Assembly (NCBI GenBank): GCA_033675265.1
Contig: JAUJYZ010000839.1
Location: 1 to 64,000 of the forward strand
DNA from: Actinostola sp. cb2023
Taxonomy: Eukaryota > Cnidaria > Anthozoa > Actiniaria > Actinostolidae
Reading direction: 5' to 3'
Length of the DNA: 64,000 nt
Each line of letters opens with the position of its first letter. The first letter of the stretch is position 1. Of the stretch, positions 1 through 64,000 are shown piece after piece. The notes under the pieces are model-generated. The model was given only the letters and a program-made list of their open reading frames with translations, was not told the DNA's origin and searched no databases. Made by a program: the position numbers and the translations under genes.

Positions 1-183
1 CAGGAAACACATTGTAAAAAGTCTTTTATCGAAAAATGAAATGCTTCTTTGAATTAGTTAGTATTATGGTCCCGTTGTTTACAGTGACAGCCAATGAAAA
101 CATTCGCACGCTTTGTCTCATGAATATTTATAAGTCATGAATATTTGATAAGGTTTGTGTATATTAAAGTGCGAGGTTTGTTC

Positions 184-539
184 GAAATTTTTGAATCTGT
201 ATTATTAATAAGAAATCATATGGTTTTATCTCGTGCAAATTTAGAATAAATTTGAACTCGTGGGTTTTTCAAAAAGCTCAAATTGCACTCGCCCGTAGCT
301 TTGAAAACCCACTCGTTCAAATTTATTCCAAATTGCACTCGAAACCATATGATTTCCTATACATGGAAACTGTCTTAATCTGATTGGCTATTTACATTGT
401 CTTTTGTTTTCTAGGCCAATCACAGAAAAGTATTTCAACTTTTTGCACTGGTGTTTCAACTTTTTTGCACTGGTGTTTCAAATAAATTGCACTGCTCTTA
501 ACCAATCAGCAGTGAGAAATTTTTGAATCTGTATTATTA
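184..539. mobile_element. Small palindromic element flanked by 24-bp direct repeats
   Basis: An identical 24-bp sequence occurs at 184-207 and 516-539. Between the copies is a foldback whose arms (about 212-280 and 290-356) pair, including CATATGG against CCATATG, followed by a CCAATCAG-containing tail. A related degenerate copy is at 3301-3487. No coding capacity is seen. The long flanking repeat is unusual for a target-site duplication. Confidence 0.5.
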
Positions 540-540
540 G

Positions 541-697
541 AGATGCAAAAGTACATGGCAGTGTGAGAAACCGAATGTAATGGCGCTGGTAACAACTCGC
601 AGTTCCGCGCGCAGAAATTTAAAACATAATGAATCATGTGACTTTATTGTAGAATTGTAGTCTTTTCATCCGGACAACCTTTTTGAGAATGACTGTA
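541..697. mobile_element. Truncated TA-flanked MITE (family of 45270 and 48397)
   Basis: This matches the right-hand two thirds of the full MITEs at 45270-45524 and 48397-48649 and ends in the same GAATGACTGTA terminus. The left end is missing, replaced by the flanking repeat of the preceding palindromic element. Non-coding. Confidence 0.6.
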
Positions 698-1076
698 TAA
701 ACGCTTCATTTCAGTATTCTAATGACAAGAAGTTGGGGAGATAAATGGGCACTTTCGTGCAATTTGACAGGACAGACTGTTTTTAATAATGAACACATCG
801 GTCAGTTTTGTCTTGATAGGACCCCAAATCGACATCTGCCACTAAGGTAATTCAGGCGTGGATCCAGACCGGTTAAAATTAGCAGTAATAAAGCTCTCTT
901 GAATGTATAATGTGTTCATAAAAACCTGTTAAAGGTACAAAAACGGCCGGTGGCGGCAAACGGGAAAAACGGTCATTCGGAAAAACGGTCAATGTGTTTT
1001 CCTGGGTCCCGCTCCTGTACGAAGTCCGCCGCACGTAACTAGAGCTGTCTTTACTTGATCAAATATCCGATATTAT

Positions 1077-2388
1077 GGCTGTTCCTCGGTGTTGCAGATC
1101 ACCAGATGACGTCATGATTCTTAATTCTTGCACATATTCTGTTGCATTTCTCGGTGTATTTCGGATTATATATAGTTTACTATATATGTTACTTTTGAGC
1201 GGTACTCTAGCTAGCTACAGTATTTAAAATATACTCTAAATGTGTCCACAGAATACATAGACATTGCGTTATTTGTCAATATTTATTGCATGGTACGTCA
1301 AGTTTCATGCTACGGAACTAATTCATAGAATTATTAAAACTAAAATAATAATTTTCTGTCAGTTTGTCGGTGCTGACAGTTTACTGACAGAATGTGTCAG
1401 TTTTGTCAGCGTGTCAGCGTGTCAGTGCAAGGCCGGATATCGTAGCTTGAAAATCTTGTCAGTTTGTCAGCTGACAGTTTACTGACAGAATGTGTCAGTT
1501 TGTCAGCGTGTCAGCGTGTCAGTGCAAGGCCGGATATCGTAGCTTGAAAATCTTGTCAGTTTGTCAGTGCTGACAGTTTTCTGACAGAATGTGTCAGTTT
1601 GTCAGCTGACAGTTTGCTGACAGAATGTGTCAGTTTGTCAGCGTGTCAGCGTGTCAGTGCAAGGCCGGATATCGTAGCTTGAAAATCTTGTCAGTTTGTC
1701 AGCTGACAGTTTACTGACAGAATGTGTCAGTTTGTCAGCGTGTCAGCGTGTCAGTGCAAGGCCGGATATCGTAGCTTGAAAATCTTGTCAGTTTGTCAGT
1801 GCTGACAGTTTTCTGACAGAATGTGTCAGTTTGTCAGCGTGTCAGCGTGTCAGTGCAAGGCCGGATATCGTAGCTTGAAAATCTTGTCAGTGCTGACAGT
1901 TTGCTGACAGAATCTGTCAGTTTGTCAGCTGACAGTTTACTGACAGAATGTGTCAGTTTGTCAGCGTGTCAGCGTGTCAGTGCAAGGCCGGATATCGTAG
2001 CTTGAAAATCTTGTCAGTTTGTCAGTGCTGACAGTTTGCTGACAGAATCTGTCAGTTTGTTGGTGCTGACAGTCTACTGACAGAATGTGTCAGTTTGTCA
2101 GCGTGTCAGTGCAAGGCCGGATATCGTAGCTTGAAAATCTTGTCAGTTTGTCGGTGCTGACAGTTTGCTGACAGAATCTGTCGGGGCTGACAGTTTACTG
2201 ACAGAATGTGTCAATTTGTCAGCGTGTCAGTGCAAGACATATCGTACCTTGAAAATTTGTCCATTTGTCACTGCCGTACCCATAGTAAACTATATATAAA
2301 TCCGATATACACCGAGAAATGCAACAGAATATGTGCAAGAATTAAGAATCATGACGTCATCTGGTGATCTGCAACACCGAGAAACAGC
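1077..2388. mobile_element. Foldback element copy 1 with TGACAG arrays
   Basis: Terminal inverted repeats of about 110 bp begin GGCTGTTCCTCGG and include the palindrome TGACGTCA (near 1105 and 2352). The interior is a tandem array of TGTCAG/CTGACAG words with a recurring GCAAGGCCGGATATCG block (1380-2270). It appears to keep only one full arm of the structure seen at 38388-41723. The flanks are similar but imperfect (CGATATTAT against TCGTATTAT), suggesting a decayed 9-bp duplication. The short open frame at 1264 is repeat-derived, not a gene. Confidence 0.75.
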
Positions 2389-2567
2389 TCGTATTATAGT
2401 TTCTCCCTAGCCTCGAGCTTTCTCTTCCAACCTTATAGACATCTTTATCAGTGGATATTTATATTTTTCTTTGTTAAATTGACTAACTCTACTGTGTCTT
2501 TTCTAGGGAAATAATATTCAACATGCTTAGTCAGTAAACTCAATTTGCATGTAGTATTTTATCCCTC

Positions 2568-2573
2568 TTTATT
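2568..2573 (-). promoter_or_regulatory. Putative polyadenylation signal of astacin gene A
   Basis: AATAAA on the minus strand, about 97 nt downstream of the inferred gene A stop codon at 2670-2672. This is a normal distance, but the motif is common in AT-rich DNA. Confidence 0.35.
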
Positions 2574-2669
2574 TGATTATATTTGTTCAAATATGTTCTA
2601 CAATAATTGTTGTTTGTTTTCGTTGCTAACATTTCTAATATCTTGGATATATATGTTACTTCGTGGTTG

Positions 2670-2789
2670 TCATGGTGTACTTGCTTCATGCAGCGGGAAG
2701 TTCTTTTCCCCATAAGTAGATGAAGGATGCAACTCTTTATTGTTGGTAAAAGTGCGTTCATTCCCGTTTACAGGATCAGTGACGATAAA
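2670..2789 (-). CDS. Gene A exon 10: C-terminal exon
   Basis: Acceptor TTTCAG. It encodes FIVTDPVNGNERTF, then HPSSTYG, to a TGA at 2670-2672. It is homologous to gene B FTINDPVNKQEVKF and KPSSTYG. VxDP followed by an aromatic is the usual last strand of a PLAT domain. Confidence 0.7.
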   Translation of the reverse strand, partial: FIVTDPVNGNERTFTNNKELHPSSTYGEKNFPLHEASTP

Positions 2790-5700
2790 CTGAAAGAAAC
2801 ACAAAAACGATATGAAGGATATAAAAGGTTAACGGGTTGTGTTTAGAAGTATAACCTTACCTTAGTTGGATACCATCCGGGCCCCGAACCGTGCGACCCA
2901 TACGGATTGATATCCCAGTAATCGTACCAAATCGTCTCGATACGCCATTTTACTGAAGGTATCGTCCCTGAAGCGATATTTTCAAATCGTCAAATGAATC
3001 TAATTGAATATCGTATAAATTACTCTCTCTAGTGTTTGATTTATAACTAATTTATTTTATGTTTACTTACGAACTGTTTTCAAAGAGATTCGTAGACCCA
3101 GCGTCGTCAAGATCCAGCTCAAACTCCGATGAAATGCGTTGAGTTCCATGAAGTTTCATGTAGATAAAGCAGTCAGTCCCTGATCCAGACCAGACGTTGT
3201 ACCAACTATCAGTCCTAGTCACAACCCTCACCTTGAAGTACCGGTCTGTACACATAAGAATATGAAATAAACGATCAAATGATGTAATTATAATATAATA
3301 AGTAGAGGGCGAGTGCAATTTTGATACTCTTTGAAAAAACACACTCGTGCAAATTATTTCCAAATTGAACTCGAACCCGTATGATTACCAATTTTCAAAT
3401 AATATTCATGAAAAAAAGTAATTTGCATTGCAGTGCAAATTACCTTTCAACTGCACTGCTCTTAGCCAATCAGAATCGATTTTTTTTCCTCGTGAATATT
3501 ATTATATCAATTAAATCAGTGAAAATCATGTACCTTGAAATAACTGAAAATAATTATTTGTACAGATGTTCTACAACACAACCCTCCCATAACACCACGT
3601 AAAATTGTTCAAAATAGACATAAAACATATATTATTATAGTTACTTACAGTTAGGGTTGGGGTTGCAACGGTACAGAGTGTTAACACGTTTGTAGTCCAA
3701 CAGTGACAACCTTGTATCATCGTTACCTAACTTGGAACACCTTGAAGATGAGATCGTGACGGAGGATGGAGATTTGGCAAACGCTGTCCCCTTGTAATGC
3801 AAAATAGAGTCACAGTCATAAGGAATGCCCAAATCTTTTCCTGGAAAAATTTTGAAATTATCTTCTGTGCCTGTAAAAGAAATGAAACCATACAGTAGCC
3901 AAATTTAAAAACGTATTTTTGAATCAGGTCAAGAAATTGATATGCAACTTACCTGGCTTGATATTATCCTTGTGAATTGTTATATAATTGTCTCTGTCAG
4001 AACGACACTGCTCATGAAGGAAGTCCAGAATATGCATCATCTCGTGTAATACTTTGCCTTTCTTTCCCGCACAACTACCAGACAGGTAACAGGACTGCTT
4101 GCCGTTTCCCTGATATCCCACAGCGGCATGACATCTGATATGGATCAGCAAATAAATAATTCAATTCTTTATTTATGGCGGCCATAACTGAAAATATGGT
4201 CGAATACATTGATAGCCCGATTTTCAGACGGTTCACGTATCAAACGCTGTCGCTTCTCCGTCTGATTGCCTATTGTTTGAATTTTGAATAATCAATTGAG
4301 ATATGCAAAGAATGAAATCGCTCGGAAAAAAACAATGATATCGATCGTAAAAAAAAACACTGAAAGGTAAACACTTCGGGGTTTTCTATCACACATGCAT
4401 GTGATTTAGTAATTTGTTTGTGATGTGAGTCACGCCGAAATATGTCTTGTAAATCTTTATACTCAAGATTATCGTACAGTTCCTGCTACATCGACCATTT
4501 GGAACAATAATATATATTTGCATCAAAGCATGCCTAACGAAGATGAGGAAATACTTGAAGATGTCTTCATCGTTACAAGAACTTGTTGAAAATTTAAGAA
4601 CATCAATAATAAACACAAATAGTCTTCAAATAAAGCGTATAAACAACGAGTCCTTGCCTATCGTGTTGCAGCGAAATTCTAGCTAGTGAACGAAGGGCGC
4701 CATCTGAAGTGATAAAGACTTACAAATACATATTTTCTTTCGATAAAGTTTTTGATTACTTATTTTTGCTCAGGAAAAAAGTTCTGGTATTCCAAAGACG
4801 ATACAAGCTTTTCGCATGCACACCCTTCTAATTCGTCCGCCATTTTTACACTGATTTCATGCATTATTTGCATACCTCACTGAGAATACTACAAGGCTCG
4901 CCTTGACTGGTCACAATTCAAACAATAGTAGAAAACAAGGGCAATCAGACGGGAATTGGGGAGGAAGCGACAACGTATGACACGTGAACCGTCTGAAAAA
5001 TCATGATAGTTGATGGACAGATATTATTGGTTGAATGTCGAATGATATGATGGAAGAATGATAGTGTGTATCGTTTTATAAGACACTAACCCGCTGCCAC
5101 TTTGAAAGGACACATAGTTGCTTTTTGAGACACGTGGTACAAATCGAATGCACGTCTTGGCATTGAAGACTTCAATTGCTCTTTGAAGGACTTCAGAATT
5201 AACTAACGAATCGAACGATTTTTTGTTATTTCATGATCATCACATGTGGAGTGGAGTGGAGTGGAGTGAAGTGAAGTGGAGTGGAGTGGAGTGGAGTGGA
5301 GTGGAGTGGAGTGGAGTGGAGTGGAGTGGAGTGGAGTGGAGTGGAGTGGAGTGGAGTGGAGTGGAGTGGAGTGGAGTGGAGTGGAGTGGAGTGGAGTGGA
5401 GTGGAGTGGAGTGGAGTGGAGTGGAGTGGAGTGGAGTGGAGTGGAGTGGAGTGGAGTGGAGTGGAGTGGAGTGGAGTGGAGTGGAGTGGAGTGGAGTGGA
5501 GTGGAGTGGAGTGGAGTGGAGTGGAGTGGAGTGGAGTGGAGTGGAGTGGAGTGGAGTGGAGTGGAGTGGAGTGGAGTGGAGTGGAGTGGAGTGGAGTGGA
5601 GTGGAGTGGAGTGGAGTGGAGTGGAGTGGAGTGGAGTGGAGTGGAGTGGAGTGGAGTGGAGTGGAGTGGAGTGGAGTGGAGTGGAGTGGAGTGGAGTGGA

Positions 5701-8700
5701 GTGGAGTGGAGTGGAGTGGAGTGGAGTGGAGTGGAGTGGAGTGGAGTGGAGTGGAGTGGAGTGGAGTGGAGTGGAGTGGAGTGGAGTGGAGTGGAGTGGA
5801 GTGGAGTGGAGACCCATCACTTTGAGTGTAAGGGATAGTGACAAGATAACACTTACCACTTTGTGTGTAAGGTATAGTGACAAGATAACACTAACCACTT
5901 TGCGTGTAAGGTAGATTGACAAGATAACACTTACCACTTTGAGTGTAAGGTATAGCGACAAGATAACACTTAGCACTTTGAGTGTAAGGAATAGTGACAA
6001 GATAACACTTACCACTTTGAGTGTAAGCTATAGTGATAAGATAACACTTACCACTTTGAGTGTAAGGTATATAGTGACAAGATAACACTTACCACTTTGT
6101 GTAAGGTATATAGTGACAAGATAACACTTACCACTTTGTGTAAGATATAGAGACGAGATAACACTTACCACTTTTAGTGTACTAAGGTATAGTGACAAGA
6201 TAACATTTACCACTTTGTGTAAGGTATAGTGACAAGATAACACTTACCACTAGTTGTGTGTAAGGTAGAGTAACAAGATAACACTTACCACTTTGCGTGT
6301 AAGGTAGATTGACAAGATAACACTTACCACTTTGAGTGTAAGGTATAGCGACAAGATAACACTTAGCACTTTGAGTGTAAGGAATAGTGACAAGATAACA
6401 CTTACCACTTTGAGTGTAAGCTATAGTGATAAGATAACACTTACCACTTTGAGTGTAAGGTATATAGTGACAAGATAACACTTACCACTTTGTGTAAGGT
6501 ATATAGTGACAAGATAACACTTACCACTTTGTGTAAGATATAGAGACGAGATAACACTTACCACTTTTAGTGTACTAAGGTATAGTGACAAGATAACATT
6601 TACCACTTTGTGTAAGGTATAGTGACAAGATAACACTTACCACTAATTGTGTGTAAGGTAGAGTAACAAGATAACACTTACCACTTTGAGTGTAAGGGAT
6701 AGTGACAAGATAACACTTACCACTTTGAGTGTAAGGTTTAGTAACAAGATAACACTTACCATTTTGTGTATGGTAGAGTGACAAGATAACACTTAGCACT
6801 TTGAGTGTAAGGATTAGTGACAAGATAACACTTAGCACTTTTAGTGTACTAAGGTATAGTGACAAGATAACATTTACCACTTTGTGTAAGGTATAGTGAC
6901 AATATAACACTTACCACTAATTGTGTGTAAGGTAGAGTGACAAGATAACACTTACCACTTTGAGTGTAAGCTATAGTGATAAGATAACACTTACCACTTT
7001 GAGTGTAAGGTATATAGTGACAAGATAACACTTACCACTTTGTGTAAGATATAGAGACGAGCTAACACTTACCACTTTTAGTGTACTAAGGTATAGTGAT
7101 AAGATAACATTTACCACTTTGTGTAAGGCATAGTGACAAGATAACACTTACCACTAATTGTGTGTAAGGTAGAGTAACAAGATAACACTTACCACTTTCA
7201 GTGTAAGGGATAGTGACAAGATAACACTTACCACTTTGTGTGTAAGTTATAGTGTCAAGATAACACTAACCACTTTGCGTGTAAGGTAGATTGACAAGAT
7301 AACACTTACCACTTTGAGTGTAAGGTATAGTGACAATATAACACTTACCACTTTGAGTGTAAGCTATAGTGATAAGATAAGACTTACCACTTTGAGTGTA
7401 AGGTATATAGTGACAAGATAACACTTACCACTTTGTGTAAGATATATAGTGACAAGATAACACTTACCACTTTGTGTAAGATATAGAGACGAGATAACAC
7501 TTACCACTTTTAGTGTACTAAGGTATAGTGACAAGATAACATTTACCACTTTGTGTAAGGTATAGTGACAAGATAACACTTACCACTAATTGTGTGTAAG
7601 GTAGAGTAACAAGATAACACTTACCACTTTGAGTGTAAGGGATAGTGACAAGATAACACTTACCACTTTGTGTGTAAGTTATAATGTCAAGATAACACTA
7701 ACCACTTTGCGTGTAAGGTATAGTGACAAGATAACACTTACCACTAATTGTGTGTAAGGTAGAGTAACAAGATAACACTTACCACTTTGAGTGTAAGGGA
7801 TAGTGACAAGATAACACTTACCACTTTGTGTGTAAGTTATAGTGTCAAGATAACACTAACCACTTTGCGTGTAAGGTAGATTGACAAGATAACACTTACC
7901 ACTTTGTGTAAGATATATAGTGACAAGATAACACTTACCACTTTGAGTGTAAGCTATAGTGATAAGATAAGACTTACCACTTTGAGTGTAAGGTATATAG
8001 TGACAAGATAACACTTACCACTTTGTGTAAGATATATAGTGACAAGATAACACTTACCACTTTGTGTAAGATATAGAGACGAGATAACACTTACCACTTT
8101 TAGTGTACTAAGGTATAGTGACAAGATAACATTTACCACTTTGTGTAAGGTATAGTGACAAGATAACACTTACCACTAATTGTGTGTAAGGTAGAGTGAC
8201 AAGATAACACTTACCACTTTGAGTGTAAGCTATAGTGATAAGATAACACTTACCACTTTGAGTGTAAGGTATATAGTGACAAGATAACACTTACCACTTT
8301 GTGTAAGATATAGAGACGAGCTAACACTTACCACTTTTAGTGTACTAAGGTATAGTGATAAGATAACATTTACCACTTTGTGTAAGGCATAGTGACAAGA
8401 TAACACTTACCACTAATTGTGTGTAAGGTAGAGTAACAAGATAACACTTACCACTTTCAGTGTAAGGGATAGTGACAAGATAACACTTACCACTTTGTGT
8501 GTAAGTTATAGTGTCAAGATAACACTAACCACTTTGCGTGTAAGGTAGATTGACAAGATAACACTTACCACTTTGAGTGTAAGGTATAGTGACAATATAA
8601 CACTTACCACTTTGAGTGTAAGCTATAGTGATAAGATAAGACTTACCACTTTGAGTGTAAGGTATATAGTGACAAGATAACACTTACCACTTTGTGTAAG

Positions 8701-11700
8701 ATATATAGTGACAAGATAACACTTACCACTTTGTGTAAGATATAGAGACGAGATAACACTTACCACTTTTAGTGTACTAAGGTATAGTGACAAGATAACA
8801 TTTACCACTTTGTGTAAGGTATAGTGACAAGATAACACTTACCACTAATTGTGTGTGTAAGGTAGAGTAACAAGATAACACTTACCACTTTGAGTGTAAG
8901 GGATAGTGACAAGATAACACTTACCACTTTGTGTGTAAGTTATAATGTCAAGATAACACTAACCACTTTGCGTGTAAGGTATAGTGACAAGATAACACTT
9001 ACCACTAATTGTGTGTAAGGTAGAGTAACAAGATAACACTTACCACTTTGAGTGTAAGGGATAGTGACAAGATAACACTTACCACTTTGTGTGTAAGTTA
9101 TAGTGTCAAGATAACACTAACCACTTTGCGTGTAAGGTAGATTGACAAGATAACACTTACCACTTTGTGTAAGATATATAGTGACAAGATAACACTTACC
9201 ACTTTGAGTGTAAGCTATAGTGATAAGATAAGACTTACCACTTTGAGTGTAAGGTATATAGTGACAAGATAACACTTACCACTTTGTGTAAGATATATAG
9301 TGACAAGATAACACTTACCACTTTGTGTAAGATATAGAGACGAGATAACACTTACCACTTTTAGTGTACTAAGGTATAGTGACAAGATAACATTTACCAC
9401 TTTGTGTAAGGTATAGTGACAAGATAACACTTACCACTAATTGTGTGTAAGGTAGAGTAACAAGATAACACTTACCACTTTGAGTGTAAGGGATAGTGAC
9501 AAGATAACACTTACCACTTTGTGTGTAAGTTTATAATGTCAAGATAACACTAACCACTTTGCGTGTAAGGTATAGTGACAAGATAACACTTACCACTAAT
9601 TGTGTGTAAGGTAGAGTAACAAGATAACACTTACCACTTTGAGTGTAAGGGATAGTGACAAGATAACACTTACCACTTTGTGTGTAAGTTATAGTGTCAA
9701 GATAACACTAACCACTTTGCGTGTAAGGTAGATTGACAAGATAACACTTACCACTTTGTGTAAGATATATAGTGACAAGATAACACTTACCACTTTGTGT
9801 AAGATATAGAGACGAGATAACACTAACCACTTTGTGTGTAAGGTAGAGTAACAAGATAACACTTACCACTAATTGTGTGTAAGGTAGAGTAACAAGATAA
9901 CACTTACCACTTTGAGTGTAAGGGATAGTGACAAGATAACACTTACCACTTTGTGTGTAAGTTATAGTGTCAAGATAACACTAACCACTTTGCGTGTAAG
10001 GTAGATTGACAAGATAACACTTACCACTTTGTGTAAGATATATAGTGACAAGATAACACTTACCACTTTGAGTGTAAGCTATAGTGATAAGATAAGACTT
10101 ACCACTTTGAGTGTAAGGTATATAGTGACAAGATAACACTTACCACTTTGTGTAAGATATATAGTGACAAGATAACACTTACCACTTTGTGTAAGATATA
10201 GAGACGAGATAACACTTACCACTTTTAGTGTACTAAGGTATAGTGACAAGATAACATTTACCACTTTGTGTAAGGTATAGTGACAAGATAACACTTACCA
10301 CTAATTGTGTGTAAGGTAGAGTAACAAGATAACACTTACCACTTTGAGTGTAAGGGATAGTGACAAGATAACACTTACCACTTTGTGTGTAAGTTATAAT
10401 GTCAAGATAACACTAACCACTTTGCGTGTAAGGTATAGTGACAAGATAACACTTACCACTAATTGTGTGTAAGGTAGAGTAACAAGATAACACTTACCAC
10501 TTTGAGTGTAAGGGATAGTGACAAGATAACACTTACCACTTTGTGTGTAAGTTATAGTGTCAAGATAACACTAACCACTTTGCGTGTAAGGTAGATTGAC
10601 AAGATAACACTTACCACTTTGTGTAAGATATATAGTGACAAGATAACACTTACCACTTTGAGTGTAAGCTATAGTGATAAGATAAGACTTACCACTTTGA
10701 GTGTAAGGTATATAGTGACAAGATAACACTTACCACTTTGTGTAAGATATATAGTGACAAGATAACACTTACCACTTTGTGTAAGATATAGAGACGAGAT
10801 AACACTTACCACTTTTAGTGTACTAAGGTATAGTGACAAGATAACATTTACCACTTTGTGTAAGGTATAGTGACAAGATAACACTTACCACTAATTGTGT
10901 GTAAGGTAGAGTAACAAGATAAAACACTTACCACTTTGAGTGTAAGGGATAGTGACAAGATAACACTTACCACTTTGTGTGTAAGTTATAATGTCAAGAT
11001 AACACTAACCACTTTGCGTGTAAGGTATAGTGACAAGATAACACTTACCACTAATTGTGTGTAAGGTAGAGTAACAAGATAACACTTACCACTTTGAGTG
11101 TAAGGGATAGTGACAAGATAACACTTACCACTTTGTGTGTAAGTTATAGTGTCAAGATAACACTAACCACTTTGCGTGTAAGGTAGATTGACAAGATAAC
11201 ACTTACCACTTTGTGTAAGATATATAGTGACAAGATAACACTTACCACTTTGTGTAAGATATAGAGACGAGATAACACTTACCACTTTTAGTGTACTAAG
11301 GTATAGTGACAAGATAACATTTACCACTTTGTGTAAGGTATAGTGACAAGATAACACTTACCACTAATTGTGTGTATGGTAGAGTGACAAGATAACACTT
11401 AGCACTTTGAGTGTAAGGAATAGTGACAAGATAACACTTAGCACTTTTAGTGTACTAAGGTATAGAGACGAGATAACACTTACCACTTTTAGTGTACTAA
11501 GGTTTAGTAACAAGATAACACTTACCACTTTGTGTATGGTAGAGTGACAAGATAACACTTAGCACTTTGAGTGTAAGGTATAGTAACCAGATAACACTTA
11601 CCACTTTGAGTGTAAGGTATAGTGACAAGATAACAGTTACCACTTTGAGTGTAAGGTATAGTGACAAGATAACACTTACCACTTTGAGTGTAAGATACAT

Positions 11701-14700
11701 AGTGACAAGATAACACTTACCACTTTGAGTGTAAGGTATAGTGACAAGATAACACTTACCACTTTCAGTGTAAGGTATAGTAACAAGATAACACTTACCA
11801 CTTTGAGTGTAAGGCATAGTGACAAGATAACACTTACCACTTTGTGTGTAAGGTATAGTGACAAGATAACACTAACCACTTTGAGTGTAAGGTATAGTGA
11901 TAAGATAACACTGACCGCTTCGAGTGTAAGGTATAGTGACAGTATCGCCACTTTTGGGCCACTCGTATTCTTTGTCATCAAAGGGCTGTCTTTTAACCCG
12001 CTTGTCATCGCTTGTGTACCTGTGCTTAGGAAGAACCATGTCTCCCACAAGTATTTCATCTGAAAGCAATAAATGCCATATTAAATCTGATCAGCATTAA
12101 ATAAATGTCAAAGTTCCAAAAACATCCATCATACCATCCGATAAAATCACGTCCTCTGGATCATTCTCATCTACTTGAACTGGAGGACCTGTCAAGAGAA
12201 TATGTACAATATATATTGTACATGTTGATTGTTTCCAACTTTCTATTGTCGATGTCGGGTAAAGTTCAAGAATCCCTTCGTCGGATTCATTAATCCTTCT
12301 TCGGTTTGGAGGTCAAGGGGGTCGAGGACATCTCAACATTTGAAAGCGATTATTCATTCTGCGTCAAGAACGTAATAATCAAAATCGAAATCGTCTGCCA
12401 ATTTGTTGGCACTCGTTTAGATAATTGTACTCGATTTTTCTTTATTGTACTCTACTGATCGGATACAGTTGGATAATAATCGTTATAACCATAATTAATT
12501 AATTTACAGATTTTTACATTTATGGCAACAGCTTCCTTTAAGAAATATAAAAGGTTTTTCGTGTTTGCATAGCCTGATGCAAACACGAGGGGAAATTTGG
12601 GAGAAGTCAAGTGCTGATGTGTGAAACCGAGCCGAAGGCGACGGAGACGTTGTTGGCTGGTTTATCTCGCAATTAAATTAAAAATAAACAGACAATGAAG
12701 TTATTTTATCACTGTAGACTCTATCTTTCATGGGGTCGCGGTAAAACGTGGAAACGGAAAGGCGGAAAGCGGAAAGCGGAAAGTCGGTAAAATGCGGAAA
12801 GCGGAAAGTCGGTAAAACGCGGAAAGCTAAACACGAATATACCAATCCGTACCCCTCTCCCGGTCCTTCAATTTTTACCTTCCCAGTCCCCCTGAGCTGT
12901 TCACAGGCGACCTTTGGTCTGATCTGGGATACGTCAATGATAGCACATGTTCATGTCACCAAAGTTCTGGGTAGGTAGAAATGGTAAATTCGTCACTTTC
13001 CCATAGCAACACGATGTCCACTGATTGGTCAACAGATCAAGGTAGTTTCTGTTTACAGATACCTGAGAATCGGATTTTTTTACTCTGCAAACACGAGGTC
13101 GTTATTAGCGTTCTTTGACATGCTGCTCGTCGATGCCAGGCAGGTATGTGCTCTCGATCGCTTTATTTTGATTGCTTTTCTGATTTAAGAAGTGCATGGG
13201 TTTATGTTTTAAAGTGCTATATACCTGAGTGTCATGAATATTAACCCGGCTATTAACCCCCAAGTATTTTACATGATATGACCCCTGAAGTCCATGAATA
13301 AGCATGAATGTCAGCCGCGTCCCTCTAAGTTTACTCATGGGTACTGTAAGCGGTATGTTTAAAATTGAGAAACTTAGGTTTAGTGATGGCAAGATCTGTA
13401 GATTTGTTAAAATCGGTAGAGCATTCATTGCAGGATGACATAGCGTGATGAGTGACCAATTTAATAATCTTGCTTTTGTGAATCATTATCAACAACCATT
13501 AATTGCCTCGACTCATCTCCGCGAGTCCACGAAAGGTCGAACCTATGTAACGCGGCAAGTAAACACCTTTGGGATCTAACGTAGGTGTCCGCTTATTACG
13601 GGAGGTTAACAAAAATCATCAGGGAAGGTCGGGAAGGGAAGGGAGCTAAAAAGCGATCCAAGGTTATTTGTATTTTTTATATTTTTAGATCTGAATTATT
13701 GTTGATGATCCGTTAACGATGTCTGACGACGACAATCCGAGAAAAAAAAGGGTAAGAATAAAATAACTTCATATCGAAGCACAGGTAGCCCAAGTTCAAC
13801 ATTTGTATAAGAGAATGTATGGGAATTATTCAATGGTCGATTTTCAGCGTAAATATTGAATAAATGTTATTGTAACTTACTATGTGTCTTGAAGCCAGTT
13901 CCTGCCAATGTCTGGAGCGAGTTTCAGAATTTTTCAGAATTTTTCCCCTCCCCTATCACAAACCAATACCATGGCTAAAAGATCCACTAACCCTCCCTCG
14001 GCTTCGGGGATATTTAATCACTATATAATATCCCTCAGTGCCGTGGTATTACTTATAATAAATAGAGGTTATTTACCGACTGGGAGGTCCGTACAGGGAA
14101 AAACTGTGCCTGAGGTCTTGAAAGTGCTGACCGAGGCCGAAGGCCCGAGGTCAGCACTTTCAAGACCGAGGGCACAGTTTTTCCCTGTACGGACCGACCT
14201 AAGTCGGTAAATAACTTATTTATTTTTTTCCAAGCAAGCGAAAACTAAAACATTTTTTGTCGCACGACTTTTATTTGTTTACATCTTGCTGAAACAATAC
14301 AATGGCATTGACGTCATTCGTTCCCAAATATGGAAAATTACAAGTGTCTGTGAACTCTGTCACTTTCATTCATGAAACACGAGGCGTGTTTTGTACGTGC
14401 TTTTAAAGCAAAACTAGGCTCAATTTACAAAGAAAAGCACGATCTAACTGTCCTAACTGTCTTCAACTTCCAAGGCAAATCAATCGGTGTCCTGAACACT
14501 TTCGTCGACACGCTTTCGTTTAGCTTCACTGCTGTGAACGTCGACTCTCTTGGAATCAGTGATCAAGTTGAAGTTGAAAGTACAACCTTCAAATTTACCG
14601 ATGGTAGCACTTGAAAATACACCACCACAAGCAGATTTTATCACATCTTCTTCACCTTGTACGGAGAGTGATGTTGTGCTCATGGCCTGAGTAGAACTTG

Positions 14701-16658
14701 TACTTTGGGTGTTCGTAGCATTGGATGTTGACGAACGACTAAGAACCATTGACATTTGTCGTTGATGCGAAGTAGATGCAGACTTGTAGGCGTCAAGACT
14801 CTTCAGGTTCTTATGGCCACTTAGCTGAGCTACGTAGTTTTCAGGGATGCCAGCGTCCATTAGGCGTGAGATGCATGTTTTTCTAACGGAATGGTTACTG
14901 ACATTGCCAGGCAAACCAACGGCTTGAGCAGCACTCACCAAAAATTTCCCGATGGAATTCTTTCCTAAAGGGCTGTTTGAATACCATATTCCTGAGCCTT
15001 CTTTTCTCTTATGGTTTACTGCCAAAAAGAATGGAGAATCTGGCTTTTTCATCGCTTCAGGTCGATGACTTGCGAAGGCCTTGTACAGCTTTACTGGACA
15101 TCGTTCGTTGTTTGTGGGGTGAGCTGTTGGACTGAAAGCTCTTTGGTGGCCATCTCCGTGTCTTGTTTTGGACCCTCGCTCAGCTCTCCAAACTAGGATT
15201 TCAGTTCCAGTTTCTGGATCTTTATCAAGGCTTACATCGCCCCATTTTAACTTTCTGGACTCGTCTCGAGCTCTGAATCCAAAATGGAGGGAAAATGCCC
15301 ACCAAATGGTTCTCTGAAGTACTTCGGGGTTATGGTCTCCAAACTGCCCTTTCTCAAACAACAAGTCCTCTTCAGCTTCGGTCATAATTCTTGCAGCTTG
15401 AGGACGATTACCTTTGGCATGGATTTCAACTAGCTGACGCTTCTTTGCTACGAGAACTTCCCGACTTGTTGAACTCCTGGTCTTTAAACAAATTCAAAGG
15501 AGAGTTCTTGTTGTTAAGATACCTTTGGATACTTCTGTGTATCGATGTCAGTGACGAAGGCTCGTACTCGCCGCCATTTTTTTTTCTTCACGTTCATGAA
15601 GAACCTACAGAGCAGGACATTCATCTCAACAGCAGGTATTTCCTCGATTTCCCTGTTCTCGTTGTTTGAAGAACAGAACTTTTTCCATATTCCTATGTCA
15701 TAATCGGTTTTTTTTCTTAGTTGTCTCGGGTCTTTGGTCCTCGATAAACTCTTGGATATCTTGTGATATGCTGTCGTCGTTTCTTGTAGTTGTAGTTGTA
15801 GCGTTTTCGTTTTCTTTATCCCTTTCGGGATAGTAAAATTCACTGTCACTGTGATATGACATTGAGTGAATAAAATGTACACTGAGAAAACAACCGCCTA
15901 GTGAATGTTGTTGTTATTTATACTGTTGCTTTTTGCTGTTTTGTTATTGTTACGAGCGTTTGTTGTTGTGAGCGGGCCGGTTTTCGCGGTCCGGTTTTCG
16001 GGGTCCGGATGGGAAAATCCGGCCCGCTCTCAAACCAATCAGAGCGCGCGATTTCTTAGGATACCGGACCGAAAAAAAAAAAAAATGCACATACTGGCAT
16101 GAACTCAAGCATAAAACGGTATGGAATGATGTGCACATAACAGCAACAAACAAACAAACAACAAATTAAAATTATATTAACCAGTTGGATATCAGAAATA
16201 AGCAAAACTACTAACATCCTCCAAAAACTCTTGGAAGAATCATGTCTCGCACTACACTTTGATCTGAATACAACATACAATGTACTTGTATCAAAACAAT
16301 GATTACAATAAAACATCCCAGTGAATAATGTCCAACATACCACGAACTGAGATCTTGTTCTCAGGAACATCTTCATCAATCTGCCGTGGAGGACCTGCAT
16401 GAGAATACATTGTGAATGTACACTGGCATGAACTCAAGCATTAAACGGTATGGAATGTACAGCAACGGACAAAGAAACAAACAACAAAATGATATCAACC
16501 AATTAGATATCAAAAATACGCATAACTAACACCCTCCAAAACATTCAAAACTGACAATGCGAACTTCGTCCGATACCTGTTTCCTTCTTAGGGGGAGAGC
16601 CTCCAATGACCACAATAGATACAGCAACAAGTACGAGAGTCACCAAAAGCCTTACCAT
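2670..16658 (-). CDS. Astacin-like metalloprotease with PLAT domain, gene A (10 exons)
   Basis: Inferred secreted zinc metallopeptidase of the astacin family (M12A). Exons in order: 16577-16658 (signal peptide), 16341-16394, 12135-12188 (54-nt propeptide exons), 11916-12059 (GD motif, furin site, mature N-terminus), 5091-5202, 3953-4134 (zinc motif), 3649-3870 (Met-turn region), 3071-3245 and 2861-2967 (PLAT), 2670-2789 (C-terminus). Introns are GT/AG and all phases agree except at exon 9. The zinc motif is HEMMHILDFLHE, with Asp where astacins have Gly, and the Met-turn reads SILHY, with Leu for Met. Exon 9 is 2 nt shorter than in gene B, shifts the frame and reaches a stop, so the PLAT domain is probably truncated unless there is a sequence error. 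Introns hold a 6.1-kb minisatellite, a foldback and a recombinase element. Exons 1-2 might instead belong to a third, broken copy (see 16211-16263). Confidence 0.75.
2861..2967 (-). pseudogene. Gene A exon 9: PLAT exon with frame disruption
   Basis: 107 nt against 109 in gene B. In the phase set by exon 8 it reads DTFSKMAYRDDL, then diverges after a missing base (TTTGG against TTTGGG) and ends in a stop at the exon's last codon. A second missing base would return it to the frame of exon 10. Splice sites are intact (CTTCAG, GTAAGG). Either gene A encodes a truncated PLAT domain or the sequence has indel errors. Confidence 0.65.
3071..3245 (-). CDS. Gene A exon 8: PLAT domain N-terminal half
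   Basis: 175 nt. It encodes RYFKVRVVT, SGSGTDCFIYMKLHGTQRIS and SEFELDLDDAG, the first strands of a PLAT/LH2 beta-sandwich. It is 18 nt longer than gene B exon 8, an in-frame insertion (RTDSWYNVW) in the first loop. Donor TTC|GTAAGT, phase 2. Confidence 0.75.
3649..3870 (-). CDS. Gene A exon 7: Met-turn region and catalytic domain end
   Basis: 222 nt. It encodes GKDLGIPYDCDSILHYKGTA and ends in DYKRVNTLYRCNPN. The usual SxMHY Met-turn is SILHY, with Leu for Met but the Tyr kept. Extra Cys residues (YDCD, SSRC) suggest additional disulfides. Donor AACT|GTAAGT. Confidence 0.85.
3953..4134 (-). CDS. Gene A exon 6: zinc-binding motif
   Basis: 182 nt. It encodes CHAAVGYQGNGKQSCYLSG, then HEMMHILDFLHEQCRSDRD. 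The three zinc-ligand His residues and the catalytic Glu are present. The Gly normally following HExxHxx is Asp, and QTR is QCR. Donor CCAG|GTAAGT. The gene B copy at 35708-35889 is nearly identical, so the Asp is not a random lesion. Confidence 0.85.
4216..5003. mobile_element. Foldback MITE in gene A intron 5
   Basis: Inverted arms begin CCCGATTTTCAGACGG and end CCGTCTGAAAAATCA. Flanking TGATAG at 4210-4215 and 5004-5009 is a likely target duplication. Gene B has a short intron here with no element, an empty site showing the insertion followed gene duplication. A small related hairpin is at 24900-24976. Confidence 0.75.
5091..5202 (-). CDS. Gene A exon 5: astacin catalytic domain, first part
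   Basis: 112 nt encoding VLQRAIEVFNAKTCIRFVPR and SNYVSFQSGSG. The C-x-RF-x-PR block is typical of astacins. The acceptor is CGTTAG. Gene B has CAG one codon earlier, so gene A lost the original acceptor but kept frame with a shifted one. The donor is GCGG|GTTAGTG. Confidence 0.75.
5245..5811. repeat. (GGAGT)n pentanucleotide satellite
   Basis: About 113 nearly perfect copies of GGAGT on the plus strand (ACTCC on the gene strand), ending about 40 bp before the gene A exon 5 acceptor. Open in several frames only because it is periodic. A degenerate version occupies the same place in gene B (36250-36940), so it predates the gene duplication. The perfect gene A copy implies recent expansion or homogenisation. 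Confidence 0.95.
5812..11915 (-). repeat. 39-bp minisatellite made of exon 4 end plus 5' splice site (gene A)
   Basis: About 6.1 kb, roughly 155 units, 37-39 bp each. On the gene strand a unit reads GTAAGTGTTATCTTG, then GTCACTATACCTTACACT, then CAAAGTG, which is the splice donor plus a copy of the exon 4 end (GTCACTATACCTTACACTCG). The array begins directly at the real donor. A full unit is 13 codons (KCYLVTIPYTQSG), so each donor copy sits in the same phase. Unit variants carry GTTAGTG, GCTAAG or 37-bp frame-breaking versions. Longer repeats of about 590 and 1260 bp are superimposed. The many short open frames here are repeat artefacts. Confidence 0.9.
11916..12059 (-). CDS. Gene A exon 4: propeptide end, furin site, mature N-terminus
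   Basis: 144 nt, phase 1 in and out. It encodes EILVGDMVLPKHR, with the GD matching the astacin propeptide FxGD aspartate switch, then the proprotein-convertase site KRVKRQ, then the mature start EYEWPKSGDTVTIPYTRS. WP and TIPY are the usual astacin N-terminal signature. The donor reads AGCG|GTCAGTG. Downstream, the 39-bp minisatellite repeats the last exon bases and the donor. Confidence 0.8.
12135..12188 (-). CDS. Gene A exon 3: 54-nt propeptide exon
   Basis: Acceptor TTGACAG, donor GTATGATG, phase 1 at both ends. It encodes GPPVQVDENDPEDVILSD, an acidic cassette nearly identical to the two gene B cassettes at 37574 and 38151. Confidence 0.75.
12189..14040. other. Gene A intron 2, left part: repeats and one possible short exon
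   Basis: A GGAAAGC/GGTAAAACG heptamer tract lies at 12752-12830, and an inverted GTGTTTGCA/TGCAAACAC pair bounds 12560-13095. A palindrome with CCAATACCATGGC/GCCGTGGTATT arms lies at 13964-14050. At 13719 a plus-strand ATG opens MSDDDNPRKKR directly followed by GTAAGA, a possible first exon that I cannot assign. No other coding signal. Confidence 0.35.
14058..16031 (-). mobile_element. Tyrosine recombinase element 1 with palindromic ends
   Basis: A 160-bp palindrome (14058-14222, arms containing GGTCCGTACAGGGAAAAACT) lies at the 3' side of the recombinase frame. A shorter palindrome (15969-16031, GAGCGGGCCGG against CCGGCCCGCTC) lies on its 5' side, followed by CCAATCAG. No reverse transcriptase, RNase H or methyltransferase is present, which argues against DIRS. 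The arrangement matches element 2 (52740-54795). Exact termini and target duplications are not resolved. Confidence 0.6.
14480..15862 (-). pseudogene. Crypton-like tyrosine recombinase, copy 1 (frameshifted)
   Basis: ATG at 15860-15862 opens MSYHSDSEFYYPERDKENEN. An N-terminal SAM-like region follows (IGIWKKFCSSNNENREIEE), then the catalytic core with Arg in HFGFRARDE, HSVRK (HxxR), and SGHKNLKSLDAY (His and Tyr nine residues apart, as in tyrosine recombinases). Related to DUF3504/Crypton-derived proteins such as ZMYM and QRICH1. Breaks: an extra A in runs of 8 A (about 15710) and 9 A (about 15580), plus a shift near 15460. The core from 15385 to the stop at 14480 is open and continuous. Lies in gene A intron 2. 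Confidence 0.75.
16211..16263 (-). pseudogene. Relic of an exon-4-like propeptide exon
   Basis: After a TATTCAG acceptor, the phase-1 reading QSVVRDMILP aligns with the exon 4 start (EILVGDMVLP in gene A, EILLGDMVLP in gene B). It then diverges and meets a TAG. The surrounding 16085-16420 segment repeats at 16425-16560. This suggests a partial internal duplication, or that exons 1-2 here are the 5' remains of a third astacin copy. Confidence 0.5.
16341..16394 (-). CDS. Gene A exon 2: 54-nt propeptide exon
   Basis: Starts after CATGCAG, ends before GTATG, and is phase 1 at both ends. It encodes GPPRQIDEDVPENKISVR, an acidic 18-residue cassette homologous to exon 3 and to two exons in gene B. 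It can be gained or lost without changing frame. Confidence 0.65.
16577..16658 (-). CDS. Gene A exon 1: signal peptide
   Basis: 82 nt, the same length as gene B exon 1. It encodes MVRLLVTLVLVAVSIVVIGG followed by SPPKKET, a classic hydrophobic secretion signal. It ends CAG|GTATCG in phase 1. The ATG has a TATAAATA box upstream. Confidence 0.7.
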
Positions 16659-16713
16659 CGTGTTTATACAAGGACTGATGTCGCTCGTGTGAAGGTCTAC
16701 TCGAATGTAGTTG

Positions 16714-16721
16714 TATTTATA
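16714..16721 (-). promoter_or_regulatory. Putative TATA box of gene A
   Basis: TATAAATA on the minus strand, about 56-63 bp upstream of the inferred start codon (16656-16658). This leaves room for a TSS about 30 bp downstream and a short 5' leader. No comparable TATA was seen upstream of gene B exon 1. Confidence 0.4.
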
Positions 16722-17049
16722 TCCAACATTTAACACTCAAGCTAGGAACAAAGTCATGGTAATTAAGCTTGTGATTTGTATAACGAACAGTCGTGTTTTC
16801 TTGCTATAAATGACTCCTACCAACAATGATTTGTATTTATAATTACAACTGAAATTTTAGTCATTAGAAAATCATTAAATATCCACAGTGTGAAGCATTA
16901 TCATATCAACTACAATTACATGTGTATATCATATAGTGTTATTGTTGTGGCCGTATGGCTGTTTGTTTCTGTTTCTCACGATTTGGATATTTTAACGGTT
17001 TTTATATAGTATAATAACATAAACTATGTGTACCTCCCAAGAACGCGAG

Positions 17050-17340
17050 ATTTGATTGGTTGCTGAGCGTGCATTATTGTGTTATAGAAGCACGGAGCAG
17101 CGAAAACAAAGCAGAAAGCTTGTTTAAAACTAGATTTATATTATAAAGCGAATAGAAGATGACTCTCCGTGCTTCTATACAAAAATAATGCACTTCTGAG
17201 GTCTTGAAAGCTGCTGAATGCACTCGGGTTCCGATCGTGAATCCACTAGCAGCTTTCAAGACCTCAGCGTGCATTATTTTTGTATAGAAGCACGGAGAGT
17301 CATCTTCTATTAGTTAATCAGTATACTGCTATTAGATAGA
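17050..17340. mobile_element. Palindromic non-autonomous element
   Basis: Arms around 17160-17220 and 17240-17310 pair (TGAGGTCTTGAAAGCTGCT with AGCAGCTTTCAAGACCTCA; flanking TATAGAAGCACGG/CCGTGCTTCTATA). It shares GAGGTCTTGAAAG with the left palindrome of recombinase element 1 (14110-14165), so it may be a non-autonomous relative. Confidence 0.5.
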
Positions 17341-17740
17341 TACATTCGCTTTATTCATAACATGTTATCAGTTCAACGGTCATGCGTGCACTTTCGAACG
17401 TGTAGACCAAACTTCAATTGTACTTTAAGGCAGCAATAATAATAATGCAAATCAATACGGATAAAAGAAACGAAAAACCGCCAAAGAAAACAAATATTTA
17501 AAAAAAAGTTAAGTAAACATTTAATAAGATTTTTGTTCCAGGATTTAAACGATGAGATTTGCAAACATAAAGCAGTTAAAAGACGGCCGCTTTCCATTGA
17601 ACTTGAACTCTTAATTAGCTACTGATATTAAAAGTTTCTCGTTATTATTAAATAAATAGATGATATAGCTCTCCGTGTTTCTATACCAAAGTAATGCACG
17701 CTGAGATGTTGTAAAAATGTGTGGATGCAGGAGTGAAAAT

Positions 17741-17876
<136 letters not shown>

Positions 17877-17924
17877 GTTTATTGCACAATATATCCACAG
17901 CTCTTCACTCTTCACTAACCTAAC

Positions 17925-18216
17925 TACAGTCAATGTCGACATTAAGGTTGTCCCGGCCACCTCGGAAAAGCACATTTGCACTTTAACACATTTACACATT
18001 TGCACTTTTACAAGCGCTGAAATACAATTCTCCACCTGAAATCTTCTGTATACGGCCGCGGCATTCTTATGGCAGTATACTCATGTCTGCTGAATCTATC
18101 GACTCTGAATTTCACGTGCGCAAAACGAATATTACACGTGATGTTGCGAATGTGTAAATGTACAAATGTGTAAACGTGCTTTTCCGAGGTGGACAACCTT
18201 CATGACATTGACTGTA
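17925..18216. mobile_element. TA-flanked MITE (ACAGTCAATGTC termini)
   Basis: Inverted termini ACAGTCAATGTC/GACATTGACTGT, then GGTTGTCC and CCTCGGAAAAGCAC, paired on the other side. The TA on both sides fits mariner-type insertion. Non-coding. Confidence 0.75.
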
Positions 18217-18814
18217 TATACAAAAAATATTAACAATTGAATTATGAATATAAATGTATTCAACTGTATTCAGCAGATTTTCGTGACATTAGAATCCGAC
18301 TAATGTTGTATAAAAACACGAGGGGGTCAATGATCTTCTATTCATGGCATGGCATAAAAAAAATCAAAGTAAATTGTACAGTTAGCGGACAGCCCTTTGA
18401 AGACGAAAAAATTTGTTTTAAATTCTGGACGGTCACTGAGTCTGTCAAAATGATGCTTTCTGTTCTGTTTTCTGGATTTTTATTTATGTTGTCATTCTTC
18501 CCGATGACTTTCTATTCAGTGTTGATATTTACTGCTGAACTGACTAAGCTAGTGTACTGGTTCTGATGCGGCGAGAATAAGACACATGTCAGGGAGTTAA
18601 AATCCCCAATAAACATTAATAAATAATTGTATTGTAAGAGATATAATAATTGGCCCAGTAAAGGTGAGGGCTAAAATGAAACGCAAAATGAAGTAACATT
18701 TGGAAATCGAAAATAGGAACGGGGAGGAGTAACCTTGACTCTGAGCATAGTCTGGTCGTAATATTTAGCAAGCCAGCTATTTGTACTCAAGGATAAATAA
18801 AAAACAGCTACGTA

Positions 18815-19131
18815 AACATTTAAGAATTTTGTTCCAGGACTTACATGAGATTTGCAAACATAAAGCAGCTAAAAGACGGCCGCTTTCCATTGAACTTGAA
18901 CTCTTAATTAGCTACTGATATTAAAAGTTTCTCGTTATTATCAAATAAATAGATGATCGCTTTCCGTGTTTCTATGCCAAAGTAATGCACGCTGAGATGT
19001 TGTAAAACTGTGTGGATGCAGGAGTGAAAATCAACTGTATTCATCAGCTTTTCGTGACATTCGCATCCCACTAATGTTGTATAAAAACACGAGGGGGTGA
19101 TCTTCTATTCGTGGCATGACATAAAAAAATA
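18815..19131. repeat. Intact copy of dispersed repeat (empty site)
   Basis: Continuous counterpart of 17512-17740 plus 18258-18365. It includes GACGGCCGCTTTCCATTGAA and ends near AACACGAGGGGGT. No coding frame is supported. Confidence 0.65.
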
Positions 19132-20242
19132 CATATAATAAAGTAAAATGTAAAATATATTTGTTCGGGAACCAACCTTTGCCCTTTGAAGACGCAACAT
19201 TTGAGCGATAGCAAACAACACATTGTATGACGGTGAAAGCTGAGCCTATGTTGATGGTGGCCTCTGATTTGGTGGCCTGTGGATTTGTTAACTGTTTCTC
19301 CGCATTGTTTTGATATTAACGGTTTGTATAGTATCGGTTATATACTACTATTAATACTCCATATTGCCTCTTTGCCAGATGAAATCAGTGAGTTCAGTGC
19401 AAACTGTCTGTACAACATTGCCACCAGGAAAACGTGATGTCGTATGGAAATCCTCTATGCAGTAGCTTAGATGACGCATGCAGTAAAACGCATTTTTAGC
19501 TGAAATAATAATGCACTATAATACAGCCAAACAAATAAAAGAAAATAACATAAAAAGTTAGTTAAGTAAACGGTTTTAATATATTTTCAAATATAAACGA
19601 GTTAAAAGACGAGCGCTTTTTATTTAACCCAACCATTTGCCTTTGTGATCTCTTTGAAAGACCCGTTTTATTATGGTATTATATGGAATAGAAAGAGCCC
19701 GACTGTTTCGGTTTAGTACAACAAGCATGCTGCTTAGTACGTTGTCTGTACAAGCATTTTATTAGTATTTCAATATCTTAGCATGATTTTTTTACTACTT
19801 AATATTTGAAAATAGGAAAAGTAGAACTGTTTTAGGAGACATGCTATCGAGAGACTACATGTTGTGATATCGCCAAAACCTTGATACAAAAAAATATATT
19901 TGTTCGGGAACCAAACTTTGATGGCAAAGTTGCAGTAGCATGATCTAATGCAAGGACAAAATCGAAACTTGCAAATCAACAATGCACTTTGATTCATATT
20001 TTCAAACTAGACAAAATAGATCATGTGACGCAATTACAAAAGTGTTGCAATTGCTCGGTGGATTGAGCGGAAACATTTTTCTTTACAAAGTCGAAAGAGA
20101 TTTATTGAAAATTAAGAAATAACTATAGAAAAACCTTTTTAAGATGAAATATTTCTTCACTCTCAGAGATACGATTTATGTTAAAAAAAAGTATCTCATT
20201 GTTAAAAGATGAAGAATACAATCCTTTGATAATCCGCTGGTC
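19132..20242. other. No gene seen
   Basis: AT-rich sequence between repeats. The minus-strand frame at 19770-19997 has no recognisable family, splice context or composition bias. Confidence 0.4.
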
Positions 20243-20712
20243 AATAAGCCACTTCACGCTTTCGTCCGCCATTTTGAATTGGGGCAAACGCGCGTAAATT
20301 AATAGAAATCTGGATCACTTTGACTTCCCATAACTCCGCTCCTTTTTTTTTGGATTTTCAAAATTTTAACTTCGGTAATCAGCAGGCATGCATGTCAGTT
20401 GTTGGACTGCAAATAAAACCAATGTATGTGTTTTAATTACCTTTTACGAGTCAATCTTCTTTTCAAGAATGTATCTTAAAATTCCGAACGTTTTATTTTG
20501 AAAACAAATTCGCTCGATTTGTAGCCGTCTAATACCCATCATATTATAGGTCGTAAATCAGAAATAAACCATTTTTTTTTTAATGGTATTTTTTGGAAAT
20601 CCAACGAAATCGAGCGGAGTTACGGCAAGTCAAAGTGATCCAGATTGATATAAATTTCCGCGCGTTTGCCCCAATTCAAAATGGCGGACGAAAGAAAGAA
20701 GTGGCGCCTTAT
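20243..20712. mobile_element. Foldback MITE
   Basis: Arms of about 105 bp at 20243-20350 and 20605-20712 (CGTCCGCCATTTTGAATTGG with CCAATTCAAAATGGCGGACG). The centre is AT-rich and non-coding. Confidence 0.8.
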
Positions 20713-20934
20713 TATTATCGCAGAGTAGTTCCTTGATGGAATAGACAGCCACACGGGCTCCGCTATTGTCCTTAAAATTGTATTACTTTGTACTGAATAG
20801 AGCAGTTTGATGTGTTTTAGTACAGGCATGTTGCTTATTTGTCTTCAAGTTTTAAAATCATATTTCATAATTTTAATTTACTACCTTTTATTGTATAGAA
20901 GATATGAACACGCTGCTTGTAGCAAAACGACTTC

Positions 20935-23412
20935 GCGCGCATCGCACAGAAATTTGTGTCACATCCGGGATATTATCCTAATTATATGCTAGACCCATTC
21001 CCATTACGGCACTCGGCCACTCGATCTTCGTAATATTTACAGTAAAATCGAAGAAAGTCAATGTTTAGGCTGTCATTTACAAATGAACCAGTGATCTACG
21101 ATAAATTGTAACAACGGAATACAAAATACTTGCGACTGAAGTTTACTTGCCAAGTTATCGATTGTAAATATCCTTTCGTCTTCTTGCGACTTTTTCAGGG
21201 TGAATGTCGGGTCTCCGTAGTGTTGAAATGTATGGGATTTCATCATGCCAGCAGTTCGATCGATTCCTGTTGCTCAGCCTTGCGAAATACAATAATTGTA
21301 ACACTCGAATTTTGGTGCCCCGACATAGCTGGATTGCTTCCAATATCAAACTTTCCTCCATACCAATGTTCACTAGCGACTTTTCTTGAAGTTCTGTTTC
21401 ATACCAACGAAGCGAAGCAGTCGAAAATGTCAAATTACGAGACGATTTTTAGCTTCAAAACACTTCCATCGGCTGCCATTTTAATTTGACCTTGCAGCCT
21501 AGCCTCCATTGCTATAGCTACAGAAATTTAAGCACCAGTTTCTTTTTTACCACGGATAAAATAAGCCGCGAAGTAAGGGGAATTTATGACATTGGAGCGA
21601 GCGTTTGGCCGGGCGGGAACTGGGTTCTAGTTTAAGAGATTAACCCGCGAAATTCACTATAAGCTTCCAATAAAAGCTTTTCCCACCAAATTTTCGATAC
21701 ATTTTCTATTTAGGGGGGAACTCTGAGATTTAAATAAGGATCGTGTATCGTTTCTTCAAATGCAACCTATTTTAAGGATATGACCGATTTGTATAGGTAA
21801 TTCTGTGCGATGGAGGGATTTCGAAATCGGAGGAAGAACTCTTTCAATTATTTGATATATGACTTCTCAAACCATTAATAATTATTGGAGAAATTCAAAG
21901 TTAAAGCGACCAAATTTTCACATTTTCAAACCTCCTTCACGGTAGAGAACTTTCTTCTTTGTCCGTTGATAAGGAAACCATTTTTTTTTAATTCGCCATC
22001 TCAATATTATTATTTTTTTAACATCACGACTGAAATTATCCTTCTTACATATGACTGTTCACATTTTCGATACAATAGACCTTTTTATCGATACGGCGGC
22101 CATTTTGGATTCTATTGGTGTGGCTAAAACATTATGGGATGCTCAGGGTGCAAATGACCCAAAAACTGTAGAGAGTGGAGTCGCGTCAATATATTATTTT
22201 TCTATGTCACTCTAACCTATAGTGTTGTATGGCTTACTATCTACATGTGTTGTGTATTGTTGTATAATTTTGTACAAATTCATTGCTTTAAATTAGGTCT
22301 TCGTAGTTTTTCATGGCCAAATTGTTAGTAGCTTGCACCCTGGGCATCCCATAATTTCTCCACAATTCAAAATGGCCGCCGTATCGGTAAAAAGGTCTAT
22401 TGCTCTAAATAAATACATTAGGTTCGATAATAGTTTCCGACCCTGTTACTTACTGTACAGCTGAGGTTCCATGTTTGTCCAGGTCGTGGAAGGATTCGCG
22501 ATCGTGCGAGCTTGTGAGCTGGTATCCTCAACATCGCACAGAATTACCCATACAAATCGGTCATATCCTTAAAATACGTTATATTTGAAGGAGCGATAAA
22601 CTATTCTTATTTAAATCTCAGAGTTTTCCCCTAAAGTAGAAAATATATCGAAAATTTGGTGGGAAAAGCTTTTTTAGGGGCTAATATAGTGAAATTCGCG
22701 GGTTATTCTCTTAAACTGGAACCCAGTTCCCGCCCGGCCAAACGCTCGATCCATTGTTATAAACTCCCCTGACTTCGCGGCTTATTTTGTCCGTGGTAAA
22801 AAAGAAACTGGTGCTTAAATTTATGTAGCTATAGCAATGGAGGCTAGGCTGCAAGGTCAGAGAAAAATGGCAGCCGATGGAAGTGTTTTGAAGCTAAAAA
22901 TCGTCTCGTAATTTGACATTTTCGACTGCTTCGATTCGTTGGTATGAAACAGAACTTCAAGGAAAATCGCTAGAGAACATTGGTATGGAAGAAAGATTGA
23001 TATTGGAAGCAATCGAGCTATGTCGGGGCACCAAAATTCAAGTGTTGTTTTTACTATATTTCGCAAGGCTGAGCAACAGGAATCGATCGAACTGCTGGCA
23101 TGATGAAATCCCATACATACGAACACTACGGAGACCTGACATTCACCCTGAAAAAATCGCTAGAGGACGAAAGGATATTTACAATCGATAACTGGGCAAG
23201 TAAACTTTAGTCGCAAGTATTTTGTATTCCGTTGTTGTTTTGTATCGTAGATCACTGGTTCATTTGTAAATGACAGCCTAAACATTGACTTTCTTCAATT
23301 TTACTGTAAATTTTACGAAGATCGAGTGGCCGAGTGCCGTAATGGGAATGGGTCTAGCATATAATTAGGATAATATCCCGGATGTGACACAAATTTCTGT
23401 GCGTCGATGCGT
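20935..23412. mobile_element. 2.5-kb foldback element with 0.88-kb arms
   Basis: 20935-21812 is the inverted copy of 22535-23412; the outer pair includes GACACAAATTTCTGTGCG. The centre holds a second inverted repeat (22075-22402). Each arm keeps a 92-residue open frame (21155-21433 minus; 22913-23191 plus, MTFSTASIRWYETELQ and so on), but the two differ mainly by amino-acid changes, so protein selection is doubtful. No transposase seen. Confidence 0.85.
22075..22402. mobile_element. Nested MITE inside the foldback centre
   Basis: Termini ATAGACCTTTTTATCGATAC/GTATCGGTAAAAAGGTCTAT, followed by GGCGGCCATTTTG pairs. It lies wholly inside the loop of 20935-23412 and must be a later insertion or the loop-forming unit. 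Confidence 0.75.
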
Positions 23413-23785
23413 CTAGTGAACAGCATGCTCAAGTATACTATCTTTGAGAAAACAGGGGAACTGATATAGAACTAGGTGTTGATTCGTACGAGCTGGGGAA
23501 CAGGTATATTCAATTAATGCAACTAGTGAACAGAATGCTCAAGTTTCTTATAAGAAAATAGAGAAATTTAAATTTAAATTTAAATTAAAATTAAAATAGA
23601 GAAAACAGGGGGAACAGATATAGGTCTTGGAAGGATCACTTTTGGAGCTCTGGCTCGTGGACAGTTGTAACGATACAATGTTAACTTTGCAATCGTCAAG
23701 AAACCTATTCATGGAGGCATAACACAGTACCCTTTTCATGGAGACATAACATGCTGTTCATTATACCAAGACTTACCAATGTGCT

Positions 23786-24597
23786 ACCCTATTCATGGAG
23801 GCATAACATACTACCCTTTTCATGAAGGCATAACATACTAACCTTTTCATGGAGGCATAACATACTAGCCTTTTCATGAAGGCATAACATACTAACCTTT
23901 TCATGGAGGCATAACATACTACCCTTTTCATGGAGGCATAACATACTAACCTTTTCATGGAGGCATAACATACTAACCTTTTCATGGAGGCATAACATAC
24001 TAACCTTTTCATGGAGGCATAACATACTACCCTTTTCATGAAGGCATAACATACTAACCTTTTCATGGAGGCATAACATACTACCCTTTTCATGAAGGCA
24101 TAACATACTAACCTTTTCATGGAGGCATAACATACTACCCTTTTCATGGAGGCATAACATACTAACCTTTTCATGGAGGCATAACATACTAACCTTTTCA
24201 TGGAGGCATAACATACTAACCTTTTCATGAAGGCATAACATACTAACCTTTTCATGAAGGCATAACATACTAACCTTTTCATGGAGGCATAACATACTAC
24301 CCTTTTCATGGAGGCATAACATACTAACCTTTTCATGGAGGCATAACATACTAACCTTTTCATGAAGGCATAACATACTAACCTTTTCATGAAGGCATAA
24401 CATACTAACCTTTTCATGGAGGCATAACATACTACCCTTTTCATGGAGGCATAACATACTAACCTTTTCATGGAGGCATAACATACTAACCTTTTCATGG
24501 AGGCATAACATACTAACCTTTTCATGGAGGCATAACATACTAACCTTTTCATGAAGGCATAACATACTAACCTTTTCATGGAGGCACAACATACTAA
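23786..24597. repeat. 27-bp tandem satellite, about 30 units
   Basis: Unit ACCTTTTCATGGAGGCATAA plus CATACTA, with GGAGG/GAAGG and ACC/CCC variants interspersed. On the minus strand it is open as MKRLVCYAS repeats, and in a second frame as MLCLHEKVS. The 27-bp length keeps any frame open, so I do not call a gene. It abuts a dispersed SINE-like sequence at 24605. Confidence 0.95.
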
Positions 24598-24604
24598 TGT
24601 ACTA

Positions 24605-24690
24605 ACTCCTCGTAAGCTGCTCGGCTGCCTATGGATGCCTATCATATGCAGCCCGAAATAGTTCTCCATCGGTTTGTAAAGCGCATCGTG
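24605..24690 (-). mobile_element. SINE-like fragment (GCGCTTTACA family)
   Basis: The minus strand matches the 33500-33625 element: TGCGCTTTACAAAC, then GGGCTGCATATGATAGGC and GCAGCCGAGCAGCTTAC. It lies directly beside the 27-bp satellite. Confidence 0.5.
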
Positions 24691-25019
24691 ACAATGTGAA
24701 ATCAGCTATTACATCCAAGCAGTGCGAGGCCGGTTTATCTAGGGCTACAGTGCAGTCCTTTATAGCCGCGTTGGGATGTCAGGCGATTTCTTGATGTTGA
24801 GTTGTTTTCTTCAGACAGCACACTGTTGTTTAAAGCTTACATCCAAATATCTGTTTGTAATATAATTGTTCAGTTTCGTCAGGGGCTTCATTCAGACTAG
24901 CCTGATTTTCAGACGGCTCATGTGTCATACGCTCCACTCCCTCAATGTATGAGCCGTCTTAAAATCAGGCTACAATTAAACTAGCTAATTGCTAAATTGG
25001 ATGTCCGTGAAAAAAACAA

Positions 25020-25022
25020 TAA

Positions 25023-25055
<33 letters not shown>

Positions 25056-25074
25056 AAAAAACTTAATATAACAA

Positions 25075-25105
<31 letters not shown>

Positions 25106-25148
25106 AAATCAATCAATCAGTCAATTAAAAAAAAACTTAATATAAAAA

Positions 25149-25187
<39 letters not shown>

Positions 25188-25192
25188 TCACG
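25020..25192. repeat. (TCAA)n microsatellite cluster
   Basis: Three TCAA/AATC tracts separated by AAACTTAATATAA-type spacers. Low-complexity DNA; nothing coding. Confidence 0.9.
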
Positions 25193-25561
25193 AGGCTTTA
25201 TTTAATTTCGCGTCAGTGAAAGCATAGATGGCAGATAAATTTCGCCCTCGATCGAGAAGCAATCGATAGCCGCAGAGTATAGCAAGTTTAAAGTCGGTGC
25301 AGAAAAAAAATACTCTGAGGAGTGTGCAGATATAACCCACATATCGTTTATTTATTAGATGGTAAGTAATACAGACAAGTCGTATCAGCAGTTATAACAA
25401 GTGCGAAGTGTATTAGATTGTTTTCAATTGATTATTTTCAATTGATTTTTCGCTATCTAAGACCAGAAATAAAGGTGGAGCCGGGAGGGGGGAGTGGTCA
25501 TATTCCGGAGCAAAGATATCAGTGAAACTTTGAATGCCACTGTTCTTAATATTTTCATATG

Positions 25562-26115
25562 TATTCAAAAACTCATGCATAATTAATGAACAATTCGTCC
25601 AATCAGAAGGATGAAATCCATCACGTGCATGTACCTTTATACCCGGTAATGCACTGCTTATTAGTATTCTTTAAATAAAGAATTCTAATGAGGATGGCTT
25701 TATATATATAAAGCATAGCATTCTTTATATAAAGAATACTAATAAGGGAAGGTCTCATATTGGTGTCGTATCAATGACCTCCCTATTCCCTGTACGGGAC
25801 GACAGATGTTGTCCGGAAAGATCGGTCCTTGATCACACTTTCGGACCGTCGTTCAAATGTGGGATCTTTTTGAGAGTATCAGTAGTATCGGTGCGCATGT
25901 GTGAGGCGTTAGAAGTAACACGATACTGCTATGTTTGTGTTTTCCTTGCTGTTTCTTACTGAAATCATATGAAAATGTATTATTTTGGAAGATCGATTTT
26001 GAAGCTGTCCAATAAACTCGCAGATCGTGTTTTATCGGGTCTAAAACCACTCGGCTCTGCTCGTGCGCATGGTATCAACTCGATAAAACACTCCTGCTCG
26101 TTTATTAAACAGTAC
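25562..26115. repeat. Dispersed repeat copy 1 (pair with 28087-28575)
   Basis: Over 500 bp shared with 28087-28575 in direct orientation, from CAAAAACTCATGCATAAT to GTTTATTAAACA. It contains an AT hairpin (CTTATTAGTATTCTTTA...) and TTCCCTGTACGGGACGAC. Part of the latter (TTCCCTGTACGG) also occurs in the left palindrome of recombinase element 1. No supported gene. Confidence 0.7.
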
Positions 26116-26511
26116 ACAAATAGTGAAAATTTGAAAGACATTAGCCGACTGCTTTTTAAATCTTGCCCGGATTTCTCTGACGACAATGACTCTTAAATGC
26201 GCATAACTCCTATTTCATTGAAGTTACAAAGTAATTATATATACAGTACATAGTGCCGGGGATGGTTCAGTATTTTAACATTTCAGCTTCACATTTTTGA
26301 GTTATGGAGGTTTAAACTGCAATATGTACTTTTTTCTGAAATAGGAATAATTATTTTATAGACTGTTGAAAACTGTCAATAATCAGCACAAGTGTTTTTG
26401 CAGACAAAAAAAATATGGGTTGACGTCGTCTGATTTACATATTGAAATTTCAACCTCAATAACTCATAGGTTCAAATCACCAAATACTGAACCATCCCAT
26501 GCCTTTTACAT

Positions 26512-26810
26512 TATACACCTATTCCAAAAATCGTTGTCCCCGCCGAAAGCAACAAGCAACAAGCTGACGACCGCAAAGGACATTGGGACTTTCTCCTTAT
26601 TCATTTATTCATCCGTAGATATTTTAACAACATGCATTTTCAAATGGCCGAATAGTTCCAAATGATTGCTATTCAACGCTCGTAGGGATAACTTCTCATG
26701 TACCACGGATAAACTAATTAAATAGGAGATTCCCAAAGTCCTTTGCGGTCGTCAGCTTCTTGCTTGTTGCTTTCGGCCCGGACAATGATATTTGGAAGAG
26801 GTGTATATAT
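26512..26810. mobile_element. Inverted-repeat element
   Basis: Arms 26512-26600 and 26722-26810 pair, including GCTGACGACCGCAAAGGA against TCCTTTGCGGTCGTCAGC. The loop is AT-rich. Non-coding. Confidence 0.75.
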
Positions 26811-26815
26811 TCGAT

Positions 26816-26920
26816 TTACAGTAGGCAGGGTAAAGTGGTTAGGGCACTTTAGAGAGACTGTTTAATCAGTCTCAATCACTCCCACTCATGGTTCGTATGT
26901 TGTCACTGAAAATCAACGTA
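26816..26920 (+). mobile_element. Possible tRNA-derived SINE head
   Basis: GGTAAAGTGGTTAGGGCAC resembles a pol III A box region, and CATGGTTCGTATG could be a weak B box. No clear tail. Low confidence. Confidence 0.25.
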
Positions 26921-26939
26921 CGTTCAGTTCCAGCTTAAT

Positions 26940-26949
26940 TTTATTTATT
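26940..26949 (-). promoter_or_regulatory. Putative polyadenylation signals of gene B
   Basis: Two overlapping AATAAA motifs on the minus strand about 190 nt beyond the gene B stop codon at 27134. Plausible but unproven. Confidence 0.3.
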
Positions 26950-27133
26950 TACTGATCGGAGTACACTACACATTCCCTGGAGTACAATAGTTTTGTTGTT
27001 TGTTGTTTAAGTATTATCATTATTTGGTCCTATCTACCTTCATTATAGTATACCTGAAGGCGATCTCACTTGCTACATGAGATCAACTACTTTTAAAATC
27101 TAAACCTAACAATAGTTGCCTGACGACTCGTTG

Positions 27134-27238
27134 TTACTTCTTCGGGAAGGTCGATGGCCCATAAGTAGAGGAAGGTTTCAGCCAGGCTGTGTTGCCAAAC
27201 TTCACCTCCTGTTTATTCACTGGATCGTTGATTGTGAA
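27134..27238 (-). CDS. Gene B C-terminal exon
   Basis: Acceptor TTTTCAG. It encodes FTINDPVNKQEVKFGNTAWL, then KPSSTYGPSTFPKK and a TAA. It joins in phase 0 to 33137-33245 across a 5.9-kb intron. FTINDP is the final PLAT strand. Confidence 0.75.
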   Translation of the reverse strand, partial: FTINDPVNKQEVKFGNTAWLKPSSTYGPSTFPKK

Positions 27239-30200
27239 CTGAAAAGTAGTAAATCCAATCAGGAATTTTAGGAATCGTTTTATTTGTTTTCTGTAGGAGG
27301 AGATGGGGACAGGTGTTTTTTGGGAGGTAGGAGGCACCCGCTAAAATTAGGGTTCAAATGAAGGGGGCGTCAGCGGGAAATTATGGTGATATGGAGTTAT
27401 GGTGTTATGGAGGGAGACCACCACAAAAGGTATTCTATTTCTCATCTACTATCATCGTTGGTGCAACAATCATCTTCATCTTTATCATCATCATCATCTC
27501 TGTCACACTGGGCGTATACTCGTCAGGCCGAAGGTGGACGACAACATTATCTATTTCCCTATTTATCCTTCAAATTTGTCAACATATGATTCATTGCTGA
27601 AATGCTTTATAGGTAATAAGGTTGACAATTTAATAAATGCAGCATACTGACTTTTTATGTACTGATCATGAAGAATTTCAACAACGATGAATACTCAGGA
27701 ATAGTGAGCAGGAATGTCAACAACTTTGGATTCGCTTCACACAGATCATGAAATGTAGTTTGCCTCAAATCTGAGCTGCTTTCATTTCCTTGCTTTTCTT
27801 CTCTTTTCATCTTTGACAACTCTGAATTGAAAATTATTTTGTAATTCTCCGATATTTTTTTCTACGGTCTTCTTGTAATTGATCCAGTTTCAGAGACTTT
27901 TTCCTGGATGCTGTCAATTCTTAGTTGATTGAAAGTGTGGTGTAATTCCTTACCTTGCTTTATTGTAAGGCCTCCTAACTATGTGGATATTTTTTTTACC
28001 TTCTTCAATAACATCTCTAGTTTACCGAACACCTTTGTATGTTTTGGAAAAAGCATGTCGAATGCCATCTTCAGGATTGAAGAAGCTTTCAAAAACTCAT
28101 GCATAATTCATGAGCAATTCGTCCAATCAGAAGGACGAAATCCATCACGTGCATGTACTTTATACCCGGTAATGCACTGCTTATTAGTATTCTTTATATA
28201 AAGAATACTAATAAGTGAATGTCTCATATTGGTGTCGTATCATTGACCTCCCAGTTCCCTGTACGGGACGACATAAATGTTCTCCGAAAACATTGCTCCT
28301 TGGTCACACTTAGCTTTCGGAACATTGTTCATAGGTGGGATATTTTAGAGAGTATCAGTAGTATCGGTGCGCATGCGTGAGGCGTTAGAAGCAGCACGAT
28401 ACTGCTATATTTGTGTTTTTATTGCTGTTTTTACTGATATCATCCGAAAATGTATTATTTTTGAAGATTGTTTTTAAAGCTGTTCAATAAACTCGCAGAT
28501 CGTGTTTTATCAGGTTTAAAACCACGAGGCGAAACTCCTGCTCTTGCTCTTGTTTTATTAAACAATACTTAAACTACAGATGCATAGAGTATTGTCCAAT
28601 TTGCAGATTATATTATTGTAAAGCCACCGCTGGTCTTATATAATATATATATTCAAAAGTGCGAAAGGGCAAAGGAAAGACACTACAGTGAATATTAATG
28701 GAGGAAACTAATAAAGATTAGAATGAGCTCAAAACGTTACGAGTCACACAGCTCAACAACTATTATGTTTAAAGAACAATCTCCTACATCAACACAAAGG
28801 GATTTAAAGAAAGAGCATGGCTTGGTAATGATGGAACAGGTGTCAGAATAAAGAGGGAGGGAAATGAAATGAAGAGGTGGAGGATCTAGAGCATGAAGAG
28901 GGTACCGTAAATGCTCGATTTAGCACCCCGGGCGCTTATTAAATTTTTAGACCTCTAGGGGGAGGCGCTTATTCGAGGGGGGGGGGGGGGGCGCTTATTG
29001 GAAGCAGGGTGTTTATTTCTTTTCTCAGATGATGAACTCAATGTTTTCTTATATACGGTACTGTAACATACATATACAGTGAATAAAAATAGCAAACATG
29101 TACCGTGCGGTACTTGGTAAACTGTATACTGCTGTAAATATACGGTATTGACATACGGTATACCGTGTTTCTGTTTATCGGTAAAGTTTTTTTTTCTGAA
29201 TTTCTTTTAGTGGGAGGGGGCGCTTATTGGAAGGGGGCGCTTATAAATTTTTTAGGCCTCTAGGGGGAGGCGCTTATTCGAGGGGGGCGCTTATTGGAAG
29301 CAGGGCGCTTAATCGAGCATTTACGGTATATATATATACAGCTATTTCAAAAAACGTTGATACTGAATATAGTGTATTCCAAGACCGAAATGTATTTTGG
29401 GACTCGTGTAATATTGTCTAAAGTAATATAGATAATAATAATTTAGTTTATTTTTTGTGTATTCCGTCAGAAAAAATATACTAGCTCCATATGGCGAACA
29501 AATCGCTGTATATTTACTTTTTATTTCAAAATAACGAGGCCCACAATGCCCTCTGGTCTTGGAATACACTATTCAGTATGCAGTATTCAGTTTTCAACGT
29601 TTTTTGAAATAGCTGTATGTAGATGAGGAGGAAGAAGGAAGAAGAACTACAGGAGGAATTAAGATAATGTGGAGCTAGAGGATGAAGAAGGGATACATGT
29701 ATAGGAGAAAGATGAGCAGGCCATAGGATGAAGAAGCGATACATGTAAAGAGCAGGAGGGAATTCTGTTGCGCGCATGCGCGACCAGTTGTGAGTTCAAG
29801 CGAAGCTTCGATCGAATGCAAGTTAACTTAGGATTTTAAAACGGTTTTATTGCTACTTCCAAGGCTGACATTGGATTTAACTACCACCAGAGGCTATACG
29901 AAGACTTAGATATTTCAATTCATCATGGAAGAACGCAATTGGACTTTAATAGATTGTTCTAAAGCACTTTATTATCACTGCAAGCGAACATCCCTGTGTT
30001 GACAAAATGGCGTCTTGGTATTTACCAGCGATGGTTTCGCGTTTAATTATTGCAAGCACTGAAGAAAATCGTCTACTGAAGTAGGGACGATGATAAGTAC
30101 ACATGTGATAGAGACTTGAATATACAACTTTGATGAAGATCGAAGAAAAAAACGTTCATAGAATACAGTCTTAAACCTAGTATATTTTCATAAAACTTCT

Positions 30201-32967
30201 TGTATTAGCAAGTTTGATGCTTCATTAACTCGAAATCTACTATAGATCTCCCAAGTTTTGTGAGCAGAAATATTAAAAGCTATGCTGTCTAAAAAGCTAT
30301 CTAAAATATTTTTGATTGGCAAAAATGGGGAAGATTGTGTTTTTGACCGATTTCTTCGGCATGTTGAGCCCAAATGCATATTTAACATAACTTTGCTCCC
30401 CAAAAAAACCTGTTTGGAATTGCATTTCTCACAATGTCTTCGTTTCTTTTATAACTCCACAGTTACTAGTTGCAGAACATAATATATCACTGAGATCGGC
30501 TGAGGTTTATGAAGTGAACTATGTGTATGGAATATGACATATTTTTACTCGATTTTTGAACATGTTTTGCTTTACTGTTTGAAATCTATCTACGATCTCC
30601 CAAGAAATTACTATAAATATTGCAAGTTTATCAGACATATTTTAAATGTGTGCACTTGCTTTTCATCAAAAAAATGGGGAAATGTTCAAAAATCACAATT
30701 TTAGTGTTGTATCAACGGTCCTTGGCCTTTATTTACCTTTTGGGGTGCCTGTGTAATTTGTCGCTTCGCTTCAAAAGAAATTATAGGAGAGTTTGGAAAC
30801 CTAAAACCTTAAAAATAAATGCTTAGAAATAAAGTTGGATAGTTTATGAAGCTTTTTGAGTAATTTTGGGGCAATTTGTGGTCTTGAAACGGACTATCCT
30901 GTTATTGATTACCGCGATCAAGCCATTACGGTTCAGCGGCCGAACGCATGCTCGTGCAAATTTCCCTCCTGTTCATGTAAAGGAGGAAGAAGAGCTAACA
31001 ATTTACTAACTTTGCACAATCAGGTGAGCTTGATTTCGATCCCACAGGATATTGATTTTATAAACCTTTCAAGTGTTATTTGGTGGCTTGTAATTTTTCT
31101 GTCCGAAAGTATATAAGGCCAAGAACTTATATTGTTGATTTTATCACAGTTGACTGTGAAATCGATACGACGGCGAGTTACGTTGCGCAAGTTAGCGTGC
31201 TAAGAATTTCTATTCTTTGGAACGTTTTTATCTATAATAAAATGCATCACAGATGTTCATTAACTATTGAACTTTATTTCTTGGCATTATTTACGCTTTC
31301 CTGCTCGAGTATCGTCACTGATAGAAGAGAAAATGTACTTGATCTCGAAGTAAATCGTTTTACCGAGTCACGCAACGAGTGACGAAAATTCACGCTGCGA
31401 TGTCTACTGCTGTCCAAGGTTTTACACTTCTCTGAAATAGTATGCTGATCATTTTAATAGTTCTCGAAAATACAGTAGCCCAAGGGCGTCTAGTTATTAT
31501 TATTAGAGGAGGAAGATAAGCAGGCCAGAGGATGAAGAGGGGATATATGTAGAGGAGGAAGAAGAGCTAGAGGGGGAGATAAGCAGGAGCTAGAGGATGA
31601 ACAGGGGATACATGTACATGTAGAGGTGGAAGAAGAACTAGAAAAGAAAGAACTAGAGAAATAATACACAGATCGCAACGTTACGTTTCATTTCAATACT
31701 AACGAAGGCCATTGATAAATGGCCGAAACGTCTATTTACAAAATCAAAAGTCAGAGGATCGAATAAAATGAATACATGTTTAAAAGGGTGTATTTCCATT
31801 TCCAACCTTCACTTTAGTTTTAATATTGCTGTATTAATGTATTAATATTGTATTAATGTATTAATAATGGTAATAGGACTGAGTGGAGTCCAATTCAGTC
31901 TGTAATCATACGAGTGATAAACAAAATTTGTTTATCACGAGTATGATTACAGACAGAATTGGACGACACGAAGTCCTGTTACCAATTAATCATAACTATT
32001 ACAATTTCCGAGAAAAAAAGATATTCATGATAAACAATGCTAAAATACCCCAAAACAATGACATATTTTGGTGAAAAAGCGAGAAAAGTTAGTGAAAAAT
32101 GTATTGAGCACGCGCTGGATAGCGCAGCGATTGCGTGATAGCGCGCGCATTTTACTGAAAAGGTGTAATGTGATTGTCTCTTGCAACTGTCCGATTACAA
32201 CTGTCCAATTAATAATGGTAATAGGAATGAGTGGAGTCCAATTCAGTCTATAGTCATACGAGTGATAAGCAAAATTGGACGACCGCGTAGCGGGAGTCCA
32301 ATTTGTTTATCACGAGTATGATTACAGACAGAATTGGACGACACGAAGTCCTGTTACCAATTAATCATAACTATTACAATTTCCGAGAAAAAAGATCTTC
32401 ATGATAAACAATGCTAAAATGCCCCAAAACAAAGACATATTTTGGTGAAAAAGCGAGAAAAGTTAGTGAAAAATTTCTTGAGCACGCGCTCGATAGCGTA
32501 GCGATTGCGTGAAAGCGCGCGTATTTTACTGAAAGGTGTAATGTGATTGGCTCTTGCAACTGTCCGATTACAACTGGCCAATCAATGCTAAAATAGGACA
32601 GTCTCTCAACCAATCAGATTCGAGGAAATTGTAATAGTTATGATTAATGTATTAATATTAATGAATAAAGTATTGTTATATTTATTATTATAACAATATT
32701 GTACTGTCAACTGTAAAATGCGTTTTTTCATAGAGATAGTTCATAGAGATTATATAGAGAGATTGTGTGTGGGGGTTGGAGGCTCAGATTTAGTATATAC
32801 GGAGGGGGGTCAGCTGGAAAATATGTGGACGAAGCGAGAGCTGAGGGGTAGTTCAGTGGGGCATACATATTTCAATAGGCATAGGCCAAAACCAACCAGC
32901 CCCCTCCCAACAAACAAATTAACGATCCCTTACATTGTTGCATTGTCATGCATATTAACTGTTCAAT

Positions 32968-33018
<51 letters not shown>

Positions 33019-34427
33019 ACACACATTTCCCTGTAGTTATGTAAAATTGAATGGCTGACATATCAGTTTATTCTGCAATCATGAAGTAGCCACATATCAA
33101 TCATTTATATCAGGATTGAAGATAATGTATTCTTACCGAGTCTGGCCACCACGATTTTCCCCATCCCTTCTCCACCATACGGATTGAAATCCCCTTGATT
33201 GGACCCAAATCGTCTCGGTACGCCATGTACCTAAAGGTATCCACCCTGAAAAGAAAGCAACACTTTCAGAGGTAATCAGGTTGCAGCGTCTCTGATCGTC
33301 GATGGTTATTTTATGTATGGGAAGGGGAGGATCCTACATTTGAAGTACGCACGTCCCGAATAATATATATATATATGAGGTCTGTTTTCTTAAAAGGTGT
33401 CTTGTTGACGAAGCCCCATTTTGTAATAACAGTTCTCATGAGGTCTGTTTTCTTAAAAGGTGTCTTGTTGACGAAGACCCATTTTGTAATAACAGTCCTT
33501 ATGTATATAATAAGTTCTTATATAGCGCATTTCACACTGTCTCAATGCGCTTTACAAACTATGCAGGACTTTTTCGGGCTGCATATGATAGGCGCCCACG
33601 GCAGCCGAGCAGCTTACAATCATGAGGATTTTTACGTTAGTTGGCCTCCAATTTGAAGTAGGCTGTTGAACCGGGTAAAAAATCCCCTTCTCTTACGAAG
33701 AGTTCAACAGGTTCTTTGATGTCCCCCATGTACACGTTAGATTAGGGTCGGGAGACAGGACCTCAGGTTTAACTTACTTATCCGAGAAAAATATATCGTA
33801 CGATTATACTCGATTAGAGCAACAGTATGTAACCTTAAATCTAATAATTCCTTGTTTGTTGATTTAGGTATTGAATTTAAGACTGTTTCGTCAACCAAAC
33901 AATGTTTAACCTTCCCAAGCTTTCGGGCGGACGGCCCATCATCAGGGTACAATGTTAAAATCAACTGCCAGAAAACCATAATATGGTACCTGTTACCTGT
34001 CTCCTTCGCGCCTATACGAGATGTATAAGAATGTTGCTTAGCCACACCCCTGCAAAAACACCATCCCTCCCTTTGCTCTCCCTATCCCTAACTTACGAAT
34101 CCTTTTCAAAAAGATCGGAAGAACCAGCCTCGTCAAGATCCAGCTCAAACTCCGATGAAATGCGCTGAGTTCCGTGAAGTTTCATGAAGATAAAGCAGTC
34201 AGTCCCTGAACCATACGATCCACCAGTCACAACCTTTACCTTAAAGTATCGGTCTGTAGAAAAGGTAGTAGGCGCCATATTAGTTATTGAAGGTATTTGA
34301 CAATGTATGTATTCAATATTCATATTTATAGTTTCTATATTTATCCATTATTTATATAGTTCCCCCGTCTCGGATGTATTCACCACGAGTCTTCGGCTCA
34401 TTATACATATCGATAATAAATAAAGTC

Positions 34428-34467
<40 letters not shown>

Positions 34468-37400
34468 TGTTATTGAAGGTGCAGGAGTAGCTTAATGTAC
34501 TCTAAGGACATACACGGCTTAATAACTGACGACAGGCCTATCATATCATACATCTTGGTTTCCTCTGATATTATAGTGTAACATATTACAGAGAAAAATT
34601 ACATCAGAGAAATTTGCAAAAGCAACAACAATAGCCATAATTCTAAACGAATACGTTTTACATATCTACTTTAATGCCTTCAGTTGACGAAATGTTTCGT
34701 TGAACATCGCACAGAATCCTATTGTCTTTTGGGACATGTACTTACAGTCGAACGATTTCTAAAGGCGTCATTAATATGCATGAAATGACGCGATAGAAAC
34801 CCTGTCTACCCAGTGAAATACTATCAATGGATCAACGGCTCTTCTAGAAATCAACATGTACACGAACGTCATGCCTTTATAATATGCTTTTTGCTGGTTT
34901 TTGAGAGGTTTTGCGTATTAGTTATCTGTTAAAGCGAGAATGAGTTGAACTCACGTCGGCCGCTAAGAGTCATTCAACAGTGACAACAAACGACTTGAAG
35001 ACAGAAGCCGAATTGATTACTTCGTAGTTTTTCATCGCATACACTATAAACTCGTCAAAAACTTACTTAACGACTGAACTTACTCTTTATATAAGCTATC
35101 AAATGATAGCTTTTGAGTATTAGTTATCTGTTAAAGCGAGATTTTGTATCTTCAACCTTAGTTTTAATAAAAACTGCCAAGCTTTCGGGCTAAGCGCCCA
35201 TCTTTAATTTAATTAGGTCTTGACCAATTAGAAGACGCGGATCTTTATTTTCACCTGAGTAATTATACTCATGATATAATAATAATGATATGTGATTCCC
35301 AATGGTTATAGATGTTTCTTGGTATATTATTGGATGTATTTCAATTTAATTGACGCAATCAATCAATGAACAGCATGGTGTAAGTAATTAAGCTAGTACT
35401 TACAGTTAGGGTTGGGGTTGCAACGGTACAGAGTGTTAACACGTTTGTAGTCCAACAGTGACAACCTTGTATCATCGTTACCTAACTTGGAACACCTTGA
35501 AGATGAGATCGTGACGGAGGATGGAGATTTGGCAAACGCTGTCCCCTTGTAATGCAAAATAGAGTCACAGTCATAAGGAATGCCCAAGTCTTTTCCTGGA
35601 AAAATTTCGAAATTCGCTTCTGCGCCTGTAAAATATATGAAACCATACAGTAACCAAATTTAGAAACGTATTTTTGAATCAGGTCAAGAATTTGATATGC
35701 AACTTACCTGGCTTGATATTATCCTTGTGAATTGTTATATAATTGTTTCTGTCAGGACGACACTGCTCATGAAGGAAGTCCAGAATATGCATCATCTCGT
35801 GTAATACTTTGCCTTTCTTTCCCGCACAACTACCAGACAGGTAACAGGACTGCTTGCCGTTTCCCTGATATCCCACAGCAGCATGACATCTGAAATGGAT
35901 AAGTAAAGAAATAATTCAATACTTTATTTATTGCCATAGCTGAAAATATGGTCGAATACATGGAAACGGCTAGGATAGGTAGATGGACAGATATTATTTG
36001 TTGAATGTCGGATGACACTGACGGAAAAATGATAGAGTGATCTATCGTTTTACAAAACACTAACCCGCTGCCACTTTGAAAGGCCACATAGTTGCTTTGT
36101 GAGCCACGTGGTACAAATCGAATGCACGTCTTGGCATTGAAGACTTCAATTGCTCTTTGAAGGACTTCAGAATCAACTCCTGAATTATGTAAGCAATAGA
36201 AAATAAAGCGTGAAGTCAACGAACTTACTTACTAACGGTTTTTGTTATTTCACCAAGTGGAGGAGTGGTGCAGAGCTAGCAAATCGTATTGACGAGTAGA
36301 AGAGAGTGGAGCGGCGTACGATGAAGGCGAGTGGAATGTCCTGGGGTGGAATGGAGTGTTGAAATACATTGCAGTGCATAGGAATGCAGTGAGGTGAGGT
36401 GTAGCGAAAGAGAGTGGAGTGGAGCGGAGCGGAGCGAATTTGAGAGCAGCGGAGCGAGACGGGTACACAGTACGAGAACGGATTCGAATGGGAAGTAAAG
36501 CAAGTGAAGTGGAGGAGTGTTGTGGAGTGAAGTGAAGTGCATTGCATAGGATAGCTGTGAGAGAAGGAGAGTGGAGTGGAAGCGGAGAGAGTCGGAGTAA
36601 CATACATGAAGGAGTAGTGAAGTGGAGTACAGACCGGCGGAGCGGAGTGCACGCCACTGCACTTGATAATAAAGTGCAGTAGAGGAGTGGAGTCAAGGAG
36701 AGTGAAGTAGACAAGATTGGAGTACAGTTGAATGCAGTAGAATAAAGGAGAGTGGAATGGACTGATTGGTTAAACCGAAGAGAAGTAGCTAGAATACAGC
36801 AGAGTGCAATGCAGTAGTTTGTAGTGGAGAAGAGATGAGATGAGAGGAAAGGAGTACAATGGAGTAAAGTGGAGTGAAATGCCGTGCAGTCGATAGAGTG
36901 GAGAGGAGGGGAGTGGAATAGAGTGAAATGGTGTGGACTTGAGTGTAATGTATAGTGACAGATAACACTTACCACTTTGTGTAAGGGAGAGAGACAAGAT
37001 AACACTTACCACTTTCAGTGTAAGGTATAGTGACAATATAACACTTACCACTTTGAGTGTGAGGTGTAGAGACAATATGACACTTACCACTTTGAGTGTA
37101 AGGTATAGAGACAAGTTAACACTTACCACTTTGAGTGTTAGGTGTAGAGACAAGAGAACACTTACCACTTTGAGTGTAAGGTATAGTGACAAGATAACAC
37201 TTACCATTTTGTGTAAGGTATAGAGACAACATAACACTTACGACTTTGAGTGTAAGGTATAGTGACAAGATAACACTTACCATTTTGTGTAAGGTATAGA
37301 GACAACATAACACTTACGACTTTGAGTGTAAGGTATAGTGACAAGGTAACACTTACCACTTCGAGTATAAGGTATAGTGACAGTATCACCACTTTTGGGC

Positions 37401-40400
37401 CACTCGTAATCGTCATCATCAAATGCCTGTCGTTTAACCCGCTTATCATAGCTTGTGTACCTGTGCCTTGGAAGAACCATGTCTCCCAGCAATATTTCAT
37501 CTGAAAACAATACATATCGTATTAAATATCAGCATGAATGTTAAAGATGCCAAACAAATAACGTCCAGCATACCATCGAACAAATTCACGTCCTGAGGAT
37601 CATTCTCATCCACCTGGTCTGGAGGACCTGACAAGAGAATACATAAAAATATACATTGTTGATTGTTTTCAGGTTTTAATTGGTTGTAGGTGTCGTTAAA
37701 GTATGAGTTACTGGTTATTCATATGGAAGAGAATAGGTACAAGTCCCAAAGAGAGCATCGGTAATATTGATGGACCTTTTTGTAGTTTCCCAGAATGCTT
37801 CATGATTCTGCGCGCGCAAGCGAGGTCAAGGGGAAAAATATTTAGAATTGATCGTGTATTGAGAAAAATATTACTACTGTATCTATTAATCAAGAACAGG
37901 AAAAAACTATTTTCTTTGCTTGAGAATTTGCATCTATCTTTATAATTCTTCTAACGCACTTTTAATTTAAAAGTCTAAGTTGTCTACTGAATTTCTTCAT
38001 TCTCTCTTAATATTTTTGATCTATTTTGTACCCTGACCTCGCTTGCACGCGCAGAATCATGAAGCATTCTGGGAAACTACGAAAAGGTCCATTGGTTTTG
38101 TTGATATGTATATTTTCTCCAAATTTAAAGTCGTTTAGTGTCCAGCATACCATCTGATAAATTCACGTCCTGAGGATCATTCTCATCTACCTGATCAGGA
38201 GGACCTGACAAGAGAATACATAAAATATACATTGTACATGTTGATTGATTCCAGCTTTTCATTGGTTGTCGATAAAGTATGTATTACTATTTATTCATAT
38301 ATGCATGGAAGAGAATAGGTAGAAGTCCGAAAGAGAGCATCGATATCGGTAATATTGAATGTTAATCTGTTTGCTTGTTTATTTTTGGATGTTTCTCGGT
38401 GTTGCAGATCACCAGATGACGTCATGATTCTTAATTCTTGCACATATTCTGTTGCATTTCTCGGTGTATATCGGATTTATATATAGTTTACTATGGGTAC
38501 GGCAGTGACAAATGGACAAATTTTCGAGGTACGATATCCGGCCTTGCACTGACACGCTGACAAACTGACACATTCTGTCAGTAGACTGTCAGCACCAACA
38601 AACTGACACATTCTGTCAGTAAACTGTCAGCACCAACAAACTGACAGATTCTGTCAGCAAACTGTCAGCACTGACAAACTGACAAGATTTTCAAGCTACG
38701 ATATCCGGCCTTGCACTGACACGCTGACACGCTGACAAACTGACACATTCTGTCAGTAAACTGTCAGCTGACAAACTGACAGATTCTGTCAGTAGACTGT
38801 CAGCACCAACAAACTGACAGATTCTGTCAGCAAACTGTCAGCACTTACAAACTGACAAGATTTTCAAGCTACGATATCCGGCCTTGCACTGACACGCTGA
38901 CACGCTGACAAACTGACACATTCTGTCAGTAAACTGTTAGCTGACAAACTGACAGATTCTGTCAGCAAACTGTCAGCACTGACAAGATTTTCAAGCTACG
39001 ATATCCGGCCTTGCACTGACACGCTGACAAACTGACACATTCTGTCAGCAAACTGTCAGCTGACAAACTGACAGATTCTGTCAGTAAACTGTCAGCTGAC
39101 AAACTGACAAGATTTTCAAGCTACGATATCCGGCCTTGCACTGACACGCTGACACGCTGACAAACTGACACATTCTGTCAGTAAACTGTCAGCACCGACA
39201 AACTGACAGAAAATTATTATTTTAGTTTTAATAATTCTATGAATTAGTTCCGTAGCATGAAACTTGACGTACCATGCAATAAATATTGACAAATAACGCA
39301 ATGTCTATGTATTCTGTGGAAACATTTAGAGTATATTTTAAATACTGTAGCTAGCTACAGTACCGCTCAAAAGTAACTTACCAGGTCTCGTATCGTTTCT
39401 CGCGATACGAGTTGATAGAAGCTCTTTCTACTTTGCGCAACAAAGTTTTGCAACCTGATACACGAAAATGTGGTGCGCGACAAGTTGCGCGAACGGTGGT
39501 AATACGAGAAACATTGCTCTGCAACTTTCAACGCAACAATGTTGCGCGACAAGTTGCACGATTTTGTTGCCCGTATTACTGCACCTTAACAATGAACGAT
39601 ACATTTAAATACACATTGGTACCGGCCTATTAAGCGGACACCCTCGGACCTAGCCTACAGTCCGATTAGGAGTTTCACTGTAGTTACATTTAAAAAACAT
39701 TCCTGTTTATGTTTGTTGAGTTTAAAGCCCGGTTTAAAGGTCATTACTCGCTGGATATATATGAGAGCCAGTATCTGACCTCAAGGCTTTATAACTCAAT
39801 CAAGGTCACCACGTGTAGTAGTTGCATGCTAACATGCTTGTTGTAAATGTTGTTAAAGGGGCAGTGTCAAGCCTCACGCATGCGCATTAAAATCAAAACA
39901 ATAACACTCGGTTGAGAAGCCTACCTTGCCCGGTAGTGAGTTACAAAACCCCCCTAAAACCGTTCTAATCGCTAAATAAATGACCTACAGGACTCATGTA
40001 GATACTAATCTTTATTTAGAAAGCAATTTTAGAACTCAATATATCAAAAGGACTGAATTCTAGATGTGAATTCACGGCGATATCATTTTTCAACGGCCGA
40101 TCAAATAAAGCACAGGAAGCCCAACACATAAGTAGATGGTGGGAAACTCACCGGTTTACAAGTCGTTCTACGTGAGTTTTTCTCTTCAAAAGTCATGAAC
40201 AGTACTGCACCTACGATTGATGATCAAGATTCCTTCGCAATCGACCAGAATTGCCGGTTTACAATTCGGTTTTCTTCACTCGAGGATGATGGCGGCCTGC
40301 CTCTCAACGGCTGTTCGACACTTTTTTCAACGGCTTCAAAGTCACTTCTAAGATGAAATAATTCCCACTAGGAATTGTTGAAAATGAAGAACATGCTTTG

Positions 40401-43400
40401 AAGTATTACTAGTGATCCATTAGACGCTTGAACAAACATGATTAAGGTCGATGGAAACGGATTCAAAACATCGAAAATAATAAAAGTCCACGGTGGACTT
40501 TTATTATTTCTCGCTTCTTCGTACCCAGGCTAACGCGGTCATATGGCTTGACACTGCCCCTTTAAAAAGGGCCGTAAATGGCAAATACATTGTAAACTAT
40601 AAATGGCAAAAACACGATTGAGTATCTTATTCATGTACTACTAGTGCTTATTTTTTCTCCGAACGTGTTGTTTTAAAAGATAATGCAAATGAGGGCAATA
40701 AACAACACGTCAAAGCAACATTCTCACGTGCACGAGCAGTGGCACTTTATGTTTTAATTAAGATTGAAAAGATAACGGCGTAAAAACAAACACTGAAGCG
40801 TTGCCTGTTTATAATTGATTACCTTATAAAAGTTGAATTAGCCTTGAGATAAAGCTTGTAGAACAGAGTGACCTTGCAAAAATGTACATTGCAGATTAAG
40901 CATTGCGATGCGAGTTTATCATATCGCGATACGAATTCGTCTCGCGATACGATAAACTCCTCTCGCGATACGATACTGGACTTTTCTCGCGATACGATAA
41001 ACTTTTCTCGCGATACGATCAACTCGTATCGCGATACGATCAACTCGTATCGCGAGAAACGATACGAGACCTGGTAAGTTACTTTTGAGCGGTACTGTAG
41101 CTAGCTACAGTATTTAAAATATACTCTAAATGTGTCCACAGAATACATAGACATTGCGTTATTTGTCAATATTTATTGCATGGTACGTCAAGTTTCATGC
41201 TACGGAACTAATTCATAGAATTATTAAAACTAAAATAATAATTTTCTGTCAGTTTGTCGGTGCTGACAGTTTACTGACAGAATGTGTCAGTTTGTCAGCG
41301 TGTCAGCGTGTCAGTGCAAGGCCGGATATCGTAGCTTGAAAATCTTGTCAGTTTGTCAGTGCTGACAGTTTGCTGACAGAATCTGTCAGTTTGTTGGTGC
41401 TGACAGTCTACTGACAGAATGTGTCAGTTTGTCAGCGTGTCAGTGCAAGGCCGGATATCGTAGCTTGAAAATCTTGTCAGTTTGTCGGTGCTGACAGTTT
41501 GCTGACAGAATCTGTCGGTGCTGACAGTTTACTGACAGAATGTGTCAATTTGTCAGCGTGTCAGTGCAAGACATATCGTACCTCGAAAATTTGTCCATTT
41601 GTCACTGCCGTACCCATAGTAAACTATATATAAATCCGATATACACCGAGAAATACAACAGAATATGTGCAAGAATTAAGAATCATGACGTCATCTGGTG
41701 ATCTGCAACACCGAGGAACAGCCTTATTTTTGATTTATAAAAGGCGTTTTATGCGCACTTTATGAAAACGAAAGTACGTCCTGTCATCATGAAAAAAGGC
41801 ACCATATATTGAAACATATACACACTAATTTCATATTAAGGCCCAGTCCACACTATTGCGTTTTCGTTTGAAAACGCATTTTGGCCTTGCTTCCACTCGA
41901 AAACGCCTAGTGCTACGGCGAAAACGGAGGCTTTCTCTTCGAAAGCGCTGACATCACGCCTATTGGTTTCGGTGTAAACTATAGCTAACAGCGTTTTCGA
42001 TCGTTTTAGTGTGGACAAAACGAATCGAAATGCATGCGTTTTCAAATGAAATCGCATTATTGTGGACGAGTGAATATGATCCGAAGAAGCTAGTGTGGAC
42101 ACGCAGTTATTACAACGTTTCCGATAAAATGAAAACGGACACTTTCGAAATTAACATGCATTAGTGTGAACTTGCGTCACGTGATCTCATTGAGAGTGGA
42201 TATAATAGGAAGTGGTCTTATTTAGACCTCTCAAATTCCGTAACAAAACAGCGTACAAACATAAACAACAGCTTCTGTAGATCCTTTTATCGAAATGACT
42301 TGAAAATTACACTAAAACAACCCCCAAACTGCTAGGAATGATGGAAGTTCTACTTTTCATGAAAATGTCTCGTAACGGAAATTCGAAAAAAGATTCATGA
42401 AAACGACCATGTTACACGGTGAAACTCTTGCTGAAACCTGTCTCGCACCGTTTCACGAAACAAAAGTTTCACCGTGTAACAAGGCCATAATAAGGCCGTA
42501 TGTATAGAGTCGTTCTCGCCGCCGTATGAGTGGGAAGTAGCTACGGTACGGTTCGTACCATGCAGTGACCGTATCGCGCCATCATCGTGCGGTATCCAAG
42601 CATTCTGATTGGTTGAGAAATGATTTCGCGCGCTGTGTGATTGGTTGAATAAAATGTGTTCGATTCCGTACCGTGACCGTAACTCCGTACCGTATAGGTT
42701 TCTCACTCATACGAAAACGACTCTATAATGGCTTGATAAGGTCCGTAATGACGAAACATGTTACCATTATATGATGACTTGTACGTAAAGATTTACTAAA
42801 GGTTTAGAACCAATCACATAACTTTGACAAGAATTTCAAAATCTTTTCAAGTCCAAATAAGAAGAATTTCAACGGAATATTTTAGTGTATATTTTAAAAT
42901 ACGTTTAATTGATGTATTTATAGTTAGGATGTATTTTAGATAGTTTTATATAGTTTTAATTTATATATAGTTTTCTATTATATTTATGCTTCAGGGCCTC
43001 TATTGATAACCTGAGTAGTATTTTATAACTGACAGAGCTACACTGACTATTGAGATAAATGTTTTCATTCATTCATTTTCCACAATGCGTTCCTCGGATT
43101 TCGGAGAAAAGTTTTTAAATATATATCGTGCCACGCTATGATTGGTAAAACTGAATCGTATATCATTAAATTATTTAAATTATTCAGATTCCAGGCTGAT
43201 CAGATAAGTATATGTCATGTATGTTTATTTATTTTCTATTTGATGTTTATTTGAAATCATTACTTTACCCCCAAACAAGCTCTCATATCTCACTAACAAC
43301 CTATCAACCGTTGTGGCTTGAAATTATGTGATATTGGAATATCTGGCATGATTTTGTATTAAAACATATATCCCCGTTATCTTCTTCGGGTTGTTCATCA

Positions 43401-44025
43401 ACAGACATTTAATTTGCTGGATCAACCCAAGGTGAATGTAATCTGATGGAGATCAAATATAAGCCAGAGAAGATTAATACAGCGATAACAAAAGCAGTGC
43501 AAGTCGTTTCCCACGATATACCCTGCACTTGACATAATAATCGAACTACGGTACTCAGAATTGTACGTACTTTACCCAACTAATACGGTCCATAAACTCG
43601 CTTCTCAGTTTCAAGTTCAGTGAAGCTGAGATCCATCGCGCATGAGCAACCAACCTAACGTGAAAGGTCCTAGAGGCTCCGCCCTATCCAGAACATTATA
43701 TATACGAAATCAGTACAATGCACTGCAAAAAAATATATATGTCTTTTCTGTACTGCCTAGGAAATATGTACAAGCAGGTAAAGTAAGAAGGAAGTACGAT
43801 CGATAAGAAAACATACAAAAGTGGCCCTGCTTCTTGCAACAAGTGCAGGCCAGAATGGGCATCCCTGGGATCACATCACAAGACGGACTAGTTAATTAAA
43901 CCTTTTTACAAGTGAATAATATAGAACACCTAACGTCGTTTACCTCTGTTATGAGGAGAGCCGCCGGTAATGCTGCTAACAGCTAGATACAATAAAGTAA
44001 TTACCAGGAATCGTCTTGCTGCCAT
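27134..44025 (-). CDS. Astacin-like metalloprotease with PLAT domain, gene B (11 exons)
   Basis: Paralogue of gene A in the same orientation. Exons: 43944-44025 (signal), 38151-38204 and 37574-37627 (54-nt propeptide cassettes), 37357-37500 (GD motif, RVKR furin site, mature N-terminus), 36065-36179, 35708-35889 (zinc motif), 35404-35625 (SILHY), 34097-34253 and 33137-33245 (PLAT), 27134-27238 (C-terminus). That is ten certain exons, or eleven if an unseen one lies in the long first intron. All phases agree and every join is in frame, so gene B looks intact. It shares the Asp in HEMMHILDFLHE and the Leu in SILHY with gene A. Probably secreted and activated by convertase cleavage at RVKR. Substrate unknown; whether it is catalytically active is open. 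Introns carry a 39-bp minisatellite, a foldback and MITEs. Confidence 0.8.
27240..28086. other. Gene B intron 9, no gene seen
   Basis: Several overlapping short frames at 27358-27650 come from a CATCAT-rich stretch. No family or splice evidence. Confidence 0.4.
28087..28575. repeat. Dispersed repeat copy 2 with perfect 36-bp palindrome
   Basis: Direct-repeat partner of 25562-26115. Its core 28180-28215 is a perfect 36-bp palindrome centred on TTTATATAAA. Followed by TTCCCTGTACGGGACGAC as in copy 1. Confidence 0.75.
28903..29328. mobile_element. MITE with TACCGTAAATGCTCGA termini
   Basis: Inverted ends TACCGTAAATGCTCGATT and AATCGAGCATTTACGGTA. Near both ends it has GGCGCTTATT words and a G-run (28978-28992). 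The interior carries several ACGGTA repeats. Non-coding. Confidence 0.8.
29337..29617. mobile_element. TA-flanked MITE (CAGCTATTTCAAAAAACGTT termini)
   Basis: Inverted termini CAGCTATTTCAAAAAACGTT/AACGTTTTTTGAAATAGCTG, with inner GTGTATTCCAAGACC pairs. TA on both sides. Mariner-like dimensions. Confidence 0.85.
29620..31480. other. Intronic stretch, one weak plus-strand frame
   Basis: A plus-strand frame around 30870-31023 reads PVIDYRDQAITVQRPNACSC, then a Lys/Gly/Arg-rich end, and is followed by CAG|GTGAGC, a good donor. No acceptor or homology was recognised, so this is at most a candidate exon. The rest appears non-coding. Confidence 0.2.
31868..32645. mobile_element. Tandemly duplicated inverted-repeat element, about 345-bp unit
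   Basis: TAATGGTAATAGGA at 31865 recurs at 32212, and the following 340 bp are a diverged direct copy. Each unit has a foldback (GATAAACAAA/TTTGTTTATC and TCGTATGATTACAGAC). ATTAATCATAACTATTACAA (31986) is inverted at 32626-32645. Confidence 0.7.
32969..33024. repeat. C(36) homopolymer followed by (CA)n
   Basis: 36 consecutive C then about 10 CA units, in gene B intron 9. The length is probably approximate, since such runs assemble poorly. Confidence 0.9.
33137..33245 (-). CDS. Gene B exon 9: PLAT C-terminal half
   Basis: 109 nt, phase 2 to 0. It encodes VDTFRYMAYRDDLGPIKGIS, IRMVEKG and SWWPDS. DTF, DLGPIKGISIR and W-P-D are the standard PLAT strand 5-7 pattern. Fully open, unlike the gene A copy. 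Confidence 0.8.
33375..33500. repeat. 63-bp tandem duplication beside a SINE-like element
   Basis: Two nearly identical 63-bp units (ATGAGGTCTGTTTTCTTAAA and following). They abut the 33500-33625 element, as the 27-bp satellite abuts the same family at 24605. Confidence 0.85.
33500..33625 (+). mobile_element. SINE-like element (TATAGCGCATTTCAC family)
   Basis: Contains TATATAGCGCATTTCACAC, TCAATGCGCTTTACAAAC and GGGCTGCATATGATAGGC. Minus-strand copy at 24605-24690. I recall this GCGCTTTACA motif as a widespread marine-invertebrate dispersed repeat, but cannot name the family. Confidence 0.5.
34097..34253 (-). CDS. Gene B exon 8: PLAT N-terminal half
   Basis: 157 nt, phase 1 to 2. It encodes RYFKVKVVTGGSYGSGTDCF, IFMKLHGTQRIS and LDLDEAG. 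This is the compact version; gene A has six extra residues in the first loop. Confidence 0.85.
34426..34465 (+). repeat. (CAA)n tail of a retroposon end
   Basis: CAACAA units after CGATAATAAATAAAGT, the look of a LINE or SINE 3' end with a simple-repeat tail. The body is not recognisable upstream beyond about 34370. Confidence 0.5.
35404..35625 (-). CDS. Gene B exon 7: Met-turn region
   Basis: 222 nt. It encodes GKDLGIPYDCDSILHYKGTA through DYKRVNTLYRCNPN. SILHY replaces the astacin SxMHY, as in gene A. Donor AACT|GTAAGT. Confidence 0.85.
35708..35889 (-). CDS. Gene B exon 6: zinc motif
   Basis: 182 nt. It encodes GNGKQSCYLSGSCAGKKG, then HEMMHILDFLHEQCRPDRN. His ligands and catalytic Glu are present, with Asp at the conserved Gly position. 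Donor CCAG|GTAAGT. Confidence 0.85.
36065..36179 (-). CDS. Gene B exon 5: catalytic domain, first part
   Basis: 115 nt after AATTCAG. It encodes VDSEVLQRAIEVFNAKTCIR, then FVPRGSQSNYVAFQSGSG. One codon longer than gene A because the original CAG acceptor is kept. Confidence 0.85.
36250..36940. repeat. Degenerate GGAGT satellite (gene B)
   Basis: Diverged GTGGAGTGGAGCGGAGCG-type sequence in the same intron position as the perfect gene A satellite (5245-5811). Long open frames on the minus strand here (up to 251 codons) are products of the repeat and not genes. Confidence 0.8.
36941..37356 (-). repeat. 39-bp exon/donor minisatellite (gene B)
   Basis: About 11 units homologous to the gene A array, starting at the exon 4 donor (AGTG|GTAAGTG). 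A block of two units is itself duplicated. Successive units read in frame as KCYLVTIPYTQS, then RKCYVVSIPYTK, before a stop, so three consecutive donors would leave the protein frame intact. Confidence 0.9.
37357..37500 (-). CDS. Gene B exon 4: propeptide end, furin site, mature N-terminus
   Basis: 144 nt, phase 1 in and out. It encodes EILLGDMVLPRHR, KRVKRQ and EYEWPKSGDTVTIPYTRS. Donor AGTG|GTAAGTG, a strong consensus. The seed of the minisatellite. Confidence 0.85.
37574..37627 (-). CDS. Gene B propeptide cassette exon (proximal)
   Basis: 54 nt, phase 1-1. It encodes GPPDQVDENDPQDVNLFD. It differs by one residue from the cassette at 38151, and the intron flanks are duplicated too (37630-37765 against 38207-38365), so this is a recent tandem exon duplication. 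Confidence 0.8.
37771..38092. mobile_element. MITE between duplicated exons
   Basis: Inverted ends TGGACCTTTTTGTAGTTTCC/GGAAACTACGAAAAGGTCCA, with CAGAATGCTTCATGATTCTG pairs. It is absent beside the 38207-38365 duplicate, so inserted after the duplication. Confidence 0.85.
38151..38204 (-). CDS. Gene B propeptide cassette exon (distal)
   Basis: 54 nt, phase 1-1. It encodes GPPDQVDENDPQDVNLSD. Acceptor GTCAG, donor GTATGC. Acidic propeptide module. Confidence 0.8.
39853..40565. mobile_element. TTAA-flanked element nested in foldback copy 2
   Basis: Inverted ends AGGGGCAGTGTCAAGCC/GGCTTGACACTGCCCCT, bordered by TTAA on both sides, a piggyBac-type target. Interior non-coding. Confidence 0.7.
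40905..41075. repeat. TCTCGCGATACGA array
   Basis: At least seven copies of TCGCGATACGA at roughly 17-24 bp spacing. The last copies form CGTATCGCGATACG palindromes. It lies at the loop/arm junction of foldback copy 2. Confidence 0.85.
41840..42170. mobile_element. Probable MITE (CCCAGTCCACAC family)
   Basis: Begins GGCCCAGTCCACACTATTGC. It is full of inverted GAAAACGC/GCGTTTTC words and ends around GCATTAGTGTGAACT. I recall such ends from hAT-like MITEs, but target duplications were not resolved. Confidence 0.45.
42503..42728. mobile_element. TA-flanked MITE (TAGAGTCGTT termini)
   Basis: Inverted TATAGAGTCGTTCTCG/CGAAAACGACTCTATA. Inner CGGTACGG words repeat. Non-coding. Confidence 0.75.
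42730..43940. other. Gene B intron 1 distal part, no gene seen
   Basis: AT-rich sequence with no supported exon. No clean inverted repeats recognised. Confidence 0.4.
43944..44025 (-). CDS. Gene B exon 1: signal peptide
   Basis: 82 nt. It encodes MAARRFLVITLLYLAVSSIT followed by GGSPHNR, donor GAG|GTAAAC, phase 1. Same length, phase and GGSP ending as gene A exon 1. It pairs with the cassette at 38204 across a 5.7-kb intron. Confidence 0.75.
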
Positions 44026-44099
44026 CTTGACCGAGCCGAACTACACTGTGTGACAAACAAGGTGACGAGACAATTTGTAGCATATGTAGACTTGATAAC

Positions 44100-45265
44100 A
44101 AATCATATAGTACAATCACTTTTGTCTGACGACCTATTCATAAGGCTTTAATGACCGTATTCAACATCATAGACCATTTGTAAAGTACATCGTTATATCA
44201 CTGATCATTCAAATCTCTGTTTTATACCTCCAATCAATACAAAATGCTCTTTCAATCGCTAAAAGGTTTTCATAGAAAATGGTGTGAAAATGGGTTCTTA
44301 CGCTTCTATGACATAAAAGAAATAGACAAAGTGTTATCTCCCCTGGATCTAACAAGATCAATTGGATCTATACCTTTCATCTCAAATATTGTCTGAAAAT
44401 ATTTATTCATCAATGCATGAAAAACATTTTTCCGTTTCGATAATATACATTAACTAATGAGACACATCAATGTAATGATTAATTATAATAATGGGCAAGT
44501 AAAGCCTTTAATTGTGTGATTCTATACCGATGGTGTTAATATCTATACACTCTGGCTTATCCTAAAACAATAGCACTTTAGAGTAATATCGACATTGATT
44601 GTTATTTTATTAAGAGAATAATATATTTGGATCCAGCACTTGTATCAGTTGTATTTTGCAGTGAAAAGGAAATTAAAACAGTGAAGAGGACACCGCGAAA
44701 CGGCATTTCGATGTCCACAATATGGCTGAGACTTCAAGGTTTTGGTGATGTTGGTTCTTGTCATTTCTTTCGTGTTTTCCAACCTGAGAATAACGCTTGG
44801 ACTTGGTAATTTCTGAAAACAAGTGCCCGCGGAAAGACCACATTAAGATTGTTTTCGTGATTGCTTTTACTTTGATCGTTGTGTAGTTTATATTTATAGC
44901 ACCTTAATTTTGCTCAAATCGCCTGATATATTTGTAAAATCCTTCAAGGAGTCATTAGGTAATTAAAATGAGAGTTGACGATATTTGTTTCGCTCACTGC
45001 AGTTTTGTCTTTTTATTCAGTTCGTTTGCATATAAACATCGTAGAAATCGTACGACCACTGCTTTGTTATCTCGCAGTAGAAGCTGTGTAGTCTTTTGCA
45101 TGTGCCTTATCTTCACCTCCCCAAGCAAAGTATACATCATCAAGCGACTTTTGATAGCTCATGAATACACCTCAATTATATGTCCAGCACCATGGTAACC
45201 AAGAATGCTGCACCAAATGCTTTCAATCTCTCCTAAAGAATTAATAAAGCTTTTTCTTAATATAA
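44100..45265. other. Intergenic, no gene seen
   Basis: Upstream of gene B. No TATA box in a convincing place. Frames at 44627-44809 and 44968-45198 have no family signal. Confidence 0.4.
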
Positions 45266-45269
45266 GTAA

Positions 45270-45524
45270 TACAGTCATTCTCAAAAAGGTTGTCCAGATG
45301 AAAAGACTACAATGCTACAATATGTGATTCATTATGTTTTCAATTTCTTCGCGTGGAATTTCATTTTGAGATGCAAAAGTACACGGCATTGTGAGAACTG
45401 AATGTAATGCCGCTGGTATCAACTCGCAGTTCCCCGCGCAGCAATTGAAAACATAATGAATCACGTGACTTTATTGTAGTATTGTAGTCTTTTCATCTGG
45501 ACAACCTTTTCGAGAATGACTGTA
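45270..45524. mobile_element. TA-flanked MITE (ACAGTCATTCTCAAAAAGG termini)
   Basis: Inverted ends ACAGTCATTCTCAAAAAGGT/CCTTTTCGAGAATGACTGT, then GTCCAGATGAAAAGACTACA pairs. A second full copy is at 48397 and a truncated one at 541-697. Confidence 0.85.
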
Positions 45525-45534
45525 TATAGATCAT

Positions 45535-45800
45535 GGCGATGAAGACGATGATGACAAATGGTTTGAACCCAGGAGTAATACATGTAGATTGGATATGACC
45601 TTCCGGGTGAGTAAAGTCTCGGATAAGAAGACTGTTGATGGTACTAACTGATTTTCCAACTGCCTTAGAAGCGGCAGTCACCTTCATTTGTAGATGGTTG
45701 CTGCTCAGGCATACGAAACATCAGCCAGGACCATCAACAGTCTTCATTCAGACTTTATTCACCTGGAAGGTTACATGTCCAAACTACAGATAATGATGAT
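45535..45800. repeat. Inverted duplication
   Basis: Sequence at 45535-45640 recurs inverted and diverged at 45725-45800 (AGACTGTTGATGGT against ACCATCAACAGTCT; GATGATGATG ends). Non-coding. Confidence 0.55.
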
Positions 45801-45967
45801 GATGTTTTTGGTGGTGATGCTGATAACAATGTTCCGATCCTAGTTGATGATGACGAAATACCATTGGTGAGTTCTATTTCGGAACTGGCCAATTGATATT
45901 GGTTGATGCAAAGAAAATGGAAAATATGCTGATGTTGACAATACTGTAAATAAACAGTGAAGTTCAC

Positions 45968-46400
45968 CTTGAAAAGGACCATCACCAGGTTGCAAGAACA
46001 GAGTACCCCATATTCGTCCTTCGTGGAATATCACTCTCCGTACACCAGCTCCCACTCAATCGTCAAACTACACAATGGTGCACAGGAGTTATATATTTTA
46101 TGAATATCTCAGTGACCATCTAGTACCTCGAGGTTAACTAAATAAGGGCTATGGCCTGGCTCAGGTTTCAGACTCCAAATGAAGCCCATCGGTCCAACAC
46201 CAACATACGACCCTCCAACGGAAGGCTGCGAGTTCAAACACACTCGGCCTTCATTATCTGCAATGTAATGAGCCAGTGAACTGATATCTGTCTTGCACAT
46301 CGCCACACAGCTTGGCTTGAAGTGTTATCTTTTTGTTTGGTGCAAGACCTCGTTACTCATACATTCACCCTTACTTTCTCATACATGTCCAATACGGCTA
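45968..46400 (-). pseudogene. BAAT / acyl-CoA thioesterase N-terminal domain fragment
   Basis: Minus-strand pieces spell the N-terminal domain of the acyl-CoA thioesterase/bile acid-CoA:amino acid N-acyltransferase family: GLAPNKKITLQAKL, then SLAHYIADNEGRVCLNSQPS, GGSYVGVGPMGFIWSLKPEP, then GVRRVIFHEGRIWGTLFLQP and GDGPFQ before a good donor (CAAG|GTGAAC). Several frame changes separate the pieces (near 46270 and around 46050-46110), so this copy cannot encode a continuous protein. The catalytic Ser nucleophile region is not visible. Family members hydrolyse or conjugate acyl-CoAs. Confidence 0.7.
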
Positions 46401-46437
46401 CCGGATTCCGGTGGCCGAAACGTTTTACAAGTCGATC

Positions 46438-46650
46438 CGCTACCACAGGAATTCCATGATATTTTTTCCTGTGAGATTCTTGCCTGGGCTAAATAGTCGG
46501 CGAGCGGTACTGTTCGTTCCGGTGGAGAATTTCCCATCAACCCACATGCTACCACAGGAATCCCATGATATTTTTCCTGTCAGATTCTGAGGTGCCTGGG
46601 CTAATAGTCGGCGAGCGGTACTGTTCGTTCCGGTGGAGAATTTATGCGAC
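46438..46650. repeat. About 115-bp tandem duplication
   Basis: CTACCACAGGAATTCCATGA through GTTCCGGTGGAGAATT occurs at 46440-46530 and again from 46549. Confidence 0.8.
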
Positions 46651-46679
46651 TTATCAGAATCCAAGTGTATGTTATCACA

Positions 46680-47135
46680 TAGATGATTGAAATGATCGAT
46701 GAGTTAGTTGTGATGTGGATTATTTCGATGTAAACAACGAGCGAACGGTGGCCGCATGTTTCTAGAACGACATATCACATATTAGATGCTTTATGAGTTT
46801 GTTGTGATATGGATTATTTCGATGTAAGCATATTTAAGTTATAGGTGCCGGCCGAATCCTTTGAATGATTATTGATTATTTTGATGTTTTAACATTTGAA
46901 AACGACGCAATTATAGATGATTTGAAAGATGAATGAGTTAACCATGCCCAAATATTTTAAGAACAGCATGATATGTCGTTCTAAAAACGTTCGGCCATCG
47001 TTCGTTCAGTTATGTCGTTCTAAAAACATTCGGCCATCGTTCGCTCGATCGTTAGCCGTGGCGAAGATAGAGTATGTTTACATCGAAATAATCCATATCA
47101 CAACTAACTCATCGTCGATCATTTCAATCATCTAA
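46680..47135. mobile_element. Foldback element
   Basis: GATGATTGAAATGATCGATG (46682) is inverted at 47114-47133, with GTTAGTTGTGATGTGGATTA paired inside. The loop contains CGTTCGGCCATCGTTCGTTC repeats. Non-coding. Confidence 0.7.
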
Positions 47136-47142
47136 TATATGA

Positions 47143-47435
47143 TACAGTCATTTGCAAAAATTCTGGCCGCCACGATATATCAATATATCAATATATCGGG
47201 TGCATTATGGGTAATTAAATAATACTATTTTGAGTTTCCTAACTTATTAAATGAAGCAAAATTTACAAACAACAAACGTATGACTAAAATAAACATTATA
47301 CTAAATATTTCTACCAACTTTGCTGGCGTTAACCCGCTTTAAGGGGAATTTGCTATTATTTAATTACCCATAATGCACCCGATATATTGATATATTGATA
47401 TTTCGTAGCGGCCAGAATTTTTGCAAATGACTGTA
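47143..47435. mobile_element. TA-flanked foldback MITE
   Basis: Inverted ends ACAGTCATTTGCAAAAATTC/GAATTTTTGCAAATGACTGT, with GGTGCATTATGGGTAATTAA pairs giving about 95-bp arms. Resembles mariner-type ends. Confidence 0.85.
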
Positions 47436-47859
47436 TGTCGTTCTAAAAACATTCGGCCATCGTTCGTTCAGTTATTAGCCGTGGCGAAGATGAGCGAAGA
47501 GAAAATGTAAGCGACCGATCGAAGAGCGTCTGGTGGAAAACGCGGAGTGCGGAGTCAAGTTAGAAATCATGGTGTGGTAGTCTCAGCGTTTTCTACCAAA
47601 GTGGAAAACGCGGAGTTTCTCTCTCCCTCTCGATTTTTATATTACTGCAAAATAAACATAGACCAGTCATTCACTGAGTTCTATTTATAAACAATTAGAC
47701 TGAGTTCGAGTTTTCTATGAGTCAATACTCAATAATAATAATTGAATGTGTATGCAAGGTATTACTGGAAAGTCTCCGAGCGAAAAAGCAGAGTTATTTA
47801 ACTCTTACTTCTAATTGACATGTCTTTATGCCAAGATCTAACAACAACCAATATGAAAA

Positions 47860-48010
47860 TATCAGAAGTAACTACAAGCATATATAGACATGGTCGCCAA
47901 TCCCTACGAGACCTGGACATAACAAAGGTGGGTGGCCCAGATGGATTCCTCCTTCGCTTGCTAAAAGAATGCAGTACGTCAACAAATTGCCTCAAGCCTT
48001 TGCTGTCTAT
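47860..48010 (+). pseudogene. Non-LTR reverse transcriptase fragment
   Basis: Plus strand reads DITKVGGPDGFLLRLLKECS, matching the K-x-x-G-P-D-G-x-x-x-R-L-L-K block of LINE reverse transcriptases, then decays. Only about 50 codons are recognisable. Confidence 0.5.
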
Positions 48011-48396
48011 TCAACAAATCGATCCATCAAAAATAATTACATTGCGATGTAAAACTTAATGCATTAGAACTTTATTATGATTATTATAACTATGGGCTAC
48101 AGACTAGTCATTAAAATTCTCACCACTGTAATAATTATGATATTATCGTAAATACTGCCCAATTTTTCATTTCTATAAATAAATAATTACAAAATAATAA
48201 ATCAATTCTAATATAGTGTCTTTCATCTTTTACAGTTATTATAGTATATAACTATTCCAATTAATTTATTCACCATGGACAGCATGGTGTGAACCAGAGC
48301 ATGATGGGAATGTCTCTTTCGACCAGAATTCTCTGATCTTCCATTTAAAAAAAATTAGCCAACTCATTTTCATGTTACTTAAATTTGTTTCACCGA

Positions 48397-48649
48397 TACA
48401 GTCATTCTCAAAAAGGTTGTCCAGATGAAAAGACTACAATAAAGTCACGTGATTCACTATGTTTTCAATTTCCTCGCGTGGACTTTCGATTTGAGATGCA
48501 AACGTACACGGCATTGTGAGAAATGAATGTAATGGTGCTGGTATCGACTCGCAGTTCCGCGCGCAGAAATTGAAAACATAGTGAATCACGTGACCTTATT
48601 GTAGTATTGTAGTCTTTTCATCTGGACAACCTTTTTGGGAATGACTGTA
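48397..48649. mobile_element. TA-flanked MITE, second full copy
   Basis: Same family and length as 45270-45524, with ACAGTCATTCTCAAAAAGGT termini. Confidence 0.85.
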
Positions 48650-50305
48650 TGTCTTGTTTAGTACAAGACGTTCATGAAGAATATGACTGCAAATAGAAAC
48701 TCCCATGATCCTTCAGGTTCAAATTCGCACCTATTATGCTTTCCGCCCGACTACATTGAGAATACATTTCGTGTTCATTGCTGCCGTTGCGTAGCGAGCC
48801 TGAGACACAATCGGCAGCGCGCACTCCACATTCTTTTACCACATATGGTGTATACTGTACATATGCTTTTATTGTGGGGATTATAGTTTGGTGGTACATG
48901 ATCAAGTGCTCAAAGTACTTTGTATACGACTTCTCAACAATCGGTTGTATAGCGTACTTCGAAGTGTTTACTGCTTCAGAATAAAAAGCATATCCTAGAG
49001 AACCACACTGAATGGCTTTGCGTTAAAAAGGTTTTATTAACATATTTAACTTGACGTTTACCCCAGAAGCAACGTAACTTATCTAGGGGGCTCACATCGA
49101 AAAAGTTCGAGATTTTGACCCCCGTACAAATTAGAATCTGCTCTCTCCGCTTCGTTCGCTCTGGCTCGCTACGCTCACTAGTTGTTCCACATTACACCGG
49201 CAAACTCCGCGTATAGTCCCATAAGTGCTCATATCAAGATAAACAGTAAGAAGTCAAACAAACAATACGACTACATCCATATGCAAAACCATCTCAGACA
49301 AATCAGCTCCCTACTGTTCTCACTAAAAAGGCAGCACTCCCTTCCCATTGGGTATACTACTGAGTAATTCTAGTTATTTTGAAGGTCATACAATATCTGC
49401 ATTGAGAACTTTTGGCGGCAAAACGCACAGGATAAGCCATGCTACAACAACATAACTATATAATAAACTACGAATAATAAATATTTTATATTATCAGCTC
49501 TCTACTCTATATATTTGGTAACTCGATATTTTAGCAGTATACATACAATTATCCTATACATATTACATCTCAGCCAATCAGAGCTCACCATTTCTATGAC
49601 TAAAATACAGAGCGATATTTCAGTTTGTATTAGCCAAACGTTGTAAATTGTAATTGTTGATGTAATATGTATAGGATAATATGGTTATACCATGGTGAAA
49701 TATCAGCCCGTATGCCATAGAAAACCATGGAATAACCAATAAGTACTACATGACTCACCCCTGGTCTGGTTTAAAAGTTATGTTCTTATTATGATATTCT
49801 AAACCAGTTTGGCGATAAGACAAACATAAGAGATCTCTCAGGACACTAGGTTACTCACATGTGCATGTTAAAGAAAGTGATGGTGTATTCGTAGATTTTT
49901 TATTTTTTATTTTAAAAAATCAAATTTTAAGAAAACCATTGAAAACTTACTTCTGTCCTTTGAATCTAATCTCAGTTGCTCGTTATTCGATCATTTGGGA
50001 AAGTATACTGAAATGTGTATATTCCGGCACTGCGACATGTTACAGTTCTTTCGAGTAGACTTTGCCAAATTATCGCAAAAGCAACAATTAAGATCGTACT
50101 CAAAGGAAATCACTAGTAAGTTTTCAGGGGTTTTCTTGAGTTATGAGATTTCTTGAAGGGGAATAAAGAACCTACGAAAGCGCCATTGATTTCTTTAGGT
50201 AGATCGCGCATGCGCAGACGGTTATCACCAGTGCCGTCTATAATAACCAAGACTACTATCAGTACTGTCACTGATAGTGTATATTAACGCCATCATAACG
50301 ATACG
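48650..50305. other. No gene seen; one hairpin
   Basis: A hairpin with arms ATTATCCTATACATATTACA (49550) and its inverse (ending 49681) lies here. This stretch is 3' flank of the Fes/Fer gene; minus-strand AATAAA motifs near 49910 could serve as poly(A) signals. Confidence 0.35.
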
Positions 50306-50470
50306 TTATAATTGTGCTTGAATCTGGCTAAGACGACGAAGTGTTTCATCGAACGTCGGCCTTCGTTCTGGTTCAATGGTCCAGCAGTTCTTCATGATCG
50401 AGTAAATGGAAGGAGGAGTACCAGATGGCGGTGGCATACGATAACCCTGCTCTACCTTGTCGCGTGTGTC
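50306..50470 (-). CDS. Fes/Fer-type tyrosine kinase, last exon
   Basis: Minus strand, acceptor TTATCCAG, phase 0, stop TAA at 50306-50308. It encodes DTRDKVEQGYRMPPPSGTPP, MKNCWTIEPERRPTFDETL and a short end, IQAQL. This is the kinase C-lobe end: CW, and ERRP carrying the invariant Arg of subdomain XI. The join LTNK+DTRDKVEQGYRM matches Fer-type LTNQ...REQVERGYRM. The kinase domain is at the very C-terminus, as in Fes/Fer. Confidence 0.88.
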   Translation of the reverse strand, partial: DTRDKVEQGYRMPPPSGTPPSIYSIMKNCWTIEPERRPTFDETLRRLSQIQAQL

Positions 50471-51720
50471 CTGGATAATAAACAAACAATAGCACGATTA
50501 GAACACATGGAACAAGCACTGGAACTCAGAAGTGGAAATGATGAGCCTTAATAGACCCAGTTTCTTAGGCCTAGGGCAAACGACTAACCATGAGCTTAAT
50601 TCAGTCGAACCTATTTTAAAAATAATTTTGAAATTGGCTCATGGCTAGAACGACGTTTTCTGTTTGAAAAGGCATTTGTGCGTTGTAGCAAACTTGGCTT
50701 TGAAGCTATTTCAAAATTCGACGTTTGCCGTAGGCCTTAATTATCTTACGGCGGGCCAGTATGCTCTAACACTCAATTTACCGAGTATCAAATATGTTCT
50801 CGGTGTTGCAGATCACCAGATGACGTCATGATTCTTAATTCTTGCACATATTCTGTTGCATTTCTCGGTATATATCGGATTTATATATAGTTTACTATGG
50901 GTACGGGGATCATTTGCAGTGACAAATGGACAAATTTTGACGGTACTATGTCTTGCACTGACACGCTGACAAACTGACAGATTCTGTCAGCACCGACAAA
51001 CTGACAGATTCTGTCAGCAAACTGTCAGCACCGACAAACTGACAAGATTTTCAAGCTACGATATCCCTTGCACTGACACGCTGACAAACTGACACGCTGA
51101 CAAATTCTGTCAGTAAACTGTCAACACCGACAAACTGACAGATTCTGTCAGCAAACTGTCAGCACCGACAAACTGACAAGATTTTCAAGCTACGATATGC
51201 CTTGCACTGACACGCTGACACATTCTGTCAGTAAACTGTCAGCACCGACAAACTGACAGATTCTGTCAGCACCGACAAACTGACAAGATTTTCAAGCTAC
51301 GATATCCCTTGTATTGCACTGACACGCTGACAAACTGACACATTCTGTCAGTAAACTGTCAGCACCGACAAACTGACAGAAAATTATTATTTTAGTTTTA
51401 ATAATTCTATGAATTAGTTCCGTAGCATGAAACTTGACGTACCATGCAATAAATATTGACAAATAACGCAATGTCTATGTATTCTGTGGGCACATTTAGA
51501 GTATATTTTAAATACTGTAGCTAGAAGATACTCAATAATTGTTAGTTTTTTTTAAACGGCAACATTTACAACAAGCATTAATTATAGCATGCAACTACAA
51601 TGTACACGTGGTGGCCTTGATCGAGTTATAAGGATTTACTCAACGATTAAATCGACCAACATCAAATCAGGTACGTATTATTCATATGTGAGGTACTACC
51701 GTTTGTGCAGTCAGCACTCA

Positions 51721-51800
51721 TTATTAATAATAATAATAATAATAATAATAAACTATATTTATAAAGCGTCATATTCAATATTTGCTCATGGCGCTATTAA
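51721..51800. repeat. (AAT)n with SINE-like neighbour
   Basis: AATAATAAT units followed by CTATATTTATAAAGCGTCAT, similar in layout to 17741. Retroposon tail suspected. Confidence 0.5.
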
Positions 51801-51975
51801 CCTATATCCAATAAAAATAATAATGAAAAATAAATTCATAAATTCAAAAATAAATATTATTCATGATTGATTCTGCATTTGTGTTTAAGGTGGTTCCAGC
51901 ATAATGAATGACCTGTTTGCCGTATTTTTTTAACTCGCTCGCTCCGCGTCAATATTGCTTGGATTTTATTATGCT

Positions 51976-52486
51976 TAACATAAATACTAATTCAACTATT
52001 CTGCTTTTGGAAGGTTTATTCAAAATTATCATTGTAAGCCGCGTTTGTGAATGCCAGCTGATATTGAAACGACACTATTTTCACTAAAACTGCTGCCAAA
52101 CGGTTTTCCCTCGTACGATTTTTTTTTTTAACTTCGTTAACGACCTTTTAAGGTCCATAGTGATGTTCTGACGAGGTAAGAAGAACATTGTTCGAGCCGA
52201 AGTCACGTAACAACCGATAGGTCCAAATATTGACAACAAAAATATGAACTGGTGATTTCGGCTCGATTAATTTCCTTCTTACCTCGTCAGAACATTACTA
52301 GGGACCTTAAAAGGTCGTTCACGAAGTTTAAAAAAAAATCGTACGAGGGAAAACCGTTTGGCAGCAGTTTTAGTGAAAATAGTATCGTTTCAATATCAGC
52401 TGGCATTCACAAACGCGGCTTACAATGATAATTTTGAATAAACCGTCCAAAAGCAGAATGGTTGAATTAGTATTTGTGTTAAGGTG
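51976..52486. mobile_element. Foldback MITE with 185-bp arms
   Basis: Arms 51976-52165 and 52293-52486 are nearly perfect inverted copies (CTTACAATGATAATTTTGAA; GGCAGCAGTTTTAGTGAAAA; TCGTACGAGGGAAAACCG). The centre, about 130 bp, is non-coding. Confidence 0.85.
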
Positions 52487-52739
52487 GCTTAACACATATA
52501 GATTAAGCGCGCGCAAGACCATGAGCATGCGCAATAATGGAACTTGAATAATTTTTATTTTGATGACGTCATGCGCGGGCGATCTTTTTTGAAAAGAAAC
52601 TCCAAAACTACATGGTAAAATCTTTTCATAATTTTACAATTTTGTTTGAAATATAAAGCTACAGTAATTAACGTAATATGAAAAAAATTGGTACTACAGA
52701 TTTTTCATTATTTTGCAAAATCGATATATACAGCTTATT

Positions 52740-54795
52740 TGACATTTTAGTGTGTAGTACGGCTGGATATTTTTACGAGTCTGCATACGGGCTCGACAAA
52801 ATACAAAGACGAGTAAAAATTTCCAGCCGTACTACACACTAAAATGTTAAATAAGTTATTTATTATCCAACTCTTTTGGGATGCGAAAAATACACTCAGC
52901 CCGTGACGGATATTGCGTTACGCGCGATCTTCATCATTCTAATTGGTTGAATACTAATACGAGTAAAACCGGTTTTTCTTTATTTCATGCAAACACGCCG
53001 TTTTTTACTAACAAATCAAAGTCGAATTTACATTTGCTTTGCTTGCAAAATGTTCTTACACGAATTTTAAACTGAACCACCTCTCGAATTAATACACAAA
53101 GAGGCAACCTTTATTGGAAAACTAATGATCAAACGATACAAACCATCTGTGGCCGATAACGTCAAACTATAACTGTGAAAGTGAAAGCTCAAACGTTCTA
53201 CAGAAGAGAATATAATATTATATCAGTCACTCGTCTTCCTCATCTGACTCAATGACATATCTTCTTCGCTTTGGAACTACAACTGGACCTGTAGCGTTTG
53301 AACCACCAATGTTGAAGGTACACTGATTGAAAACAGCTCCTGAGAATGCTGAATCGAGTGGGGAAATGCTTGAACTTGCAGCGCTTGTAGTACTTCGGTT
53401 TTGGTTTACACTTACAGTGGACAAAGCTGTTCGTGGGCCACTGCTGCTCAGCCTGCTGATTGCAAGGGACATGTGTTTCTGCTGTTCTTCTGAGACACTG
53501 GAGTAGCTGTCGATGGATTTCAAGTTTTTATGACCTGAGAGCTGACTGATATCAAGCGGATTGATATTTTCGTGGCGGAGTGTTGTGATCATTGTCCTTC
53601 GAGCGGAGTGGTTCGTGTGCTTGCCAGGAATATCAGCGTTTGCTGTCATTTGTTTCATGAAGGATCCAAGGGAATGTACACCCAGTGGCTGGCGTTTGAA
53701 CCATGTGTTAGTCTTCGCATTCTTTACCGTTGCAAGGTATAATGGAGAATCTGGACTCCTCATTTCTGCCGGCCGATGCTCTAAATAGGCTCGGAAAATC
53801 CTCACTGGACACCTGTCGTTTCCGGTCGCGTACATTCGTGGATTGTAGTATCGCTCGGGTCCAAACTCTTTACCACCGGTTCTTGTCTTTGAACCCCGTT
53901 CTGTATGCCAGATTACATACTCCTTTTCATCTCCGCCTTGCTCCTTCTGGATTTCCAAATCTCCAAGGAGAACTTTTCTATGTTCATCTTGTGCTCTCCA
54001 TCCAAAATGCATTGTGTTGTTGAGCCAAATCGTGCGGATGAGAGCGTCAGGACTGTGGTCTCCGAGCTGTTTTTCAAGCCAAAGCTTCTCCATCTCGTCA
54101 CTGTTAAGCCCAAGAGCTTTATTGGGTCGACGACCTTTACCAGCAAGACGAAGTTGTCTTCTCTTGCACTCGAGAGTTTCCCGTGATTTTGAAAACTGAC
54201 GGTCACTTAGGATGCTGTATGGCTTACTCTTTTGTCGTAAATGGCGGTCTAAGCTCCTTTGAAAAGACGTCAAAGTTCCTGGCTCGAAATCAGTGGCGTT
54301 CTGCTTCTTCACCTCAATAAAAAAATAAGCACAAGAGGCCGTCAAGCTCACTGGGAGGTATGTCTTCTATTTCTCTTGTCTCATCCCTGGACTGGCACCA
54401 ACGACGCCAAACGTTAAGGTCAGTTTTAGTTTTTCTAGCCGTGTTTACGTTTTTGTTGTCATCGAGAAATTTTTCAACAACGCTTTTTTCGACTGTGTCT
54501 GTGGTTTTCAAACCGTCTGTAGTTTCTGCTTGATTCGTTAGTACCTTATCGAGTTCTTTCAACAATTCTTCATCGTCAGTTTGTTCGTCATATAAATTAA
54601 AACAATTGTCTAGTGACCAATTGGGAACAAAGTCTGAAACACCGGCCATGTTTCCTTTTTGCAAAGTTTTTTCTCCCAACTCTTTCACACTCAAACCTGT
54701 CAAACCGGTATAGACGAGTAAAAATATCGCTGGATATTATTACTCGCTCCAGTCCTACTCACGCGATATTTTTACTCGTCTATGTATAGTTGGAT
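52740..54795 (-). mobile_element. Tyrosine recombinase element 2 with palindromic ends
   Basis: A 3'-side palindrome (52740-52865; arms TTAGTGTGTAGTACGGCTGG and its inverse) and a 5'-side palindrome (54709-54775; TAGACGAGTAAAAATATCGC and its inverse) bracket the recombinase. Inverted TTATTATCCAAC (52858) and GTTGGATAATAA (54788) form short terminal repeats. Same plan as element 1. Confidence 0.65.
53227..54649 (-). pseudogene. Crypton-like tyrosine recombinase, copy 2 (one frameshift)
   Basis: ATG at 54647-54649 (MAGVSD). N-terminal SAM-like region: DLNVWRRWCQSRDETREIED, then PPSELDGLLCLFF. One extra T in a run of 7 (about 54319) breaks the frame; from there 374 codons stay open to 53227. 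Core motifs: HFGWRAQDE (Arg), HTERGSKTR, NHSARR (HxxR), SGHKNLKSIDSY (His and Tyr nine apart). The C-terminus is basic/acidic (PKRRRYVIESDEEDE). A single homopolymer lesion means it is young or the lesion is a sequencing error. No RT or RNase H nearby belongs to it, so Crypton-like rather than DIRS. Confidence 0.8.
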
Positions 54796-54956
54796 AATAA
54801 TTTGCAATATTTTGGATTCTGTAGTGCGGAATGTTTCAGTTCTTTGTCAAATGAAAGGTGAAGTGTAGAATTTTCAAAATGGAAAGTATTAAAAAGATTC
54901 ACCGTGTAAACCGTGCGTTTTTATTGATTTTATGAGAAAAATTACCTTTGTCATTA

Positions 54957-57900
54957 ATGGCGGTCGGACGTCTGTTGAGTCACCTCTTGCTCTCAGTGAC
55001 TATTGTGACCTTCCTAACGCTTATTTTGGATACTAAGCTAGAGCATTATCCAGCTAAGGAGGTTTCTTCAGTCTCTATCTATACAAATTTGGATGTCCAC
55101 TACTTTCTTAGCCGCAGTTCAAGCTTACATCGACGATACCGAAGACATTGTTCTACTGAGGCCTTGTCCTTTGATAGAGCAAAAAATGGAATCTATCTTA
55201 TCAAACATTTGATAGCAGCTACTTATCTCCTTCTCCTGGCTGGTGATATTAATATAAACCCTGGACCTGGCCCTTATATATCTAACGATGCTTTTAAATC
55301 TACAAACTGCGGAGAAGGCTTATCAATCTGCCAATTGAATGTCCAATGTCTTACTGACAGCAAATTCGAAGAAATTTCCTCATCACTCAACAGCGCTCAA
55401 CCTTCAAGAGATAAAGCGGATTTAATCATCCTGACCGAGACTTTTGCCTCTAGCAAAAAACCTGATTCCTTGTTTGCTATAGCAAACTATGATTTGTACA
55501 GAAGAGATCGCGTTGGAAAAAAAGGCGGTGGAATCTTTATTTATGTTTCTAACCAACTGAAGTGCAAGAAGCAAAATGATCTTATGTCGCCAGAGTGCGA
55601 GGTGCTGTGGCTGGAAGTTTGTCCTTATAAATCTAAACGTCCTATTCTCGTAGCTGGGGTCTACCGTCCCCCTTCGTCTAAACTCCAAGATGACATATGT
55701 ATTGGATCAAACATTGAAAATGCCTATTTACTGAATTTGGAAATGATTATTCTTGGTGACTTTAACATCGATACTCTTAAGTCAGATTATTCCAAGCACA
55801 AGCTTGTCAAAACATTAACAAATTTGCATCTAACACAATTGGTTAATCAAGTTACAAGACCCGCTTCAAAGACCTGTTTAGATCACATATGGACCACCCA
55901 TCCCGAGAGAATATCTACAGTGGAAACTAAACTGATTGGCTTGTCTGATCACCTTCCAACAATAGCTCTAAGGAAATTCAATAAAGAAGGAATAAAAGAC
56001 TCTTATATTCATAAATCCTTCAGCTATCGTGTTTTCAAGCATTTCAATGTCGAAGCTTTGGTCCAGTCTCTGAATGAAGCCCCTTGGGACACTGCGTTTA
56101 TTTTTAGTGAGATCGACGACATCTATGATTCTTGGTTTAAACTATTTGCTGGAATAATCGACGACTGTGCTCCCATTAAACTGAAGCGGGTTAAAAGATC
56201 AGTCCAACCTGCTTGGTTCTCAAGTGAGCTAAACAAATTGATTGTAGAAAGAAATACCTTATTGAAAAAAGCCAAACGAAATACTGATGTTTGGAGCAAG
56301 TTCAAGAAATGCAAAAATTCCGTCACTAAAGCAATTCGTCTAGCAAAAAAGGAATATTTTCAAAACCAAGTAAAGGAAAATAGGAATAATCCCAAAAAAC
56401 TTTGGAGTTTAATTAAGACTCTAACAAGAAAGAATGTAAACAATCATGTTAACATCAATTCCCTGAGGGACAAGAATGGTATTTCTCACGATGAAAAGGA
56501 TCAACTCGTCGAAATGCTAAACTCATTCTTTGTAAATCAGCCACAAGAACTTCTTGGAACATCTTCATCTACAACAACTGGTCCCTCAAACAACATAAAT
56601 TGTTCCAATATGGCTAAACCCTTGGTTATTCCTCATATAACTAAAGGCGAAATTGAAAAAAACATCCTTTCTATGCCTTCGAACAAAGCTAGTGGTGCAG
56701 ATGGACTTAGTGTAAAAATTCTCAAAGCAGCTGCTCCTGCCATATCATCATCCCTGGCTAGACTAATAAATCACTGTATTGACAATGGTTGTGTCCCATC
56801 TGCTTGGAAATTGGCTAAGGTAATTCCTATATACAAGGGTAAAGGATCAAGAGATGACATGAGTAACTATCGACCAATCTCTGTGCTTCCGTTACTGTCT
56901 AAAATGTTTGAGAAGCATATACATTCAGCTTTATGTAGTCTCCTGAAGGAAAACAATTTGTTGTACAAGCTCCAATCTGGCTTTCGCCGAAATCACTCTA
57001 CTGAAACAGCTTTAGTTAGAATGATTGACCAGCTTCTACTAAATCTTGAGGATGATCATATCAGTGGTTTGCTATTTATCGACTACTAAAAAGCTTTTGA
57101 TCTTGTTGACCATGGAATTTTGTTAACCAAGCTTAAATCATACAATGTTGAACCAAAGGAACTAAAGCTGTTCAGAAATTATCTAAAAGATCGTCACCAA
57201 TATGTCAAGCTTGGCCAATATAAATCTGATACTAAAACAATAATAACACAAGGATCCATCTTAGGGCCGCTTCTATTCTTGGTTTTTATAAATGATCTCC
57301 CTAATATTGTGAATAAGTCAACTGTTGACACTTTTGCGGACGATACTACTATATGTGCTTCGGCTCCTGTAGCATCTTGTTTAGTCAGGTTAAAGGACAC
57401 GTTACAGTCTGACCTAAACCAAGTCACAGAATGGTCTACAAACAACAGCATGATTGTAAATTCAACTAAGACCAAAGTGGTTCTTATTACTGGTCAACGC
57501 TTAGATAAGAAATTAGAAGACCGAAACTTAACACTAAATGCTCATGGCAGTGTCATTGATCAATCTACCTCTGAGAAACTACTGGGTGTTCGAATTGATG
57601 AGAAACTAAAATTTGACGAGCATATCGAAGATCTAAGTAAAAAGCTATCACAAAGAATTGGAGTCTTGAAGAATATCAAACGTAACCTTCCATTAAATGA
57701 AAGGAAACTATTCTACAATTCAATGATCAAACCAATAATGCTCTATGGTAGTACAGTCTGGGGGTCCGGATCAAGTGAAAATATCGATAAGATATTCAAG
57801 CTACAGAAAAGGGCAGCCCGAGTTATTTTGGATGCAGACCTAAAGGAAAGAACTAGCGGGATGTTTAATAAGTTGAAATGGTACCCATTAGAGACGAAAT

Positions 57901-58183
57901 ATCAATCAGAAAATGTAGCTTAGTGTACAAAAGGAACAATGGTCTTACTCCAAATTACATCAATGAAATGCTAATTAGAAATTCAGATGTCCACACTAGA
58001 TTAACTAGACATTCAGGATATAATTTAGTTTGTCCCAAATATAAAAGGGAGTGTGAAGGGGGGAGGACGTTTAGAGTGACTAGCACCAAGTTATGGAACA
58101 CTATTCCTGCAGGAATTAAGACAAAACCGTCTCTTAAAGCTTTTAAGTCAGCTATCCGTAAATACTTCTACATGAAGAGCTAA
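54957..58183 (+). pseudogene. CR1/L2-like non-LTR retrotransposon polyprotein (one stop, one frameshift)
   Basis: ATG at 54957. The N-terminal hydrophobic leader ends in LLLLAGDININPGPGP, a 2A-like motif with Asn in place of Glu (about residues 97-104). AP endonuclease follows: SICQLNVQCLT, LTETFAS, GVYRPPSS, LGDFNID, LSDHLP. Reverse transcriptase: KASGADGLSVKIL, NYRPISVLPLLSK, LQSGFRRNHSTETAL, QGSILGPLLFLVFINDLP, FADDTT (57332-57349). A TAA at 57087-57089 interrupts DY-KAFD, and a 1-nt loss near 57890 shifts the last 100 codons. No RNase H seen. Otherwise near complete, so recently active. Confidence 0.85.
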
Positions 58184-58645
58184 GTTACATTTATATTATA
58201 CTCTCATAATTTTATTAGCTCAGACTTAAAATTCATTGGAAATTGGGTTAAAATGGTGGGTTGTCTTATAGTTCATATTTTATAGATTCTTATTAGGATA
58301 TATTTTAATTACGACCAGTACAATTTTACGATGTATATAAACGGGTGTGGGTATATAATTATGGGGTTTAAGTTAGTATACAAGGGTGTTGGGTTATATG
58401 GGATCTGGAGTGGTGGGAATGGATACAAATATTTGAGATTAAGGGTATTGTAACTTGGGCCTAAATTTTAGTGAAGTGGGATTGGGTATTTATAGTAGTA
58501 TTATACAAAGTATATAGTTTTTTTATAGTATGTAATATTTTATTTATTTTAAATTATTATTTGAGGGCCATGAGTTCATCAGTGAAAACTGTTAAATGTA
58601 CCCTCGTGAAATAAAGTTTATTATTATTATTATTATTATTATCAT
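58184..58645 (+). mobile_element. LINE 3' UTR and (TTA)n tail
   Basis: After the last codon, about 430 bp of AT-rich UTR leads to GAAATAAAGTTTA and about eight TTA/ATT units at 58618-58642. A microsatellite tail instead of poly(A) is usual for CR1/L2-type elements. Confidence 0.7.
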
Positions 58646-58812
58646 GGCGTTGCTATGGTAACCTTTCGAGTGATCATTTTCATATAAAACGATTCCCCAA
58701 CTCATGATCTGTCATATGGTTGGCTGAACGGGTGTCAAATTATACATCCGTATTAGCTATAATACGCTTTTTACATTTGGTATAGAGGCCCTTTAAACTA
58801 TATGGAGCCACC

Positions 58813-58849
58813 ATAAGCACAATAAAATCCAAGCAATATTGACGCGGAG
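58813..58849. repeat. Inverted match to 51943-51979
   Basis: AATCCAAGCAATATTGACGC here is the inverse of GCGTCAATATTGCTTGGATT near 51945. It sits directly inside the right foldback arm and beside the left-hand MITE, so the element's inner arms may extend this far. Confidence 0.5.
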
Positions 58850-59716
58850 TTTGTCAGCGTGTCAGTGCAAGGGATATCGTAGCTTGAAAATCTTGTCAGT
58901 TTGTCGGTGCTGACAGTTTGCTGACAGAATCTGTCAGTTTGTCGGTGCTGACAGTTTACTGACAGAATGTGTCAGTTTGTCAGCGTGTCAGCGTGTCAGT
59001 GCAAGGCATATCGTAGCTTGAAAATCTTGTCAGTTTGTCGGTGCTGACAGTTTGCTGACACAATCTGTCAGTTTGTCGGTGCTGACAGTCTACTGACAGA
59101 ATGTGTCAGTTTGTCAGCGTGTCAGTGCAAGGGACATCGTAGCTTGAAAATATTGTCAGTTTGTAGGTGCTGACAGTTTGCTGACAGAATCTGCCAGTTT
59201 GTCGGTGCTGACAGAATCTGTCAGTTTGTCAGCGTGTCAGTACAAGACATAGTACCGTCAAAATTTGTCCATTTGTCACTGCAAATGATCCCCGTACCCA
59301 TAGTAAACTATATATAAATCCGATATATATCGAGAAATACAACAGAATATGTGCAAGAATTAAGAATCATGACGTCATCTGGTGATCTGCAACACCGAGA
59401 AACAGCCCAAATATGTTACTTTAGGATTAGTATCAATTGGAATTTATTAGTATTAGTAGTATTTAAGATTATTAATGTATTCTAGAGGACCCCTCTGTAA
59501 ATCACTCTGTCGGTGAAGTTGACCTCCTCATTAAATATTATTATTATTTTACATGCAGAAATCAGGAAAACTACAAAAATATATATAATGAAACACATGA
59601 AAGGTGAAGACGAGGATGCATGTGCGATACAGCTGTATGGGTTGAACCCGCATGCTATCAATAAATATTCACAATTAAAAATGTTCTAGTATCGCTGCAT
59701 GATTTTCCTCTTGAAA

Positions 59717-60141
59717 TACAGTTGAACCTCCGGTTGCGACCACTCTCGTAAGCGACCACCTCTCCTAAGCGACCAGTTTCAATACCAAAAGTTTCCAATT
59801 AAGAGTGCGTTCGATTGACCTTATTCCGGAATAGGAATACTTGGAATAATACGGAATGTCCATTCAATTGAGTCTGTTCCGATTCCGGAATAAGCGGAAT
59901 ATATTCCAAACATTCTGCTCATCATAGCAGAATGCTTGGAATATTCCGGAATAATGACGTCATCCGTCTGCCCTAGAATCTGGAATTATTCCTATTCCAG
60001 AATAAGGTTAATCGAACGCACTCTTAATTGGAAACTAAGTCAAATCACAATAGTTGGAACCTCTCATAAGCAACCAGACCACATGGCTTAACATTTTTAA
60101 CTTAACATTTTGGGTGGTCGCTTACGTGAGGTTCGACTGTA
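59717..60141. mobile_element. Mariner-like MITE with nested foldback insertion
   Basis: Outer ends ACAGTTGAACCTCCGGTTGC and GAGGTTCGACTGT, flanked by TA, with GCGACCAC/GTGGTCGC words. A second foldback lies inside at 59792-60034 (TTTCCAATTAAGAGTGCGTT inverted at 60015-60034, TTCCGGAATA palindromes). Confidence 0.8.
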
Positions 60142-60400
60142 TGGGAGGTTTTACGTGTGACGTAGTGGCCGTCAAAATCTACAAAATGTTCGAACCTAAC
60201 TTTCAAAGTCTGTTAGTTTTTCTTCAAGCAACTAGATGGCATTTGTTTGTTTGTTTATAAGTAACTTATATTTGGTATATTTGACAGATATTTAGACTTC
60301 ACCGATCTAAAATTGAAGTTTTGAGCAAGTAAAATGACGGTTTGACGGCCACTCGCGACAGATTTTGACGTCAGAAAAAGATTCCATAAAACCTCCCATA
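60139..60400. mobile_element. MITE with TATGGGAGGTTTTA termini
   Basis: Inverted TATGGGAGGTTTTA/TAAAACCTCCCATA plus inner GGCCGTCAAAATCT-like pairs. It abuts the preceding MITE with no spacer. Confidence 0.7.
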
Positions 60401-60446
60401 TGTTTAACAAAGAAACAGTCAATCAATCTCGTTCAAAAGCTTTTCA

Positions 60447-60845
<399 letters not shown>

Positions 60846-60869
60846 TGGCCAGTGTTTTGATTTTGTGTT

Positions 60870-61331
60870 TACATGCACTCGATAAAACTATACATGTATA
60901 ATATAAACTTGAAATAGAACACACTATTGTTTTTGGTCAAGGATGGCTCAAATCAACAACAAATCAGATCTGAAATCACTTTCAAATTTCGATTTTCGTT
61001 ACCTACATGCTATGGGCGCGCAAGGCATTGTGGGCTCGGACACCATCCTAACGCGCTGAAACAGCCTACACCTCTAACGAACTAGCTACTTGAAAGTAAT
61101 TACAGCAGAGACATTGTAGAATAACTACATGTAGACCCTTTCATTCCTATTTTAACTGTTTTATTTCAAAGGTGACTGTATATAAACTTCCGAACTAAAC
61201 TCTGTACATGAATCGCTACATGAACAACTCAAAGCTTCCCAAAGCACATGGGATATTCGTGCGACCTTCGTACAATCTTTGTACAATCTTCGTAAGCATG
61301 TGATCAAACGCGATCAAGTTTCTGTACACTC
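60870..61331 (-). mobile_element. Probable 3' LTR region of the BEL/Pao element
   Basis: Minus strand shows a purine tract AAGGGGGGGAG (about 61332-61342) directly followed by TGTACAGAAACTTGATC, the expected PPT then TG-start of an LTR. The LTR end was not found, so the lower bound is a guess. Confidence 0.4.
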
Positions 61332-61345
61332 CCCCCCTTGACAAT

Positions 61346-64000
61346 CTAATTGTCAATTCTACACCGTCTCTTCATTTCGCCTACGATGGCTGCTTGTCTC
61401 CTGGTCCTAGTAGGTTGTGGAGCAACACGTTCATTAACTTCCTTCTCTCTCGAGAACACTTCCAATGGAATCAACTTCTGAATAGGGCGACGCATGATTC
61501 TTGTCTTCTTCCCTCTTTCTCCAACTTGTATTATACATGTAGCTCCTCGAGGTTGACCATCGCTACCATTAATGATTTCCGTAACTCTCGCTAATTGCCA
61601 CAAACTTCGTGGAGTGTTCTCATCATGTACACAAACGATGTCGCCAACCTGAATTGTTGGTGAAGTTCCTTGACCTGTGATTACCTTATGGCGTTCTCTC
61701 AACTCTAATATATATTCTCGTTGCCAACGAGACCAAAAATGATTAGACATTTTAGTGAGGTACTTCATTCGCTTTGTCAATCCAACAGCTGATGAGTCTG
61801 GATCAGCTTCACTAGTGATGTTTGGATCTGGGAGTGTATGAACACGCTTTCCTAATAACAGGTGGGATGGAGTTGAAACTTCATCCAGCTCATCTGACAA
61901 ACATATGTACATATGTAAGTGGTCTTGAATTTAAAGCAGCTTCCACTTAAATAAGAATTGTAGTAAGGTCATCATAGTTCAATCTATAATTTCCAAGTAC
62001 TTTCTTTAAGCATCGTTTGACACACTTGACCATTCTCTCCCAGAAGCCTCCCCACCAGGTGCCTTTTCTAGATTGTATTGCCATCGTACCTTCCTTGACG
62101 ACATGATTTCTTGAACTTCCTTTGGTTCAAACAGAGCAACTAATTTCTTCTCTGCTGACTTAAATGTCTTTGCATTGTCCGATACAATAAGACTTGGTAT
62201 TCCTCGACGACTGACGAATCTCCTAAATGAACGAATAAAGGCTCCTACTGTAAGATTTGGTACAAGTTCCAAGTGAACTGCACGTGTACTGGCACACGTG
62301 TAAAGTGCTATGTAGCTCTTTGACATTTCAGTGTTTCTTTTTGCTTCAATCTTAACATAGATAGGTCCCGCAAAATCGACTCCAACATAAGTGAAAGGAT
62401 ATTCCATAGATAGACGAAAGTTTGGCAGATTTCCAGATGTATTTGCACAGTAAGGCTTGCCTTCAAATCTTCTGTAGGTGACACATCGATGAAGTTCCTT
62501 CTTTACTTACTGTCTGACGTCCCTTTACAATCCAAAATCTTTCTCGAATTGAGCTCAATGTTTCCTTCACTCCATTGTGCAGAACGTTCTCATGATTTTC
62601 ACGAATAATCAGCAACGTTAGATGATGTTGTCTTGGAGTAATATAGGATACTTGACATAATCAGGAATGTTCGCATTTGCAAATCTTCCTCTGCAGCGTA
62701 GAACATTATTGTCATCATAGAAAAGTCCCAGTGTTAATTGTGTTTGTCTGAACTTTGGATCATTGATAATAGAGCGCTGTATGGTGAGCATCCAGGCAGT
62801 TTCTGCAACTTTCAATCTCCTTTGGAGTGATCGGCCCAATTATTGTTTCGTGATTCAATAATTTGCTCTTGCAATTTGCTATGAACCTCAGGACGATGGC
62901 AGTAATCTTGAACAGTTTGGGTGAACTACTATAGTCAGTGGGGTTAATCAAGTTTTCAAGATTCACAGTGCGGTGAGTGGTTCGAGTCGTGGAAAGCAAC
63001 AGTGTCTACTGTACGACTTCCTTTCTTTATTTCTGTGACTGCCTCTGGTGTTTCTTCTACTTCGTCTTGTGATCTCCTTGAAGGCCAATCTTCCTTTTAA
63101 TTTTGCAGCCACACAGGGCCATGTGACCACAGATCATTGTTCACTATCTCACTTGGGTGCATACCTCGTGATGGCAGGTCAGCTGGGTTTTCCTTTCCAG
63201 ATACATGTTGCCAGTCTTCTGGGCTTGTCAGTTTCCTAATTTCTTGAACACGATTTTCGACAAATTGTTTGAACTCCTTATCAGTTCCAATGATCCAAAA
63301 CAAGGTAGTTATAGAATCAGCCCAGCAATAAGTTCTTGATATCGATAGAATTGGAGTTAGTGCTCTTGCAACTGTAGACACGAGTCGTGCTTGACACAAG
63401 GCTCCCAAGAGTTCCAATCTTGGAATACTTTGAGGTTTTAAAGGTGCAATCCTCGTTTTTGAGGCTATCAATGTTGTGTCTATTGATCCTTGCAATTCAA
63501 TTCGCAGGTATACAACAACAACATAGGCTTTCACACTCGCATCACAGAAAGACGGCAGTTCAATAGATACGTTCTACTAAGCAGTAACGATTTATTCTCA
63601 CCTCCTGTAGTTTCCTAAGATCTTCAATCCAGTTTCTCCATTTCCTTTCGCAGTCTGCCGGCAAGGCAGAGTCCCAGTCTCGATTGTCAAGGCATATTTG
63701 CTGCATGGAACAGTAGTTTCATCGGTAAATAACTATTAGTGAAAAAAATCCGATAGGGTTATAAATGCTTGCAATCATTCTCAAGACACTTCGTTTTGTT
63801 GAGGAAAAACCATCTGCAGCTTCGATCAGTTCTTTAAACCGAAAAACAATATGGTCTGGTTTAGTGTCCCACACTAGACCTAATACCTTCTGTTCTTGTT
63901 CTGCTTCAACTCGCTCCTTTGGGCTTCCAAGCATAAGGTTCGCATAACTTGAATCTTCTTCAACAATGGGAATGTTGACTTTAATGTCTATTGTTTCATC
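61346..64000 (-). pseudogene. BEL/Pao LTR retrotransposon pol (cut by window end, degenerate)
   Basis: Minus strand, N- to C-terminal: RT/thumb block KVLGLVWDTKPDHIVFRF and SVLRMIASIYNPIGFFS (63720-63934); RNase H-like region with IPRLELLGALCQARL, CWADSITTLFWI, VSGKENPADLPSRG (63097-63534); integrase zinc-binding region (62618-62839); integrase core with YVGVDFAGPI and IVSDNAKTFKSAEKK (62006-62407), two of the catalytic Asp; C-terminal DUF5641-like WQREYILELRERHK, VGDIVCVHDE (61346-61912). Pieces lie in different frames with gaps, so not functional as it stands. The 5' part and LTR lie outside. It occupies a Fes/Fer intron. Confidence 0.85.

Follow-up and report, generated by a model that had tools for sequence, protein, structure and literature searches.

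The window analysed here, a 64,000-nucleotide stretch of the genome of the vent/deep-sea anemone Actinostola sp. cb2023, contains two tandem paralogs, genes A and B, which encode astacin-like proteases and both lie on the minus strand, as do the arrays described below. Exon 4 of gene A, placed by astacin homology, comprises 144 nt (11916-12059), ends in ...WPKSGDTVTIPYTRS and is followed by the donor GCG|GTCAGT. Exon 5 (112 nt; 5091-5202) has the acceptor TTAG|TT and lacks the pyrimidine tract found in gene B; exon 6 (3953-4134; HEMMHILDFLHEQ) and exon 7 (3649-3870), both placed with the help of homology, follow. The counterparts in gene B are exon 4 (144 nt; 37357-37500), with the donor GTG|GTAAGT, exon 5 (115 nt; 36065-36179), exon 6 (35708-35889) and exon 7 (35404-35625). 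The end of exon 4 codes for the IPY strand, a conserved part of astacins, and this conserved sequence is also present in an Actinostola paralog, in Nematostella and in two further homologs.

Intron 4 of gene A consists to 91% of a minisatellite (array A, 5818-11941) for which TRF reports a period of 39 bp and 155.7 copies. This array starts inside the exon, where the last 24 nt of exon 4 form its first unit, and each 39-bp unit joins 24 nt from the end of the exon to 15 nt from the start of the intron. Read on the minus strand, the seed junction of gene A (11901-11939, with the exon end at 11916-11939 and the intron start at 11901-11915) agrees with the unit consensus at 35 of 39 positions and the junction of gene B at 36 of 39, whereas outside the arrays the best gapless match to the 39-mer on either strand of the window reaches only 24/39. 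An earlier, sequence-only reading had proposed that the minisatellite was seeded by an exon end together with its own 5′ splice site, which the junction match and the conserved astacin exon end bear out: the seed is the exon 4 junction, and the direction runs from exon to array. The same reading let the unit begin at the exon 4 donor, but the first unit is made of the last 24 exon nucleotides. At the same exon 4 donor of the paralogous gene sits array B (36939-37382; TRF, 39-bp unit, 11.6 copies), whose first unit overlaps exon 4 of gene B. The two arrays differ in copy number, and they belong to paralogs within one assembly rather than to alleles. Between array A and the acceptor lies a (TCCAC)n pentamer tract of 113 copies (5246-5811, TRF; GTGGA on the plus strand), and the remainder of gene B intron 4 (36180-36938) contains degenerate TCCAC-like sequence and terminates in a polypyrimidine tract and CAG.

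When array A is cut into units, the 154 units fall into 45 distinct sequences, and there are exact repeats of blocks as long as 21 units. Singletons account for 11 of the 14 most exon-proximal units, whereas the last 10 units are all repeated, so that interior units are homogenised and units at the exon edge are spared. A search tolerating 5 substitutions recovered 155 donor anchors, a possible undercount since units diverged further could escape, and all 155 have G at position -1. They comprise 118 GTAAGT, 16 GTTAGT, 12 GTAAAT, 7 CTAAGT, one GTCAGT and one GTAACT, which agrees with the roughly 150 tandem pseudo-donors on the transcribed strand that had been anticipated. The unit donor had been given as GTAAGTG; this suits the 118 GTAAGT copies but not the donor adjacent to the exon in gene A, which is GTCAGT, nor the next one, GTG|GTTAGT, and the first GTAAGT is found only at 11837. 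With an approximate scoring matrix, the exon-adjacent donor of gene A reaches 5.3 as compared to 9.6 for the array donors. On the sense strand, GGTAAGT occurs 118 times in intron 4 of gene A and 8 times in intron 4 of gene B, compared to 5 times on the remaining minus strand of the window and twice on its plus strand. Array B contains 11 donor anchors, all of them GTAAGT.

A genome-wide pattern search for the unit core gave 83 matches (reversed control, 0), and among the matches listed all lie in arrays A and B and none in other parts of the genome, where a dispersed repeat would have left copies. The search for other exons with donor-containing arrays, suggested by the sequence-only reading, was productive: besides gene B, arrays of the same layout but different sequence were found at an exon of mTOR (3.1 copies of a 26-bp unit) and at a dynein heavy-chain exon (unit of about 36-41 bp). 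Patterns of three donors in a row matched 748+1219 times as compared to 10213+10161 for the reversed pattern, and 9+14 as compared to 91+57; two further patterns of this kind gave 65+195 against 143+304 and 8+7 against 12+14. These four comparisons, which count matches and not arrays and for which the reversed motif is an imperfect control, reveal no excess of donor-bearing arrays in the genome, and we therefore no longer regard donors as preferred seeds of arrays. The matches listed, together with array B, were grouped into 22 donor-bearing arrays, and the 5′ edge was viewed for 19 of them, mostly by eye from the sequence or its three-frame translation. An exon with protein homology stands at the edge in four of the 19 (astacin A, astacin B, mTOR and dynein), representing three independent cases; one array (C48) follows an open reading frame without PDB or Pfam match, and at the other 14 edges no exon was recognised by eye. 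For two of these 14 (C88 at 174 kb; C4), an exon-like open reading frame precedes the array, which does not touch its donor, and three arrays (C97, C873 and C1508) stand outside the edge count. The window itself contains a further 27-bp array with donor-like units (23702-24597), at whose edges no exon was seen. Locus C1115, a weak distant match, showed no array at its donor within the 600 bases viewed; a 22-bp array lies on the opposite side of its exon.

One could imagine that array A is functional, in that U1 snRNP, recruited or retained at over 100 consensus U1 sites of one pre-mRNA, prevents early polyadenylation or modulates the choice of the exon 4 donor. The 118 GGTAAGT copies on the sense strand of a single intron would fit such a role, as would the fact that the six donor positions keep the majority base in 89-100% of the units of array A, compared to 48-74% in parts of the exon-derived half. 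However, units that stem from block copying do not provide independent evidence of conservation, in array B (10 units) the donors are intact but no comparable bias is otherwise clear, and the splicing signals of gene A bear signs of weakening, as judged from their sequence. Together with the lack of a genome-wide excess of donor-bearing arrays, this makes a U1-related function improbable in our view.

Still less probable is an assembly error in the copy number, with a real array that is much shorter or longer. The genome was assembled from PacBio long reads (SRR25988563-SRR25988567) with DBG2OLC followed by Redundans reduction, according to the description of the assembly (PMC10803348), and assembly is difficult where identical blocks extend to 21 units; the most exon-proximal units are mostly singletons, however, and the homologous array in the paralog as well as the similar mTOR and dynein arrays show that the design itself is real. 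We also think it very unlikely that exon 4 continues into the array as a coding sequence of 13-residue repeats. The unit length is a multiple of three (13 codons), no stop interrupts the consensus unit in the frame of the exon, and the spacing between units is divisible by three in 98 of 154 cases, but the remaining 56 spacings break the frame, and a frame extended out of exon 4 is closed by a stop after 14 residues in gene A and 26 in gene B. In addition, the Actinostola paralog protein P0122 stays collinear over the exon 4 junction site and passes directly into the next part of the domain; in its gene, paralog C, an exon 4 junction free of an array was sought, but the assembly reads N where it should lie. 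That an unrelated satellite or transposon tract was inserted beside the exon and resembles it by coincidence or later conversion is hardly credible, since, although the same intron harbours a second simple tract, (TCCAC)n, and the genome is reported to be rich in repeats (62.4%; PMC10803348), the unit core was confined to arrays A and B among the matches listed, the junction match amounts to 35-36/39 and the exon half of the unit encodes conserved astacin sequence.

The two genes have a mixed history, because exons 5-7 (dS 0.023) are much more alike than exon 4 (dN 0.074, dS 0.386). The motif CTCAAAG is common to both arrays (49 copies in A, 6 in B), whereas both exons have CTCGAAG instead. 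The array probably arose before genes A and B separated, although gene conversion could be an alternative source of the shared motif.

The claim of the sequence-only reading that no named repeat class is formed in this way does not hold. Lancelet 'mirages' are tandem repeats across exon-intron boundaries for which an intron-gain model has been published (PMC3087553), with Adh3 (Branchiostoma floridae, B. lanceolatum), the globins BflGb6 and BflGb9, TnC and PGBD5 among the genes described. A lancelet host, considered in view of this precedent, was rejected: a search for the GFP family gave no match, which does not prove absence, and protein matches pointed to Actinostola. Array A shares several features with the mirages: its unit crosses the exon-intron boundary, the array is intronic and adjoins an authentic exon whose edge forms the first unit, many units carry splice signals, and the interior is homogenised while the edges are spared. 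Unit sizes given for lancelets are 10-72 bp in Adh3 and about 150-160 bp in the globins, compared to 39 bp in the anemone, and the BflGb6 haplotypes described have 3 and 6 units, whereas array A has about 155, fills most of its intron and belongs to a cnidarian. Splicing and length instability have been studied in lancelets (PMC3087553), while the anemone arrays are known from the sequence of one assembly. A boundary-crossing tandem duplication that supplies extra splice signals also features in work on human variable internal tandem repeats, as in the lancelet globin model (PMC4974935, PMC2812944, PMC3087553). These intron-gain systems involve the origin, actual or proposed, of a new intron, whereas in the anemone an existing intron appears to have been lengthened. 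As such, the suggestion of a new route of intron growth or splice-site multiplication is right insofar as the intron of gene A grew in this way, but the idea itself had been put forward for lancelet globins, and the anemone genome shows no excess of donor arrays. A close analogue is intron 7 of human F7 (coagulation factor VII), which has a row of near-identical 37-bp repeats that can all present a donor and of which the first contains the authentic one, as in array A. The number of these repeats varies and is much smaller than in array A. Human F7 intron 7 carries 5-8 of them. In F7, splicing is reported to use the most upstream 5′ splice site alone, whereas the first donor of gene A is weak by sequence. 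Array A is hence a very large member of a repeat type that is rare and so far described mainly in lancelets, and what is new is the phylum (within the literature searched), the array size and the apparently weakened first donor and acceptor of gene A.

We consider it highly probable that array A is a mirage-type minisatellite that originated by tandem duplication of the 5′ boundary at exon 4 of the astacin-like gene and was then amplified. The first duplication would have copied the 24 nt of exon end along with the 15 nt of intron start, and slippage and unequal exchange, most likely neutral, would then have multiplied the unit and later whole blocks. The donor copies are most likely by-products. 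The spliceosome would be expected to favour the exon-proximal donor, in line with reports on human F7 and with suggestions made for the Adh3 and globin genes of lancelets, and the array may be tolerated for this reason. The donor and acceptor of gene A appear to have been weakened since, so that intron 4 may splice poorly or from a shifted donor, and plain exon-proximal use is less certain in this gene because its exon-adjacent donor scores below the array donors.

One could speculate that donor-seeded array growth is a general and recurrent way of lengthening introns in animals, including cnidarians, lancelets and humans, and not a lancelet oddity, a view that we regard as possible but rather doubtful. 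If it were true, the anemone would hold many donor-seeded arrays, and gene A would serve as a natural experiment on the competition between an exon-adjacent donor and over 100 copies of it that are stronger. Overall, the present analysis extends the repeat type known from lancelets, which has an analogue in humans, to a cnidarian and to about 155 copies, with independent mTOR and dynein cases in the same genome. Earlier work on the choice of a 5′ splice site among repeats has dealt with a handful of them, and gene A provides a natural test of this choice among more than 100 near-identical sites when the nearest one is weak, while the A/B pair illustrates the extent to which the junction of an intron can serve to rebuild it.

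The end of exon 4 and its donor have seeded a minisatellite in gene A, an astacin-like metalloprotease gene on the minus strand, and this proposal of the sequence-only reading stands far above chance. Exons 4 (3' end WPKSGDTVTIPYTRS), 5, 6 and 7 of the gene lie at 11916-12059, 5091-5202, 3953-4134 and 3649-3870, respectively, all on the minus strand. QZH41_008855, a partial annotated model on the same contig, begins at exon 6; according to the genome report, the annotation was made by homology and de novo prediction, and the published assembly comprises 424.3 Mb in 1596 scaffolds (PMC10803348). TRF resolves 5818-11941 (array A) into 155.7 copies of a 39-bp unit and also returns a (TCCAC)n tract at 5246-5811, both read on the minus strand. 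Intron 4 (11915 to 5203, 6713 nt) is made up of 6098 nt of array (91%), 566 nt of pentamer and 49 nt of other sequence. The unit, TCACTATACCTTACACTCAAAGTG followed directly by GTAAGTGTTATCTTG, consists of 24 nt from the end of exon 4 and 15 nt from the start of the intron, and the real junction is identical to it at 35/39 positions in gene A and 36/39 in the paralogous gene B, the next-best match elsewhere in the window being 24/39.

The exon 4 end encodes protein and has been conserved: its counterpart in PDB astacins is the IPY/VPY strand, and it is retained in the Actinostola paralog P0122 (WPKSGDTVTIPYTEASG), a Nematostella choriolytic enzyme and two more homologs. This indicates that the array was derived from the exon and not the exon from the array.

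In gene B (exon 4, 37357-37500; exon 5, 36065-36179; minus strand), the same donor is followed by array B (36939-37382, minus strand) with 11.6 copies of the 39-bp unit and then by degenerate TCCAC-like sequence. Since the tract of gene A is nearly perfect and stops about 40 nt short of the acceptor, whereas that of gene B is merely degenerate, the former has expanded separately. A search of 424,152,321 bases in 1594 contigs for the 34-nt unit core (up to two mismatches) gave at least 83 matches, all of those listed being within arrays A and B, and the reversed pattern gave none in the same 424-Mb search. CTCGAAG is present in exon 4 of both genes and once per array, namely in the exon copy, whereas units of both arrays have CTCAAAG instead, with 49 occurrences in A and 6 in B. 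Gene conversion could be the source of this common CTCAAAG; that both arrays share it, against CTCGAAG in both exons, suggests a single origin of the array predating the A/B separation. Exon 4 is far more diverged between the genes (dS 0.386, dN 0.074) than exons 5-7 (dS 0.023, dN 0.024), so the 3' halves were homogenised or duplicated later, and the change falls at some point from exon 4 to exon 5, the stretch that holds the arrays.

The surroundings of gene B exon 3 are doubled in tandem at 37600-38278 (both copies match 12125-12265), which points to a second exon-level duplication within this gene, and upstream of gene A, at 16230-16658, lie pieces of a third astacin-like copy matching exons 1 and 3 of P0122. 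At 3953-4134 and 35708-35889 both genes have HEMMHILDFLHEQ vs HEMMHTLGFLHEQ in the Nematostella homolog, which puts Asp in the place of the zinc motif Gly and may alter activity. Five loci of the window (1357-2274, 38548-39208, 41245-41608, 50958-51524 and 58848-59240), some in each orientation, bear members of a repeat family that is itself internally repetitive (TGTCAGTTTGTCAG... / CTGACAGATTCTGTCAG...) and resembles a dispersed mobile element enclosing a minisatellite. The window also holds a minus-strand recombinase-like ORF of 337 aa (14480-15493). Among Actinostola proteins, QZH41_002174 is 99% identical to it and QZH41_019612 is 98% identical; the listed homologs of this ORF bear PF12012 and PF00589.

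The exon-adjacent donor of gene B is strong (GTG/GTAAGT) and its acceptor good; donors were scored with a general splice-site matrix. Gene A has GCG/GTCAGT at the exon, unit 2 has GTTAGT, and GTAAGT begins with unit 3. At the acceptor of gene A, the CAG and pyrimidine tract seen in gene B are missing, and a TTAG remains 3 nt further on, in frame. The array is not a long coding repeat, since in read-through from exon 4 the first stop comes 14 residues on in A and 26 residues on in B.

Cut between donors, array A contains 45 distinct sequences among 154 units, and identical runs as long as 21 units recur in it. Singletons account for 11/14 units at the exon-proximal end, and the last 10 units at the far end all have copies elsewhere in the array. 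This fits growth by block duplication via unequal exchange, away from the exon, with slippage as the putative mechanism. Array A thereby resembles the mirages of lancelets, tandem repeats spanning an exon-intron boundary, in which, according to the amphioxus globin paper, the interior is homogenised and the edge spared (PMC3087553).

Other exons of this genome bear donor-containing arrays too, as the sequence-only reading had proposed to check: besides gene B, an mTOR exon (PDB match 3e-6; C103) leads into 3.1 copies of a 26-bp unit made of 3 nt of exon and 23 nt of intron, and a dynein heavy-chain exon (3.2e-5; C866) into units measuring about 36-41 bp, of which the first comprises 22 nt of exon and 14 nt of intron. 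The listed matches group into at least 22 arrays; of the 19 with edges seen, four adjoin exons with protein homology (three independent), one is unclear and 14 showed no recognisable exon. The reversed-pattern control exceeded the donor pattern in 4/4 genome scans. About 10% of donors carry GGTAAGT. Combining this share with gene and exon numbers from the genome report (PMC10803348), perhaps 1 in 6 GGTAAGT here is, as a rough estimate, a real donor, so the rate of exon-edge arrays needs no special donor preference. At C48:393500-397500, a donor-bearing 20-bp x 9.9 array lies between a match-less ORF end and its inverted copy in a hairpin-like layout. An 18-bp x 15.8 array (C88:173700-176500) with inverted repeats as outer parts starts 89 nt past a kinesin exon donor (Pfam 3e-8). 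A 27-bp x 33 array at 23702-24597 has minus-strand units with AAAAG/GTTAGT, no exon being recognised at either edge, and at 1641-1900 of a locus from C1115, the acceptor-side intron of a distant astacin-like exon contains a 22-bp array (AAGAGAGGTATAGTCAGTCAAT).

The claim that no named repeat class is formed this way has to be given up, as lancelet mirages, among them the PGBD5 and TnC cases (PMC3902484), are of this kind. Human F7 intron 7 is related, with 37-bp repeats of which the first contains the donor and the most upstream one alone is used, according to a review (PMC6627357). No prior report of sea anemone minisatellites at intron splice sites was found in the literature searched, within which this is the first mirage-type array in a cnidarian; on boundary duplications and mirages, that literature yielded the two lancelet papers and one concerned with regulatory sites in flies. 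We consider the overall account very probably correct, with donor choice and slippage as its inferred parts. Array A is a very large new example of a mirage, from a phylum new to this class of repeat; it is most likely neutral, and the state of gene A makes donor choice among the array copies directly testable.
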